Positions 1 through 47,776 of a stretch of DNA of 47,776 bases are shown here, in pieces. The notes below the pieces were generated by a model that was not told the DNA's origin, ran no database searches, and saw nothing but the letters and a program-made list of their open reading frames with translations. How positions within the stretch are numbered: position 1 is the first letter of the stretch; the number at the start of each line of letters is the position of its first letter. Position numbers and translations under genes: made by a program. The stretch spans positions 1-47,776 of the forward strand of contig NZ_JAKGBZ010000028.1 in the NCBI RefSeq assembly GCF_021556475.1. The letters run 5' to 3'. This stretch comes from Acidiphilium iwatense (lineage in GTDB: Bacteria > Pseudomonadota > Alphaproteobacteria > Acetobacterales > Acetobacteraceae).

Positions 1-2
1 TC

Positions 3-122
3 GTGCGCACGACCCTCGCTTACGCCCATCTCTCGAGCTATCTGCCCGGCTTCGGCTACGGCACGAGCGGGAACAAATCCGGCATGTTCGCGGGTATTCT
101 GGAAGCGGGTTTTCTGTTTTGA
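3..122 (+). CDS. C-terminal tail of a probable outer-membrane beta-barrel protein (partial)
   Basis: An open frame enters from the left edge and ends at a TGA at 120-122. The visible 40 residues alternate polar and hydrophobic/aromatic positions, are rich in Gly, Ser and Tyr, and finish in Gly-Phe-Leu-Phe. A terminal Phe after such a strand is typical of outer-membrane beta-barrels recognised by BamA. Only 52 nt separate it from betB, so the two could be co-transcribed and the protein might be a porin serving the choline/betaine pathway. That link is inference. The family cannot be named from this fragment. Confidence 0.45.
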   Translation: MRTTLAYAHLSSYLPGFGYGTSGNKSGMFAGILEAGFLF

Positions 123-174
123 TCCCGATCCGACAAAAGGCGGGGGATCTTGCGGCGTGGCGGAGTGAAGCGGC

Positions 175-1635
<1,461 letters not shown>

Positions 1636-1668
1636 CGGCGGGTGAACGCCGGCTTCGGAGCATTGGAC

Positions 1669-3330
1669 ATGAGCGAGATGGAATTTGACTACGTCATCGT
1701 CGGCGCGGGATCGGCGGGGTGCGTTCTCGCGAACCGACTGACCGAGGATGGGCGCAGTTCGGTGCTGCTGCTCGAATTCGGCGGCTCGGATCGGTCGGTG
1801 TTCATCCAGATGCCGAGCGCGCTGTCGATTCCGATGAACATGCCTCGCTATGACTGGGGCTATCACAGCGAGCCCGAGCCGCATCTCGACAATCGGCGGA
1901 TGCACACACCGCGCGGCAAGGTGCTCGGCGGGTCATCCTCGATCAACGGGCTTGTCTATATTCGCGGCAACGCCTTCGATTTCGAGCACTGGGCCGAGTT
2001 GGGCGCGCGCGGCTGGGCCTATCGCGACGTGCTGCCTTATTTCAAGCGCGCCGAGACACGGGACGAAGGCGGCGATCTCTATCGCGGCGCCGACGGCCCG
2101 TTGCATACGCGCTACGGCACACTCGGCAACCCGCTTTACCATGCCTTCATCGAAGCCGGAAAGCAGGCGGGCTATCCGGTCACCTCGGACGTGAACGGCT
2201 ATCAACAGGAAGGTTTCGGCCGGATGGACATGACGGTTCATCGCGGCCGGCGCTGGAGCGCGGCGAACGCCTATCTGAAACCGGCACTCGCGCGGCGAAA
2301 TCTCACGGTTCACACCAACAGCCTAGTGTCGCGCGTCGTGTTCGAGGACAGGACGGCGGTGGGTGTCGCGTATCGCCGGGGTGGGCGCGACGTTAACGCG
2401 CGCGCGCGCCGCGAGGTGATTCTCGCCGCCGGGGCGATCAATTCGCCGAAACTGCTGAAATTGTCGGGGGTCGGGCCATGCGAAGAACTGCGTGCGCTCG
2501 GGATCGATGTGGTGGCCGACCGGCAAGGCGTCGGCGCCAATCTGCAGGATCATCTCGAATTCTATTTCCAGGTCGGCTGCACCCAGCCGATCACGCTGTA
2601 TTCCAAGATGGACCCGGTCTCGAAGGCTCGGATCGGGTTGCGCTGGCTGCTCGCCCATGATGGCCTCGGCGCCACCAACCATTTCGAGAGCTGCGGTTTC
2701 ATCCGTTCGCGGCCGGGTGTCGAATATCCCGACATCCAGTACCATTTCCTGCCGATCGCGATCCGCTACGATGGCAAATCCATCGCCTCCCAACACGGGT
2801 TTCAGGCCCATGTCGGGCCGATGCGGTCGAAAAGCCGCGGCTTCGTGCGCCTCGCTTCGGCCGATCCCGTGGCGGCGCCGAAAATTTCGTTCAACTACAT
2901 GAGCGATCCCGACGACTGGGCGGATATGCGCGCCTGCGTGCGGCTGACCCGCGAAATTTTCGCGCAGCCCGCCTTCGCGCCGTATCGCGGTGAGGAAATC
3001 GCGCCCGGCGCTTCGGTGACTAGCGACGACGCGATCGACGCGTTCATCCGCCGGAGCGTGGAAAGCGCTTATCATCCATGCGGCACCTGCAAAATGGGCG
3101 ATCCCGACGATCCTATGACCGTGGTTGCGCCGGATACGCTCGTGATCGGGGTCGATCGTCTGAGGGTCGCGGATTCCTCGATCATGCCGCGGATCACCAA
3201 CGGCAATCTCAATGCCCCGACCATCATGATCGGCGAAAAGGCGGCGGATCATATCCTGGGCGGGCCGTTGCTGCCACCGAGCAATGCGCCGTTTTATACG
3301 GCAGCGGATTGGGCGATAGCGCAGCGCTGA
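1669..3330 (+). CDS. betA: choline dehydrogenase BetA (GMC flavoprotein)
   Basis: FAD-dependent GMC oxidoreductase that oxidises choline to betaine aldehyde and can also act on the aldehyde; the family is membrane associated and feeds electrons to the respiratory chain. The N-terminal dinucleotide motif GAGSAG is at residues 12-17. The active-site His lies in [10 protein letters not shown] (about residue 469), and the C-terminal GMC signature [17 protein letters not shown] is present. The chosen ATG at 1669 has GGAG at 1657-1660. A GTG at 1642 would add nine residues ahead of the FAD fold and is less likely. The protein has 553 residues. Placement after betB and before the sarcosine oxidase genes favours a choline substrate, although GMC enzymes are diverse and another alcohol cannot be excluded. 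Confidence 0.88.
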
Positions 3331-3421
3331 CCTGTCGGAAATATTCAAGCCGTGCGCCGGGTGCGTGCGTGCGGCAAATCCGCGCCGGTGGCATCATCCG
3401 ATCAATTGGAGGAATCCCCAG

Positions 3422-4675
3422 ATGCAGCGGTTTTCTGCTTTCGCGCTGATCCGGCAAGCGCTCAACGGTCAGAAGGGCTGGGATCGGCAATGGCGCGACC
3501 CCGAACCCAAGCCTGCCTACGACGCGATCATCGTCGGCGGCGGCGCACACGGTCTCGGCACCGCCTATTACCTTGCCAGGGAGCACGGCATCCGCAACGT
3601 CGCGGTGCTGGAAAAGGGCTGGATCGGCGGCGGCAATACCGGGCGCAACACCACGATCATCCGCTCGAACTATCTGTTCGACGAAAGCGCCGCGCTCTAC
3701 GATCACGCCCTGAAGCTTTGGGAGCGCATGTCCCAGGACCTGAACTACAACGTCATGTTCTCGCAGCGCGGCGTGCTGATGCTCGCGCACAATGTGCATG
3801 ACGAGCAGGTGTTCAAGCGTCATGTCCATTCCAACCGGCTGAACGGGGTTGATAACGAATGGCTGTCGGCCGCCGAGGCCAAGGCGTTCTGCCCGCCGCT
3901 GAACATCGCGCCGGGAATGCGCTATCCGGTGCTCGGGGCGGCATTGCAGCGGCGCGCCGGAACCGCGCGGCACGATGCGGTTGCCTGGGGCTATGCCCGT
4001 GCCGCGGATGCGCTCGGTGTCGATATCATCCAGAATTGCGAGGTCACCGGCATTGATCGCGACGCGGCCGGCAAGGTGACCGGAGTGCAGACCTCGCGCG
4101 GCGCGATCCGCACGAATCGACTCGGCATCGTCGCCGCCGGCAATACCTCGGTGCTGATGGCGATGGCCGGGCAGCGCATGCCGCTGGAGAGCTACCCGTT
4201 GCAGGCGCTGGTCTCCGAGCCGGTGAAGCCGATCGTGCCGTGCGTTATCATGTCAAACACGATCCACGCCTATATCAGCCAGTCCGACAAGGGCGAACTC
4301 GTTATCGGCGCCGGCACGGATGCATATATTTCCTACAGCCAGCGCGGTGCGATGCATATTTCGGCGCATACGCTGGAAGCGATCTGCGAGTTGTTCCCGA
4401 TGTTCCGGCGGATGCGGATGCTGCGCAACTGGGGCGGCATCGTCGATGTCACGCCGGACCGCTCGCCGATCATCGCGAAGACCGAGGTGTCGGGGCTCTA
4501 CGTCAATTGCGGCTGGGGCACCGGCGGCTTCAAGGCCACACCCGGCTCGGCCCATCTGTTCGCCTGGACCCTGGCGAAGGACGAGCCGCACCGGATCAAC
4601 GCGCCGTTCAATCTCGGGCGCTTCCAGTCCGGCCGGCTGATCGATGAAGCCGCCGCCGCCGCCGTCGCCCACTAA
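3422..4675 (+). CDS. soxB: sarcosine oxidase beta subunit SoxB
   Basis: Flavin-binding subunit of the cytoplasmic heterotetrameric sarcosine oxidase, which converts sarcosine to glycine with formation of methylene-tetrahydrofolate (or formaldehyde) and H2O2. The FAD motif GGGAHGLGTAYYLA begins near residue 39. NTGRNTTIIRSNY and the ARHDAVAWG motif (His184) are hallmarks of SoxB; the family binds FMN covalently through a His in this region. At 417 residues it is full length. The ATG at 3422 has an upstream GGAGGA; an in-frame GTG at 3365 would add a tail without homology. It lies 91 nt after betA and opens the soxBDAG set. Confidence 0.94.
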   Translation: MQRFSAFALIRQALNGQKGWDRQWRDPEPKPAYDAIIVGGGAHGLGTAYYLAREHGIRNVAVLEKGWIGGGNTGRNTTIIRSNYLFDESAALYDHALKLWERMSQDLNYNVMFSQRGVLMLAHNVHDEQVFKRHVHSNRLNGVDNEWLSAAEAKAFCPPLNIAPGMRYPVLGAALQRRAGTARHDAVAWGYARAADALGVDIIQNCEVTGIDRDAAGKVTGVQTSRGAIRTNRLGIVAAGNTSVLMAMAGQRMPLESYPLQALVSEPVKPIVPCVIMSNTIHAYISQSDKGELVIGAGTDAYISYSQRGAMHISAHTLEAICELFPMFRRMRMLRNWGGIVDVTPDRSPIIAKTEVSGLYVNCGWGTGGFKATPGSAHLFAWTLAKDEPHRINAPFNLGRFQSGRLIDEAAAAAVAH

Positions 4676-4693
4676 CGCCAAAGGTTGCCCGCC

Positions 4694-4987
4694 ATGCTGC
4701 TGATCACCTGCCCGTTCTGCGGTCAACGCCCCGAGATCGAGTTCGCCTATGGCGGCGAAGCGCATATCGCGCGGGCGGCCGATCCGCGCGCCACCTCCGA
4801 TGAGGCCTGGACCGAGTATCTCTACGTTCGCGGCAATGCCCGTGGCCTGCACGCCGAACGCTGGCGGCATATCCGCGGCTGCGGGCGGTTCTTCAACGCG
4901 CTGCGCGACACCGTGACCGATCATTTCGTCGCCACCTACAAAATGGGTGAGGCGCGGCCCGACCGGACCGAAGGAAAACAGCCATGA
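4694..4987 (+). CDS. soxD: sarcosine oxidase delta subunit SoxD
   Basis: Small zinc-binding subunit (97 residues) of heterotetrameric sarcosine oxidase. The Zn ligands are visible as the N-terminal pair in ITCPFCGQRPE and the downstream His/Cys in WRHIRGCGRFF. The ATG at 4694 gives the canonical hydrophobic start before the first Cys; an upstream TTG at 4685 would add only three residues. It sits 18 nt after soxB. Its stop overlaps the start of soxA by 4 nt (ATGA), so the two are translationally coupled. The length and Cys spacing leave little alternative. Confidence 0.93.
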   Translation: MLLITCPFCGQRPEIEFAYGGEAHIARAADPRATSDEAWTEYLYVRGNARGLHAERWRHIRGCGRFFNALRDTVTDHFVATYKMGEARPDRTEGKQP

Positions 4988-7983
4988 GTGAGGCGTTCCG
5001 GCTGCCGGATGGCGGGCGCGTCGATCGCGCGCAGCCGCTCTCCTTCACCTTCGACGGCAGGCGCTATGGCGGGCTCGCGGGCGATACGATTGCCTCGGCT
5101 TTGCTCGCGAACGGCGTTCATCTGGTCGGCCGCTCGTTCAAGTACCACCGGCCGCGCGGTATCGTTTCGGCGGGCGCGGAGGAGCCGAACGCGCTGGTCG
5201 GTGTCGGGCGGGACGAGGCGCATTACACGCCGAATCTGGTCGCGACCCAGATTTCGCTTTACGATGGCCTGAGCGCTGTTAGTCAGAATCGTTCGCCCTC
5301 GCTCGAACGCGATGCCGGCAGCATCAACGACCGGCTCTGGCGCTTCTTCCCGGCCGGTTTCTACTACAAGACCTTCATGTGGCCGCGCCGCGCCTGGACG
5401 CGGGTGTTCGAGCCGCGCATCCGGGCGATGGCGGGGCTCGGGCGCGCGCCGAAAGCGCCCGACGCGGCGCGCTATGCGCAGCGCTACGCGCATTGCGACG
5501 TGCTGGTGATCGGCGCGGGACCAGCGGGCCTCGCCTCGGCGCTCGCCGCCGCGGAAGCCGGCGCGCGGGTCATTATCTGCGACGAACAATCCGAGCTTGG
5601 CGGCTCGCTGCTCGCCGAAACCGAGGCGCGGATCGACGGGCTCGCGGCGCAGGACTGGCTGGCGGCGACTCTCGCGCGGCTCGGCGCGTTCGATCGGGTG
5701 ACGGTTCTGCCGCGCACCATCGCATTCGGCTATTTTCCGCACAACATGGTCGGGCTCGCGCAGGATTTGACCGGCTATCAGGGCGAACCGGACGACGCGG
5801 CGCCGCGCGGCCGGCTCTGGCAGGTGCGGGCGAAGCAGGTGGTGATCGCGGCCGGTGCGATCGAGCGGCCGCTGGTGTTCCCGGACAATGACCGGCCGGG
5901 AATCATGCTCGCCGACTCTGCGCGGATTTATGTCGAGCGCTATGCGGTGAAACCGGGCCGCCGCGCGGTGATTTTCACCGCGCATGACGAAGCCTATCGC
6001 GCGGCGCTGGCGCTGCATCGGGCGGGAGTCGAGATCGCGGCGATCGCCGATCTCCGGGGGGCGCCGGAGGGTGCGTGGATCGATGCGGCGCGTGCCGCCG
6101 GATTGCCGGTCCGGCCAGCGACGACGATCAGCGGCACCGACGGCCAGCTCCGGGTCAGCGCGGCTCATCTGGCGCCCATCGCCGACGGCAAGGTTGGCCG
6201 CGCCGAGCGGATCGAGTGCGATCTCGTGCTGATGTCGGGCGGGTTCACCCCGAGCGTGCACCTGTTTTCGCAAAGCCGGGGCAAATTGCGCTTCGATCCC
6301 GCGCTCGAGGCTTTCGTGCCCGGTGCGCCGGCGGAAGCGTCGCTCATGGCGGGCGCGTCGGCCGGGGCACAGACGCTCGAAGCAACGCTCGCGACAGGAT
6401 ACGATGCCGGCGATCAGGCGGCGGGCGTGAGCGGGACGGCGCAGGTGCGCCACTTCGCGGTCGAAGCCGCGCCGCTCTCGCGCGGCGGATTTCTGGGCGC
6501 CGTGCCGCATGGGCGCGATCCGGCTTCGGTGCGCGCCTTCGTCGATTTCCAGAACGACGTCACCGCGAAGGACATCAAGCTCGCACTCGCTGAAGGATTC
6601 CGCTCGATCGAGCACGTCAAGCGCTACACCACGACCGGCATGGCGACCGATCAGGGCAAGACCTCGAACATGAACGCGCTCGGCATCGTGTCGGAAACCC
6701 TTGGCCGGCCGATTCCCGAGATCGGCACGACGACGTTTCGCATGCCCTACACGCCGGTGCCGTTCGGCTATTTCGCCGGCTATGCGCGCGGCGAATTATT
6801 CGAGCCGGTGCGCGAAACGCCGATCCATGGCTGGGCCGCCGAACGGGGTGCGGTGTTCGAGGATGTCGGCCAGTGGAAGCGGGCGCGCTATTTTCCTGAG
6901 CCGGGCGAGGATATGCGCGCGGCGGTCGCCCGCGAATGCCGGGCGGTGCGCGAAGCGGTGGGCATTTTCGATGCGTCCACCTTGGGCAAAATCGAAATCG
7001 TCGGGCCGGATGCCGCCGAGTTTCTCAATCGCCTGTACGTCAATGCCTGGACCAAGCTGAAGCCCGGAAGGTTGCGCTATGGCGTGCTGCTGCGCGAGGA
7101 CGGCTTCATCGTCGATGATGGCGTGGTCGGGCGGATCGCCGAGGATCGGTTCCACGTCACCACCACGACCGGCGGTGCGCCGCGCGTGCTGGCGACGATG
7201 GAGGATTATCTGCAGACCGAGTGGCCGGACCTCAACGTCTGGCTCACCTCGACCACCGAGCAATGGGCGGTGATCGCGGTGCAGGGGCCGAAAGCGCGCG
7301 ACGTGCTGGCGCCCCTGGTCGAGGGCGCGGATATCTCGGCGGCTTCGATGCCGCATATGAGCGTCGCCGAATGCCGGGTTGCCGGCGTCCCGGCGCGGCT
7401 GTTCCGGGTCAGCTTCACCGGCGAACTTGGCTTCGAGGTCAATGTGCCCGCCGAGTATGGCCGCGCGGTGTGGGAAACCATTTTCGCGGCGGGCCAGCCG
7501 CACGGCGTGGTTCCCTACGGCACTGAAACGATGCACGTGCTGCGCGCCGAGAAGGGCTACATTATCGTCGGCCAGGAGACCGACGGCACGGCGACGCCGG
7601 AGGATGTCGGGCTCGGCTGGGCGATCGGCAAGGCGAAGCCGGATTTCGTCGGCAAGCGCGCGCTCGCCCGCGCCGGCATGGCCGCACAGGACGACCGCAA
7701 GCAACTGGTCGGCGTGCTGACCGAGGAGCCCGGTTTCGTGCTGGAGGAGGGCGCGCATCTGGTGGCCGATCCGGCCCAGAAGCCGCCGATGACCATGCTC
7801 GGCCACGTCACCTCCTCCTATTGGAGCGCGAAGCTCAACCGCTCGATCGCGCTGGCGATGGTGCGAAGCGGCCGCGACCGGCTCGGCGAGACGCTGCACG
7901 TTCCGCTGGCCGATCGCACCGTCCGGGTGACGCTCACCGAACCCGTGTTCTACGACCCCGAAGGGAGCCGTCTCGATGGCTGA
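4984..7983 (+). CDS. soxA: sarcosine oxidase alpha subunit SoxA
   Basis: Largest subunit (999 residues) of heterotetrameric sarcosine oxidase. It has an N-terminal ferredoxin-like domain, a central dinucleotide-binding domain with GAGPAGLASALAAAEAG starting near residue 177, and a C-terminal aminomethyltransferase (GcvT-like) tetrahydrofolate domain from roughly residue 620. In this family the alpha subunit binds NAD and folate and passes the methyl carbon from sarcosine to tetrahydrofolate. The start overlaps soxD by 4 nt. The stop overlaps soxG by 8 nt. The length equals the family norm, with no frameshift. Confidence 0.95.
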   Translation: MSEAFRLPDGGRVDRAQPLSFTFDGRRYGGLAGDTIASALLANGVHLVGRSFKYHRPRGIVSAGAEEPNALVGVGRDEAHYTPNLVATQISLYDGLSAVSQNRSPSLERDAGSINDRLWRFFPAGFYYKTFMWPRRAWTRVFEPRIRAMAGLGRAPKAPDAARYAQRYAHCDVLVIGAGPAGLASALAAAEAGARVIICDEQSELGGSLLAETEARIDGLAAQDWLAATLARLGAFDRVTVLPRTIAFGYFPHNMVGLAQDLTGYQGEPDDAAPRGRLWQVRAKQVVIAAGAIERPLVFPDNDRPGIMLADSARIYVERYAVKPGRRAVIFTAHDEAYRAALALHRAGVEIAAIADLRGAPEGAWIDAARAAGLPVRPATTISGTDGQLRVSAAHLAPIADGKVGRAERIECDLVLMSGGFTPSVHLFSQSRGKLRFDPALEAFVPGAPAEASLMAGASAGAQTLEATLATGYDAGDQAAGVSGTAQVRHFAVEAAPLSRGGFLGAVPHGRDPASVRAFVDFQNDVTAKDIKLALAEGFRSIEHVKRYTTTGMATDQGKTSNMNALGIVSETLGRPIPEIGTTTFRMPYTPVPFGYFAGYARGELFEPVRETPIHGWAAERGAVFEDVGQWKRARYFPEPGEDMRAAVARECRAVREAVGIFDASTLGKIEIVGPDAAEFLNRLYVNAWTKLKPGRLRYGVLLREDGFIVDDGVVGRIAEDRFHVTTTTGGAPRVLATMEDYLQTEWPDLNVWLTSTTEQWAVIAVQGPKARDVLAPLVEGADISAASMPHMSVAECRVAGVPARLFRVSFTGELGFEVNVPAEYGRAVWETIFAAGQPHGVVPYGTETMHVLRAEKGYIIVGQETDGTATPEDVGLGWAIGKAKPDFVGKRALARAGMAAQDDRKQLVGVLTEEPGFVLEEGAHLVADPAQKPPMTMLGHVTSSYWSAKLNRSIALAMVRSGRDRLGETLHVPLADRTVRVTLTEPVFYDPEGSRLDG

Positions 7984-8557
7984 TGTCGCGATGACGATGA
8001 CGCCGGTGCGCCGTGCGCCGCTCGACGGCCTTGCCGGCGATCCCCGCGCGCGCTGGGCGGTGCCGATGGCACGCTTTTCGCTCCGCCTGCCCGAGGCGGC
8101 GATCGGCGCCGCGTCCGCATCGCTCGGGCTCGATCTCGCGGGGCCGATCAATAATGTCGCCGAGCGGGAGGGTTGCGCGATCCTCAGGCTTGGCCCCGAC
8201 GAATGGCTGGTGCTCGCCAACGATGCCGACTCCGCCGCGATCGCCGCGGCGCTCGATCGGGGAATGCCGGACCGGCGGTTTTCGCTGGTCGATATCGGCC
8301 ACCGCCAGACCGGAATCGTGCTCGACGGCGCGGACGCGGCCGATATGCTCAGCGCCGGCTGCCCGCTCGATCTCGACCTTGCCGCCTTCCCGGTCGGCAT
8401 GGCGACGCGCACCATATTCGCCAAGGCCGAAATCGTGCTATGGCGAACCGCACCCACGCGGTTCCACATCGAGGTCTGGGGCTCCTTCGCGCCCTATGTC
8501 TGGGCGCTTCTCAAGGAGATCGGCCGGGAGTATCCGGTCATGGAGAATACACCCTGA
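7976..8557 (+). CDS. soxG: sarcosine oxidase gamma subunit SoxG
   Basis: 193-residue gamma subunit of heterotetrameric sarcosine oxidase. The family is poorly conserved but recognisable from GPDEWLVLA (near residue 73), the DIGHRQTGIVLDG segment and its place directly after soxA. It resembles a short GcvT-like fold and is thought to have a structural role. It overlaps soxA by 8 nt and ends one nucleotide before the ATG of sdaA, so translation of the whole sox-sdaA run is probably coupled. Confidence 0.9.
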   Translation: MADVAMTMTPVRRAPLDGLAGDPRARWAVPMARFSLRLPEAAIGAASASLGLDLAGPINNVAEREGCAILRLGPDEWLVLANDADSAAIAAALDRGMPDRRFSLVDIGHRQTGIVLDGADAADMLSAGCPLDLDLAAFPVGMATRTIFAKAEIVLWRTAPTRFHIEVWGSFAPYVWALLKEIGREYPVMENTP

Positions 8558-8558
8558 C

Positions 8559-9932
8559 ATGATGATCAGCATATTCGACCTGTTCAAGATCGGCATCGGG
8601 CCGTCCTCCTCGCATACCATTGGGCCGATGCGGGCGGCTTGGCTGTTCGCCGCGCGGCTGACCAAGGATGGCTCCGCCGACCGAGTAACCCAAATCCGTG
8701 TCGACCTGTTCGGCTCGCTGGCCTGGACCGGCAAGGGCCACGGCACCGACAAGGCGGTGATCCTCGGGCTCGCCGGCGAGGCGCCCGAAACCGTCGATCC
8801 CGATCAGGCCGACCGGATCGTCGCCGAGGTCGCGACGCAGGGGCGGTTCGCCCTCGCGGGACGGCACGACCTCGCCTTCGCGCCGGCGAGCGATATCGTC
8901 TTCGACCGGGAATCGCCGACGCCGCGCCATCCGAACACGCTGGCTTTCACCGCCTTCGACGCGGCGGGCGCGGTGCTCGCCGCCGAGCGCTGGTGCTCGG
9001 TCGGCGGCGGGTTCGTGGTGCGCGAGGATGCGCCGGCCGATCTCGGCGCGATCACCGATCCGGTGCCCTACCCCTTCGCCAATGCCGTCGATCTGCTCCG
9101 GCTCGGTGGCGACACCGGCCTGTCAATCGCGGCAATCGTGCGGGCGAACGAATTTTCCCTCCGCCCCGAGGCCGAGGTGTTGGCTCATGTCGACCGGGTC
9201 ATCGAGACGATGATGGCGGGGATCGATCGCGGAATGCGCAACGACGGCGAATTGCCGGGCGGCCTCAAGGTGAAGCGCCGCGCCAAGGCGCTCCGGGTCC
9301 AGCTCGACAGCGATACCAGCCGCAACGATCTCGCGCCGCACGAAAAAATGGACTGGGTCAGCCTGTTCGCGATGGCGGTGAACGAGGAGAACGCCGCCGG
9401 CGGCCGGGTTGTCACCGCGCCGACCAACGGCGCGGCCGGGGTGATCCCGGCGGTGCTGCGCTACTACCGCGATTTCTGCCCTGATGCGACGCATGACGGG
9501 ATGCGAACCTTCCTGCTCACCGCGACCGCGATCGGCGGGCTGTTCAAGACCAATGCCTCGATTTCCGGCGCCGAGGTCGGCTGCCAGGGCGAGGTTGGCG
9601 TTGCCGCCTCGATGGCGGCGGCGGGGCTCGCGGCGGCGCGGGGCGCTTCCAACGCGCAGGTCGAAAACGCGGCGGAAATCGCGATGGAGCACCATCTCGG
9701 CATGACCTGCGACCCGGTCGCCGGGCTGGTGCAGATTCCGTGCATCGAGCGCAACGCGTTCGGCGCGATCAAGGCGATCAGCGCGGCCTCGCTCGCCGCG
9801 CGCGGCGACGGTTCGCACCGTGTGTCGCTCGATCAGGTGATCGCGACGATGCGCCAGACCGGCGCCGACATGAACACGAAATACAAGGAAACCTCGCAGG
9901 GCGGGCTGGCGGCGAATTTCATCGAGTGTTGA
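8559..9932 (+). CDS. sdaA: L-serine dehydratase (iron-sulfur type, single chain)
   Basis: Deaminates L-serine to pyruvate and ammonia using a 4Fe-4S cluster. The 457 residues contain both the beta domain ([19 protein letters not shown] at the N-terminus, the SSSHT signature) and the alpha domain. The alpha domain carries the cluster cysteines around [11 protein letters not shown] and [19 protein letters not shown] codons at 8559 and 8562 are both usable; 8559 lies one nucleotide after the soxG stop. In betaine degraders, glycine is converted to serine by GlyA and then to pyruvate, so its place at the end of soxBDAG fits. glyA itself is not in this window. Confidence 0.93.
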
Positions 9933-9938
9933 GAGCCC

Positions 9939-10073
9939 GCCTGGAAATTCTACTCCGGCGGCGATCCGGCGGCGTTTTGCTGCACTCCGGTGCTCACGCA
10001 CCGCACGTGCGCTCCGCCCCGGTGCTCGCGAAACACCGCCGCCTCACTCACCGGAGCGAATTTCCAAACAGGC
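9939..10073 (+). repeat. long imperfect fold-back between convergent genes
   Basis: The 152-bp gap between convergent sdaA and the GST gene is mostly an imperfect palindrome. The outer arms at 9939-9958 and 10051-10073 share the core GGAAATTC and CTCCGG in opposite orientation. An inner pair places GGCGGCGTTTTGC against GCGAAACACCGCCGC. Smaller hairpins lie around 9984-10030. It could act as a bidirectional terminator or belong to a dispersed intergenic repeat family; this window has no second copy by eye. Confidence 0.5.
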
Positions 10074-10084
10074 TCTGGGTGCAA

Positions 10085-10810
10085 CTACGGGAAAGCGTGA
10101 TCCAGCTCATCGTAATGGCGGAAAATCCCGTCCTGGTTGAAGGGAATCCGCCGCTCGGAGGCCAGATAGGCCACGATCCGGGGCCGCGCGCTCACCCGCT
10201 CGGCGAGTGAGGCGACCAGCCGGTATTTCGGCAGGATTTTTCCCATTGTGCGCGGGAACGCGTATTGCAGGCCGACAACGACCTGGAACAGCGAAAGATC
10301 AGCATAGGAGATCGCCGCACCGGTCAGATAATGCCGGGGATTGTCGCGATTTTCCAGAATCCGCTCGAAATAGGCGAGAAATTTCGGCGCGCGGCTGGCC
10401 AGGAAATCGGCGCTGCGCCGGGCCGCTTCGTCGCGCTGATCGTGATAATACAGGCCGCTCGCCACCGGGTGGTGGGTGTCGTGGATCTCGGCAACCAGAT
10501 CCGCGATGGTGAGCTGGAGCTGATGCACCCAGAGCCGGCCGGAGGCGGTTGCCGGCGCAAGGCCGTGCTGCTCACCGAGATACAGCAGGATGTTGGCGGT
10601 CTGGCCGATCAGCAGCCGCCCGGCCTTCAGGAACGGCGGCGCGAACGAGGCGTGGGGCGTTGTCCTGCCGTCCAGCAGGCGCTGCATCGCCGCCATCCCA
10701 CCGTCACCGCGCGCGACATCGTCGTAGTCGGCCCCAATTTCCTCAAGCGCCAGCCGTACGAACTCGCCGCGCCCCTGGATCGTCGGCCAATAGTATAATT
10801 CGTAGCGCAT
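10085..10810 (-). CDS. glutathione S-transferase family protein
   Basis: 241-residue protein with an N-terminal thioredoxin-like GST domain starting MRYELYYWPTIQGRGEFVR and a C-terminal helical domain. The Tyr/Trp-Pro-x-x-x-Gly-Arg-Gly arrangement resembles sigma-type GSTs and their bacterial relatives, where the early Tyr can be catalytic. The segment LIGQTANILLYLGEQHG fits the family's SNAIL/TRAIL glutathione-binding turn. The ATG at 10810 is preferred over an upstream in-frame start at 10840 because the fold starts there. It lies downstream of lpxB on the same strand with a 32-nt gap and may be the last gene of that operon. The substrate is unknown. Confidence 0.82.
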   Translation of the reverse strand: MRYELYYWPTIQGRGEFVRLALEEIGADYDDVARGDGGMAAMQRLLDGRTTPHASFAPPFLKAGRLLIGQTANILLYLGEQHGLAPATASGRLWVHQLQLTIADLVAEIHDTHHPVASGLYYHDQRDEAARRSADFLASRAPKFLAYFERILENRDNPRHYLTGAAISYADLSLFQVVVGLQYAFPRTMGKILPKYRLVASLAERVSARPRIVAYLASERRIPFNQDGIFRHYDELDHAFP

Positions 10811-10842
10811 GGACGCGACATGGGGGCGCGTCCGCGGCAATG

Positions 10843-12012
10843 CTACGGGTCGCGTTGCTCTTTTCGATCATCGGTCAGAACCGCCAGCGCAGCACCTGCC
10901 GCCGCCTCGCTCGGGGTCGCGCCATTCGGTGCGGCGAGCAGCGCCAGTGCCTCGGCAAAGCCGGCGCGCTGCGCTGATGCGCTCGCCGGATCAGCCAATA
11001 GCGTGTTGATGGTGGCGGCGAGGGTATCCGGCGCGCAATCGCGTTGCAGCAGTTCGGGAACCAGCGCGCGCCCGGCCAGAAGATTGACCATCGCCACGTG
11101 CGGCACGGTAATCAGCCGCCGCGCCAGCGCCGCGCTGATCGGGTTGACCCGGTAGGTCACCGCCATCGGCACGCCGGCCAGCGCCAGTTCCAGAGTCGAG
11201 GTGCCGGATTTGGTCAGCGCCGCCGAAGCCCCCGCGAAAGCGTCGTAACGGGTGGCGGGATCGGTCACGATCACCGGCTTGATCGGCCAGGAATCGGCCA
11301 CGGCGGAGAGTTCCGGAGCGATCGCCGGTGCGGCGGCGAGTACCGGCACCAGGTCTGGATGCGCGGGCGCGAGTCTTGCCACGGTTTCGCGGAACACCGG
11401 CATCAGCCGGCGCGTTTCGGTCAGCCGGCTGCCCGGCATCAGGATGAGCGGGCGAGCCGAAGCGTCGAGCCCGAACCGCGCGCGGAACCGCGCCGCATCG
11501 CCCGATCCGGCACCCGAGTCCAGCACCGGATGGCCGACAAATTGGGGGTTCAGCCCGTGCGGCGCGAAAAACGCTGGCTCGAACGGCAACAGGCACAGAA
11601 GCCGGTCCCACAGGCCGGGAAAATGCCTCACCCGGCCCGGCCGCCACGCCCAGACCTGGGGTGCCACGTAATGCACGCGCCTGATCCCGAGCCCGCCGAT
11701 CCGGCGCAGCAGCCGGAGGGTGAAGCCGGGGCTGTCGATGGTGATGACCAGATCGGGGCGTCGCATCGTGATGTCCGCGACCGCCTGATCGAGCCGCGCC
11801 CGCAGTTTCAGCACGCGCGGCAGGATTTCTGCGAGCCCCATCACCGCCAGATCCTGCATCGGGAACAGGGTTTCGAGTCCCTGTTCCGCCATCCGCGCGC
11901 CGCCGATTCCGGCGATGTCGATACGCGGACGAAGGCGCCGCAGCGCCGCGATCAGCCGGCCACCCAGAACGTCGCCGCTCGCCTCGCCGGCGACGAGATA
12001 GACCAATCTCAC
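10843..12012 (-). CDS. lpxB: lipid-A-disaccharide synthase LpxB
   Basis: Glycosyltransferase (GT19) that condenses UDP-diacylglucosamine with lipid X to form the lipid A disaccharide at the inner face of the cytoplasmic membrane. The N-terminus VYLVAGEASGDVLGG, the central YVAPQVWAWRPGR, the LLCLLPFEP motif, LLPGSR-like LILMPGSRLTE and the TKSGTSTLELAL segment are all classic LpxB. The protein has 389 residues, a normal length. It starts at a GTG overlapping the stop of the upstream amidohydrolase (GTGA). lpxB usually sits in the lpxD-fabZ-lpxA cluster; here it is the distal member of an operon led by a cytochrome c. Confidence 0.95.
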   Translation of the reverse strand: MRLVYLVAGEASGDVLGGRLIAALRRLRPRIDIAGIGGARMAEQGLETLFPMQDLAVMGLAEILPRVLKLRARLDQAVADITMRRPDLVITIDSPGFTLRLLRRIGGLGIRRVHYVAPQVWAWRPGRVRHFPGLWDRLLCLLPFEPAFFAPHGLNPQFVGHPVLDSGAGSGDAARFRARFGLDASARPLILMPGSRLTETRRLMPVFRETVARLAPAHPDLVPVLAAAPAIAPELSAVADSWPIKPVIVTDPATRYDAFAGASAALTKSGTSTLELALAGVPMAVTYRVNPISAALARRLITVPHVAMVNLLAGRALVPELLQRDCAPDTLAATINTLLADPASASAQRAGFAEALALLAAPNGATPSEAAAGAALAVLTDDRKEQRDP

Positions 12013-12887
12013 CGAAGCGCTGCCACATCGGCGGGTGCGGGATTGTCCGGCCAGTCGGTGCGGTTGCGCACGGCCGGGTCGGCCCGAGTCGCGACGAGCC
12101 GGTCACGGTCGATCGTGGCAAAAACCAGATCTGGCGCGTCGAGAACGCCGCTCGCGATCACCCCGTCCGCCGGGAAACCGCGATCGATCGGGCCGAAGGC
12201 GCCGGCGAAGCCCCGGTTCTCATCGACCGTGGCGGACCATGGCGCGGCGCCGGTGGTGGGCGCGACGGCGGTATAGCACTGGTTTTCCAGGGCGCGCGCG
12301 CGGGCGGAGCAGAACACCCGGTTGAACCCGTGCAGCGTGTCGGTACAGGAGGGGACCAGAATAAGATCCGCCCCAGCGAGCGCTTGCGCACGCACCAGCC
12401 AGGGAAACTCCGAATCGTAGCAGATCGCGACGCCGATCCGCCCGAAATCGGTCTCGAACACACGAGGCGGCGCGCCGGCCGCGATGCCCCATTGCTCGCT
12501 CTCGAACCGGGTCATCACCCGCTTGTCCTGAAAGCCGATCTTTCCGTCACCGTCGATCAGCGGCGCACGGTTGCGGATGCGGCCATTGTCGTCGCGCATC
12601 GGCACCGTGCCGGCGAGAAGCAGAAGCCCAAAGCGGTGCGCGAGGGCGCGGAACCCGGCGATCAGCGCATCCGCCCGGCCGACCACGGCTTCGAGTTCGG
12701 CGGCGATATCGGGCTCGGCGACGAACCCGCCGGCCAGGGCCATGCTGGTATATTCCGGCAGGACCAGAAGATCGGCGCCGCCCGCCTTGGCCTCGGCCAG
12801 CAGCGCCTCGATCCCGGCGAGGAAATCATCAAGGCCGCGCGGCCGGCCGATCCGATAGGGCGCCAGCGCCAGGCGCAAGGCGGTCAA
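12009..12887 (-). CDS. nitrilase-superfamily carbon-nitrogen hydrolase
   Basis: 292-residue amidohydrolase with the complete Glu-Lys-Cys triad: Glu45 in LPEYTS, Lys122 in FQDKRVMTRFE and Cys156 in AICYDSEFP. Such enzymes hydrolyse amides, ureides or nitriles in the cytoplasm. The substrate cannot be fixed from these residues. The start is a TTG at 12887 overlapping the stop of the GNAT gene (TTGA), and the stop overlaps the GTG of lpxB, so it is embedded in a tightly coupled operon. It is not closely similar to the aliphatic amidase at 19185. A GNAT adjoining a nitrilase-like hydrolase is a recurrent bacterial pairing. Confidence 0.87.
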   Translation of the reverse strand: MTALRLALAPYRIGRPRGLDDFLAGIEALLAEAKAGGADLLVLPEYTSMALAGGFVAEPDIAAELEAVVGRADALIAGFRALAHRFGLLLLAGTVPMRDDNGRIRNRAPLIDGDGKIGFQDKRVMTRFESEQWGIAAGAPPRVFETDFGRIGVAICYDSEFPWLVRAQALAGADLILVPSCTDTLHGFNRVFCSARARALENQCYTAVAPTTGAAPWSATVDENRGFAGAFGPIDRGFPADGVIASGVLDAPDLVFATIDRDRLVATRADPAVRNRTDWPDNPAPADVAALR

Positions 12888-13498
12888 GATGGGGTCTCCC
12901 GCAGCCGCTTCATCCAGACCTGGAGCGCGTTTTCGGCCTCGCGATCCTGGCCGATTTCCCGCCAGCGCATCCGGCAGATCAGGCCGGGTCGCGGCGCAAA
13001 ACCGCGTTTGCCCCAGAACGCGTCGAGCGGCACCGCTCCCGCCGGCCGGCGCGGATCGGCCGGATCGCGGATCACCCCGCAGAACGCAGCGAAACCGGCG
13101 TCGGACACCGCCATCGCATGGGCCTCGCGCGCCGCGAAAAACGCGACCCCGGCGCCATGCCCGCGCCAGGCCGGCAGCAGCACCGATTCGCCGAAATAGA
13201 ACACCGAGCCGGGATCGATCCCGGCATTCCTGAACGGCGCCTGCATCGCCTCGGTTTCATCCACGAGCGGCAGGCAGGTCGAGGCGCCGACGATCGCATC
13301 GCCGTCCCGCGCCACGATGATCGCCGCCCGCGCACTCGCCGCATAGGTCGCGACATAGTTGCGCTCATAGGCCGCGTCGCCGGCGTAAAGATACGGCCAG
13401 TCGCGGAATACCGCGATGCGCAGCGCCACCAGCGTGTCGAGATGCGGCAGAATGGCGCCGCCGCGCAGCGTCTCGATCCGCAGGGGCGTGGCGCTCAA
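12884..13498 (-). CDS. GNAT-family N-acetyltransferase
   Basis: About 204 residues with a GNAT-like core: the central beta segment AAIIVARDGDAIVGAST, a substrate loop with FYFGESVLLPAWRGHGAG (the acetyl-CoA loop R-G-H-G-A-G) and a C-terminal FWGKRGF strand. The frame stays open to 13795, but everything upstream of 13498 overlaps the cytochrome c gene and looks like its antiphase shadow. I therefore place the start at a TTG (13498-13496) overlapping the cytochrome stop. No ATG lies between there and the GNAT core. The substrate is unknown. Coupling with the nitrilase-like gene suggests a shared pathway. Confidence 0.75.
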   Translation of the reverse strand: MSATPLRIETLRGGAILPHLDTLVALRIAVFRDWPYLYAGDAAYERNYVATYAASARAAIIVARDGDAIVGASTCLPLVDETEAMQAPFRNAGIDPGSVFYFGESVLLPAWRGHGAGVAFFAAREAHAMAVSDAGFAAFCGVIRDPADPRRPAGAVPLDAFWGKRGFAPRPGLICRMRWREIGQDREAENALQVWMKRLRETPS

Positions 13499-15261
13499 CT
13501 GCCCTGCTTCGCGCCGGCCTGGGTCTGCGCGAGCATCGACCGGGCGCTTTGCATGAAGCGCGCGAGTGCGGCCTTCTTCGCGGCGAGCGACATGCCGGAT
13601 TGCTCGGCGACCACCGGGCAATAGGCGGTGAGCAGATAGTTCGACGCCTGGTTGTCGGAAATCGCCGGATCGGTCTTGCGCAGCGCCGCCACCAGCATGC
13701 GTGCCCGGTTCGGCAAGGTGGCCGGGGTCGCGCCGCGCATGATCTGCATCCAGCCGGAGCCGGGGCCGATCAGCGTATCGGTCAGCAGCGGGCATTGCAG
13801 GCGGCGCGCGGCGGCCGAGGCGACCGGCGGCGGGTCGAGGAAGTCCGCATCCGCGACGGCGACATCATGCGGCGGCGCGGTCGCGCGCAGGGCCAGAACC
13901 TTGGCTGCGGTGGCGTCCGCGGCACCCGGATTGCTCCAGGCGGTGCGCACGTAGTTGGTCACGGCGGCGATCCGGTGGTCGTCCAATATCGAACCGAAGG
14001 CGGGCATCGCCGGGCCATTGGCGTGCCAGGGCGGCAGCCCCGCGAGAACCGCGCTGATCACGTCGTCCGGCGGTCCGCCCCAGGCGGCCTGATTGCCCTT
14101 GAGGTTCGGGAACACGCCCATGACGCCTTCGCCGCCCGGCTGATGGCAGGCGGCGCAATTCCGGGCATAGAGAGCGGCACCCTGCGCGATCGTCGCGTTC
14201 TTGGCCGATGCCTTGAACGCCGTGCGGCGCGGCGGGGTCGCGGTCTGCAGATAGGCGGCGAGATCTTCGATATCGGATTTCGGCAACTGGCTCAGGCTGT
14301 AATCCACCACCGCCTTCATCGGGCCGAACGCCGAACCCCGGCGCATATTGCCGCTATTGTGCAGATAGGCGACCAGATCGGCGCGATTCCAGCCGCCGAT
14401 GCCATAGCGCTTCGACGAGGAAATGTTCGGCGCGAACCAGCTTTCGCCGACGATCTGCCCGCCCGCGAGCGTCTCGTCCGACTTGACCGCGAACAGCAGG
14501 TTGCGCGGCGAATGGCACTCGGTGCAATGCGCCAGCGCCTGGGCGATATAGGCACCATTGCGCACCGCCGGGCTCCAGCCCTTCGCGTAGTGCACCGGAT
14601 GCGCGCGGAAGAACAGGATGCGCCAGCCGAGCAGCATGGCCCGGATGTTGAACGGGAACATCAGCTTGTTGGGAACGTGCGGCGCGTCGATCGCCGGGAT
14701 GGCGTCGAGATACGCCTTGATCGCCAGCACATCCGGCTTCGAGAGCTTGGAATAGGACGTGTAGGGCATCGCCGGGTATAGGAATTTCGGGAACACCAGC
14801 AGCGAATGGCCGGGGGCCGTGCCGTAATGCAGCGCGTTCCAGAACTGCTTGCCGGTCCATTTGCCGATGCCGGTGGCTTTGTCCGGCGTGATGTTCGGCG
14901 AATACAGGGTGCCGAATGGGGTTACCACCGAAAGCCCGCCGGTGAAGGATTTGGCGCCCGGCGCGGTGTGGCAGGGCATGCAGTCCGCCGCCGTGGCGAG
15001 ATATTCGCCGCGCTGAACCACCGCCGCCTGTTGCGGGCTCATCCCCTTGATGTCGGGCTTGGGCATCATCGGATAGGCGCCCGGCGAGGCTGCGATCGGC
15101 GCCGGCAGATAGGCCGATGACGCATCTCCGAACGCGAAATTGGCCCCGATCACCACCCCGAACAGGGAAACGAGTGCCGCCGCACCCCAGATCGGTCGCT
15201 TCAGCTTCGACAGCCTCGATCCAGCGTGGTTCGGCGCGGGCGGCGGGGAGTTCGACATCAT
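13495..15261 (-). CDS. triheme membrane-anchored cytochrome c, dehydrogenase subunit type
   Basis: 588-residue protein with an N-terminal membrane anchor/signal (hydrophobic residues about 25-45) and three CXXCH heme sites: CMPCH (94-98), CTECH (245-249) and CAACH (368-372). This layout matches the cytochrome subunits of membrane-bound alcohol, gluconate or aldehyde dehydrogenases, which pass electrons from a periplasmic dehydrogenase to ubiquinone. No catalytic partner is adjacent. Beyond the third heme domain, residues from about 470 to 588 form an extension with Cys residues in RLQCPLLTD and TAYCPVV but no CXXCH. Two adjacent ATGs (15261 and 15258) can serve as start. It is the first gene of the operon running to lpxB. 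Confidence 0.87.
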   Translation of the reverse strand: MMSNSPPPAPNHAGSRLSKLKRPIWGAAALVSLFGVVIGANFAFGDASSAYLPAPIAASPGAYPMMPKPDIKGMSPQQAAVVQRGEYLATAADCMPCHTAPGAKSFTGGLSVVTPFGTLYSPNITPDKATGIGKWTGKQFWNALHYGTAPGHSLLVFPKFLYPAMPYTSYSKLSKPDVLAIKAYLDAIPAIDAPHVPNKLMFPFNIRAMLLGWRILFFRAHPVHYAKGWSPAVRNGAYIAQALAHCTECHSPRNLLFAVKSDETLAGGQIVGESWFAPNISSSKRYGIGGWNRADLVAYLHNSGNMRRGSAFGPMKAVVDYSLSQLPKSDIEDLAAYLQTATPPRRTAFKASAKNATIAQGAALYARNCAACHQPGGEGVMGVFPNLKGNQAAWGGPPDDVISAVLAGLPPWHANGPAMPAFGSILDDHRIAAVTNYVRTAWSNPGAADATAAKVLALRATAPPHDVAVADADFLDPPPVASAAARRLQCPLLTDTLIGPGSGWMQIMRGATPATLPNRARMLVAALRKTDPAISDNQASNYLLTAYCPVVAEQSGMSLAAKKAALARFMQSARSMLAQTQAGAKQGS

Positions 15262-15311
15262 CGACCTTCGGGCAAACGGTGAACGCGGCGCAATCGCGCC
15301 GTTGCAAAGGC

Positions 15312-15340
15312 TTAATTCGCCAATTTTGCCGCTTGATCAA
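15312..15340 (-). promoter_or_regulatory. candidate sigma70-type promoter for the cytochrome-lpxB operon
   Basis: Read on the minus strand, TTGATC (15340-15335) and AATTAA (15317-15312) are separated by 17 nt and lie about 50 nt upstream of the cytochrome start. The -35 is reasonable and the -10 is weak. The region is more AT-rich than its surroundings. No other element is evident. Confidence 0.3.
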
Positions 15341-15444
15341 GAGGCACGCCGCCGGCCAACGGCAACGCGGCTCTTCACAGGGGCGGATGATCTTGCTAGA
15401 CGCGCTTCGGCGATCCGGTCGCCTGACCGCATCGCATCGGGAAT

Positions 15445-15520
<76 letters not shown>

Positions 15521-15638
15521 TTCCAAATCAATGACTTAGCGTCCGGTTTCTTGTCGATCCGGCAGGCGATTCCAGTAGTGGGGTATCACTGGGGCATCGG
15601 CGGCGGGCGGTCAGCCTGATCCGCCGGGCGACATCGCG
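15521..15638 (+). other. tRNA-flanking non-coding segment
   Basis: 118 bp between the tRNA 3' end and the hicA stop. No gene was recognised. The stretch around 15577-15598 has tandem short GGGGTATCACT/GGGGCATC units like those seen next to tRNA-targeting integrase genes, but no integrase remains. Interpreting it as a residue of an excised or decayed element is inference. Confidence 0.3.
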
Positions 15639-15851
15639 TTACAGGTCGCGCGGCTGCAAGCCGGTATGCTTCGCGATCCGCGCCATCATACGCTGGCCGA
15701 TCTCATCGCCGTCAGGGAAAGCGAACACGTAATCGGGCCAGCCGGCGCGACTCAGCATGACGTGCGATCCGGTCGTGCGCTCGATCCGCCAGCCGATCCG
15801 TTCAAGGGCCGCCAGAACGCGCCGCGCCTTGGCCGCCGGCCATGCGCTCAC
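15639..15851 (-). CDS. hicA: HicA-type mRNA interferase toxin
   Basis: 70-residue protein with the HicA double-stranded-RNA-binding-like fold: VLAALERIGWRIERTTGSH, where the Gly-Ser-His is the catalytic His motif, then VMLSRAG and a C-terminal IAKHTGL. HicA cleaves mRNA and is neutralised by HicB. The start is a GTG at 15851 overlapping the stop of an upstream short frame by 4 nt (GTGA), as in a toxin-antitoxin operon. The upstream partner is only a remnant, so the toxin appears orphaned. Confidence 0.8.
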   Translation of the reverse strand: MSAWPAAKARRVLAALERIGWRIERTTGSHVMLSRAGWPDYVFAFPDGDEIGQRMMARIAKHTGLQPRDL

Positions 15852-15961
15852 GCGGCGGCGAAGAGCGGGGTGGCTTCTGCCGGCAGGGGTTCGCCGTGTT
15901 CGATCCGCTCGGCGAGGACGCGCAGCGCCAGCGCCTTGGCACGCCCTATGCGCGCGGGGCT
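15848..15961 (-). pseudogene. hicB: HicB antitoxin C-terminal remnant
   Basis: The frame overlapping the hicA start ends in about 36 residues resembling a HicB tail: RAKALALRVLAERIEHGEPL, then PAEATPLFAAA. The resemblance stops at about 15955, exactly where the methyltransferase fragment's stop codon (15960-15962) lies, so the 5' part of hicB is missing. The 4-nt overlap with hicA supports it once being the partner gene. HicB similarity is judged by eye and is moderate. Confidence 0.45.
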
Positions 15962-16449
15962 AATCGGCCGCGATCGGCTGGTGGATGGCGAGCGGAACAT
16001 GCGCGGCGGCGCAGGCGCGGAAGCTGTCATCGAGTTCGGGGCCGAGCAGCAGGATGGCGGCGAGGTGGCGGGCGGTTTCCATCACAGGGCGCACTTCATC
16101 GGGCGTGAGCGCACGGCCGATGATTCTGCGCTCGCGATAGGAGAGCCATTTCTTGATCACCTGATCGCCGCCGATATGGGTTTCCCAGACGCGTTCGAGG
16201 ATGTTGGCCCAGTAGGTCGAGGAGTTGAGATGGATATCGCGTGTCGCCTCGCCGAGCAGGGCAGCCTGTGTCGCGGTTGCCGCTTCGGTCCCGGCATAAA
16301 GGCGGGATTTGACGCTGCCCTTGCCCGGCATGGTGACGCCCTTGTCGGTCCGGTTGCCCCAGCCGGCGGTGAGCGCGAAATCCTGCCCTTGCGGCACCGC
16401 GATGGCGGCGAGTTCCGGGCGGATTTTCCCTGTGTCACCCCTTCCACCG
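15960..16449 (-). pseudogene. 3' fragment of an ISP-type adenine-specific DNA methyltransferase
   Basis: The minus-strand frame ending at 15960 encodes a recognisable methyltransferase C-terminus: FALTAGWGNRTDKGVTMPGK, STYWANILERVWETHIGG, and DQVIKKWLSYRERRIIGRAL followed by TPDEV. The IGGxQVIKKWLSYRE block is typical of the C-terminal end of type ISP and related adenine methylase/restriction proteins, which are usually near 1000 residues or more. Only about 160 residues remain. Homology ends inside the left arm of a 45-bp inverted repeat. The catalytic NPPY region is absent, so this is a decayed fragment. Confidence 0.7.
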
Positions 16450-16544
16450 TTCCGCCGCACTCGGCGCGCAAATCGCCGCTCTGCTCGACCCGGATAGGCC
16501 GGTGGAAGGGGTGACACAGGGAAAATCCGCCCGGAACTCGCCGC
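16405..16544 (+). repeat. perfect 45-bp inverted repeat with 50-bp spacer
   Basis: 16405-16449 and 16500-16544 are exact reverse complements (arm begins GCGGCGAGTTCCGGGC and ends CACCCCTTCCACCG), separated by 50 bp. The left arm is coding sequence of the methyltransferase fragment and the right arm is its inverted copy. No transposase or target-site duplication is evident. It could be an inverted duplication formed at the rearrangement junction or a short non-autonomous element. The transcript would form a very stable hairpin upstream of the amide operon. Confidence 0.93.
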
Positions 16545-16885
16545 GTTTTCGGTGAGATAACCAGGAGAATACATCGTCGCGAGCGCGTGCAGCAGTACCA
16601 TCCGCGCGGTTCAGCCAGCACATGTTTTGAGCCCTTGAATTCACGGAGAAAAATTCATGATTGGGAATAACGTTGTCTTGACGGGAAAGGCTGTTACAAT
16701 CCGGCGGCGCCGCCGATATGATGATGCCCGGAAACCGGGTGCAGGCATGGCGGCGCGGCCAAAGAAAATATCGCGCCATCGCGGCTGGCGGGCTCTTTGC
16801 GGAACCGCCATCCGCAGACAGGATTCGCTTCGGCCGATCAATTCGGAACGACCGGCCGCCGCGATGCTCCTGACATGGGGGGACT
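16545..16885 (+). other. intergenic region upstream of the amide operon
   Basis: About 340 bp without a convincing gene. It is more AT-rich near 16545-16700 than its surroundings and carries the promoter candidate described separately. 16706-16885 would be the untranslated leader of amiC, with a small hairpin (CCCGG-AAA-CCGGG, around 16729-16741). Overlapping frames in the region show no family resemblance. Confidence 0.4.
16673..16700 (+). promoter_or_regulatory. candidate sigma70 promoter for amiC-amiR
   Basis: TTGTCT (16673-16678) and TACAAT (16695-16700) are spaced by 16 nt. The -10 matches consensus at five of six positions. It lies about 185 nt upstream of the amiC ATG. It would give the constitutive or low-level transcript that the downstream AmiR antiterminator acts on. 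No mapped start site is available. Confidence 0.45.
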
Positions 16886-18016
16886 ATGTCGAAGTCCAGG
16901 AACGAGACCAAAACCGACGCTCCTTGGCGAGTGGGAGGTCTGTTCTCCCGAACCGGGGTCATGGCCGTGATCGAGGAAACGCAGCGCCGCGGCACGTTGC
17001 TGGCGATCGAGGAAGTGAACGAGCGAGGCGGCGTGAACGGCCGCGAGATCGTTCCAGTTTTCTATGATCCCGCGTCCGAGCTGTCCTCCTTTGGCCGTTA
17101 TGCCAAGCAATTGTTGATCGCCGACGACGTGACAATGATCTTCGGGTGCTACACATCGAGCAGCCGCAAGGCGGTCTTGCCCGTCGTGGAACGGCTCAAC
17201 GGCTTGTTATGGTACCCGACCTTGTACGAAGGGTTCGAATTTTCGCCCAATGTGATTTATACTGGCGCGGCGCCCAATCAGAATAGCGTTGCACTCTGCC
17301 AACATCTTATAAAATCCTATGGCCGCCGTTTTTATTTCATCGGCTCGGATTATATCTACCCACATGAGTCCAACCGAATCATGCGCGAGGCGATTCAGAA
17401 GCACGGCGGCGATGTAGTTGGAGAAACCTATCTGAGCCTGCACGCACGCCGGCGCGATTTCCTGCCGGTCATGCGCGAGATTCGCGAATTGCAGCCGGAC
17501 GCCATTTTCTCGACCGTGGTCGGCGATGCCACGATCTATCTGTATCAGAGTTTTGCGGACGCGAATTTGAATCCGAAGACGACGCCGATCGCCAGCCTGA
17601 CCACCACGGAGACTGAAATTCGCGCGATGGGTTTCGATGTCGGTGAGCATCACATTACCGCCGCACCGTATTTTCAGAATCTCGAAAGCGATTCGAACAG
17701 AATTTTCGTAAATAGCTACAAGAAGAAATACGGCGACGACGAACCGACGAACATGTGCGCCGAAGCCGCCTATTTTCAAATGCATATCTTCGCCAAGGCC
17801 CTGGAAGCGACGAATTCCATGGACCCGGACATCCTGCGGCCGATGGTCCTCGGCTCGAACTTCGACGCGCCACAAGGCAGGATCAGCATCAATCCGCTGA
17901 GTAACCACACGGATCTGTGGACCAGGATCGGACGGGCGAACCGCCTTGGACAATTCGACCTGGTCCATCAATCCTTCGCCCCGGTCCAGGCCGACCCGTT
18001 TCTGACGGCCTATTAG
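16886..18016 (+). CDS. amiC: AmiC-type amide sensor (periplasmic-binding fold, cytoplasmic)
   Basis: 376-residue protein with the two-lobed Leu/Ile/Val-binding fold but no signal peptide, as in Pseudomonas AmiC. AmiC binds small amides and holds the antiterminator AmiR inactive until an inducing amide enters. Shared blocks include LFSRTGVMAVIEETQ, FGCYTSSSRKAVLPVVER, YEGFEFSPN, IGSDYIYPHESN and PIASLTTTETE. The pocket sequence here is Tyr110-Pro-Thr-Leu-Tyr; I recall YPTPY at the matching place in Pseudomonas, so one pocket-wall Pro is replaced by Leu, which may shift ligand size. The ATG at 16886 has a G-run ribosome site at 16877-16882. amiR follows after 13 nt. Confidence 0.9.
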   Translation: MSKSRNETKTDAPWRVGGLFSRTGVMAVIEETQRRGTLLAIEEVNERGGVNGREIVPVFYDPASELSSFGRYAKQLLIADDVTMIFGCYTSSSRKAVLPVVERLNGLLWYPTLYEGFEFSPNVIYTGAAPNQNSVALCQHLIKSYGRRFYFIGSDYIYPHESNRIMREAIQKHGGDVVGETYLSLHARRRDFLPVMREIRELQPDAIFSTVVGDATIYLYQSFADANLNPKTTPIASLTTTETEIRAMGFDVGEHHITAAPYFQNLESDSNRIFVNSYKKKYGDDEPTNMCAEAAYFQMHIFAKALEATNSMDPDILRPMVLGSNFDAPQGRISINPLSNHTDLWTRIGRANRLGQFDLVHQSFAPVQADPFLTAY

Positions 18017-18029
18017 GAAAACCAGACCA

Positions 18030-18620
18030 ATGACGACGGTACCGGCCGCGCTGCCTCCTGAAATGACCGATATCGACATCGTGGTTGCGACGGAGCGGGA
18101 TGGTTCCGGCGAAGCGCTGATCCGGGACCTGCAGCGCACGCGCAACCGGATCAGGCATATCTGGCCGATACCCGAGATGCTGCCTGCCGATACGGATGTG
18201 ATCTTCTGCGACCTTGTGCCCAGCCTCGCGGCGCGGCTGCCATGGCTGCCGGGAGCGCCGAAAGCTGCTCTCGTCGCATTGATCTCCCCCGGCATGCGAA
18301 TCGACCTTGACCTGTTGCGCAAGACGGCGCCGGAAGCGATCCTGCACCGGCCTTTTTCCTCCCCGGCGATTCTGTCCTGCCTGTTGCTGGCACGCAGCCG
18401 CTTCACCTATGAGCGGCGGTTGCGCGGACGGCTTGAAAAGCTCGACGGGACACTGCGTGCGATGCGCAGCATCGAGCGCGCGAAAACCATTCTGATGAAG
18501 GCGCGCAATATTGGTGAAGACGAAGCCTACGGCTATCTGCGTGCCCAGGCGATGCGACAAAGACTCTCCGTCAGCGCGGTTGCGACAAAGATCGTTGACA
18601 TCGGGGAACCCGCGGGTTAA
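18030..18620 (+). CDS. amiR: AmiR-type ANTAR antiterminator
   Basis: 196 residues, the same length as Pseudomonas AmiR. It has an N-terminal degenerate receiver-like domain that lacks the phosphoacceptor pocket, a coiled coil around 118-145 (YERRLRGRLEKLDGTLRAMR) and a C-terminal ANTAR RNA-binding domain (AKTILMKARNIGEDEAYGYL, then RAQAMRQRLSVSAVA). In the known system AmiC sequesters AmiR; on amide binding AmiR is released and prevents termination in the amidase leader RNA. A matching hairpin pair and terminator lie directly downstream (18647-18733), which strongly supports the assignment. Confidence 0.9.
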   Translation: MTTVPAALPPEMTDIDIVVATERDGSGEALIRDLQRTRNRIRHIWPIPEMLPADTDVIFCDLVPSLAARLPWLPGAPKAALVALISPGMRIDLDLLRKTAPEAILHRPFSSPAILSCLLLARSRFTYERRLRGRLEKLDGTLRAMRSIERAKTILMKARNIGEDEAYGYLRAQAMRQRLSVSAVATKIVDIGEPAG

Positions 18621-18646
18621 ATCTTCTCCCGAAGCGCTTTGTCGCT

Positions 18647-18692
18647 GGCGACAACAGGGTCGCCGAAAATTGAAATCAGGGCAATGTTGCCC
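18647..18692 (+). promoter_or_regulatory. ANTAR-target tandem hexaloop hairpins (antiterminator)
   Basis: Two adjacent stem-loops with six-nucleotide loops. P1 is GGCGAC-AACAGG-GTCGCC (18647-18664). P2 is GGGC-AATGTT-GCCC (18679-18692). Known ANTAR targets have paired hexaloops with A at loop position 1 and G at position 4. P2 fits both; P1 has A1 but A instead of G at position 4. The 3' strand of P2 shares its C-run with the 5' arm of the terminator that follows, so the two structures exclude each other. Confidence 0.7.
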
Positions 18693-18733
18693 CCCATGAC
18701 GGCCGTTACGGTCGCTGTGGGGGGTTTTTCGTT
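18690..18733 (+). terminator. regulated intrinsic terminator of the amidase leader
   Basis: CCCCCCA (18690-18696) pairs perfectly with TGGGGGG (18718-18724), with an inner GGCC/GGTC hairpin, and is followed by a T-tract from 18725 (TTTTTCGTTTT). It lies between amiR and amiE and overlaps the P2 antiterminator stem, the standard ANTAR on/off geometry. Confidence 0.85.
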
Positions 18734-19184
18734 TTGGCCATGCGGAGAAAACATGAACTTCGATAAACGGTTCTCTTGGAACAGAGCGCAGGGTTTGAGG
18801 GCCGCGATGGCGGCGGATTTTTCGGATTTCCGTAGGAAATCCAGGAAACCGTTCCATTTCGGCGGACAATGTTTCGTCGATTGGTTCTTTTAGAGACTAT
18901 CCAGGCGCCGCCGCGCGGGGGTGCCTTTAGGCCGGTAAGGCTGTTGCGGTGATCCGGGATGGTGATGTGTCGCATGATCGGAAAAATTCCGGTCTGCGGC
19001 AAAGGGAAATCTTTTGCCGATGCGCGGGCGATCGCGTTTCGAGACGGATTTTCAATGTCCCGATCCCATATGCCGGCAGTGCCTCAAAACCCGCGAACCA
19101 ACGAAGATTGGCCCGTCGGAACTGACGATGCGGTCTGGTCGCCCGAAACGGGCATGAACGTAGATTTTGGGAAGGAGACTAACA
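18734..19184 (+). other. long untranslated stretch between terminator and amiE
   Basis: About 450 bp with no recognisable gene. It holds a perfect 8-bp stem with a 3-nt loop (GGATTTCC-GTA-GGAAATCC, 18824-18842) and a short GCCCG-AAA-CGGGC stem (19141-19153) close to the amiE ribosome site. A frame starting at 18959 overlaps amiE out of phase and resembles nothing. The length is unusual for a leader and could hide a second promoter or a small RNA, neither demonstrable here. Confidence 0.4.
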
Positions 19185-20222
19185 ATGTTTCATGGCGATA
19201 TCTCGAGCAGCAAGGACACGGTCGGCGTTGCTGTCGTGAACTACAAAATGCCGCGCCTGCACACCCGAGCGGAGGTGCTGGCCAACGCGCGCAAAATCGC
19301 GGACATGGTGAAGGGCATGAAAATCGGCCTGCCCGGCATGGACCTGGTCGTGTTTCCTGAATACAGCACGCACGGAATCATGTATGATTCGAAGGAGATG
19401 TATGAAACGGCTTCGGCCGTGCCGGGCGAAGAAACCGAGATTTTTGCCGAGGCGTGCCGCAGCGCCAAGGTGTGGGGCGTGTTCTCGCTGACCGGCGAGC
19501 AGCATGAGGAGCATCCGCACAAGGCGCCCTACAACACGCTCATCCTGATGAACGACAAGGGTGAAATCGTTCAGAAATATCGCAAGATCATGCCGTGGGT
19601 GCCGATCGAAGGATGGTATCCCGGCAACTGCACCTATGTGTCGGAAGGACCCAAGGGGCTCAAGATCAGCCTGATCATCTGCGATGACGGCAATTATCCC
19701 GAGATCTGGCGCGACTGCGCGATGAAGGGTGCCGAACTCATCGTGCGCTGCCAGGGCTACATGTATCCGGCGAAGGACCAGCAGGTGCTGATGGCGAAGG
19801 CGATGGCCTGGGCCAACAACGTCTATGTCGCAGTCGCGAATGCCGCTGGATTCGACGGTGTGTATTCTTATTTCGGCCATTCCGCCATCATCGGTTTCGA
19901 TGGCCGCACCCTGGGCGAATGCGGCGAGGAGGAAAACGGCATTCAGTATGGCGTACTTTCCAAATCCCTGATCCGGGATGCGCGCCGGACCATGCAGTCC
20001 GAGAATCATCTCTTCAAGCTTCTGCATCGCGGCTACACCGGCAAGATCAATTCCCGCGAAGATCCGCGTGGCGTCGCCCAGATTCCCTACGATTTCTATC
20101 AGAAATGGGTTACTGATCCGGACGCAACGCGCGAGATGGTGGAAGCGATAACCCGGCCTACCGTGGGCACCGACGAATGTCCGCTCGATGGAATCCCGAA
20201 CGAGATGGCGGCGCATCGCTGA
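19185..20222 (+). CDS. amiE: aliphatic amidase AmiE
   Basis: Nitrilase-superfamily amidase hydrolysing short aliphatic amides (acetamide, propionamide class) to the acid and ammonia; the family is cytoplasmic and hexameric. 345 residues, within one of Pseudomonas AmiE, and near-identical in long blocks ([40 protein letters not shown]). The triad is Glu59 (FPEYS), Lys134 (QKYRKI) and Cys166 ([11 protein letters not shown]). The ATG at 19185 is preceded by AAGGAG and matches the family N-terminus; the upstream in-frame start at 19167 adds six unrelated residues. Expression should depend on AmiR antitermination at the leader. Confidence 0.96.
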
Positions 20223-20299
20223 CGCACCCGCCGGGCGGGCCGTACGCGCGGCCCGCCCCACTGGCCCGATCCTGGTTCTCCCGTGGGATATTCGCCGAG

Positions 20300-21097
20300 A
20301 TGATTCTGTCTGACCACTATATTGCCGACGAGCCGTATTATCGCCCGGTCGGCGATGAAATTACCCTGTTCGAAGCGGCCTATGCGATGCGCCTGCCGGT
20401 CATGCTGAAAGGCCCGACCGGGTGCGGCAAGACGCGATTCATCGAGCACATGGCCTGGAAGTTGAACAAGCCGATCGTGACGGTCGCCTGCCACGAGGAT
20501 ATGACCGCCTCCGATCTCGTCGGCCGGTTTCTGCTCGATGCCAACGGCACGATCTGGCATGACGGACCGCTCTGCCTCGCGGTGCGCCATGGCGCGATCT
20601 GCTATCTCGACGAAATCGTCGAAGCGCGGCAGGACACGACCGTGGTGATCCATCCGCTGACCGACGAACGGCGGATCCTGCCGCTCGAGAAAAAAGGCGA
20701 GCTGGTGCGCGCGCATGCCGGCTTTCATCTCGTGATTTCCTACAATCCGGGCTATCAGAGCATTCTCAAGGATTTGAAGGAATCGACCAAGCAGCGCTTC
20801 TGCGCGATCGAGTTCGGCTATCCCGAAGCCGAGGTCGAAGCCGAGATTGTCGCGCACGAGGCCGGGATCGGCCCCGACGCGGCAGCACTCCTGGTTACGA
20901 TCGGCGAGCGCTCGCGCAATCTGCGCGGTCACGGCCTCGCCGAGGGCGCGTCCACAAGGATGCTGATCCATGCTGGACAATTGCTGAAGCATGGAATTCA
21001 GCTCGAAGCCGCCTGCCGTATCGCCCTGATCCTGCCGATCACCGACGATACCGATCTGCGCGGCGCGCTCTGCGCCGCGGTCGCGGCCTGCGTCTGA
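20300..21097 (+). CDS. MoxR/CbbQ/NorQ-type AAA+ ATPase
   Basis: 265-residue AAA+ protein with Walker A GPTGCGKT (residues 38-45), Walker B ICYLDEI (Asp104-Glu105), and the [20 protein letters not shown] block typical of CbbQ/NirQ/NorQ proteins. These act with a VWA partner to remodel or activate a target enzyme (Rubisco, NO reductase). The next gene encodes the expected VWA partner. In the Pseudomonas amidase operon an ATP-binding protein (AmiB) occupies the equivalent place, so this is its functional counterpart by position. The chosen ATG at 20300 begins the conserved domain; an upstream in-frame start at 20177 would overlap amiE. Confidence 0.88.
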
Positions 21098-21101
21098 GCG
21101 G

Positions 21102-22901
21102 ATGCACGCACTCCGCAACACCCGCTTGCCGGAAGACGGCGCCGCCCCGGCGGCGAATCCCGCGCACGGCGGCATCGGAAGATGGGAGGTCTCCAGTTTC
21201 GCGCGGTTCGGCGGCGGCGACAGATTCGATACATTGGAGCGGCAGCTTGCCTATTTCGGAACCGCGCTCTGGGGCCTGGCACCACTGCTGCGCGTCGCTG
21301 CCGCCGATCCCGATGGCGGGCAGCGCCGCACCAGTTTCTCGGGGCCTACCATCCTCGCACCCGCGACATTCCGGGGGTATTCGGGCGCGCAGGGAAGACA
21401 TCTCTATCTCGCGGCACTCGCGCATGTGCAAGCGCATCTCCACCATGGCGGAAGACGCTTTCCGGCTGGTAGCCTCAAGCCGATGCAGATCGCGCTGATC
21501 TCGCTGATCGAGGATGCGCGGGTCGAGCATCTCGCGATGCGCGGCCTGCCCGGACTCGGGCATTACTGGCAGCCCTATCACGTGGCGGAACCAACCGCGT
21601 CGCCGACCGCCGCGTCGCTGATGGCGCGGCTGGCGCGTGCCTTGATCGCGCCGGATCACGCCGACCCGGACGGCTGGATCGCGAAAGCCCGGCGCCTGTT
21701 TTTCGAGGCCGAGCCGGAGTGGCACGATCCCGCGAACAGCCGGCGGATCGGCGGCCTGCTCGGCAACGATCTTGGCCAGATGCGGCTGCAATTCGATGGG
21801 CTTCGCCACGTCGTCGAGCCGGTTTATCGGGATGACAACAAGGGATTATGGCATTTCGAACGCACCGGCGATGAAGCCGCAGACGACGACGCCCTGCCGC
21901 TGCCGGCACGGCTGGAACCGGATGACGGCAAGCCGCCTCAGTCCGGGTCTCCGCCAGATGACGCCGACAAGGTTCGCCTGACACCGATCGATCCGGAGGC
22001 CGGAATTCCGATCGCGCGCTATCCGGAATGGGATCATCTGATCGGCGCCGCACGGCTCGACTGGACGACTCTGGTCGAGTACCAGCCGGCCCTCGGCGAT
22101 GCCGGGCCGCTCGCCCTCCTGCTGCATCGGCATCACGCGCTGCTGGAGCGCATGGTCGGAGTCATCCAGCCGGCGCGCATCAGCCGATCGACCCGGTTGC
22201 GCCGCCAGCCCGACGGCGAGGAATTCGATCTCGATGCAGCACTCACGGCCACCATCGATCAGCGGACCGGGCTAACGCCGGACCCCAGGATCTATACAAG
22301 ATTCGAGCGGAGGATGCGCGATCTTTCCGTGCTGCTCCTGCTCGACGGTTCCCGCTCGACCAACGACCGAAGCCCGGTGAGCGGTCAGCGGGTTCTCGAC
22401 CTCGAGATCGAGGCGGCGGCGCTGCTGGCGCGGGCACTGGAGCGCAGCGGCGATCTGTTCGCGATCCGCGCCTTCTGCTCGAACAAGCGCGACGACGTCC
22501 GCTATTACCGGATCAAGGATTTTGCCGAACCGCATGGCGCATTGGCGGAGCAACGCCTCGCCGGCCTCGCCGGTGAATATTCGACCCGGATCGGCGCCGC
22601 CCTGCGCCATGCCGGCGCCGAACTCGCCCTGAGGCAATCCTACCGGAAACTGCTTCTCGTCATCACCGATGGCGAACCCTCCGACATCGACATCGCCGAT
22701 CGCAAATACCTGGTGGAAGATGCGCGCCACGCGGCGCACGCGCTCGCGCGCGACGGCATCGACGTTTTCTGCATCGGGCTCGATGGCGAGGGCGAGAACT
22801 ATCTTCATCGCATGTTCGGCGCGCGCCGGGTTCTGCATGTCGACCGGATCGAAAAACTGCCTGAATGCGCAGCCGCTCTCTATGTCCGTCTGACGACGTA
22901 A
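21102..22901 (+). CDS. CbbO/NorD-type VWA-domain protein
   Basis: 599-residue protein with a C-terminal von Willebrand factor A domain. The MIDAS metal site is DGSRS at residues 415-419 (LLLLDGSRSTND), with a downstream LVITDGEPSDID strand. NorD/CbbO proteins pair with CbbQ/NorQ AAA+ ATPases to deliver metals to, or remodel, specific enzymes. Here the pair sits between the amidase and its channel, with only 4 nt between the two genes. No Rubisco or NO reductase gene is in the window, so the client is probably encoded in this operon, most simply AmiE or the terminal hydrolase (inference). Confidence 0.86.
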   Translation: MHALRNTRLPEDGAAPAANPAHGGIGRWEVSSFARFGGGDRFDTLERQLAYFGTALWGLAPLLRVAAADPDGGQRRTSFSGPTILAPATFRGYSGAQGRHLYLAALAHVQAHLHHGGRRFPAGSLKPMQIALISLIEDARVEHLAMRGLPGLGHYWQPYHVAEPTASPTAASLMARLARALIAPDHADPDGWIAKARRLFFEAEPEWHDPANSRRIGGLLGNDLGQMRLQFDGLRHVVEPVYRDDNKGLWHFERTGDEAADDDALPLPARLEPDDGKPPQSGSPPDDADKVRLTPIDPEAGIPIARYPEWDHLIGAARLDWTTLVEYQPALGDAGPLALLLHRHHALLERMVGVIQPARISRSTRLRRQPDGEEFDLDAALTATIDQRTGLTPDPRIYTRFERRMRDLSVLLLLDGSRSTNDRSPVSGQRVLDLEIEAAALLARALERSGDLFAIRAFCSNKRDDVRYYRIKDFAEPHGALAEQRLAGLAGEYSTRIGAALRHAGAELALRQSYRKLLLVITDGEPSDIDIADRKYLVEDARHAAHALARDGIDVFCIGLDGEGENYLHRMFGARRVLHVDRIEKLPECAAALYVRLTT

Positions 22902-22930
22902 CTGAATGCAAAAACTAACGGGAGGATAAC

Positions 22931-23458
22931 ATGCTACTCGGTTTGGTATTGTTTTGGGTCGGCGCGGTTCTGTGCCTGAATGGCCTGTGGCTGCTCGGCA
23001 GGATCGGGGATCGCGAGATCCCGATCATCAATACGTTTGTCGGTCTGCTGACGCTCGCCGTCGCCTTGTATTCGGCTTTCGGTCCGGGGGCCGATCCGGC
23101 AACGGTGAAATCTGCAGCTCTCATCTGCCTGTTCAGCTTTACCTATATCTGGGTCGCGTGGAATCGCTGGAACAACTCCGACGGACGCGGACTCGGATGG
23201 TTCTGCCTTTTCGTCGCGATCACCACCGTGCCGGTCTTCATCCAGGGTTTTGTCCAGGCCGCGACAATCTGGGATTACTGGCTTTCGCTATGCTGGCTTT
23301 CGTGGTGCGTGCTCTGGTTTCTGTTCTTCCTGAACCTGGCGCTCGGACGGAGTAGTCTTGCAAAACCTACAGGAGTGATCTGCGTGCTTCAGGGAATCTA
23401 TACCTGCTGGGTTCCGGGCTATCTTCTGCTGACCGGCGCCATGCCCGGCGCGCATTGA
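22931..23458 (+). CDS. amiS: AmiS/UreI-family amide or urea channel
   Basis: 175-residue integral membrane protein with about six to seven hydrophobic segments and the family features GLWLLGRIGDREIPIIN, YIWVAWNRWNN and a C-terminal LQGIYTCWVPGYLLLTG. AmiS/UreI proteins form narrow inner-membrane pores for small amides or urea. It follows the VWA gene by 29 nt with a GGAGG ribosome site at 22921-22925. Its role would be to admit the amide that binds AmiC and is hydrolysed by AmiE. Confidence 0.92.
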   Translation: MLLGLVLFWVGAVLCLNGLWLLGRIGDREIPIINTFVGLLTLAVALYSAFGPGADPATVKSAALICLFSFTYIWVAWNRWNNSDGRGLGWFCLFVAITTVPVFIQGFVQAATIWDYWLSLCWLSWCVLWFLFFLNLALGRSSLAKPTGVICVLQGIYTCWVPGYLLLTGAMPGAH

Positions 23459-23529
23459 CCAGAATCCGGCGGGCAGGCACGGCAGATTTCCGTTCGTGCC
23501 GTCCGCGTTGATGAACGGGAGAACTCACC

Positions 23530-24549
23530 ATGTCCGTGGATTACGAGATTTTCGAACTCGGCGATTTCCGGCTGCAGGGCGGCGCCACGCTTCGGGGATG
23601 CCGGCTCGCCTACAAGACCTTCGGCACGCTGAATGCCGCGAAGGACAATGCGATCGTCTACCCGACCTGGTATTCCGCCCAGCACGACGCCAATGAGTGG
23701 CTGATCGGCGCGGGCCGCGCGCTCGATCCGGCGCGCCAGTTCATCGTCATTCCCAACATGCTGGGGAATGGACTGTCCTCGTCGCCGAGCAACATGCCCG
23801 AGCCGTATGACGGGCCGCGCTTTCCGCAAGTGACCGCCTACGACAATGTGAGCGCGCAGCACAGGCTGGTGGCGGAGCGATTCGGCATCGAGCGCATCCG
23901 TCTGGTCACGGGCTGGTCGATGGGCGCGCTGCAGACCTTCCATTGGGGCGCGATGTACCCCGACATGGTGGAGCGCATCGCGCCGTTCTGCGGCTCGGCG
24001 AAATGCTCCCGCCATAATTTCGTCTTTCTCGAAGGCGTCAAGGCCGCCCTGACGGCGGATGCGGCATTCGCCGATGGCTGGTACACGGCAAAGCCGGCCA
24101 AGGGATTGCGGGCGATGGCGCGCGTTTATGCCGGATGGGGGTTTTCACAGGCCTTCTATCGCGAAGAACTCGATCTCAAGGCGCTGGGCTACTCGTCGCT
24201 GGAGGATTTCCTGATCGCGTTCTGGGAAGGATTCTTCCTGCCGAAGGATGCGAATAATCTTCTGGCAATGCTGTGGACATGGCAGCACGGCGACATCAGC
24301 GCGAACGAGATCTACCACGGCGATTTTCGCAAGACGCTCGGTTCGATCAAGGCAAAAGCCTATGTCATGCCGGGCCAGACAGATCTCTATTTCCCACCGG
24401 AGGACAGCCAGTTCGAGGTGGCGCACATGCCGAACGCGACCTACGTGCCGGTGCCGTCAATCTGGGGGCATTTTGCCGGCGGGCCGGGCACCAACCCGAA
24501 AGATGTCGAGTTCATCGACGGGAAGCTGAAGGAGCTGCTGAAAAGCTAA
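23530..24549 (+). CDS. alpha/beta hydrolase, homoserine O-acetyltransferase-like family
   Basis: 339-residue alpha/beta-fold protein. The nucleophile elbow is GWSMG with Ser130, the acid is Asp285 (GQTDLYFPPEDS) and the His is 314 (IWGHFAGG), so the triad is complete. The overall layout (YKTFGTLNAAKDN, then NMLGNGLSSSPSN) follows the MetX-like branch, which contains acyltransferases and hydrolases. It is the last gene of the amide operon, 71 nt after amiS with a GGGAGA ribosome site. A role in amide, ester or acyl transfer chemistry linked to AmiE is plausible; a true homoserine acetyltransferase is less likely in this setting. Confidence 0.78.
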   Translation: MSVDYEIFELGDFRLQGGATLRGCRLAYKTFGTLNAAKDNAIVYPTWYSAQHDANEWLIGAGRALDPARQFIVIPNMLGNGLSSSPSNMPEPYDGPRFPQVTAYDNVSAQHRLVAERFGIERIRLVTGWSMGALQTFHWGAMYPDMVERIAPFCGSAKCSRHNFVFLEGVKAALTADAAFADGWYTAKPAKGLRAMARVYAGWGFSQAFYREELDLKALGYSSLEDFLIAFWEGFFLPKDANNLLAMLWTWQHGDISANEIYHGDFRKTLGSIKAKAYVMPGQTDLYFPPEDSQFEVAHMPNATYVPVPSIWGHFAGGPGTNPKDVEFIDGKLKELLKS

Positions 24550-24567
24550 CCGGCTGATCAACTCCGT

Positions 24568-24608
24568 GCGTGATGCCGCCGACGTCCGCCGGGCTTACGG
24601 CATCACGC
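24568..24608. terminator. candidate bidirectional terminator
   Basis: An exact 11-bp inverted repeat, GCGTGATGCCG (24568-24578) and CGGCATCACGC (24598-24608), with a 19-nt spacer, lies between the convergent hydrolase and flavoprotein genes. The right arm contains the stop codon of the minus-strand gene. The T-tract is short on both sides, so strength is uncertain. Confidence 0.5.
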
Positions 24609-27047
24609 TTTCACTCGCGCCATCGCGGGGTCGTAGAGCGGCGCGAGATGCAGGCGGCAGGGCACCTGTTGCGTCGCGATGTCCAGCGCATAGGTTCCGT
24701 TGTGCAGGACTCGGTCGGTCACGCCATCATGATGGCGGACATAGCCATAGCCGATCGGCACGCCGACAGTGTGGCCGAACCCGCCGCTCGACAGCCAGCC
24801 GACCGGCTCGCCATCGCGATAGATCGTCTCCCGCCCGATCAGCACGATCGACGGATCGTCCACGGTGAAGCCGCACAGCCGCTTGCGGAGCACACCGGCG
24901 CGCTGCGCGCGGATCGCCGCGTCGCCGAGGAAGGCGACGCAAGTGCGGTCCTTCACCGCCCAGCCGAGCCCGGCTTCGAGCGGCGTGTGATCCGGGCCGA
25001 TATCCGCGCCCCAAGCGCGATAGAATTTTTCCAGCCGCAGCGATTCGATCGTCCGATAGCCGGCGTTGACGATGCCGAACCGCGCGCCGGCCGCCATGAG
25101 CGCCTCGTAGACCGTCACGGCGAATTCCGTGGGGACGTGCATCTCCCAGCCCAGCTCGCCGACATAGGTGACGCGCATGGCGCGCACCGGAGCGCCGGCG
25201 ACATGAAGGACGCGCGCGGCGCCGAACCGAAACGCGTCATTCGACACGTCATCGCGCGTTATAGCCGACAGCACGTCCCGCGCGCGCGGCCCCATCAGGC
25301 TGAGCGTCGTGAAGCCGGAGGTCACGTCGTGCAGCGTCGCGTCGGCGCCGGACGGGATGTGCCGGGCGATCCAGTCGAAATCGCGGGTCGCGAAGCCGGT
25401 GCCGGTGACGATGTAGAACCGCTCCGGTCCCAGCCGCGCGACGGTGAGGTCGCACTCGATGCCGCCGTGTGCGTTCAGCATCTGGGTATAGACGAGCCGG
25501 CCCGGCGGGATACGCACATCGTTGGCGCAAATATATGACAAGGCAGCTTCGGCGTCCCGCCCGGTCATCTCGAATTTCGCGAAGGAGGACTGGTCGAACA
25601 GCGCGACTGCCTCCCGCGTCGCGCGATGCTCGCTGGCGACCGCGGAAAACCAATTGGGCCGGCCGAAGCTCGGTACGTCCTCGGGCGGTTCGCCGGCAAT
25701 GGCGAACCAGTTCGGCCGCTCCCAGCCGAGCTTCTCGCCGAAGCACGCGCCGGCGTCGCGCAAAATCGGGTAGAGTGGCGAGCGGCGCAGCTTGCGGGCG
25801 CAGTGATACTCCTCATGGGGCCAGGCGATCGCGTAATGCCGCGCATAGGCCTCCAGGGTGCGGGCGCGGACCCAGCCGACATCGCGATGCGGGCGGCCGA
25901 ACCGGCGGATATCGACCGGCCAGAGATCATAGGGCGGCTCGCCGCCGGCGACCCATTCGGCGAGCGCCTTGCCCGCCCCGCCGCCGGCCGCGATGCCGAA
26001 TGCGTTGAACCCGGCGCCGACGAACAGCCCGGCGAGTTCGGGTGCCGCGCCGAGAATGAAATTCCCGTCGGGGGTAAAGCTCTCCGGTCCGTTCAGCAGC
26101 GTTTTCACCCCGGCGGTTTCCAGCGCGGGCACCCGCCCGATCGCCAGTTCCATGATCGGCTGAAAATGGTCCCAATCGGAATTCAGCAGTTGAAAATTGA
26201 AGCCTTCGGGAATCCCGTCGACCGCCCAGGGAATCGGGTTCGGCTCGTAGCCGCCCATCACCAGGCCACCGACCTCCTCCTTGTAATAGGTGAGCCGGTC
26301 GGGGTCGCGCAGCGTCGGCAGGGTCGGGGCGACGCCGGCGATCTGCTCGGTCACGATGTATTGATGCTGGACCGAAACCAGCGGCACCGAGACGTCGATC
26401 GTTTCGCACAGATCGCGCGTCCATTGACCGGCGCAGACGATGACGGTCTCGCAGGCGATGCGCCCCTGCGCGGTTCGCACCGCGACGGCGCGGCCCTGGA
26501 CGACATCGATCCCGGTGGCTTCGGTATTCTCGATGATGCGCGCTCCCGCCATCCGCGCGCCTTTGGCGAGCGACTGGGTGATGTCCGATGGGTTGGCCTG
26601 ACCGTCGCTCGGCAGAAAGGCGGCACCGATCACGTCGGTAACATCCATCAGCGGCCAGAGCGCTTTGGCTTCGGCGGGGTCGAGGAGGTGCATCGGGAGC
26701 CCAAAGGAGCGCGCGGTGGTCGCCTGGCGCTTCAGTTCGGTCCAGCGCGCCTCGGTGCAGGCGAGGCGCAGGCCGCCATTCTGCTTCCAGCCGGTGGCAA
26801 GCCCGGTTTCCGCTTCGAGCCCGGCATAGAGCGCCACGGATTGGCCAAGGAGCTGAGTGATATTGGCGTTGCTGCGCAACTGGCCGACCAGCCCGGCGGC
26901 GTGGAAGGTGCTGCCCGAGGTGAGCTTGTGGCGTTCCAGCAGGACGGTATCCCGCCAGCCGAGCCGCGCCAGATGATAGGCCGTCGAGGTGCCGACGATG
27001 CCGCCGCCGATGATGACCGCGCGCGCCGTCGTGGGGAATTCGCTCAT
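24603..27047 (-). CDS. dimethylglycine dehydrogenase-like flavoprotein (FAD + GcvT domains)
   Basis: 814-residue two-domain protein. The N-terminal FAD oxidoreductase domain has GGGIVGTSTAYHLARLG from residue 14 and SGSTFHAAGL with His49, the position that carries covalent FAD in dimethylglycine dehydrogenase. The C-terminal half (from about 420) is an aminomethyltransferase-type folate domain including YVGELGWEMHVP and AGYRTIESLRLEK. Such enzymes oxidatively demethylate N-methyl amino acids and pass the carbon to tetrahydrofolate. The ATG at 27047 starts the fold; an upstream start at 27125 overlaps the kinase gene. It is the last gene of a four-gene operon and may act on that pathway's N-methyl substrate rather than on dimethylglycine itself. 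Confidence 0.85.
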   Translation of the reverse strand: MSEFPTTARAVIIGGGIVGTSTAYHLARLGWRDTVLLERHKLTSGSTFHAAGLVGQLRSNANITQLLGQSVALYAGLEAETGLATGWKQNGGLRLACTEARWTELKRQATTARSFGLPMHLLDPAEAKALWPLMDVTDVIGAAFLPSDGQANPSDITQSLAKGARMAGARIIENTEATGIDVVQGRAVAVRTAQGRIACETVIVCAGQWTRDLCETIDVSVPLVSVQHQYIVTEQIAGVAPTLPTLRDPDRLTYYKEEVGGLVMGGYEPNPIPWAVDGIPEGFNFQLLNSDWDHFQPIMELAIGRVPALETAGVKTLLNGPESFTPDGNFILGAAPELAGLFVGAGFNAFGIAAGGGAGKALAEWVAGGEPPYDLWPVDIRRFGRPHRDVGWVRARTLEAYARHYAIAWPHEEYHCARKLRRSPLYPILRDAGACFGEKLGWERPNWFAIAGEPPEDVPSFGRPNWFSAVASEHRATREAVALFDQSSFAKFEMTGRDAEAALSYICANDVRIPPGRLVYTQMLNAHGGIECDLTVARLGPERFYIVTGTGFATRDFDWIARHIPSGADATLHDVTSGFTTLSLMGPRARDVLSAITRDDVSNDAFRFGAARVLHVAGAPVRAMRVTYVGELGWEMHVPTEFAVTVYEALMAAGARFGIVNAGYRTIESLRLEKFYRAWGADIGPDHTPLEAGLGWAVKDRTCVAFLGDAAIRAQRAGVLRKRLCGFTVDDPSIVLIGRETIYRDGEPVGWLSSGGFGHTVGVPIGYGYVRHHDGVTDRVLHNGTYALDIATQQVPCRLHLAPLYDPAMARVKA

Positions 27048-27063
27048 TGCCGTCCGGGCTCCG

Positions 27064-27966
27064 TCATACCGTGCCGGGTTCGGCGATGCCGAGCCCGGCG
27101 AGGGCTTCGGCCAGTCGCCGCGCATAGGTTTCGGTATAGGCCGCGTAGTCGAAGTCGGTCGGCGGGTCCTGCTCGGAGACCGCGCTCCACAGCAATTCGC
27201 GCAGCAGCGACGCGGCGATCAGCGCGGCGAAAGCGTCGGATCGCGCCTTGTCGGGTTGCGCGCCGTCGTAATCGGCCAGGGCGGCAAGCACCGTATCCGG
27301 TGCGAGACTGGCATTGGCGGCGAGATTGGCGAGATCGAACAGCGGCGTGTTGAACCCGCCATAATCCCAGTCGATCAGCCAGAGCCGCGCCCCATCGTCG
27401 ATCCAGTTCGCCGCCAGCAGATCGTTGTGGCAGAAGGCGAGTGTCACCGGGCCGGTGCGGCGTTCGAGTTCGGTGTTCAGCGCGGCGAACCCATCGAGCC
27501 GGTCCGCGATCCGGCAGGCGCCGCTCCGCAGCCGGCGCAGATAGGCGCGGTTGACGTGGAACACCCAGAACAGCACGGCGGGAATGTCGAGATGCGCCGC
27601 CATCGCCGCGTGGCAGCGCCGGAGCAGGGCGATGGCCGCGCGCAGCATCGCGGGGTCGGTGAAATCCGCTGCCGCCAGCGTGCGCCCCGCAATGAAGCGC
27701 GAGACCATGACGCCCGGTGCCGCATGAACCACTTCCGGGGAAATGCCGGCGGCAAAACCCGCGCGCGCGGCAGCAAGCTCGTTGACGCGCCAGATGCCGT
27801 GCGTCGGGTTGTCGGTGCCGAAACGGACGACGAAGCGTTCGCCGCGCGCGGTGACCAAATAATTACGGTTGGTGATCCCACCTTCGAGCGGCGCAATCGC
27901 GATTCTGCCGGTCCAGCAGGGCAGACTGGCGATCGTCGCGTCGATATCGGCTTGAGGATCGGTCAT
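27064..27966 (-). CDS. choline/ethanolamine kinase-like phosphotransferase
   Basis: 300-residue protein of the APH/choline-kinase fold. It has a glycine loop (LEGGITNRNYLV, residues 27-38), Brenner's motif FCHNDLLAANW (His180, Asn181, Asp182) and the metal-binding Asp199 in LIDWDYGG. These residues indicate ATP-dependent phosphorylation of a small hydroxyl compound, with choline, ethanolamine or a related amino alcohol the best family match. It lies 16 nt upstream of the flavoprotein start and 20 nt downstream of the alcohol dehydrogenase, so it is within one operon. Confidence 0.82.
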   Translation of the reverse strand: MTDPQADIDATIASLPCWTGRIAIAPLEGGITNRNYLVTARGERFVVRFGTDNPTHGIWRVNELAAARAGFAAGISPEVVHAAPGVMVSRFIAGRTLAAADFTDPAMLRAAIALLRRCHAAMAAHLDIPAVLFWVFHVNRAYLRRLRSGACRIADRLDGFAALNTELERRTGPVTLAFCHNDLLAANWIDDGARLWLIDWDYGGFNTPLFDLANLAANASLAPDTVLAALADYDGAQPDKARSDAFAALIAASLLRELLWSAVSEQDPPTDFDYAAYTETYARRLAEALAGLGIAEPGTV

Positions 27967-27986
27967 GCAGGATGCCGCGAATGCCC

Positions 27987-29156
27987 CTATCGCGCCAGCC
28001 CGTCGAGCCGGCCGGAAAGCGCCGCGACCAGAATGCGGCGCATCGCGCCGGCATCCGCCTTGCGCGGATTGTCCGGCGTGTTCGGGTCGCGAAAGGCTTC
28101 ATCGGCGAGCCGGTCGAGCATGGCTTCGGTGACGCCGAGTGCTGCGATGGTGTCGGGGATGCCGAGCCGCGCGCGTAGCGCGATCACCCAGCCGCGGAAT
28201 CCGTCGAACCCGCCAGCGATGCCGAGACACCGCGCGACATGGGCGATGCGATCCTCGATGGCGGGGCGGTTGAACTCCAGCACATAGGGCATCAGCACCG
28301 CGTTGGTCAGGCCGTGATGGGCGTGGCAATGCGCGCCGATCGGGTGGCTCAGCGAATGGATCGCGCCGAGGCCTTTCTGGAACGCGGTGGCGCCCATCGA
28401 GGCGGCGGCGAGCATTTGGCCCCGCGCGGCGAGATCGGTTCCGGTCTGGGTCGCCGCCGGCAGCGCCGCGCGGATCAGGCGCATCCCCTCGATCGCGATG
28501 CCGTCGGCCATCGGGTGCCAGGCATCGACGCAATAGGCTTCGAGATTATGGGCGAGCGCGTCCATCCCGGTCCAGGCGGTCAGTTTCGCGGGCAGACCGA
28601 AAGTGAGTTCGGGATCGAGCACGACAAGGCGGGGCAGCATGGCGGGGTGGAGCAGAATGACCTTGCGCGCCGCCGCTTCGTCGGTGATCACCGAGGCACG
28701 GCCGACTTCCGAGCCGGTGCCCGCTGTGGTCGGCACCGCGAAAATCGGCACCATTGCCCGGTCGAGCGCGGGCGTAGCCAAAGTGATCTCGAAATCCCAC
28801 AACCGGCGCGACGTTGCCGCCGCGAGCGCGATGGTCTTGCCGCAATCGAGCGCGCTGCCGCCGCCGATGGCAACGACCAGGTCCGCGTCATGGGCGCGAA
28901 ACGCGGCGAGGCCGGCGGTGATGTCGCTTTCCAGCGGATCGGGATGGGTGCCGGTGAAGGTCGCGGTGGCGATGCCTTCGGTGCTCAACGACGTGGCAAG
29001 CGGGGCGAAAAACGGCAGTTGCGCCACCTGCGCGTCTGAAACGATCAGCGCGCGCTTCACGCCGAGATCGTGCGCGCGGCTGGCGAGGTCGCCGATCCGT
29101 CCGGGCCCGGCCAGAACCTCGGTCGGAAAGCGCCAGTTTCCCTGCATCATGGTCAT
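27987..29156 (-). CDS. iron-containing (group III) alcohol dehydrogenase
   Basis: 389-residue NAD(P)-dependent alcohol dehydrogenase. The nucleotide site is GGGSALDCGK (residues 98-107), PTTAGTGSEVGRASVI follows, and the metal ligands lie in the GMDALAHNLEAY and AIHSLSHPIGAHCHAHHGL stretches. The family oxidises primary alcohols or reduces aldehydes. Between a glutamine-synthetase-like ligase (7 nt upstream) and a choline-kinase-like gene (20 nt downstream), an amino alcohol is a reasonable substrate guess. ATGs at 29156 and 29150 are both possible starts. Confidence 0.88.
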   Translation of the reverse strand: MTMMQGNWRFPTEVLAGPGRIGDLASRAHDLGVKRALIVSDAQVAQLPFFAPLATSLSTEGIATATFTGTHPDPLESDITAGLAAFRAHDADLVVAIGGGSALDCGKTIALAAATSRRLWDFEITLATPALDRAMVPIFAVPTTAGTGSEVGRASVITDEAAARKVILLHPAMLPRLVVLDPELTFGLPAKLTAWTGMDALAHNLEAYCVDAWHPMADGIAIEGMRLIRAALPAATQTGTDLAARGQMLAAASMGATAFQKGLGAIHSLSHPIGAHCHAHHGLTNAVLMPYVLEFNRPAIEDRIAHVARCLGIAGGFDGFRGWVIALRARLGIPDTIAALGVTEAMLDRLADEAFRDPNTPDNPRKADAGAMRRILVAALSGRLDGLAR

Positions 29157-29163
29157 TCCGTCC

Positions 29164-30546
29164 TCACATCCGCTCGAAGCCGCGCACTCGTTCCCAGTCG
29201 GTCACCGCGGCGCCGAAGGTTTCGATTTCCACCTCGGCCATGCGGGCGTAATGCGCGACCATCTGGTCGCCGAAGGCGACGCGCGCGAAGTCGCTGTTGC
29301 GCCAGAGCGAAAGCGCATCGGCGAGGGTTCGCGGCACGCGCGGCAGATCGCCGTGATAGGCATTGCCGGTATGGGCGCCGGCGGGCGGCAATTCCCGCGC
29401 GATGCCGTCGAGCCCGGCGGCGATCATGCCGGCGAGGGCGAGATAGGGGTTAACGTCGCCGCCCGGCAGCCGGTTTTCCACCCGGAGCGACTTGCCATGG
29501 CCGAGCACGCGAAAGGCGCAGGTCCGGTTGTCATGCCCCCAGACCAGGCCGGTCGGCGCGAAGCTGCCGACCGCATAACGCTTATAGGAGTTTATGTTAG
29601 GAGCGAACAGGATCGACAATTCGGCGGCGTGGGCGGCGAGCCCGGCGATGAAATGGCCGAACAGCCTGGAATGGCCATCGGATTCGGCGAAAACGGCCCG
29701 GTTTTCCCGGTCGCGCAGGCTGAGATGGATGTGGCAGGAATTGCCCTCGCGCTCGTTGAATTTCGCCATGAAGCTGATCGCGCAGTTTTCTTCGCCGGCG
29801 ATCTCCTTGGCCGCTTCCTTGTAGAGGACGTGGCCGTCGGCGCAGTCGAGCACCGGCCCGTAGGCGAAATTGATCTCGTGCTGGCCGAGATTGCATTCAC
29901 CCTTCGAGTTCTCGACCTGGATGCCGGAGGCTTCGAGCGCATTGCGGATTTTGCGGATCACCGGTTCGACCTTGGCGGTGCCAAGTATCGAGTAATCGAC
30001 ATTGTAGAGATTGGCGGGATCGAGATTGCGGTAGCCCCGCCTCATGCATTCCTCGTAGGAGTTGCGGAACAGCAGGAATTCCAGCTCGGTCGCGGCATAA
30101 GCGGAGAATCCCGCTTCGGCGAGGCGGCCGATCTGATGTTTCAGGATGCTGCGCGGCGCGATCGGCGCGAGCGAGCCGTCATGCAGGGCGATGTCGCACA
30201 GCAGGATCGCCGCACCCTCCTGCCAGGCGGCGCGGCGCAACGTCGCGATGTCCGGGCGAAACACAAAATCGCCGTAGCCGCGATCCCAGGATGCGAAATC
30301 GTAGCCGGCAACCGGCGTCATCTCGACATCGACGGCGAGCAGGTAATTGCAGCCTTCGGATGCATCGGCGACGACCGAGTCGGAGAAGAAGCGCGGCATC
30401 ACCCGCTTGCCCTGCAACCGCCCTTGCATGTCGGGTGCGGCCATGATGACGGTGTCGATCGCGCCTTCGGCGGCGAGCGCGCGCAAGGCGGCGAGATCGA
30501 GCCGGCCTGACGGCGGTGTTTTCGATTCGGATGAGGCATGATCCAT
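29164..30546 (-). CDS. glutamine synthetase-like gamma-glutamyl-amine ligase (PuuA/GlnT type)
   Basis: 460-residue protein with the glutamine-synthetase catalytic domain: ATELEFLLF (metal Glu), GECNLGQHEINF, NSCHIHLSL (metal His), then NSYKRYAVGSFAPTGLVWGH and the ENRLPGGDVNPYLALAG block. Sequence style matches the GlnA-III/PuuA branch that gamma-glutamylates amines such as putrescine or ethanolamine, rather than housekeeping GlnA. The ATG at 30546 has an upstream GGGAGA; the frame is open to 30828 but that part overlaps the divergent regulator's leader and start. It is the first gene of the minus-strand operon. Confidence 0.87.
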   Translation of the reverse strand: MDHASSESKTPPSGRLDLAALRALAAEGAIDTVIMAAPDMQGRLQGKRVMPRFFSDSVVADASEGCNYLLAVDVEMTPVAGYDFASWDRGYGDFVFRPDIATLRRAAWQEGAAILLCDIALHDGSLAPIAPRSILKHQIGRLAEAGFSAYAATELEFLLFRNSYEECMRRGYRNLDPANLYNVDYSILGTAKVEPVIRKIRNALEASGIQVENSKGECNLGQHEINFAYGPVLDCADGHVLYKEAAKEIAGEENCAISFMAKFNEREGNSCHIHLSLRDRENRAVFAESDGHSRLFGHFIAGLAAHAAELSILFAPNINSYKRYAVGSFAPTGLVWGHDNRTCAFRVLGHGKSLRVENRLPGGDVNPYLALAGMIAAGLDGIARELPPAGAHTGNAYHGDLPRVPRTLADALSLWRNSDFARVAFGDQMVAHYARMAEVEIETFGAAVTDWERVRGFERM

Positions 30547-30748
30547 GGCGTTGTCTCCCGCGTGCGCTTCGGTGCGCATAATGGCATGGGCCAGTGTGTC
30601 TGCCTTGACTTCGCATGACAATCCCGAATGGCGCCGCGCCGTGCGATTGTGCTCAAATGTCAAGGGATCGGAGCGGGAATTTGTCACACTCGCGACGAGG
30701 CGCGTGGTATGCGATCGGCATCGCGCGTCATCATCATACGGGAGGTTC
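30547..30748. promoter_or_regulatory. divergent control region between ligase operon and AraC regulator
   Basis: 202 bp that must hold the promoters of both the minus-strand ligase operon and the plus-strand regulator. I see no clear consensus promoter or direct repeat. GGAGG at 30741-30745 serves the AraC ATG. An AraC-type operator is expected here from the gene arrangement but is not identified. Confidence 0.4.
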
Positions 30749-31852
30749 ATGGCGCATTCATCCTCCGTCTTGTCGCCCCAAGGCAGCCACGTATTGGCCG
30801 CGGCGGCGTGCGGAGTCGCCGAATTCATCCGTGCGTGCGGCGCGGACCCCGACCGGGTGCTGGGCGAGGCCGGATTCGACGCGCGCGATCTGGAAAATCC
30901 CCACGCCGCCGTGTCGCTGGCCCGCTATGTCGCGATGATGGAAAACGCTGCACGGCGCAGCGGGAACGCGCAGTTCGGCCTGTGGTTCGGCCAGCAATTC
31001 CAGGCGGACCATCTTGGGCTGATCGGCGAACTGGCGCTGGCCGCCCCGGATATCGGCACCGGACTTGCCGCTTTCGCCAAGCATTTCATCCACCATCAGC
31101 AGAACACCGAGGCCAGGCTGGTCCGCGACGGCGGGCTCATGCGCCTGGAATACCGGATCGTCGACCCCGAAATCTGGGCGCGCCGGCAGGATGCCGACCT
31201 CACCATGGGCATGTTCGCCAATCTGCTGCGCCGGGTGTTCGGGCCACGGGTGGAATTCGAGGAGGTGTGGTTCGAGCACCCCGCGCCCGAGCAGGCACAT
31301 GCCTATCGAACCGCCTTCGGCGCGCCGCCCTATTTCAGCGCGCCGACCAATGCGATCAGTTTCCGTGCCGATGGGCTCAACCGGCCGATGCCGGCGCGCG
31401 ACCCGGCCCGGTTCGCCGCCCTTGCCGAGGATCTGCGCCGGATCGGCGGGCGGGCGGATGGGGCCGATATCCTGCCACGCGTGCTGAGCGAAATCAGGCG
31501 TATCCTGCCCGAAGGCGCGCCGGGGATCGATCCCGTCGCCGATCGGATCGGCATTCCGCGCTGGACGCTGCAGCGCCGGCTCGGCGAGCACGGGATCACG
31601 TTTTCCGATTGCGTCGACCGGGTGCGCGCGCGGTTGAGCCTGATCTATCTCGCCGAGCCCTATCCCTCGATCGCCGCCATCGCGGAACTGCTCGGCTATT
31701 CCGAGGTTAGCGCCTTCTCGCGCGCTTGCCGGCGCCTGCACGGCGCATCGCCCGACGCGGTGCGCCGCAGGATCGCGACATCCAAACCGAACAACCAGAC
31801 CGGGACGCAAACTCCGGCGCACACGGCTCGATCCGTCATCATGGGAGCTTGA
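30749..31852 (+). CDS. AraC-family transcriptional regulator (OruR-like N-domain)
   Basis: 367-residue regulator. The N-terminal domain (about 10-220) resembles the arabinose-binding-like sensor domain of OruR/AraC-type activators. The C-terminal double helix-turn-helix lies around 260-350 (WTLQRRLGEHGITFSDCVDR, then PSIAAIAELLGYSEVSAFSR). ATG at 30749 with GGAGG. It is divergent from the ligase operon and 2 nt upstream of the permease, so it probably controls both arms in response to the transported amine. Confidence 0.88.
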   Translation: MAHSSSVLSPQGSHVLAAAACGVAEFIRACGADPDRVLGEAGFDARDLENPHAAVSLARYVAMMENAARRSGNAQFGLWFGQQFQADHLGLIGELALAAPDIGTGLAAFAKHFIHHQQNTEARLVRDGGLMRLEYRIVDPEIWARRQDADLTMGMFANLLRRVFGPRVEFEEVWFEHPAPEQAHAYRTAFGAPPYFSAPTNAISFRADGLNRPMPARDPARFAALAEDLRRIGGRADGADILPRVLSEIRRILPEGAPGIDPVADRIGIPRWTLQRRLGEHGITFSDCVDRVRARLSLIYLAEPYPSIAAIAELLGYSEVSAFSRACRRLHGASPDAVRRRIATSKPNNQTGTQTPAHTARSVIMGA

Positions 31853-31854
31853 AC

Positions 31855-33405
31855 ATGTCCACCGACTCCGACAAGGCAAGAATTCTCGCCGAGGATACCG
31901 CGACGCTGCACAAGATGGGCTATGCCCAGGAGCTTGCGCGGCGGATGAGCGGGTTTTCCAATTTCGCCGTCGCATTTTCGATCATTTGCATCCTCGCCGG
32001 CGGCATCACCTCGTTCCAGGCCGGATTTTCCGCGACCGGGCCGGGCGGCGTGTTCATCGGCTGGATCGTGGGATCGGTGTTCGCGCTGATCGTCGGCGTT
32101 TCGATGGCGCAGATCGCCTCCGCCTACCCGACGGCCGGCGCGTTGTATCACTGGTCGTCGATTCTCGGCGGGCGCGGCTGGGGCTGGGCGACCGCTCTGG
32201 TCAATCTGCTCGGGCTGATCTTCGTCGTCGCCTCGGTCAATGTCGGCGCCTACGATCTGTTCACCAGCCTGATCCTCGGCAACATCTTTCACATCGACAC
32301 CTCCCATTGGGGGTTGTGGCAGCAGTTCATCGCGGTCGTGCTGATCACGGTCAGCCAGGGGATGTTCAATCACATGGGCATCCGCACCACGACGAAGCTG
32401 ATCGATTTTTCCGGCTATCTGATCTTTTTCATCGCCATCGTCCTGACCATCGCGTTGCTGGTGGGAGCCCAACATTACGATTTCTCGCGCCTCGTCACGT
32501 TCATCAATTTCTCCGGCAAGCCGGGCGGCAACGTGCTGCCGCCGAGCCACAGCCTGTTCTATCTGTTCCTGCTCGGGCTGCTGCTGCCGCTCTATACAAT
32601 CACCGGGTTCGACGGTGCGGCGCATACCTCGGAAGAAACGATGAACGCACGGCGCAGCGTGCCGCGCGGCATCATCCACGCGATATTCTGGTCGTTCGCG
32701 TTCGGTCTGCTGATGGAGGTGGCGATTCTCCTGGCGATGCCGAGCCTGCACAAGGCGGCGGCGCAGGGCGGCAACGTGTTCTTCGATCTGCTCGACAACC
32801 TGCCGGTGGCGCTGCCGGTGAAATACCTGCTGTATGTCGGCATCGTCGTCTCCAACTATCTCTGCGCGCTCGCCGGGGTCACCTCCACCTCGCGGATGGT
32901 CTTCGCCTTCTCGCGCGATGGCGGTCTGCCCGGCCATAAAATCTGGCGGCAGGTCAGCGCGAACCATCGCTCGCCGGTTGGCGCGATCTGGCTGACCGTC
33001 GTGCTGTCGATCGCGGCGACTCTCTATTCGCCGGCCTTCGCCGCACTTGCCGCCGGCTGCGCGATGTTCCTCTATATCTCCTACGCGATGCCGGTCGCCG
33101 CCGGGCTGTTCGCCGAGGGCAAGACCTGGACCGAGTTCGGCCCGTTCCGGCTCGGCGCATTGTCGAAACCCTTCGCCGTGCTGACGATTCTCGGGGTTCT
33201 GGTGCTGATCTATATCGGCATCCAGCCGCCCAACAACATCCTGATTTCCTACGGGATCGGGCTGGTCGTGCTGATGGTGGTTCTGTGGTTCGGCGTCGCC
33301 CGCACGCGCTTCCCCGGCCCGCCGGTCAGCCGCGAGGCGATCGAGGCGCGGATGGCCGAGATCGAGGCGGAGGAACAGGCGGTGCAACAGGGCGCGGCTG
33401 ACTGA
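31855..33405 (+). CDS. APC-superfamily amino acid/amine permease
   Basis: 516-residue integral membrane transporter with about 12 hydrophobic segments. The first segment carries [18 protein letters not shown], containing the unwound Gly-rich motif of APC carriers; [20 protein letters not shown] is the conserved TM6-7 loop of the ACT branch, which includes GABA and choline permeases of fungi and bacterial relatives. It imports an amino acid, amine or amino alcohol with a cation. It lies 2 nt after the AraC gene and 2 nt before the aldehyde dehydrogenase, so it is the uptake step of this cluster. Confidence 0.88.
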
Positions 33406-33407
33406 CG

Positions 33408-34850
33408 ATGACCCGATCCGATCTGGCGTCCCGAATGTTGATCGGCGGCCGGTTCGAGGCCGGCGGCGGCGCGGCGCTGCCGGTGCTTAACCCGCGCACC
33501 GGAGCAAAAACCATCGACCTCGCGGAGGCGGATGACGGCCAGGTCGAACGCGCGGTGGGCGAAGCCGCGCGCGCCTTCGACGGTTTCGCGCGACTTGCTC
33601 CGGGCGAACGGTCGGGGATGCTGCTCCGCCTCGCCGACCGGATCGAGACGGAAGCGGAGGCGTTCGCGCGGCTAGAGGCGCTGAACTGCGGCAAGCCCTA
33701 TCCCGCCGTGCTGCGCGATGAAATCCCCGCGATTGTCGATTGTTTCCGCTTCTTCGCCGGCGCCGCGCGCTGCCTGCCGGGCAGTGCGGCGGGCGAGTAT
33801 CTGCCCGGCCATACCTCGATGATAAGGCGCGACCCGATCGGCCCGGTGGCGCAAATCGCGCCGTGGAACTATCCGCTAATGATGGCGGCCTGGAAGATCG
33901 CTCCGGCGCTCGCCGCCGGCAATACAATCGTCATCAAGCCGTCGGAACTTACCCCGCTCACCGCGCTGAAACTCGCCGAATTCGCCGCCGAGATTTTCCC
34001 CGAAGGCGTGCTGAACGTGATTATCGGCCACGGCCATTCCACCGGCCAGCACCTGATCGACGATCCCCGCATCGCGATGGTCTCGCTGACCGGCTCGATC
34101 GCCACTGGGCAGCGCGTGCTGCAGGCCGCCTCCGCCACGATCAAGCGTACCCATCTCGAACTCGGCGGCAAGGCGCCGGTGATCGTGTTCGACGACGCAG
34201 ATATCGATGCGGTGGTCGGCGCGGTGCGCGATTTCGGCTACTACAATGCCGGGCAGGATTGCACGGCGGCGTGCCGGGTCTATGCCGATGCGCGGGTCTA
34301 CGACCGGTTCGTCGCCGATCTGGCCTCGGCGGTCGGCGGATTGCGCTATGACCGGGCGGACGACGCGGAGAATGATCTCGGCCCGGTGATTTCCGCGCGT
34401 CATCGCGAGCGGATCGGCGGTTTCGTCGCCCGTGCGGCGGAGGCGCCGCATATCGAACTGCTGGCGGGCGGGCGCGATGCCGCCGGGACAGGATTCTATT
34501 ACGAACCGACGGTGATCGCCGGCGCCACCCAGCAGGACGAGATCGTCCGCAACGAGGTGTTCGGCCCGGTGGTTTCGGTCACGCGGTTCACCGATACCGA
34601 TGCCGCGATCGAATGGGCCAACGACTCCGATTACGGCCTCGCCTCCTCGGTCTGGACCCGCGATGTCGGGCGGGCGATGCGGGTGGCGACGTCGCTGCGC
34701 TACGGCGCGACCTGGGTGAACTGCCATTTCATGCTGGCCAACGAAATGCCGCATGGCGGGCTGAAACGCTCGGGATACGGCAAGGATCTCTCGCTCTACG
34801 CGCTGGAGGATTACACCGTGGTGCGTCATGTCATGGTGAAGCTGGACTGA
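33408..34850 (+). CDS. patD: gamma-aminobutyraldehyde-type dehydrogenase
   Basis: 480-residue NAD-dependent aldehyde dehydrogenase with strong resemblance to PatD/Ydc[42 protein letters not shown] (catalytic Cys285) and a C-terminus ending [17 protein letters not shown]. The Glu lies in [11 protein letters not shown]. PatD oxidises 4-aminobutanal to GABA, and related enzymes accept other aminoaldehydes and trimethylaminobutyraldehyde. It follows the permease directly. With an alcohol dehydrogenase in the divergent operon, an alcohol-aldehyde-acid route for an amino alcohol is suggested. Exact substrate uncertain. Confidence 0.87.
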
Positions 34851-34970
34851 TTTTGGGTTGTGGGTCGGGCTGAGGTTTTTGCGTTCCGCAACTGGAGGGT
34901 GGTAGGGTGGCGTGGCTTTGAGCGGAATCGCGAGCGCGGCCCGCAGGGACTTCATCAGCCGGAGACAGTC

Positions 34971-35345
34971 ATGCCCACGACCGATACGCTTGAAAGATTC
35001 ATCGCCCGCGTCGAAGCGAACGCCCATGTCGAGGCGCTGGAAGAATTCTATGCCGAAACCGCCTCGATGCAGGAGAATCAAGCGATACCGCGGGTCGGGC
35101 GCGATGCTCATATCGCCAATGAGCGCATGGTTCTCGCCAGGGCAAAATCGCTAACTTCGAAATGTGTCCGCCCGGTACTCGTGAATGGCGATCATGTCGT
35201 CATCCGCTGGATTTTCCATTTCGAATGGCTGGACGGATCGGTCACCAACATGGAAGAAATCGCCTATCAGCGCTGGTCGGGCGAGCGCGTCGTCGAGGAG
35301 ACGTTCTTCTATGATCCGGCCCAGCGAGTCCCCAAAAACCGGTAG
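34971..35345 (+). CDS. SnoaL-like/NTF2-fold small protein
   Basis: 124-residue protein with an NTF2-like cone fold: an N-terminal helix (LERFIARVEANAHVEALEEF), then YAETASMQENQAIPRVGRDA and C-terminal strands VIRWIFHFEWLDGS and ERVVEETFFYDP. Members act as small isomerases or hydrolases, or bind ligands; no catalytic set can be named. The ATG at 34971 is preferred because upstream in-frame sequence (from 34860) lacks similarity. It is 120 nt after the aldehyde dehydrogenase and probably ends this transcription unit at a strong hairpin. Confidence 0.72.
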   Translation: MPTTDTLERFIARVEANAHVEALEEFYAETASMQENQAIPRVGRDAHIANERMVLARAKSLTSKCVRPVLVNGDHVVIRWIFHFEWLDGSVTNMEEIAYQRWSGERVVEETFFYDPAQRVPKNR

Positions 35346-35357
35346 AGCGCGATCGCT

Positions 35358-35392
35358 TAAAGCCGGGGCGCGCTCGGCGCGCCCCGGCTTTA
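35358..35392. terminator. strong bidirectional hairpin terminator
   Basis: A 16-bp perfect stem with a 3-nt loop: TAAAGCCGGGGCGCGC (35358-35373), TCG, and its exact complement to 35392. A-T pairs at the base give short T-tracts in both directions. It serves convergent genes, and its right arm contains the stop codon (TAA on the minus strand) of the aldehyde dehydrogenase. Confidence 0.88.
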
Positions 35393-36790
35393 CGCCGCGG
35401 TGCGGAGGTGAAACGATTTCGGGCGGGTCAGGTGCTCGAAGCCGATGCGCGAGAGGGTGCAGCCGCGACCCGACTCCTTGGCGCCGACCCAGGCGAGCAG
35501 CGGATCGAGGTAGTCGCAGCGATTCATGAAGACGGTGCCGGTGTCGATCGCATCGCCGAGGCTGCGCGCGGCCTCGACATCCTGGGTCCAGAGCGAGGCG
35601 GTCAGGCCGTAGGGGCTGTCGTTCATCAAGGCGAGCGCCTCCCGGTCCGACGCCACTTTCATGATGCCGACGACGGGGCCGAAACTTTCGCGCCGCATCA
35701 CGTCCATTTCGTGATCGACGCCGATCAGCACCTGCGGCGCGAGATAGGGCGTGCCGGGGACGCTCGCCGCGAACGCCTTCTCATCGATCAACGCGCGGGC
35801 GCCGCGCGCGGTCGCCTCGGCGATCTGGCCGCGCACGAAATCCGCCGCGCGCGCATCGACCAGCGGGCCGAGCGTGGTTTCGGCATCGAGCGGGTTGCCG
35901 AGCCGGTACTGCCTGGTCAGCGCCGCGAAGCGTTCGACGAACGCGTCATGGATCGCGGCATCGACATAAATCCGCTCGATCGCGCAGCAGGACTGGCCGG
36001 AATTGAAGAACGCGCCATCGACCAGATTGGCGACGGCGTGATCGAGATCGGCGTCGCGCCTTACATAGGCGGGATCCTTGCCGCCGAGTTCCAGCCCGAC
36101 GCCGGCAAAGCGGTGCGATGCCGCCTGCACGACGCGATGGCCGGTCGCGACCGATCCGGTGAAGGCGATGAAATCGACGCGCCGGTCACCGATCACCGCC
36201 TCCGCATTCTCGTTCGACATATGGAGATACTGAAACACCCCCTCGGGCAAGCCGGCCTCGGCGAACGCCTCGGCGAAGCGCTCCGCGCAGAGCAGGGTCT
36301 GCGGCGCCTGTTTCAGCACGACGGCGTTGCCGGCGAGCAGGGCGGGAACCACACTGTTGACCGTGATGAGATAGGGATAGTTCCAGGCGCCGATCACGTA
36401 GACCACGCCGAGCGGCTCGCGCCGCACGAAGCGCTCGAATCCCGCGATCGGCTCCGGGCGAACCGGCGTCAGCGCCTCCTCGGCCAGCGCGATCATCGCC
36501 CGGCCACGATCGGCGAAACCCCTGATCTCGCCGGGAGTCTGGCCGATCGGGCGGCCCATCTGCGCGGTCAGCTCGGCGGCGATCGCCTCGCCCGAAGCTG
36601 CGAAGGCATCGACGAAGCGCGCAGAGATCGCCATCCGCTCGGCGAGCGTCACGCCGCGCCACAGGCGCTGGGCGACGACCGCGCGATCGAGCGCGCGGTC
36701 GATCGCGGCGCGATCGGCGAGGGGGCGAACCGCGACGACACGGCCGTCCGCCGGGGAGATGATGCTGTGGGTTCCGGTTGCGCCGTGCAT
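35390..36790 (-). CDS. NAD(P)-dependent aldehyde dehydrogenase
   Basis: 466-residue aldehyde dehydrogenase. It contains the cofactor segment IGAWNYPYLITVNSVVPA, general-base Glu234 (LELGGKDP) and catalytic Cys268 (NSGQSCCAIER). It is closest in style to the succinate-semialdehyde/lactaldehyde group that lacks a long N-terminal arm, with the C-terminus RIGFEHLTRPKSFHLR. It stands alone between two plus-strand units, with its own promoter region upstream at 36791-37054. The third aldehyde dehydrogenase of the window, it may oxidise aldehydes from betaine or amine breakdown; the substrate is not evident. Confidence 0.85.
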   Translation of the reverse strand: MHGATGTHSIISPADGRVVAVRPLADRAAIDRALDRAVVAQRLWRGVTLAERMAISARFVDAFAASGEAIAAELTAQMGRPIGQTPGEIRGFADRGRAMIALAEEALTPVRPEPIAGFERFVRREPLGVVYVIGAWNYPYLITVNSVVPALLAGNAVVLKQAPQTLLCAERFAEAFAEAGLPEGVFQYLHMSNENAEAVIGDRRVDFIAFTGSVATGHRVVQAASHRFAGVGLELGGKDPAYVRRDADLDHAVANLVDGAFFNSGQSCCAIERIYVDAAIHDAFVERFAALTRQYRLGNPLDAETTLGPLVDARAADFVRGQIAEATARGARALIDEKAFAASVPGTPYLAPQVLIGVDHEMDVMRRESFGPVVGIMKVASDREALALMNDSPYGLTASLWTQDVEAARSLGDAIDTGTVFMNRCDYLDPLLAWVGAKESGRGCTLSRIGFEHLTRPKSFHLRTAA

Positions 36791-37054
36791 GATGCTGCTC
36801 CTGATCTCGGGCGAGTGTTCACCGATCCGGCGGGCGGATCAATGACTTTGCGTTGCAAGATCGCGGCATGGCGCGCCGGGGCCATACCGAAGATGAAGAT
36901 GACAAAACCGCGACAATCGCGTAGTTTCGCGACCGAGCCAACGCGATCAGCCCGGTCGGCGGGACCGGCACGGAGGAGATGACCGCGTCATTCCACTGGA
37001 CCGGACATCCCTGGACGCGTTCGCTACAGGTGCGGATCTGCGCGGAGACCGATC
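36791..37054. promoter_or_regulatory. divergent upstream region of aldehyde dehydrogenase and GlxA-type regulator
   Basis: 264 bp between divergent genes. No gene was recognised. An interrupted palindromic stretch CGCGACAATCGCG followed by TTTCGCG lies near 36911-36935 and could be an operator. No convincing -35/-10 pair was found by eye. Confidence 0.35.
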
Positions 37055-38149
37055 GTGAATGCCTCATCAAGACCTTCTTCAGGCTTGAAAGATCCCAAAC
37101 CGCTTTCGGTCGGTATATTACTGACCGACAATTTCACCCTTTCGGCGTTTTCCCTGTTCGTCGACACGCTCCGTCTCGCGGCCGATGAATCGGATTTTTC
37201 CCGGCCGATCCATTGCCGCTGGACGATCATGGCCGAAGCGGCGGCACCGATCCGGGCGAGCTGCGGCGTTCAGATCGTGCCGACCAGCGAGCCGGTGGAG
37301 CCTGGGCAGTTCGACTATGTCGTGGTGGTCGGCGGTGTTCTGCACAACAGCAAGCCGGCCAGCTCTTGGATCCATGCCTATCTGCACCGGGCCGCCGAGG
37401 CCAGGGTGCCGCTGATCGGGATTTGCACCGGCAGTTTCGTGCTGTGCCGCGCCGGGTTGATGGAAGGCCGCCGGGTCTGCGTGAGCTGGCTGCATTACCA
37501 GGATTTCCGGCGGGAATTTCCAGACCACGCGGTGATCGGCGATCGGTTTTTCGAGATCGACGGCGACCGGATCACCTGTGCGGGCGGTGCCGGCGCCGCG
37601 GATCTCGCCGCTTCATTGGTCGAACGGCATCTCGGCAGCCGGCTCGCCCAGAAGCCGCACCAGGTGCTGCTGCTGACCCAGATGCGCGGGACGGAAGCGG
37701 TGCAGCCCCATCCGCCGATGGCGCACGACGTCACGGACGATCGAATCCGCCGCGCGCTGCTGATGATGGAGCAGAATCTCGCCAATCCGCTGCCGATCGC
37801 CGCGATCGCGCACAAGCTCGGCCTCTCGACCCGGCAGCTCGAACGTTTGTTCGATGCGACGCTCGGCCATCGGCCCTCCAACCTCTATCGCGTCCTCAGG
37901 CTCCGCTATGCGCGCTGGCTGCTGGAGAATACGTCGCGCTCGGTGACCGATATCGCGCTCGATGCCGGTTTCTCCGACTGCGCGCATTTTTCCCGCCAGT
38001 TCAAGTCGCTGCACGGGCTTTCGCCGTCTCACGCACGGCTCGGGCTGCAGCCCGGTTCGAGCGGAACACCGATCGCCCCGAGCATGCTGAAGGTTCTGGC
38101 CGCCGGGGAAGCTCCGACGGCCGAATGGGCGGGCGCGCGCACCTATTGA
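37055..38149 (+). CDS. GlxA/GbdR-family transcriptional regulator (DJ-1/PfpI + AraC HTH)
   Basis: 364 residues: an N-terminal DJ-1/PfpI-like sensor domain (about 18-200, with GICTGSFVLCRAGLM at the nucleophile-elbow position) and a C-terminal AraC double helix-turn-helix (NPLPIAAIAHKLGLSTRQLE and DIALDAGFSDCAHFSRQFK). GbdR, CdhR and ArgR-like regulators of betaine, carnitine and arginine catabolism share this layout. It is immediately upstream of gbcA on the same strand, with a 164-nt gap, so an activator of glycine betaine catabolism is the likely role. Which of the two such regulators here is the GbdR equivalent cannot be told from sequence. Confidence 0.87.
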   Translation: MNASSRPSSGLKDPKPLSVGILLTDNFTLSAFSLFVDTLRLAADESDFSRPIHCRWTIMAEAAAPIRASCGVQIVPTSEPVEPGQFDYVVVVGGVLHNSKPASSWIHAYLHRAAEARVPLIGICTGSFVLCRAGLMEGRRVCVSWLHYQDFRREFPDHAVIGDRFFEIDGDRITCAGGAGAADLAASLVERHLGSRLAQKPHQVLLLTQMRGTEAVQPHPPMAHDVTDDRIRRALLMMEQNLANPLPIAAIAHKLGLSTRQLERLFDATLGHRPSNLYRVLRLRYARWLLENTSRSVTDIALDAGFSDCAHFSRQFKSLHGLSPSHARLGLQPGSSGTPIAPSMLKVLAAGEAPTAEWAGARTY

Positions 38150-38313
38150 TGCGGCGTTCGACGGAATCGCTACAGCCATTCGATTTTCGAATATCAGCCA
38201 TGATTGTGCATGGTGAAATTCTCGCCGGGAAATGTCGCAAAATCTAAAGATACCGCCATTGCAAGGCGCATAATCCGGCGCTGTCGGCTTCGTTATTTTC
38301 GAAAGTCAGAGTC
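38150..38313 (+). promoter_or_regulatory. upstream control region of gbcA
   Basis: 164 bp, clearly more AT-rich than its surroundings. It contains a short palindrome TTCGATTTTCGAA (38179-38191) and a TTTTCGAA echo near 38295. It must hold the promoter for the seven-gene gbc-dgc-etf run, but I could not pick a convincing -35/-10. A binding site for one of the GlxA-type regulators is expected (inference). Confidence 0.4.
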
Positions 38314-39573
38314 ATGCTCGATGTCGCGTTTCCTGCCATCCGCCAGTTGATCGCCGACCGGCGCCCTGGGCACATGCTTGACGCCCCATTCTATACCGAC
38401 CCGGCGGTGTTCCGCGCCGATCTCGACCTGATTTTCGGCAGGCATTGGATCTTCGTCGGTGTCGAACCCGATATCGCCGAGCCCGGCGACGTGATGACAC
38501 TGAAGATCGGCGACAATTCGATCCTGATCTGCCGTGACGACGACGGCGCGATCCATGCGCTGCACAATGTCTGCCGGCATCGTGCGGCAAGGCTGGTGTC
38601 GGAGGAAAAAACCTCGGTCGGCCGCCTCGTCTGCCCCTATCATTCCTGGACCTATGGGCTCGACGGTCAGCTCCTGCATGCCGAGCACATGAACGCGGAT
38701 TTCGATCCCGCGTGCCACGGTCTCAGGAAAGTCCATCTCCGCTCGCTCGCCGGGCTGCTGTTCGTCTGCCTCGCCGACGATCCGCCCGCCGATTTCGACG
38801 AGATGGCCCGCATCGCGGCACCTTATATCGCCCCGCACGACATCGCGAATTGCAAGGTCGCCCACCAGATCGACCTGATCGAGGAGGGCAACTGGAAGCT
38901 CACGATGGAGAACAACCGGGAGTGCTATCATTGCGCTCTCAACCATCCCGAGCTGACCGCCTCAATCTTCGAATACGGCTTCGGCTTCGATGCGAACGAG
39001 GACGAGCCGGGCCGCGTCGCCCAGCGCGAGCATTACGACACCATGGTCGCCGAACTCGGCGCGAAGTGGAACGGCTGCGGCTTTCCCTCGGAAGAGACCG
39101 GCAATCTTCAGAACATGATCTCGGGCTACCGGATCGGCCGATTGCCGATGGACAAGGACGGCGAGTCGCAGACGCTGGACACCAAGGTTGCCTGCGCCAG
39201 GCTGCTCGGTAATATCATGGAAAAACGTCTGGGCGATCTGTCGTTCCATACCCAGCCGAATTCCTGGCACCATCTCATGAGCGACCACATCGTCAGCTTC
39301 GCGGTGCTGCCGCTCGAGCCCGGTCGCACCCTGCTGCGCACCAAATGGCTGGTCCACAAGGATGCGGTCGAGGGCAAGGATTACGACCTCGAAAACCTGA
39401 TTCAGGTGTGGCGCGAAACCAATCTTCAGGATGGCAAGCTGGTCGGGCTTGCCCATGCGGGGGCGTCGAGCGCCGGCTATATCCCCGGCCCCTATTCGCC
39501 GCAGACCGAGGGTCAGGTCGAGGATTTCGTCGCCTGGTACATCAAGCGCCTCGCCGCGTTTTTCGGTCCATGA
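38314..39573 (+). CDS. gbcA: glycine betaine monooxygenase, Rieske oxygenase subunit GbcA
   Basis: 419-residue Rieske non-heme iron oxygenase that with GbcB demethylates glycine betaine to dimethylglycine and formaldehyde. The Rieske ligands are Cys87-Arg-His89 (NVCRHRAARL) and Cys107-Pro-Tyr-His110 (CPYHSWTYG). The catalytic iron region is ENNRECYHCALNHPEL with the two His, and the bridging acidic region is conserved. Related enzymes act on stachydrine and carnitine, but the neighbours dgcA, dgcB and etf fix the betaine route. The stop overlaps gbcB by 4 nt. Confidence 0.92.
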   Translation: MLDVAFPAIRQLIADRRPGHMLDAPFYTDPAVFRADLDLIFGRHWIFVGVEPDIAEPGDVMTLKIGDNSILICRDDDGAIHALHNVCRHRAARLVSEEKTSVGRLVCPYHSWTYGLDGQLLHAEHMNADFDPACHGLRKVHLRSLAGLLFVCLADDPPADFDEMARIAAPYIAPHDIANCKVAHQIDLIEEGNWKLTMENNRECYHCALNHPELTASIFEYGFGFDANEDEPGRVAQREHYDTMVAELGAKWNGCGFPSEETGNLQNMISGYRIGRLPMDKDGESQTLDTKVACARLLGNIMEKRLGDLSFHTQPNSWHHLMSDHIVSFAVLPLEPGRTLLRTKWLVHKDAVEGKDYDLENLIQVWRETNLQDGKLVGLAHAGASSAGYIPGPYSPQTEGQVEDFVAWYIKRLAAFFGP

Positions 39574-40682
39574 ATCCTGCCGGGATTTTCATCGAGGCGC
39601 GCGCGAACGGCTTGCCGTTCTGGGATTCGGAGGCCGAGGAGGAGCTTTGCTGCGTCGGCATCCGCGACGAGACCGACGATGTCAGGACCTTCATGTTCAC
39701 GGCGCAGCGGCCGAGCCGGTTTTTCTACTGGCCGGGCCAGTTCCTGACCTTCGACTTCTTGATCGACGGCGCGCGGGTGAACCGCTGCTACACGATCGCC
39801 GCGACCCCGACCCGGCCGCACCAGATCACGATTACGGTGAAGCGCAAGCCGGGCGGCGTCGTCTCGCCCTGGCTGCACGCGACGATGCGGCCCGGCAGCA
39901 GGGTGCGCGCGGTGGGGCCGCTCGGCGATTTCAGCTTCGTCGCGCATCCGGCGGAAAAATATCTGTTCCTGTCCGGCGGCTCGGGAATCACGCCGCTGAT
40001 GTCGATGGCGCGCGCGCATCACGATCTCGGCCACGACGCCGACATCCTGTTCGTGCATTTCGCGCGCAGCCCGGCCGATATCATCTTCCGCCGCGAACTG
40101 GACCTGATGGCACACCATATGCCGCGGCTTCGGGTGGTGCAGGTGTGCGAAACCGATTCGCCGCATGAACGCTGGGGCGGGATGCGCGGCCGGGTGAATG
40201 CGCCGATGCTGGCGCTGATCGCGCCGGACCTGATGGACCGCGAAGTCTTCGATTGCGGACCCGAGCCGTTCATGCGGGCGGTTCGCGGCGGCCTGGACGC
40301 GCTTGGTTTCGACATGAGTCGCTATCACGAGGAGAGTTTCGATTTCGGCACGCTGGCCGAAGCGGAACCGGCTGTCGCTGCGGCATCGATGGCCGCCGTG
40401 GCGGATGCCGCGACCGGCGCCGCCTTCAGCGTCGAATTCATCAAAAGCCGGCGCACGATCAGGGTGCCCGCCGACCGCCACGTTCTGGAGGCGGCGCGGC
40501 TGGAAGGGCTGCGCCTGCCGTCTTCCTGCACCAAGGGGCTGTGCGGCACCTGCAAGAGCCGGCTGATCTCCGGCAAGGTCGAGATGCACCACCAGGGCGG
40601 CATCCGCCAGCGCGAAATCGATCAGGGCATGATCCTGATCTGCTGTTCCAAACCGCTCACCGATCTCGTGATCGAGCGTTGA
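39570..40682 (+). CDS. gbcB: glycine betaine monooxygenase reductase subunit GbcB
   Basis: 370-residue electron-transfer reductase. It has an FAD-binding ferredoxin-reductase domain (FFYWPGQFLTFDF and RCYTIAATPT), an NAD(P)H domain with LFLSGGSGITPLMSM, and a C-terminal plant-type 2Fe-2S domain (Cys320, Cys325 and Cys328 in SSCTKGLCGTCKSRL, last Cys in the MILICCSKP region). It passes electrons from NAD(P)H to the Rieske centre of GbcA. The ATG at 39570 overlaps the gbcA stop (ATGA). Confidence 0.93.
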   Translation: MNPAGIFIEARANGLPFWDSEAEEELCCVGIRDETDDVRTFMFTAQRPSRFFYWPGQFLTFDFLIDGARVNRCYTIAATPTRPHQITITVKRKPGGVVSPWLHATMRPGSRVRAVGPLGDFSFVAHPAEKYLFLSGGSGITPLMSMARAHHDLGHDADILFVHFARSPADIIFRRELDLMAHHMPRLRVVQVCETDSPHERWGGMRGRVNAPMLALIAPDLMDREVFDCGPEPFMRAVRGGLDALGFDMSRYHEESFDFGTLAEAEPAVAAASMAAVADAATGAAFSVEFIKSRRTIRVPADRHVLEAARLEGLRLPSSCTKGLCGTCKSRLISGKVEMHHQGGIRQREIDQGMILICCSKPLTDLVIER

Positions 40683-40707
40683 CCGGGGAGAGCGCGGACG
40701 CCGCACC

Positions 40708-41730
40708 ATGAACCCCGCTGAACTTTCCCATTTCGGCTTTCTGACGCTACCCGACTATTCGATGATCGCGGTCACCAACGCGATCGAGGCATGCCGCATG
40801 GCGAATCGCTGCGTCGGCCGCACCGTCTATACCTGGAGCCTGCTCGGTCTGGACGATACGCCGGTTGCCGCGAGCAACGGCATGATGATCGCGCCCACCA
40901 GCGCGCTCGATCCCGCGGCATTGCCCGACATCGTCTTCGTCTGCGGCGGCGTGGATGTCCGCAGCGTCGTCGGCAAGCCGCATCTCGCCGCGCTGCGCTG
41001 GATCGCGCGGCACGGCACGCCGCTGGGCGCCTTGTGCACCGGCACTTTCGCCCTCGCCGAGGCCGGGCTGCTCGATGGCTATCGTTGTGCGGTGCACTGG
41101 GAGGATGTCACGTCGATCCGCGAGGAATTCCCCGAGGTCGAACTCGCCAACGAACTCTTCGTGCTCGACCGGGATCGGCTGACCTGTACGGGAGGCGTCG
41201 GTCCGCTCGACATGATGCTGTTCCTGATCGAGGCGAAGCTGGGCCGGGTCATTGCCGAACATGTCTCGGTGACCTTCATCCTCGATCGCATCCGCGCCAG
41301 CGGCGAGCGTCAGCCGATCAGCGAGAACGACCGGATCGTGCCGAACCAGCCGCTGCTCACCCAGGCGATCAGGTTGATCGAGGATCAGCTTACCGAGAAG
41401 CAGCCGATGCAGGATGTCGCGGATGCGCTCGGTATCTCGCTCCGCCAGTTGCAGCGCCTGTTCCGCACCTATCTCCATGAAAGCCCCGGCGCCTTCGCCA
41501 AGGAACTCCGGCTCAAGCGCGCTCAGATCATGCTCCAGCAGATGCGGATGCCGGTGACCGAAGTGGCGCTGGCCTGCGGCTTCACGTCGAGCGCCTATTT
41601 CTCCAGCGCCTACCGCGCCCATTTCGGCTATTCGCCGAGTGCCGAGCGTCACCTTCGGGCGATGTCCGCGCTGCCGTCGTTTGCTTCCGGCCAGCGCCCC
41701 TCATCCCACCCCGCGAGGTCGCCCGCATGA
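40708..41730 (+). CDS. second GlxA/GbdR-family regulator, inside the betaine operon
   Basis: 340-residue protein with an N-terminal DJ-1/PfpI-like domain (FGFLTLPDYSMIAVTNAIEA; ALCTGTFALAEAGLL at the elbow) and a C-terminal AraC helix-turn-helix pair (QPMQDVADALGISLRQLQRL and VTEVALACGFTSSAYFSSA). This layout is that of GbdR and related quaternary-amine regulators. It lies 25 nt after gbcB, and its stop overlaps dgcA by 4 nt, so it is co-transcribed with the genes it presumably controls, which would allow autoregulation. It is clearly different from the regulator at 37055. Confidence 0.88.
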   Translation: MNPAELSHFGFLTLPDYSMIAVTNAIEACRMANRCVGRTVYTWSLLGLDDTPVAASNGMMIAPTSALDPAALPDIVFVCGGVDVRSVVGKPHLAALRWIARHGTPLGALCTGTFALAEAGLLDGYRCAVHWEDVTSIREEFPEVELANELFVLDRDRLTCTGGVGPLDMMLFLIEAKLGRVIAEHVSVTFILDRIRASGERQPISENDRIVPNQPLLTQAIRLIEDQLTEKQPMQDVADALGISLRQLQRLFRTYLHESPGAFAKELRLKRAQIMLQQMRMPVTEVALACGFTSSAYFSSAYRAHFGYSPSAERHLRAMSALPSFASGQRPSSHPARSPA

Positions 41731-43766
41731 TCGCCAACGCTGATGCCCTGTTCAGGCCGCTCAAAATCGGCAACGTCACGATCCGCAACCGGGTGATGAG
41801 CACGAGCCACGCGCCGGGCTATGGGCGCGACGGCAAGCCGCAGGAGCGTTATCAGCTCTATCATGAGGAAAAAGCGAAAGGCGGCATCGGGCTGACCATG
41901 TTCGGCGGCTCGTCCTCGGTCTCGCCCGACAGCCCCGCCGCGCCCTGGAACCAGATTTCGGTCGCTGACGACACGGTCATCCCCTATTTCCGGCAATTCG
42001 CCGAGCGCATCCACCGCCATGGCGCAAAGCTGATGATCCAGCTCACCCATATGGGACGGCGAACCCGCTGGGATACCGAGAACTGGCTGCCGACGGTCTC
42101 CGCTTCGCCCCGGCGCGAGCCGGCGAGCCGCTCGATCCCGCGCGAGATGGAGAAGGAGGATATCGACCGGGTGATCGCCGATTTCGCCGAAGCCGCGCGC
42201 CGCGCCCAGGAAGGCGGGCTCGACGGCTGTGAAATCTCGGCGGCGCACGGCCATCTGATCGATCAGTTCTGGTCGCCGTCGGTCAATCAGCGGACCGACG
42301 GCTATGGCGGATCGCTGCTGGATCGGATGCGCCTCGGTTTTGAAGTTCTCGAAGCGATGCGCAAGGCGACGGAGGGAAAATTCGTCATCGGCATGCGCAT
42401 GTCGGGCGACGAATTGCTCGCCGAGGGGCTCAGCCACGAGGATTGCGTCGCGATCGCGGTGGAGCACGCGAAGCGCGGCCTGATCGATTTCGTCAACGTG
42501 ATGGGCGGGCAGGCGCGCGACCATCTCGCCCACGCGATTTCGCTGCCGAACATGGCGTTTCCGGTCGCACCCTTTCTCTATCTCGCGAGCGCGGTCAAGC
42601 GCGAGGTCGATGTGCCGGTGTTTCACGCCCAGCGCATCACCGATCTCGCAACGGCGGCGCGCGCCGTCGCCGAAGGCCATATCGACATGGTGGCGATGAC
42701 CAGGGCGCACATCGCCGATCCGCATCTGGTCAGGAAACTCTCGGAAGGGCGCGAGGACGATATCCGCCAATGCGTCGGCGCCGGCTACTGCATCGACCGG
42801 ATCTACACCGGCGCGGATGCGCTGTGCATCCAGAACGCCGCGACCGGGCGCGAGGCGACGATGCCGCACGTGATCGCGACGTCGGACCATAAGCGGCGCG
42901 TCGTCGTGATCGGCGGCGGGCCGGCGGGGCTAGAAGCCGCGCGCGTCTGTGCCGAACGCGGCCATGCGGTCGTGCTGTTCGAGCGGGAACCGAGCCTCGG
43001 CGGCCAGATCAATATCGCCGCCAGGGCCGGCTGGCGCGAGGCGCTGTCGGGCATTCCGCGCTGGCTCGCGGATCAGGTCAGAAAACGCGGCGTCGATATC
43101 CGGCTCGCGACCGAGGCGACCGGCGCTGCGGTGCTCGCCGAGGACCCCGATATCGTCATCGTCGCGTCCGGCGGCCGGCCAAATCCCGGCTTCATGACGG
43201 GTGCCGATCTCGTCGTCACCACCGCCGACGTGCTGCGGGGAGGGATGGAGCTTGCCGGTTCGGTGCTGCTCTATGACGGCATGGGCCAGCATAACGGCGC
43301 CTCATGCGCCGAATATCTCGCGCGGCGCGGCGCGCTGGTCGAACTGGTCACCCCGGACCGGATGGCGGCGGAGGAGGTCGGCACCACGAACCAGCCGGTG
43401 CATCTGCGCGAGCTGTACAAACTCGGCGTCATCATGACGGCGAATCTCGACCTGCTGGAGGTCCGGCGCGAGGACAACCGGCTGGTCGCGGTGCTCAAGA
43501 ACACGATGAGCCTGATCGAGGAAGAACGCGCGGTCGATCATGTCGTCGTCGATTTCGGCACGCTGCCGGTCGATGCGACGTATCACGCGCTCAAGGAACA
43601 ATCCTCGAATCGCGGCCAGATCGATATCGCCGCGCTGATCGCGGGACACCGCCAGCCGCACCTGAACCAGCCCGGTTTCGCGCTCTACCGGATCGGCGAC
43701 GCAGCGGCGGGGCGCAACATCCACGCCGCGATCTACGACGCGCTGCGTCTGTGCAAGGATTTCTGA
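41727..43766 (+). CDS. dgcA: dimethylglycine demethylase subunit DgcA (old-yellow-enzyme + FAD domains)
   Basis: 679-residue protein of the trimethylamine-dehydrogenase family: an N-terminal FMN TIM barrel (FRPLKIGNVTIRNRVMST at the start, HGHLIDQFWSPSVNQRTDGY at the active site) and a C-terminal FAD/NAD-type domain with VVVIGGGPAGLEAARVCAER. With DgcB and an ETF it demethylates dimethylglycine to sarcosine. The cluster region reads CVGAGYC then a downstream Cys (Cys349, Cys355, Cys367), with Ala352 where trimethylamine dehydrogenase has a fourth Cys. dgcB follows after 6 nt. Confidence 0.92.
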   Translation: MIANADALFRPLKIGNVTIRNRVMSTSHAPGYGRDGKPQERYQLYHEEKAKGGIGLTMFGGSSSVSPDSPAAPWNQISVADDTVIPYFRQFAERIHRHGAKLMIQLTHMGRRTRWDTENWLPTVSASPRREPASRSIPREMEKEDIDRVIADFAEAARRAQEGGLDGCEISAAHGHLIDQFWSPSVNQRTDGYGGSLLDRMRLGFEVLEAMRKATEGKFVIGMRMSGDELLAEGLSHEDCVAIAVEHAKRGLIDFVNVMGGQARDHLAHAISLPNMAFPVAPFLYLASAVKREVDVPVFHAQRITDLATAARAVAEGHIDMVAMTRAHIADPHLVRKLSEGREDDIRQCVGAGYCIDRIYTGADALCIQNAATGREATMPHVIATSDHKRRVVVIGGGPAGLEAARVCAERGHAVVLFEREPSLGGQINIAARAGWREALSGIPRWLADQVRKRGVDIRLATEATGAAVLAEDPDIVIVASGGRPNPGFMTGADLVVTTADVLRGGMELAGSVLLYDGMGQHNGASCAEYLARRGALVELVTPDRMAAEEVGTTNQPVHLRELYKLGVIMTANLDLLEVRREDNRLVAVLKNTMSLIEEERAVDHVVVDFGTLPVDATYHALKEQSSNRGQIDIAALIAGHRQPHLNQPGFALYRIGDAAAGRNIHAAIYDALRLCKDF

Positions 43767-43772
43767 CGCGCG

Positions 43773-45671
43773 ATGGCACCGGGCAGTCTCCTAATCGTGC
43801 TCGCCTGGGGTCTGCTCGGGTTTCTGGCGATCCAGATCCTGCGTCTCGCGTCGCTGTGGCGGCGCGGCGCGGCCGCAAACATCGACTGGCTAGCGGGTCT
43901 CGCCGCCGTACCGCGCCGGTATTTCGTCGATGTCCACGCGGTCGTCGCGCGCAAGCCCGAGGCGGCGCGGATGCACATGGCGATCGCCGGCGGGCTGCTC
44001 GCCGGCACGGTTCTGCTCCTGCTCGGCATCGTGCCGCGGTTCCGCGCGAGTTTTGTTTATTGGCTGCTCGTGGCCATCGCTTTCGCCATTGCGGTCGCTG
44101 GAGCCGTGCTGGTCGCGCGGCGTCGCCGGCCGGCGCGTCCGGCCAATCTCTCGGGCGGCAGCTTCACCACACTGCCGCTCTGGCTCTCCACCTACGCGGC
44201 GGGCGGGCTGATCGGCGCGATCGGCATTCTCGCGCGCGTCGATGCGCTTGGCGCGATCGGGCTGGTGCTTGCCGCGATCGGCGGGATCATGCTGGTCGCA
44301 CAGATCCCGACCGGCCCGATGCGCCACGCGATCGCCGGCGCGCTGCATCTCGCGGCCCACCCACGGCCGGAGCGCTTCGCGGGAATGCCGGCAAGCGGCC
44401 TCGCGCCGGTCCCGCTCGATGATCCCGAGTCATTCGGTGTTGCGCGGATCGAGGACTTCGCCTGGAATCGGCTGCTTGGCTTTGATTCCTGCATCCAGTG
44501 CGGCCGCTGCGAGGCGGCCTGTCCGGCCTTCGCCGCCGAACAGCCGCTCAACCCGAAAGCGCTGATCCAGGATTTTTGCGCCGCGATGCGCCCGGACGAT
44601 CCTCCCGCCTATGCCGGCAGTCCGCATCCCGGCATCGAAGATGCGGCAGCCGGAACCATCCTCGGCACGATCCACCCCGAAACAATCTGGTCCTGCACCA
44701 CCTGCCGCGCCTGCGTCGCCGCCTGTCCGATGATGATCGAGCATGTCGATGCGGTGATCGATCTTCGCCGGCATCAGACGCTTTCGCTGGGCGCAGCCCC
44801 TGGCAAGGCCGCGCCTGCACTGACCGAACTCCGCTACGCCGGCAATCCGGGCGGGTATGACCCGGCCGGACGGCTCGATTTCGCCGCCGGGCTCGATATT
44901 CCGGTGCTCGAAGCCGGCGGTTCGGCCGATGTGCTGCTCTGGCTCGGCGATGGCGCCTTCGACCGCCGCTACGGCCGCACCTTGCGCGCGCTCATCGAGA
45001 TTCTTCGTGCCGCCTGCGTCGATTTCGCTGTGCTTGGCGCTGCCGAACAGGATTGCGGCGACCTTGCCCGCCGCCTCGGCGACGAGGCGATTTTCGCCCA
45101 GCTCGCCCGCGCGAATATCGAAACGCTGAAGACGCGGCGGTTCGTACGGATCGTCACCGCCGATCCACACGCGCTGCATGTGCTGCGTCAGGAATACCCG
45201 GCCTATGGCGGGGTTTTCCGGGTCGAACACCACACCGCGCTGATCGACGAATTGATCGGCGCGGGCCGGATCAGCCTCGCGCCGCGCGGCGATGACGCGA
45301 TCACCTATCACGATCCCTGCTATCTCGGCCGCTACAACGGCGAGACCGAGGCGCCGCGCCGCATCCTCGCCCGGCTCACCGGCAATGCGGTCGAAATGGC
45401 GCGGCACGGCCGGAATTCATTCTGCTGCGGCGGCGGCGGCGGCGCGCCGGTCACCGATATTCCGGGCAAGCGCCGCATTCCCGATCTGCGGATCGAGCAG
45501 GCGCGTGCTACCGGCGCATCAACCGTCGCGGTCGCCTGCCCCGGCTGCACCGCGATGCTCGAAGGCGTGGTCGAGCCGCGCCCCGCCATCCGCGACATCG
45601 CCGAACTGGTGCACGATTCGCTGATTCTGCCGGGCGACGCGGCGCCGGCTCACGCGATGCTATCCATATGA
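43773..45671 (+). CDS. dgcB: dimethylglycine demethylase subunit DgcB (membrane Fe-S protein)
   Basis: 632-residue protein with an N-terminal hydrophobic region of four or five probable membrane segments (residues 5-180), two 4Fe-4S ferredoxin motifs (CIQCGRCEAACP, Cys240-250; CTTCRACVAACP, Cys308-318) and C-terminal CCG domains (DPCYLGRYNG, FCCGGGGG and VACPGCTAML). Related proteins link flavoprotein dehydrogenases and ETF to the quinone pool. Its position between dgcA and the etf pair supports electron transfer from dimethylglycine oxidation into the membrane. The stop overlaps etfA by 4 nt. Confidence 0.92.
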   Translation: MAPGSLLIVLAWGLLGFLAIQILRLASLWRRGAAANIDWLAGLAAVPRRYFVDVHAVVARKPEAARMHMAIAGGLLAGTVLLLLGIVPRFRASFVYWLLVAIAFAIAVAGAVLVARRRRPARPANLSGGSFTTLPLWLSTYAAGGLIGAIGILARVDALGAIGLVLAAIGGIMLVAQIPTGPMRHAIAGALHLAAHPRPERFAGMPASGLAPVPLDDPESFGVARIEDFAWNRLLGFDSCIQCGRCEAACPAFAAEQPLNPKALIQDFCAAMRPDDPPAYAGSPHPGIEDAAAGTILGTIHPETIWSCTTCRACVAACPMMIEHVDAVIDLRRHQTLSLGAAPGKAAPALTELRYAGNPGGYDPAGRLDFAAGLDIPVLEAGGSADVLLWLGDGAFDRRYGRTLRALIEILRAACVDFAVLGAAEQDCGDLARRLGDEAIFAQLARANIETLKTRRFVRIVTADPHALHVLRQEYPAYGGVFRVEHHTALIDELIGAGRISLAPRGDDAITYHDPCYLGRYNGETEAPRRILARLTGNAVEMARHGRNSFCCGGGGGAPVTDIPGKRRIPDLRIEQARATGASTVAVACPGCTAMLEGVVEPRPAIRDIAELVHDSLILPGDAAPAHAMLSI

Positions 45672-46756
45672 GCCGGATTCGCCGCGATCCGCGCGCCGCG
45701 CTGCTCGCCGTGACCGTCGCGACCCGGCCGCGCCTGCGGATCGACCGGGCGCATCGCGGCGATGGACTTCGTGCGGATCCGGCTCCTTCCGCCATCGCCG
45801 AAACCCCACCGCGCCGCATCGCGATCGCCGATCCCGCGTATCTCGTCTTCGCGGTCGCCGACGTGCCGGGCGGAACGCTGACCCGGCACGACCGCCAGGT
45901 GCTCGGCGCGGCGCGGCTGCTGGATGGCGGCAATCAAGCCGCCGTCGTGCTGGTGGCGCCGCACACGGACGAGGATGTCGGGGCGCTCGGCGCCGACCGG
46001 ACGCTGCCGGGCGCGCGCAACGTCTCCTACGACCCCGAGGGCGTGGCGGCCGCGATCGCCGCCGCGATCGCGCACCACCGACCGCGCCACGTGCTGTTTC
46101 CCGAAAGCGCCGATGGCGGCGATCTCGCCCGCCGGGTTGCCGCCTTGCTCGACGAGCCGCTGTTCGACTCGGTCGAAAACCTGTCGGCCCGCGTCGCGAT
46201 CCGTCCGGCCACGGCGCGCCGCCTTGAATGGCGGGCCGCGCCGTCACGGCTGATGACGATCGCGCCCGACATGATCGCGCCCTATCGCGGATCCCCGCAC
46301 GACGCGGCACCGCTCGATGCGCCAGTCCCGAACCCCGAATCGCGCTGTATTCTCAATGCCGAGCGGGTTGCCGTCGATGCGGCGGACATCCCGCTCGACG
46401 AGGCCGCCCTGGTCATCGCCGCCGGTAACGGCGTCACCGATTTCGCCGGCTTTCTCGAACTCGCCCTCGCGCTCGGCGCGACACCGGGCGCCAGCCGCGT
46501 GGTGTGCGACGCGGGGCATCTGCCGCGCAGATTGCAGGTCGGCGCTTCGGGCACCGTGCTCAATGCCGATTGCTACGTCGCCTTCGGCATCTCGGGCGCG
46601 CCGCAGCATCTGCAGGGAATCGGCCAGGTCGAACACGTGATCGCGGTGAACACCGATCTGCACGCCGCGATGATCGCCCGCGCCGAACTCGCGATCGTCG
46701 CCGATGCGCAGGCGATCATGCCGGCTCTGCTCGATGCCCTGGAGTCGCGGCGATGA
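45668..46756 (+). CDS. etfA: electron transfer flavoprotein alpha subunit
   Basis: 362-residue ETF alpha subunit. The C-terminal FAD domain is complete (RRLQVGASGTVLNADCYVAF and ISGAPQHLQGIGQVEHVIAV, then NTD and IVADAQ). The N-terminal domain has an extension of about 55 residues beginning with an IRRDPRA-like stretch that resembles the betaine-cluster ETF of pseudomonads as I remember it. It accepts electrons from DgcA and passes them to DgcB. It is not the general fatty-acid ETF; it is coupled to dgcB and to the beta gene by ATGA overlaps. Confidence 0.9.
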   Translation: MSRIRRDPRAALLAVTVATRPRLRIDRAHRGDGLRADPAPSAIAETPPRRIAIADPAYLVFAVADVPGGTLTRHDRQVLGAARLLDGGNQAAVVLVAPHTDEDVGALGADRTLPGARNVSYDPEGVAAAIAAAIAHHRPRHVLFPESADGGDLARRVAALLDEPLFDSVENLSARVAIRPATARRLEWRAAPSRLMTIAPDMIAPYRGSPHDAAPLDAPVPNPESRCILNAERVAVDAADIPLDEAALVIAAGNGVTDFAGFLELALALGATPGASRVVCDAGHLPRRLQVGASGTVLNADCYVAFGISGAPQHLQGIGQVEHVIAVNTDLHAAMIARAELAIVADAQAIMPALLDALESRR

Positions 46757-47508
46757 AGGCGGTGGTTCTGCTGTCCGCCGGGCGGCACCCGAACTCGGGC
46801 GCGCCGATGCCGGTGCGCGCTGAGCTTCAGGCGATAGCACTCGGCCGCCGGCTCGGCTGCATCGTCGGGGGGCTCCACGCCGGAGCGGCGGACAAGGCGA
46901 TCGCCGACTGTCTCGGTCACGGCCTCGCCACGATCGCCGTGCTCGCGATCGGCCCGGACGACGATCCCATCCCCGCGCTCGCCGCCGAGATCGCGGCCAT
47001 CGCGCCAGATCTCATTCTCGCCGGGCGACGCGGCCAGGGCGGCGCCGATACCGGGCTGCTACCCTATCGTCTCGCCCGCGCCTGCGATCTGCCGATCGCC
47101 GCCGATGCGGTCGCGATTGCGCGGGAGGCTGACGACACTCTCTCGGTCGTCCAGTCGCTGCCGCGCGGCGCACGGCGGCGCCTTAGTCTTCGCACGCCAG
47201 CGCTCGTCACGGTCCACCAAGCCGCACCGCCAGAGCGCCCCTTCGTGTATCGCGAGCGTCTTGCCGGCCGGATCGATGAAAAGCCGGGGCTGTGCGTGCC
47301 GGCCCAGGCGATCGGGTTCGAGAACCGGCCCTATCGGCCGCGTCCCAGGCTGATCGGCGACGGCGCCGCCGGTGGTTCGGCAGAACAGCGGCTGCGCGCG
47401 GCGACCGAGACGAAGTCGGTCGGCGGAACCTTGATGATCGACCCCGATCCGGCCGACGCGGCGGCGGCGATCCTGGACTATCTCACGGCATTTCGCGCAA
47501 GATCATGA
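46753..47508 (+). CDS. etfB: electron transfer flavoprotein beta subunit
   Basis: 251-residue ETF beta subunit. It shows MKAVVLLSAGRHPNSGAPMP at the start, an AMP-domain segment LILAGRRGQGGADTGLLPYR, and LPIAADAVAIAREADD. The sequence is divergent from canonical EtfB but has the right domain order, and it overlaps etfA by 4 nt. The ATG at 46753 is used; earlier in-frame sequence lies inside etfA. It ends the betaine operon. Confidence 0.87.
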   Translation: MKAVVLLSAGRHPNSGAPMPVRAELQAIALGRRLGCIVGGLHAGAADKAIADCLGHGLATIAVLAIGPDDDPIPALAAEIAAIAPDLILAGRRGQGGADTGLLPYRLARACDLPIAADAVAIAREADDTLSVVQSLPRGARRRLSLRTPALVTVHQAAPPERPFVYRERLAGRIDEKPGLCVPAQAIGFENRPYRPRPRLIGDGAAGGSAEQRLRAATETKSVGGTLMIDPDPADAAAAILDYLTAFRARS

Positions 47509-47530
47509 ATCTGGGTGCACGATATATGGC

Positions 47531-47713
47531 TTATCCGATCGCCTTGCGGACCGCCTCGTTGACGCGCTGTTGCCAGCCGCGTCCGCTCGCACGCAGCTTC
47601 TCCACCAGATCGCGATCGAAGCGCACGCTGACTGCAATCTTGGTCGGTTGTTCGTAAGCGCGAATTTCGGCGCACCTAGGCCGGGTGGCGGGCTGCTGGG
47701 AATAGGTGTCCAC
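47531..47713 (-). CDS. BrnA-like antitoxin (ribbon-helix-helix)
   Basis: 60-residue protein whose second half, KIAVSVRFDRDLVEKLRASG followed by RGWQQRVNEAVRKAIG, is the C-terminal ribbon-helix-helix motif of BrnA antitoxins, which bind DNA and neutralise the RNase BrnT. The start is a GTG at 47713. No BrnT is visible: the 63 bp upstream to the window edge do not encode a recognisable toxin tail in a continuous frame. It is either a solitary antitoxin, or its partner lies elsewhere. Confidence 0.7.
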   Translation of the reverse strand: MDTYSQQPATRPRCAEIRAYEQPTKIAVSVRFDRDLVEKLRASGRGWQQRVNEAVRKAIG

Positions 47714-47730
47714 TTACGGGAGGTGGATAC
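47706..47730. promoter_or_regulatory. candidate operator palindrome at the BrnA start
   Basis: GTGTCCAC (47706-47713) and GTGGATAC (47723-47730) form an inverted repeat matching at seven of eight positions with a 9-nt spacer. It covers the GTG start of the antitoxin, a usual place for autoregulation by a ribbon-helix-helix protein. Only the sequence symmetry is seen; binding is inferred. Confidence 0.35.
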
Positions 47731-47732
47731 TT

Positions 47733-47776
47733 ATGATGGAGCGGATTGGACCGCATGGTCTGGAAATAACGGGCGT
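47733..47776 (+). CDS. possible start of a gene running off the window
   Basis: An ATG at 47733 preceded by GGGAGGTGG (47718-47726) opens a frame of 14 codons to the window edge, beginning Met-Met-Glu-Arg-Ile-Gly. The ribosome site is good. The product cannot be identified. It is divergent from the antitoxin gene with only 19 bp between the two starts. Confidence 0.35.
   Translation, partial: MMERIGPHGLEITG

Follow-up and report, generated by a model that had tools for sequence, protein, structure and literature searches.

The stretch of DNA analysed here (the window) comprises 47,776 nucleotides of the Acidiphilium iwatense contig NZ_JAKGBZ010000028.1 and contains two divergent gene units. 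A Pfam profile search found all seven open frames named in a preliminary description at the places given there, with best E-values from 1.5e-15 (kinase) to 2.4e-154 (ALDH). The minus strand carries a DAO-GcvT flavoprotein of the dimethylglycine dehydrogenase family (24603-27047; Pfam DAO, FAO_M, GCV_T and GCV_T_C), a choline/ethanolamine-kinase-like phosphotransferase (27064-27966; Choline_kinase/APH), an Fe-containing alcohol dehydrogenase (Fe-ADH; 27987-29156; Pfam Fe-ADH) and a GS-type gamma-glutamyl ligase (29164-30546; Gln-synt_C). On the plus strand lie a QhpR-like AraC-type regulator (30749-31852; Arabinose_bd, with QhpR NF049968 as best NCBIfam match at 295.8 bits, above its cut-off of 250), an APC permease (31855-33405; AA_permease_2) and an aldehyde dehydrogenase (ALDH) of the aminobutyraldehyde subfamily (33408-34850; PRK13473). 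Gene starts were re-set by eye, because those first listed for the flavoprotein (27125), ligase (30828), regulator (30545) and permease (31726) overran neighbouring genes. Gaps between the minus-strand genes measure 7, 20 and 16 bases, consistent with a single operon. The gap between the ligase and regulator starts (30547-30748), a putative divergent promoter region, could be aligned with the equivalent gap in two same-genus genomes (three genomes aligned). The earlier gene list was right in all seven entries and missed an eighth gene beyond its coordinates, here called ALDH2 (35390-36790, minus strand).

Judged by sequence comparison, the ligase, Fe-ADH, permease and ALDH2 resemble the published gamma-glutamylation of ethanolamine more closely than they do the Puu route. 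In the known route, ethanolamine is converted to gamma-glutamylethanolamide, an aldehyde, gamma-glutamylglycine and finally glycine (PMC10132767; PMC6529630). The core was compared with cluster members from Rhizobium, Paracoccus and Salipiger: the window ligase shared 47-49% identity with the GS of these three ethanolamine clusters, the Fe-ADH 50-51% with their ADHs, and ALDH2 52-53% with their ALDHs, against 31-36% for the aminobutyraldehyde-type ALDH. ALDH2 is also 58% identical to an ALDH adjoining GS in another genome (G044), and of nine annotated plasmid neighbourhoods examined around the ligase, five had the GS-ALDH-Fe-ADH set. The permease shares 47.6% identity with one inside the Rhizobium leguminosarum cluster and 47.5% with one at locus L200. 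The ligase is likely a gamma-glutamylethanolamide synthetase, the Fe-ADH a gamma-glutamylethanolamide dehydrogenase and ALDH2 a gamma-glutamyl-aminoacetaldehyde dehydrogenase, and the permease likely serves (methyl)ethanolamine uptake. No gamma-glutamylglycine hydrolase was found in the window operon. Outside it, the same genome holds two FGase-family and six C26-family matches; Salipiger GGAH gave no match to the two FGase loci at 1e-3.

The core, together with the AraC regulator and the aminobutyraldehyde-type ALDH, was present in 2 of 12 same-genus genomes at 74-85% identity (ligase 81%, Fe-ADH 81-82%, regulator 74%, aminobutyraldehyde-type ALDH 82-83%, and ALDH2, adjoining the core, 76%). 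The kinase and flavoprotein were absent from the core loci of those two genomes, and a search for the kinase across the genus gave a match in 1 of 13 genomes (E <= 1e-20).

The Puu parallel drawn in the preliminary description gave way to this match with published ethanolamine gamma-glutamylation clusters. A Puu-like putrescine route would account for a GS-type ligase next to an aminobutyraldehyde-type ALDH, but it is scarcely credible here: besides the match of the core to ethanolamine clusters, the ligase scored 206 bits against a gamma-glutamylputrescine synthetase cut-off of 650, the flavoprotein fuses DAO and GcvT domains, and the operon has no PuuD-type hydrolase. The aminobutyraldehyde-type ALDH scored 771.5 bits with PRK13473 (cut-off 615) and 720.3 with ABALDH, under the cut-off of 909.3 for that model. 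It has no place in the ethanolamine model, as would be expected if another hydroxylated N-methyl amine, such as aminopropanol or methyl-diethanolamine, were the substrate and the gamma-glutamyl branch took the matching primary amine; the substrate ranges of this ALDH, the ligase and the Fe-ADH may take in such an amine. It is nevertheless quite improbable, given that the proteins of the similar Phaeobacter operon rise on phosphoethanolamine and its EtoX binds ethanolamine (PMC10132767). The best-fitting guess for the substrate is still, as first suggested, an ethanolamine-type amino alcohol with N-methyl groups.

Because the core matches a published route, the locus is not the single undescribed seven-gene pathway that had been envisaged, although the full gene set was, as then stated, not found described in the literature searched. 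What appears to be undescribed is the added kinase/flavoprotein pair, which recurs independently of the core. The kinase belongs to the choline/ethanolamine kinase family by motif and Pfam profile: it scored 57.8 bits with PF01633 and 55 bits with APH, and H180, N181, D182, N187 and D199 were invariant in 22 aligned sequences. Its profile matches choline kinase 4r77 and ethanolamine kinase 2qg7. Position E257 was considered as a substrate marker and found not to be diagnostic, as choline kinase 4r77 has Asp there.

Over aligned columns, the flavoprotein shares 36% identity with human DMGDH and 35% with Arthrobacter DMGO, and the FAD-linking and active-site His residues of these enzymes (5l46, 4p9s, 1pj5) are conserved in it. 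With its DAO, FAO_M, GCV_T and GCV_T_C domains and the FAD-linking His, it is by sequence a member of the dimethylglycine/sarcosine dehydrogenase family. We take its two conserved His residues to have the same FAD-linking and active-site roles. It falls within a 37-row kinase-linked clade that forms one side of a branch at 100; human DMGDH and DMGO lie outside this clade, on long branches that make their placement unsure. In a neighbouring clade, 9 of 53 rows, including a paralogue from the same genome, adjoin phosphonate genes, and the other 44 have no phosphonate label. Similarity to the solved dimethylglycine (DMG) enzymes led nowhere as a guide to substrate, because members of three clades (two kinase-linked, together with phosphonate-linked and remaining-clade members, the Rieske-linked clade being left out) all scored about 507-517 bits against animal DMGDH. 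Residue R94 of the DAO domain is present in 37/37 kinase-linked rows, 8/8 Rieske-linked rows and human DMGDH, and is absent from both remaining groups. Clade-specific and basic DAO-domain residues, R94 among them, were set aside as evidence, there being no structure in which to place them. Plasmid records annotate the kinase-linked clade solely as FAD-dependent oxidoreductase.

Across genomes, the kinase and DAO-GcvT flavoprotein form a separate conserved pair, which in the window is joined to the ligase/ADH operon. The two genes were adjacent in 29 of 40 class-sampled kinase loci and 58 of 80 named ones (the remaining 11 and 22 lacked an adjacent flavoprotein), and a strong kinase match was found in 29 of 30 other genomes having a flavoprotein of at least 59% identity. 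Pair loci carried titles from Alpha-, Beta-, Gamma- and Deltaproteobacteria, among others. The pair occurs together with ethanolamine genes in Salipiger abyssi, a Rhodospirillales MAG and a Methyloceanibacter MAG; the orders EtoX-GS-ALDH-ADH-kinase-DAO (L234) and amidohydrolase-APC-kinase-DAO-GS-ALDH (L200) each lie on a single strand, and EutH follows the flavoprotein in two further loci (L067 and L101). Ethanolamine-route genes were not enriched near the pair overall, occurring at 9 of 87 paired loci and 4 of all 56 unpaired DAO-GcvT loci (L121-L176; p=0.57). An enrichment of 9/87 versus 0/42 (p=0.03) was withdrawn because that comparison set had, through its labels, excluded loci where an Fe-ADH or phosphonate gene was close by. 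Its loss makes the proposal given below slightly less probable and the rival readings more so. Among the 30 genomes with a pair-type flavoprotein, the ligase was found at 44% identity or more in 6 (and at 39% in a seventh) and EutB in 2 others, so that 22 lacked both routes searched; with EutB in 2/30, EutBC was rejected as the ethanolamine route that pair-bearing genomes seem to lack. Other recurrent neighbour families each occurred in at most 5 of 47 loci, mainly in close relatives, and ten frames near unpaired kinases shared no theme in Pfam.

BetA-like genes lie near the kinase at four loci (L107, 62%; L108, 56%; L075 and L079, 41-42%), which hints at choline. On that reading the flavoprotein could be a standard dimethylglycine/sarcosine dehydrogenase serving the choline-betaine route, with a choline kinase beside it, the two simply being carried along in an ethanolamine operon. 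The family shared with DMGDH, the character of the window as a choline/betaine island and the lack of overall enrichment for ethanolamine genes are all consistent with this. Still, we consider it unlikely: the window also has soxB/A/G genes and a GbcAB-like plus DgcAB/Etf-like set for DMG and sarcosine, and so appears to cover these steps already; the kinase-linked clade stands apart from both characterised DMG enzymes, though on long branches of unsure placement; and several loci combine the pair with ethanolamine genes or EutH.

DeoR-type regulators occurred at 36 of 87 paired and 2 of 56 unpaired DAO-GcvT loci, and monophosphatases at 8 of 87 and 0 of 56, respectively. Both these regulators and the phosphonate-linked relatives suggest ligands that carry a phosphate. 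This argues against demethylation of free N-methylethanolamines by the flavoprotein, with the kinase acting later, either on ethanolamine or, for lipid synthesis, on choline; so does MthB of a studied analogue, whose substrate is phosphocholine, not choline. Such a scheme would agree with the EutH and betaine-type ABC transporters adjoining the pair and with the kinase profile, whose matches include a solved ethanolamine kinase as well as choline kinases; on balance it is improbable.

A plausible, though by no means secure, reading is that the locus is an ethanolamine gamma-glutamylation operon, made up of the ligase, Fe-ADH, ALDH2, permease and AraC regulator, to which the kinase/DAO-GcvT pair has been added, admitting N-methylated ethanolamines. 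What the sequences show directly is the gene families, their order in the operon, the two conserved modules and the loci that combine them; the substrates, phosphorylation as the step ahead of demethylation, and both the phosphatase and the last hydrolase are inferred. After uptake, the proposed N-methylethanolamine kinase would convert N,N-dimethyl- or N-methylethanolamine to its O-phosphate. The flavoprotein, proposed as a folate-linked demethylase of phosphorylated N-methylethanolamines, would oxidise the methyl groups of this now-acidic phosphate, forming CH2-THF from tetrahydrofolate and passing electrons to an ETF. Phosphoethanolamine would be dephosphorylated, plausibly by an inositol-monophosphatase-type enzyme in some relatives, and ethanolamine would be gamma-glutamylated and, after two oxidations, hydrolysed to yield glutamate and glycine; the window operon contains neither the phosphatase nor the final hydrolase. 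More tentatively, the pair may represent an aerobic flavin/folate counterpart of the Mth system, in which N-methylated ethanolamines are phosphorylated and then demethylated by a DMGDH-type enzyme, phosphonate-linked relatives acting likewise on N-methyl-aminoethylphosphonate.

Phospholipids of bacteria and eukaryotes carry methylated ethanolamines as headgroups. No aerobic route for them was found described in the literature searched. If the proposal is true, the pair would give many Proteobacteria a so far unrecognised sink for the methylated headgroups of membrane lipids; this would explain its wide occurrence, tie headgroup turnover to one-carbon metabolism and assign a substrate to a clade now labelled just FAD-dependent oxidoreductase.

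Among known systems, the ethanolamine operon of Phaeobacter sp. MED193 (RpiR, GGAH, EtoVWX, ETAGA, GAADDH and GETADH; PMC10132767) shares the ligase, aldehyde dehydrogenase and alcohol dehydrogenase set, as compared by gene content only; the relatives laid out like it (Paracoccus, Rhizobium and Salipiger) are 47-53% identical to the window genes. The window differs in having AraC instead of RpiR, an APC permease instead of TRAP uptake, a divergent layout, no GGAH in the operon and the added kinase/DAO-GcvT pair. In the Streptomyces GlnA4 route, a gamma-glutamylethanolamide synthetase is likewise followed by a predicted dehydrogenase, ALDH and hydrolase, but its gene cluster has a short-chain dehydrogenase, and the available part of the paper shows no kinase or demethylase (PMC6529630). 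Dimethylglycine dehydrogenase/oxidase has the same DAO-GcvT fusion and both conserved His residues, whereas the window flavoprotein, at 35-36% identity, belongs to a separate kinase-tied clade. PbfC and PbfD are also DAO-family FAD enzymes acting on an N-methyl amine bearing a phosphonate, encoded in phosphonate clusters, but they convert N-methyl AEP to phosphonoacetaldehyde in a direct oxidation, and GcvT and folate go unmentioned in the main text (PMC10590968). N-methyl-aminoethylphosphonate is the carbon-phosphorus analogue of phosphorylated N-methylethanolamine. In the choline-demethylating MthK/MthB/MthC/MthA system of Eubacterium limosum, choline kinase phosphorylates the amino alcohol before the N-methyl group passes to tetrahydrofolate, and MthB takes phosphocholine, not choline (PMC12155760). 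That system uses an anaerobic corrinoid methyltransferase on a quaternary amine and ends at dimethylaminoethanol phosphate (PMC12155760). No MttB-family corrinoid methyltransferase lies beside the window kinase, whose partner is instead the DAO-GcvT flavoprotein, suited to tertiary and secondary amines; the pair may work like the Mth system but is not a member of it.

All seven genes listed in the preliminary description were found intact in the window, and their family assignments were upheld. The minus-strand unit runs from the ligase (GS, 29164-30546) through the Fe-alcohol dehydrogenase (Fe-ADH, 27987-29156) and the kinase (27064-27966) to the DAO-GcvT flavoprotein (24603-27047), with spacings of 7, 20, and 16 bases. 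Across a 202-base divergent gap, the plus-strand unit comprises an AraC regulator (30749-31852), an APC permease (31855-33405), and an aminobutyraldehyde-type dehydrogenase (ALDH, 33408-34850), in that order. An eighth gene, ALDH2 (35390-36790, minus strand), is part of the set. Neither a phosphatase nor a gamma-glutamylglycine hydrolase was found in the window operon; members of the hydrolase family occur elsewhere in the genome, unlinked. A MetX-like alpha/beta hydrolase (PRK07581, 23530-24549) adjoins the flavoprotein gene and is convergent with it.

The entire window forms a choline/betaine island. In it, betA, betB (the latter by PRK13252), soxB, and soxA scored above curated cut-offs and soxG slightly under; the matches of GbcA-, GbcB-, and GbdR-like proteins were under cut-off. 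Two genes ahead of an EtfA/EtfB-like pair are presumably DgcA and DgcB, judged by order and length, and we take frame 8013-9932 to be an L-serine ammonia-lyase. Region 16886-22901 encodes a urea/amide-type binding protein, a small frame that is presumably regulator-like, and a strong aliphatic amidase AmiE (19167-20222), after which come frames that we take to be NorQ/NorD-like.

The set had been read as a single candidate undescribed pathway with a parallel to the Puu putrescine route. That parallel is unsupported: the ligase, Fe-ADH, ALDH2, and permease align with ethanolamine-type clusters. In alignments with the clusters of Rhizobium, Paracoccus, and Salipiger, the ligase is 47-49% identical to their GS, the Fe-ADH 50-51% to their ADHs, and ALDH2 52-53% to their ALDHs, whereas the aminobutyraldehyde-type dehydrogenase reaches just 31-36%; the APC permease shares 47.6% identity with its counterpart within the Rhizobium cluster. 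Among nine plasmid neighborhoods of ligase relatives (the Embleya record carries no annotation there), GS, ALDH, and Fe-ADH are contiguous with a MurR/RpiR regulator in five: two from Paracoccus, one from Rhizobium leguminosarum, and two from Aminobacter. Four of these five contain an N-formylglutamate-amidohydrolase-like gene, and three have a transporter in between. The Arthrobacter neighborhood holds GS, a gamma-glutamyl hydrolase, ALDH, and a short-chain dehydrogenase, and that of Thermomicrobium holds GS, a short-chain dehydrogenase, and an ethanolamine permease; in Paraburkholderia, one of the nine, a set of the GS-ALDH-Fe-ADH type is absent. The five plasmid loci resemble, in layout alone, the Phaeobacter ethanolamine operon, for which the available portion of the report describes proteins upregulated on phosphoethanolamine and binding of ethanolamine by EtoX (PMC10132767). 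Formation of gamma-glutamylethanolamide is demonstrated for Streptomyces GlnA4 in the accessible part of another report (PMC6529630). The ligase/Fe-ADH/ALDH2 core is already known, and the kinase and flavoprotein are an apparently undescribed add-on; the single pathway had merged the two, and its novelty would hold for the add-on. The proposed substrate class, an N-methylated amino alcohol of the ethanolamine type, is plausible.

The kinase and flavoprotein form a module distinct from the core. The ligase occurs at 82% in two of 12 same-genus genomes (G004 and G008), surrounded by Fe-ADH, AraC, APC, ALDH, and ALDH2 at 74-85% identity; the 20-kb stretches around it contained no match to the kinase or flavoprotein, and the kinase (E <= 1e-20) is absent from all 12 genomes. 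In the class, the kinase was matched in 67 of 385 genomes. Forty of the 42 loci with E <= 1.3e-56 were fetched, leaving out the window itself and genome G231, and a locus was counted as paired when a DAO-GcvT with 45% identity or more lay no more than 400 bases away on the same strand. By this definition, 29 of the 40 loci were paired, with the flavoprotein after the kinase in 27, and 11 were unpaired; 26 of the 36 loci having 2.6 kb of downstream sequence were paired. When named genomes were searched with the kinase alignment, at least 593 stretches (567 confirmed) were hit, and the best 80 loci were kept, of which 58 were paired and 22 unpaired (51 of 68 paired where 2.6 kb lay downstream). 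Their titles span Alpha-, Beta-, Gamma-, and Deltaproteobacteria, SAR324, Myxococcota, an Actinomycetes MAG, and others, although some MAG titles look wrong. Over both samples, the kinase lacked an adjacent flavoprotein at 33 of 120 loci. A flavoprotein of at least 59% identity was found in 30 of the 385 genomes besides the window's own, and in 29 of these the kinase was also matched (E <= 1e-55), the one without such a match being G261, which is 70% complete. Three small genomes of one family (about 1.4 Mb; L104, L106, L108) hold kinase, flavoprotein, and EtfBA together, and two of them have the ligase elsewhere.

A tree was made of 98 DAO-GcvT proteins of at least 700 residues encoded in the window or in one of 108 fetched loci, leaving out shorter or more distant frames and L177, a duplicate of L093. 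A kinase-linked clade comprises 37 rows (support 99), 34 of which adjoin the kinase; one of the three unpaired rows (L119) stops at a contig end. Two more kinase-adjacent rows fall within a Rieske-linked clade. When human DMGDH and Arthrobacter DMGO were included, a branch with support 100 still separated the 37 rows from the rest; both enzymes lie outside, but on long branches that leave their placement unsure. Eight loci (L188, L193, L204, L205, L207, L263, L264, and L068) carry a further kinase and a further DAO-GcvT after the first pair; the clade of that second flavoprotein also adjoins GbcA-like Rieske oxygenases (L151-L153, L156, L167, L168).

In the neighboring clade of 53 rows, nine adjoin phosphonate genes, seven of them in one 12-row subclade; one kinase-linked row, L085, is likewise beside such genes. 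Among the nine is the second DAO-GcvT of the window's genome (L117, G000:C94:16500-28701; gene at 9577-12099, 55% identical), preceded by PhnW-, PhnA-, and PhnY-like genes, PhnS and other transporter genes, and a DeoR regulator, with PhnY and PhnS above curated cut-offs. Our guess is that it is a candidate folate-linked N-methyl-aminoethylphosphonate demethylase. In the phosphonate-linked subclade, L122, L124, L126, and L127 carry, beside DAO-GcvT, an Fe-ADH 55-60% identical to that of Salipiger, and L122 additionally has ALDH2- and GS-like genes.

The surroundings of 87 paired loci were compared with those of all 56 unpaired DAO-GcvT loci (L121-L176); as the loci are related to one another, the p-values are too optimistic. 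Enriched near the pair were DeoR-type regulators (36 vs 2, p=1.5e-7), betaine-type binding proteins (35 vs 0, p=1e-9), and monophosphatases (8 vs 0, p=0.02), whereas phosphonate genes were rarer (2 vs 7, p=0.03). DeoR/GlpR-type regulators commonly sense phosphorylated ligands; one also lies ahead of the flavoprotein in the phosphonate-linked L117 and L069. Ethanolamine-route genes were not more common near the pair (9/87 vs 4/56, p=0.57; loci with at least two of them, 4/87 vs 1/56). An ethanolamine enrichment obtained with a narrower control (0 of 42 loci, p=0.03) was withdrawn because its labels excluded loci near an Fe-ADH or phosphonate gene. Thus, the evidence linking the two modules comes from individual joint loci, not from overall frequency.

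The Salipiger abyssi run consists of a DeoR gene (reverse strand, adjoined by an inositol-monophosphatase-family gene), a betaine-type ABC transporter, kinase, flavoprotein, EtfB, EtfA, FolD, PurU, amidohydrolase, GS, ALDH, Fe-ADH, GlyA, and serine ammonia-lyase; in our reading, it would convert N-methylethanolamine to one-carbon units, serine, and pyruvate. Two other loci each keep their genes on one strand, interrupted by some unassigned stretches: EtoX, GS, ALDH, ADH, kinase, and flavoprotein in L234 (a Rhodospirillales MAG), and amidohydrolase, APC, kinase, flavoprotein, GS, and ALDH in L200 (a Methyloceanibacter MAG). ADH and ALDH lie close by on the opposite strand in L198 and L263. The flavoprotein is followed by Fe-ADH in Kiloniella (L228, L250, L254) and L092, and by EutH in L067 (above its cut-off) and L101.

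DMGDH-family enzymes act on N-methyl amines bearing an acidic group, and phosphorylation by the kinase would supply an amino alcohol with such a group. A quaternary amine is not oxidizable in this way by a DAO-type enzyme, which makes dimethyl- and methylethanolamine more likely as substrates. Against this mechanism count the BetA-like genes near the kinase in L107, L108, L075, and L079, the loci where the kinase has no flavoprotein beside it, and the lack of a phosphatase and a gamma-glutamylglycine hydrolase in the window operon. Both the ligase (E <= 1e-85) and EutB are absent from 22 of 30 pair-bearing genomes (counting G114, with a 39% ligase, as lacking it; 21 leaving it out); therefore, in those genomes ethanolamine may have a different exit, or the product may be something else. 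In the literature searched, outside which most subscription journals lie, no paper among the matches listed dealt with aerobic demethylation of phosphorylated methylethanolamines or with the kinase/DAO-GcvT pair. In Eubacterium limosum, according to the available portion of the report, MthK phosphorylates choline and MthB then demethylates phosphocholine, being inactive on choline itself (PMC12155760). For MthK, its authors make the argument on phosphorylation that is proposed above for the window's kinase.
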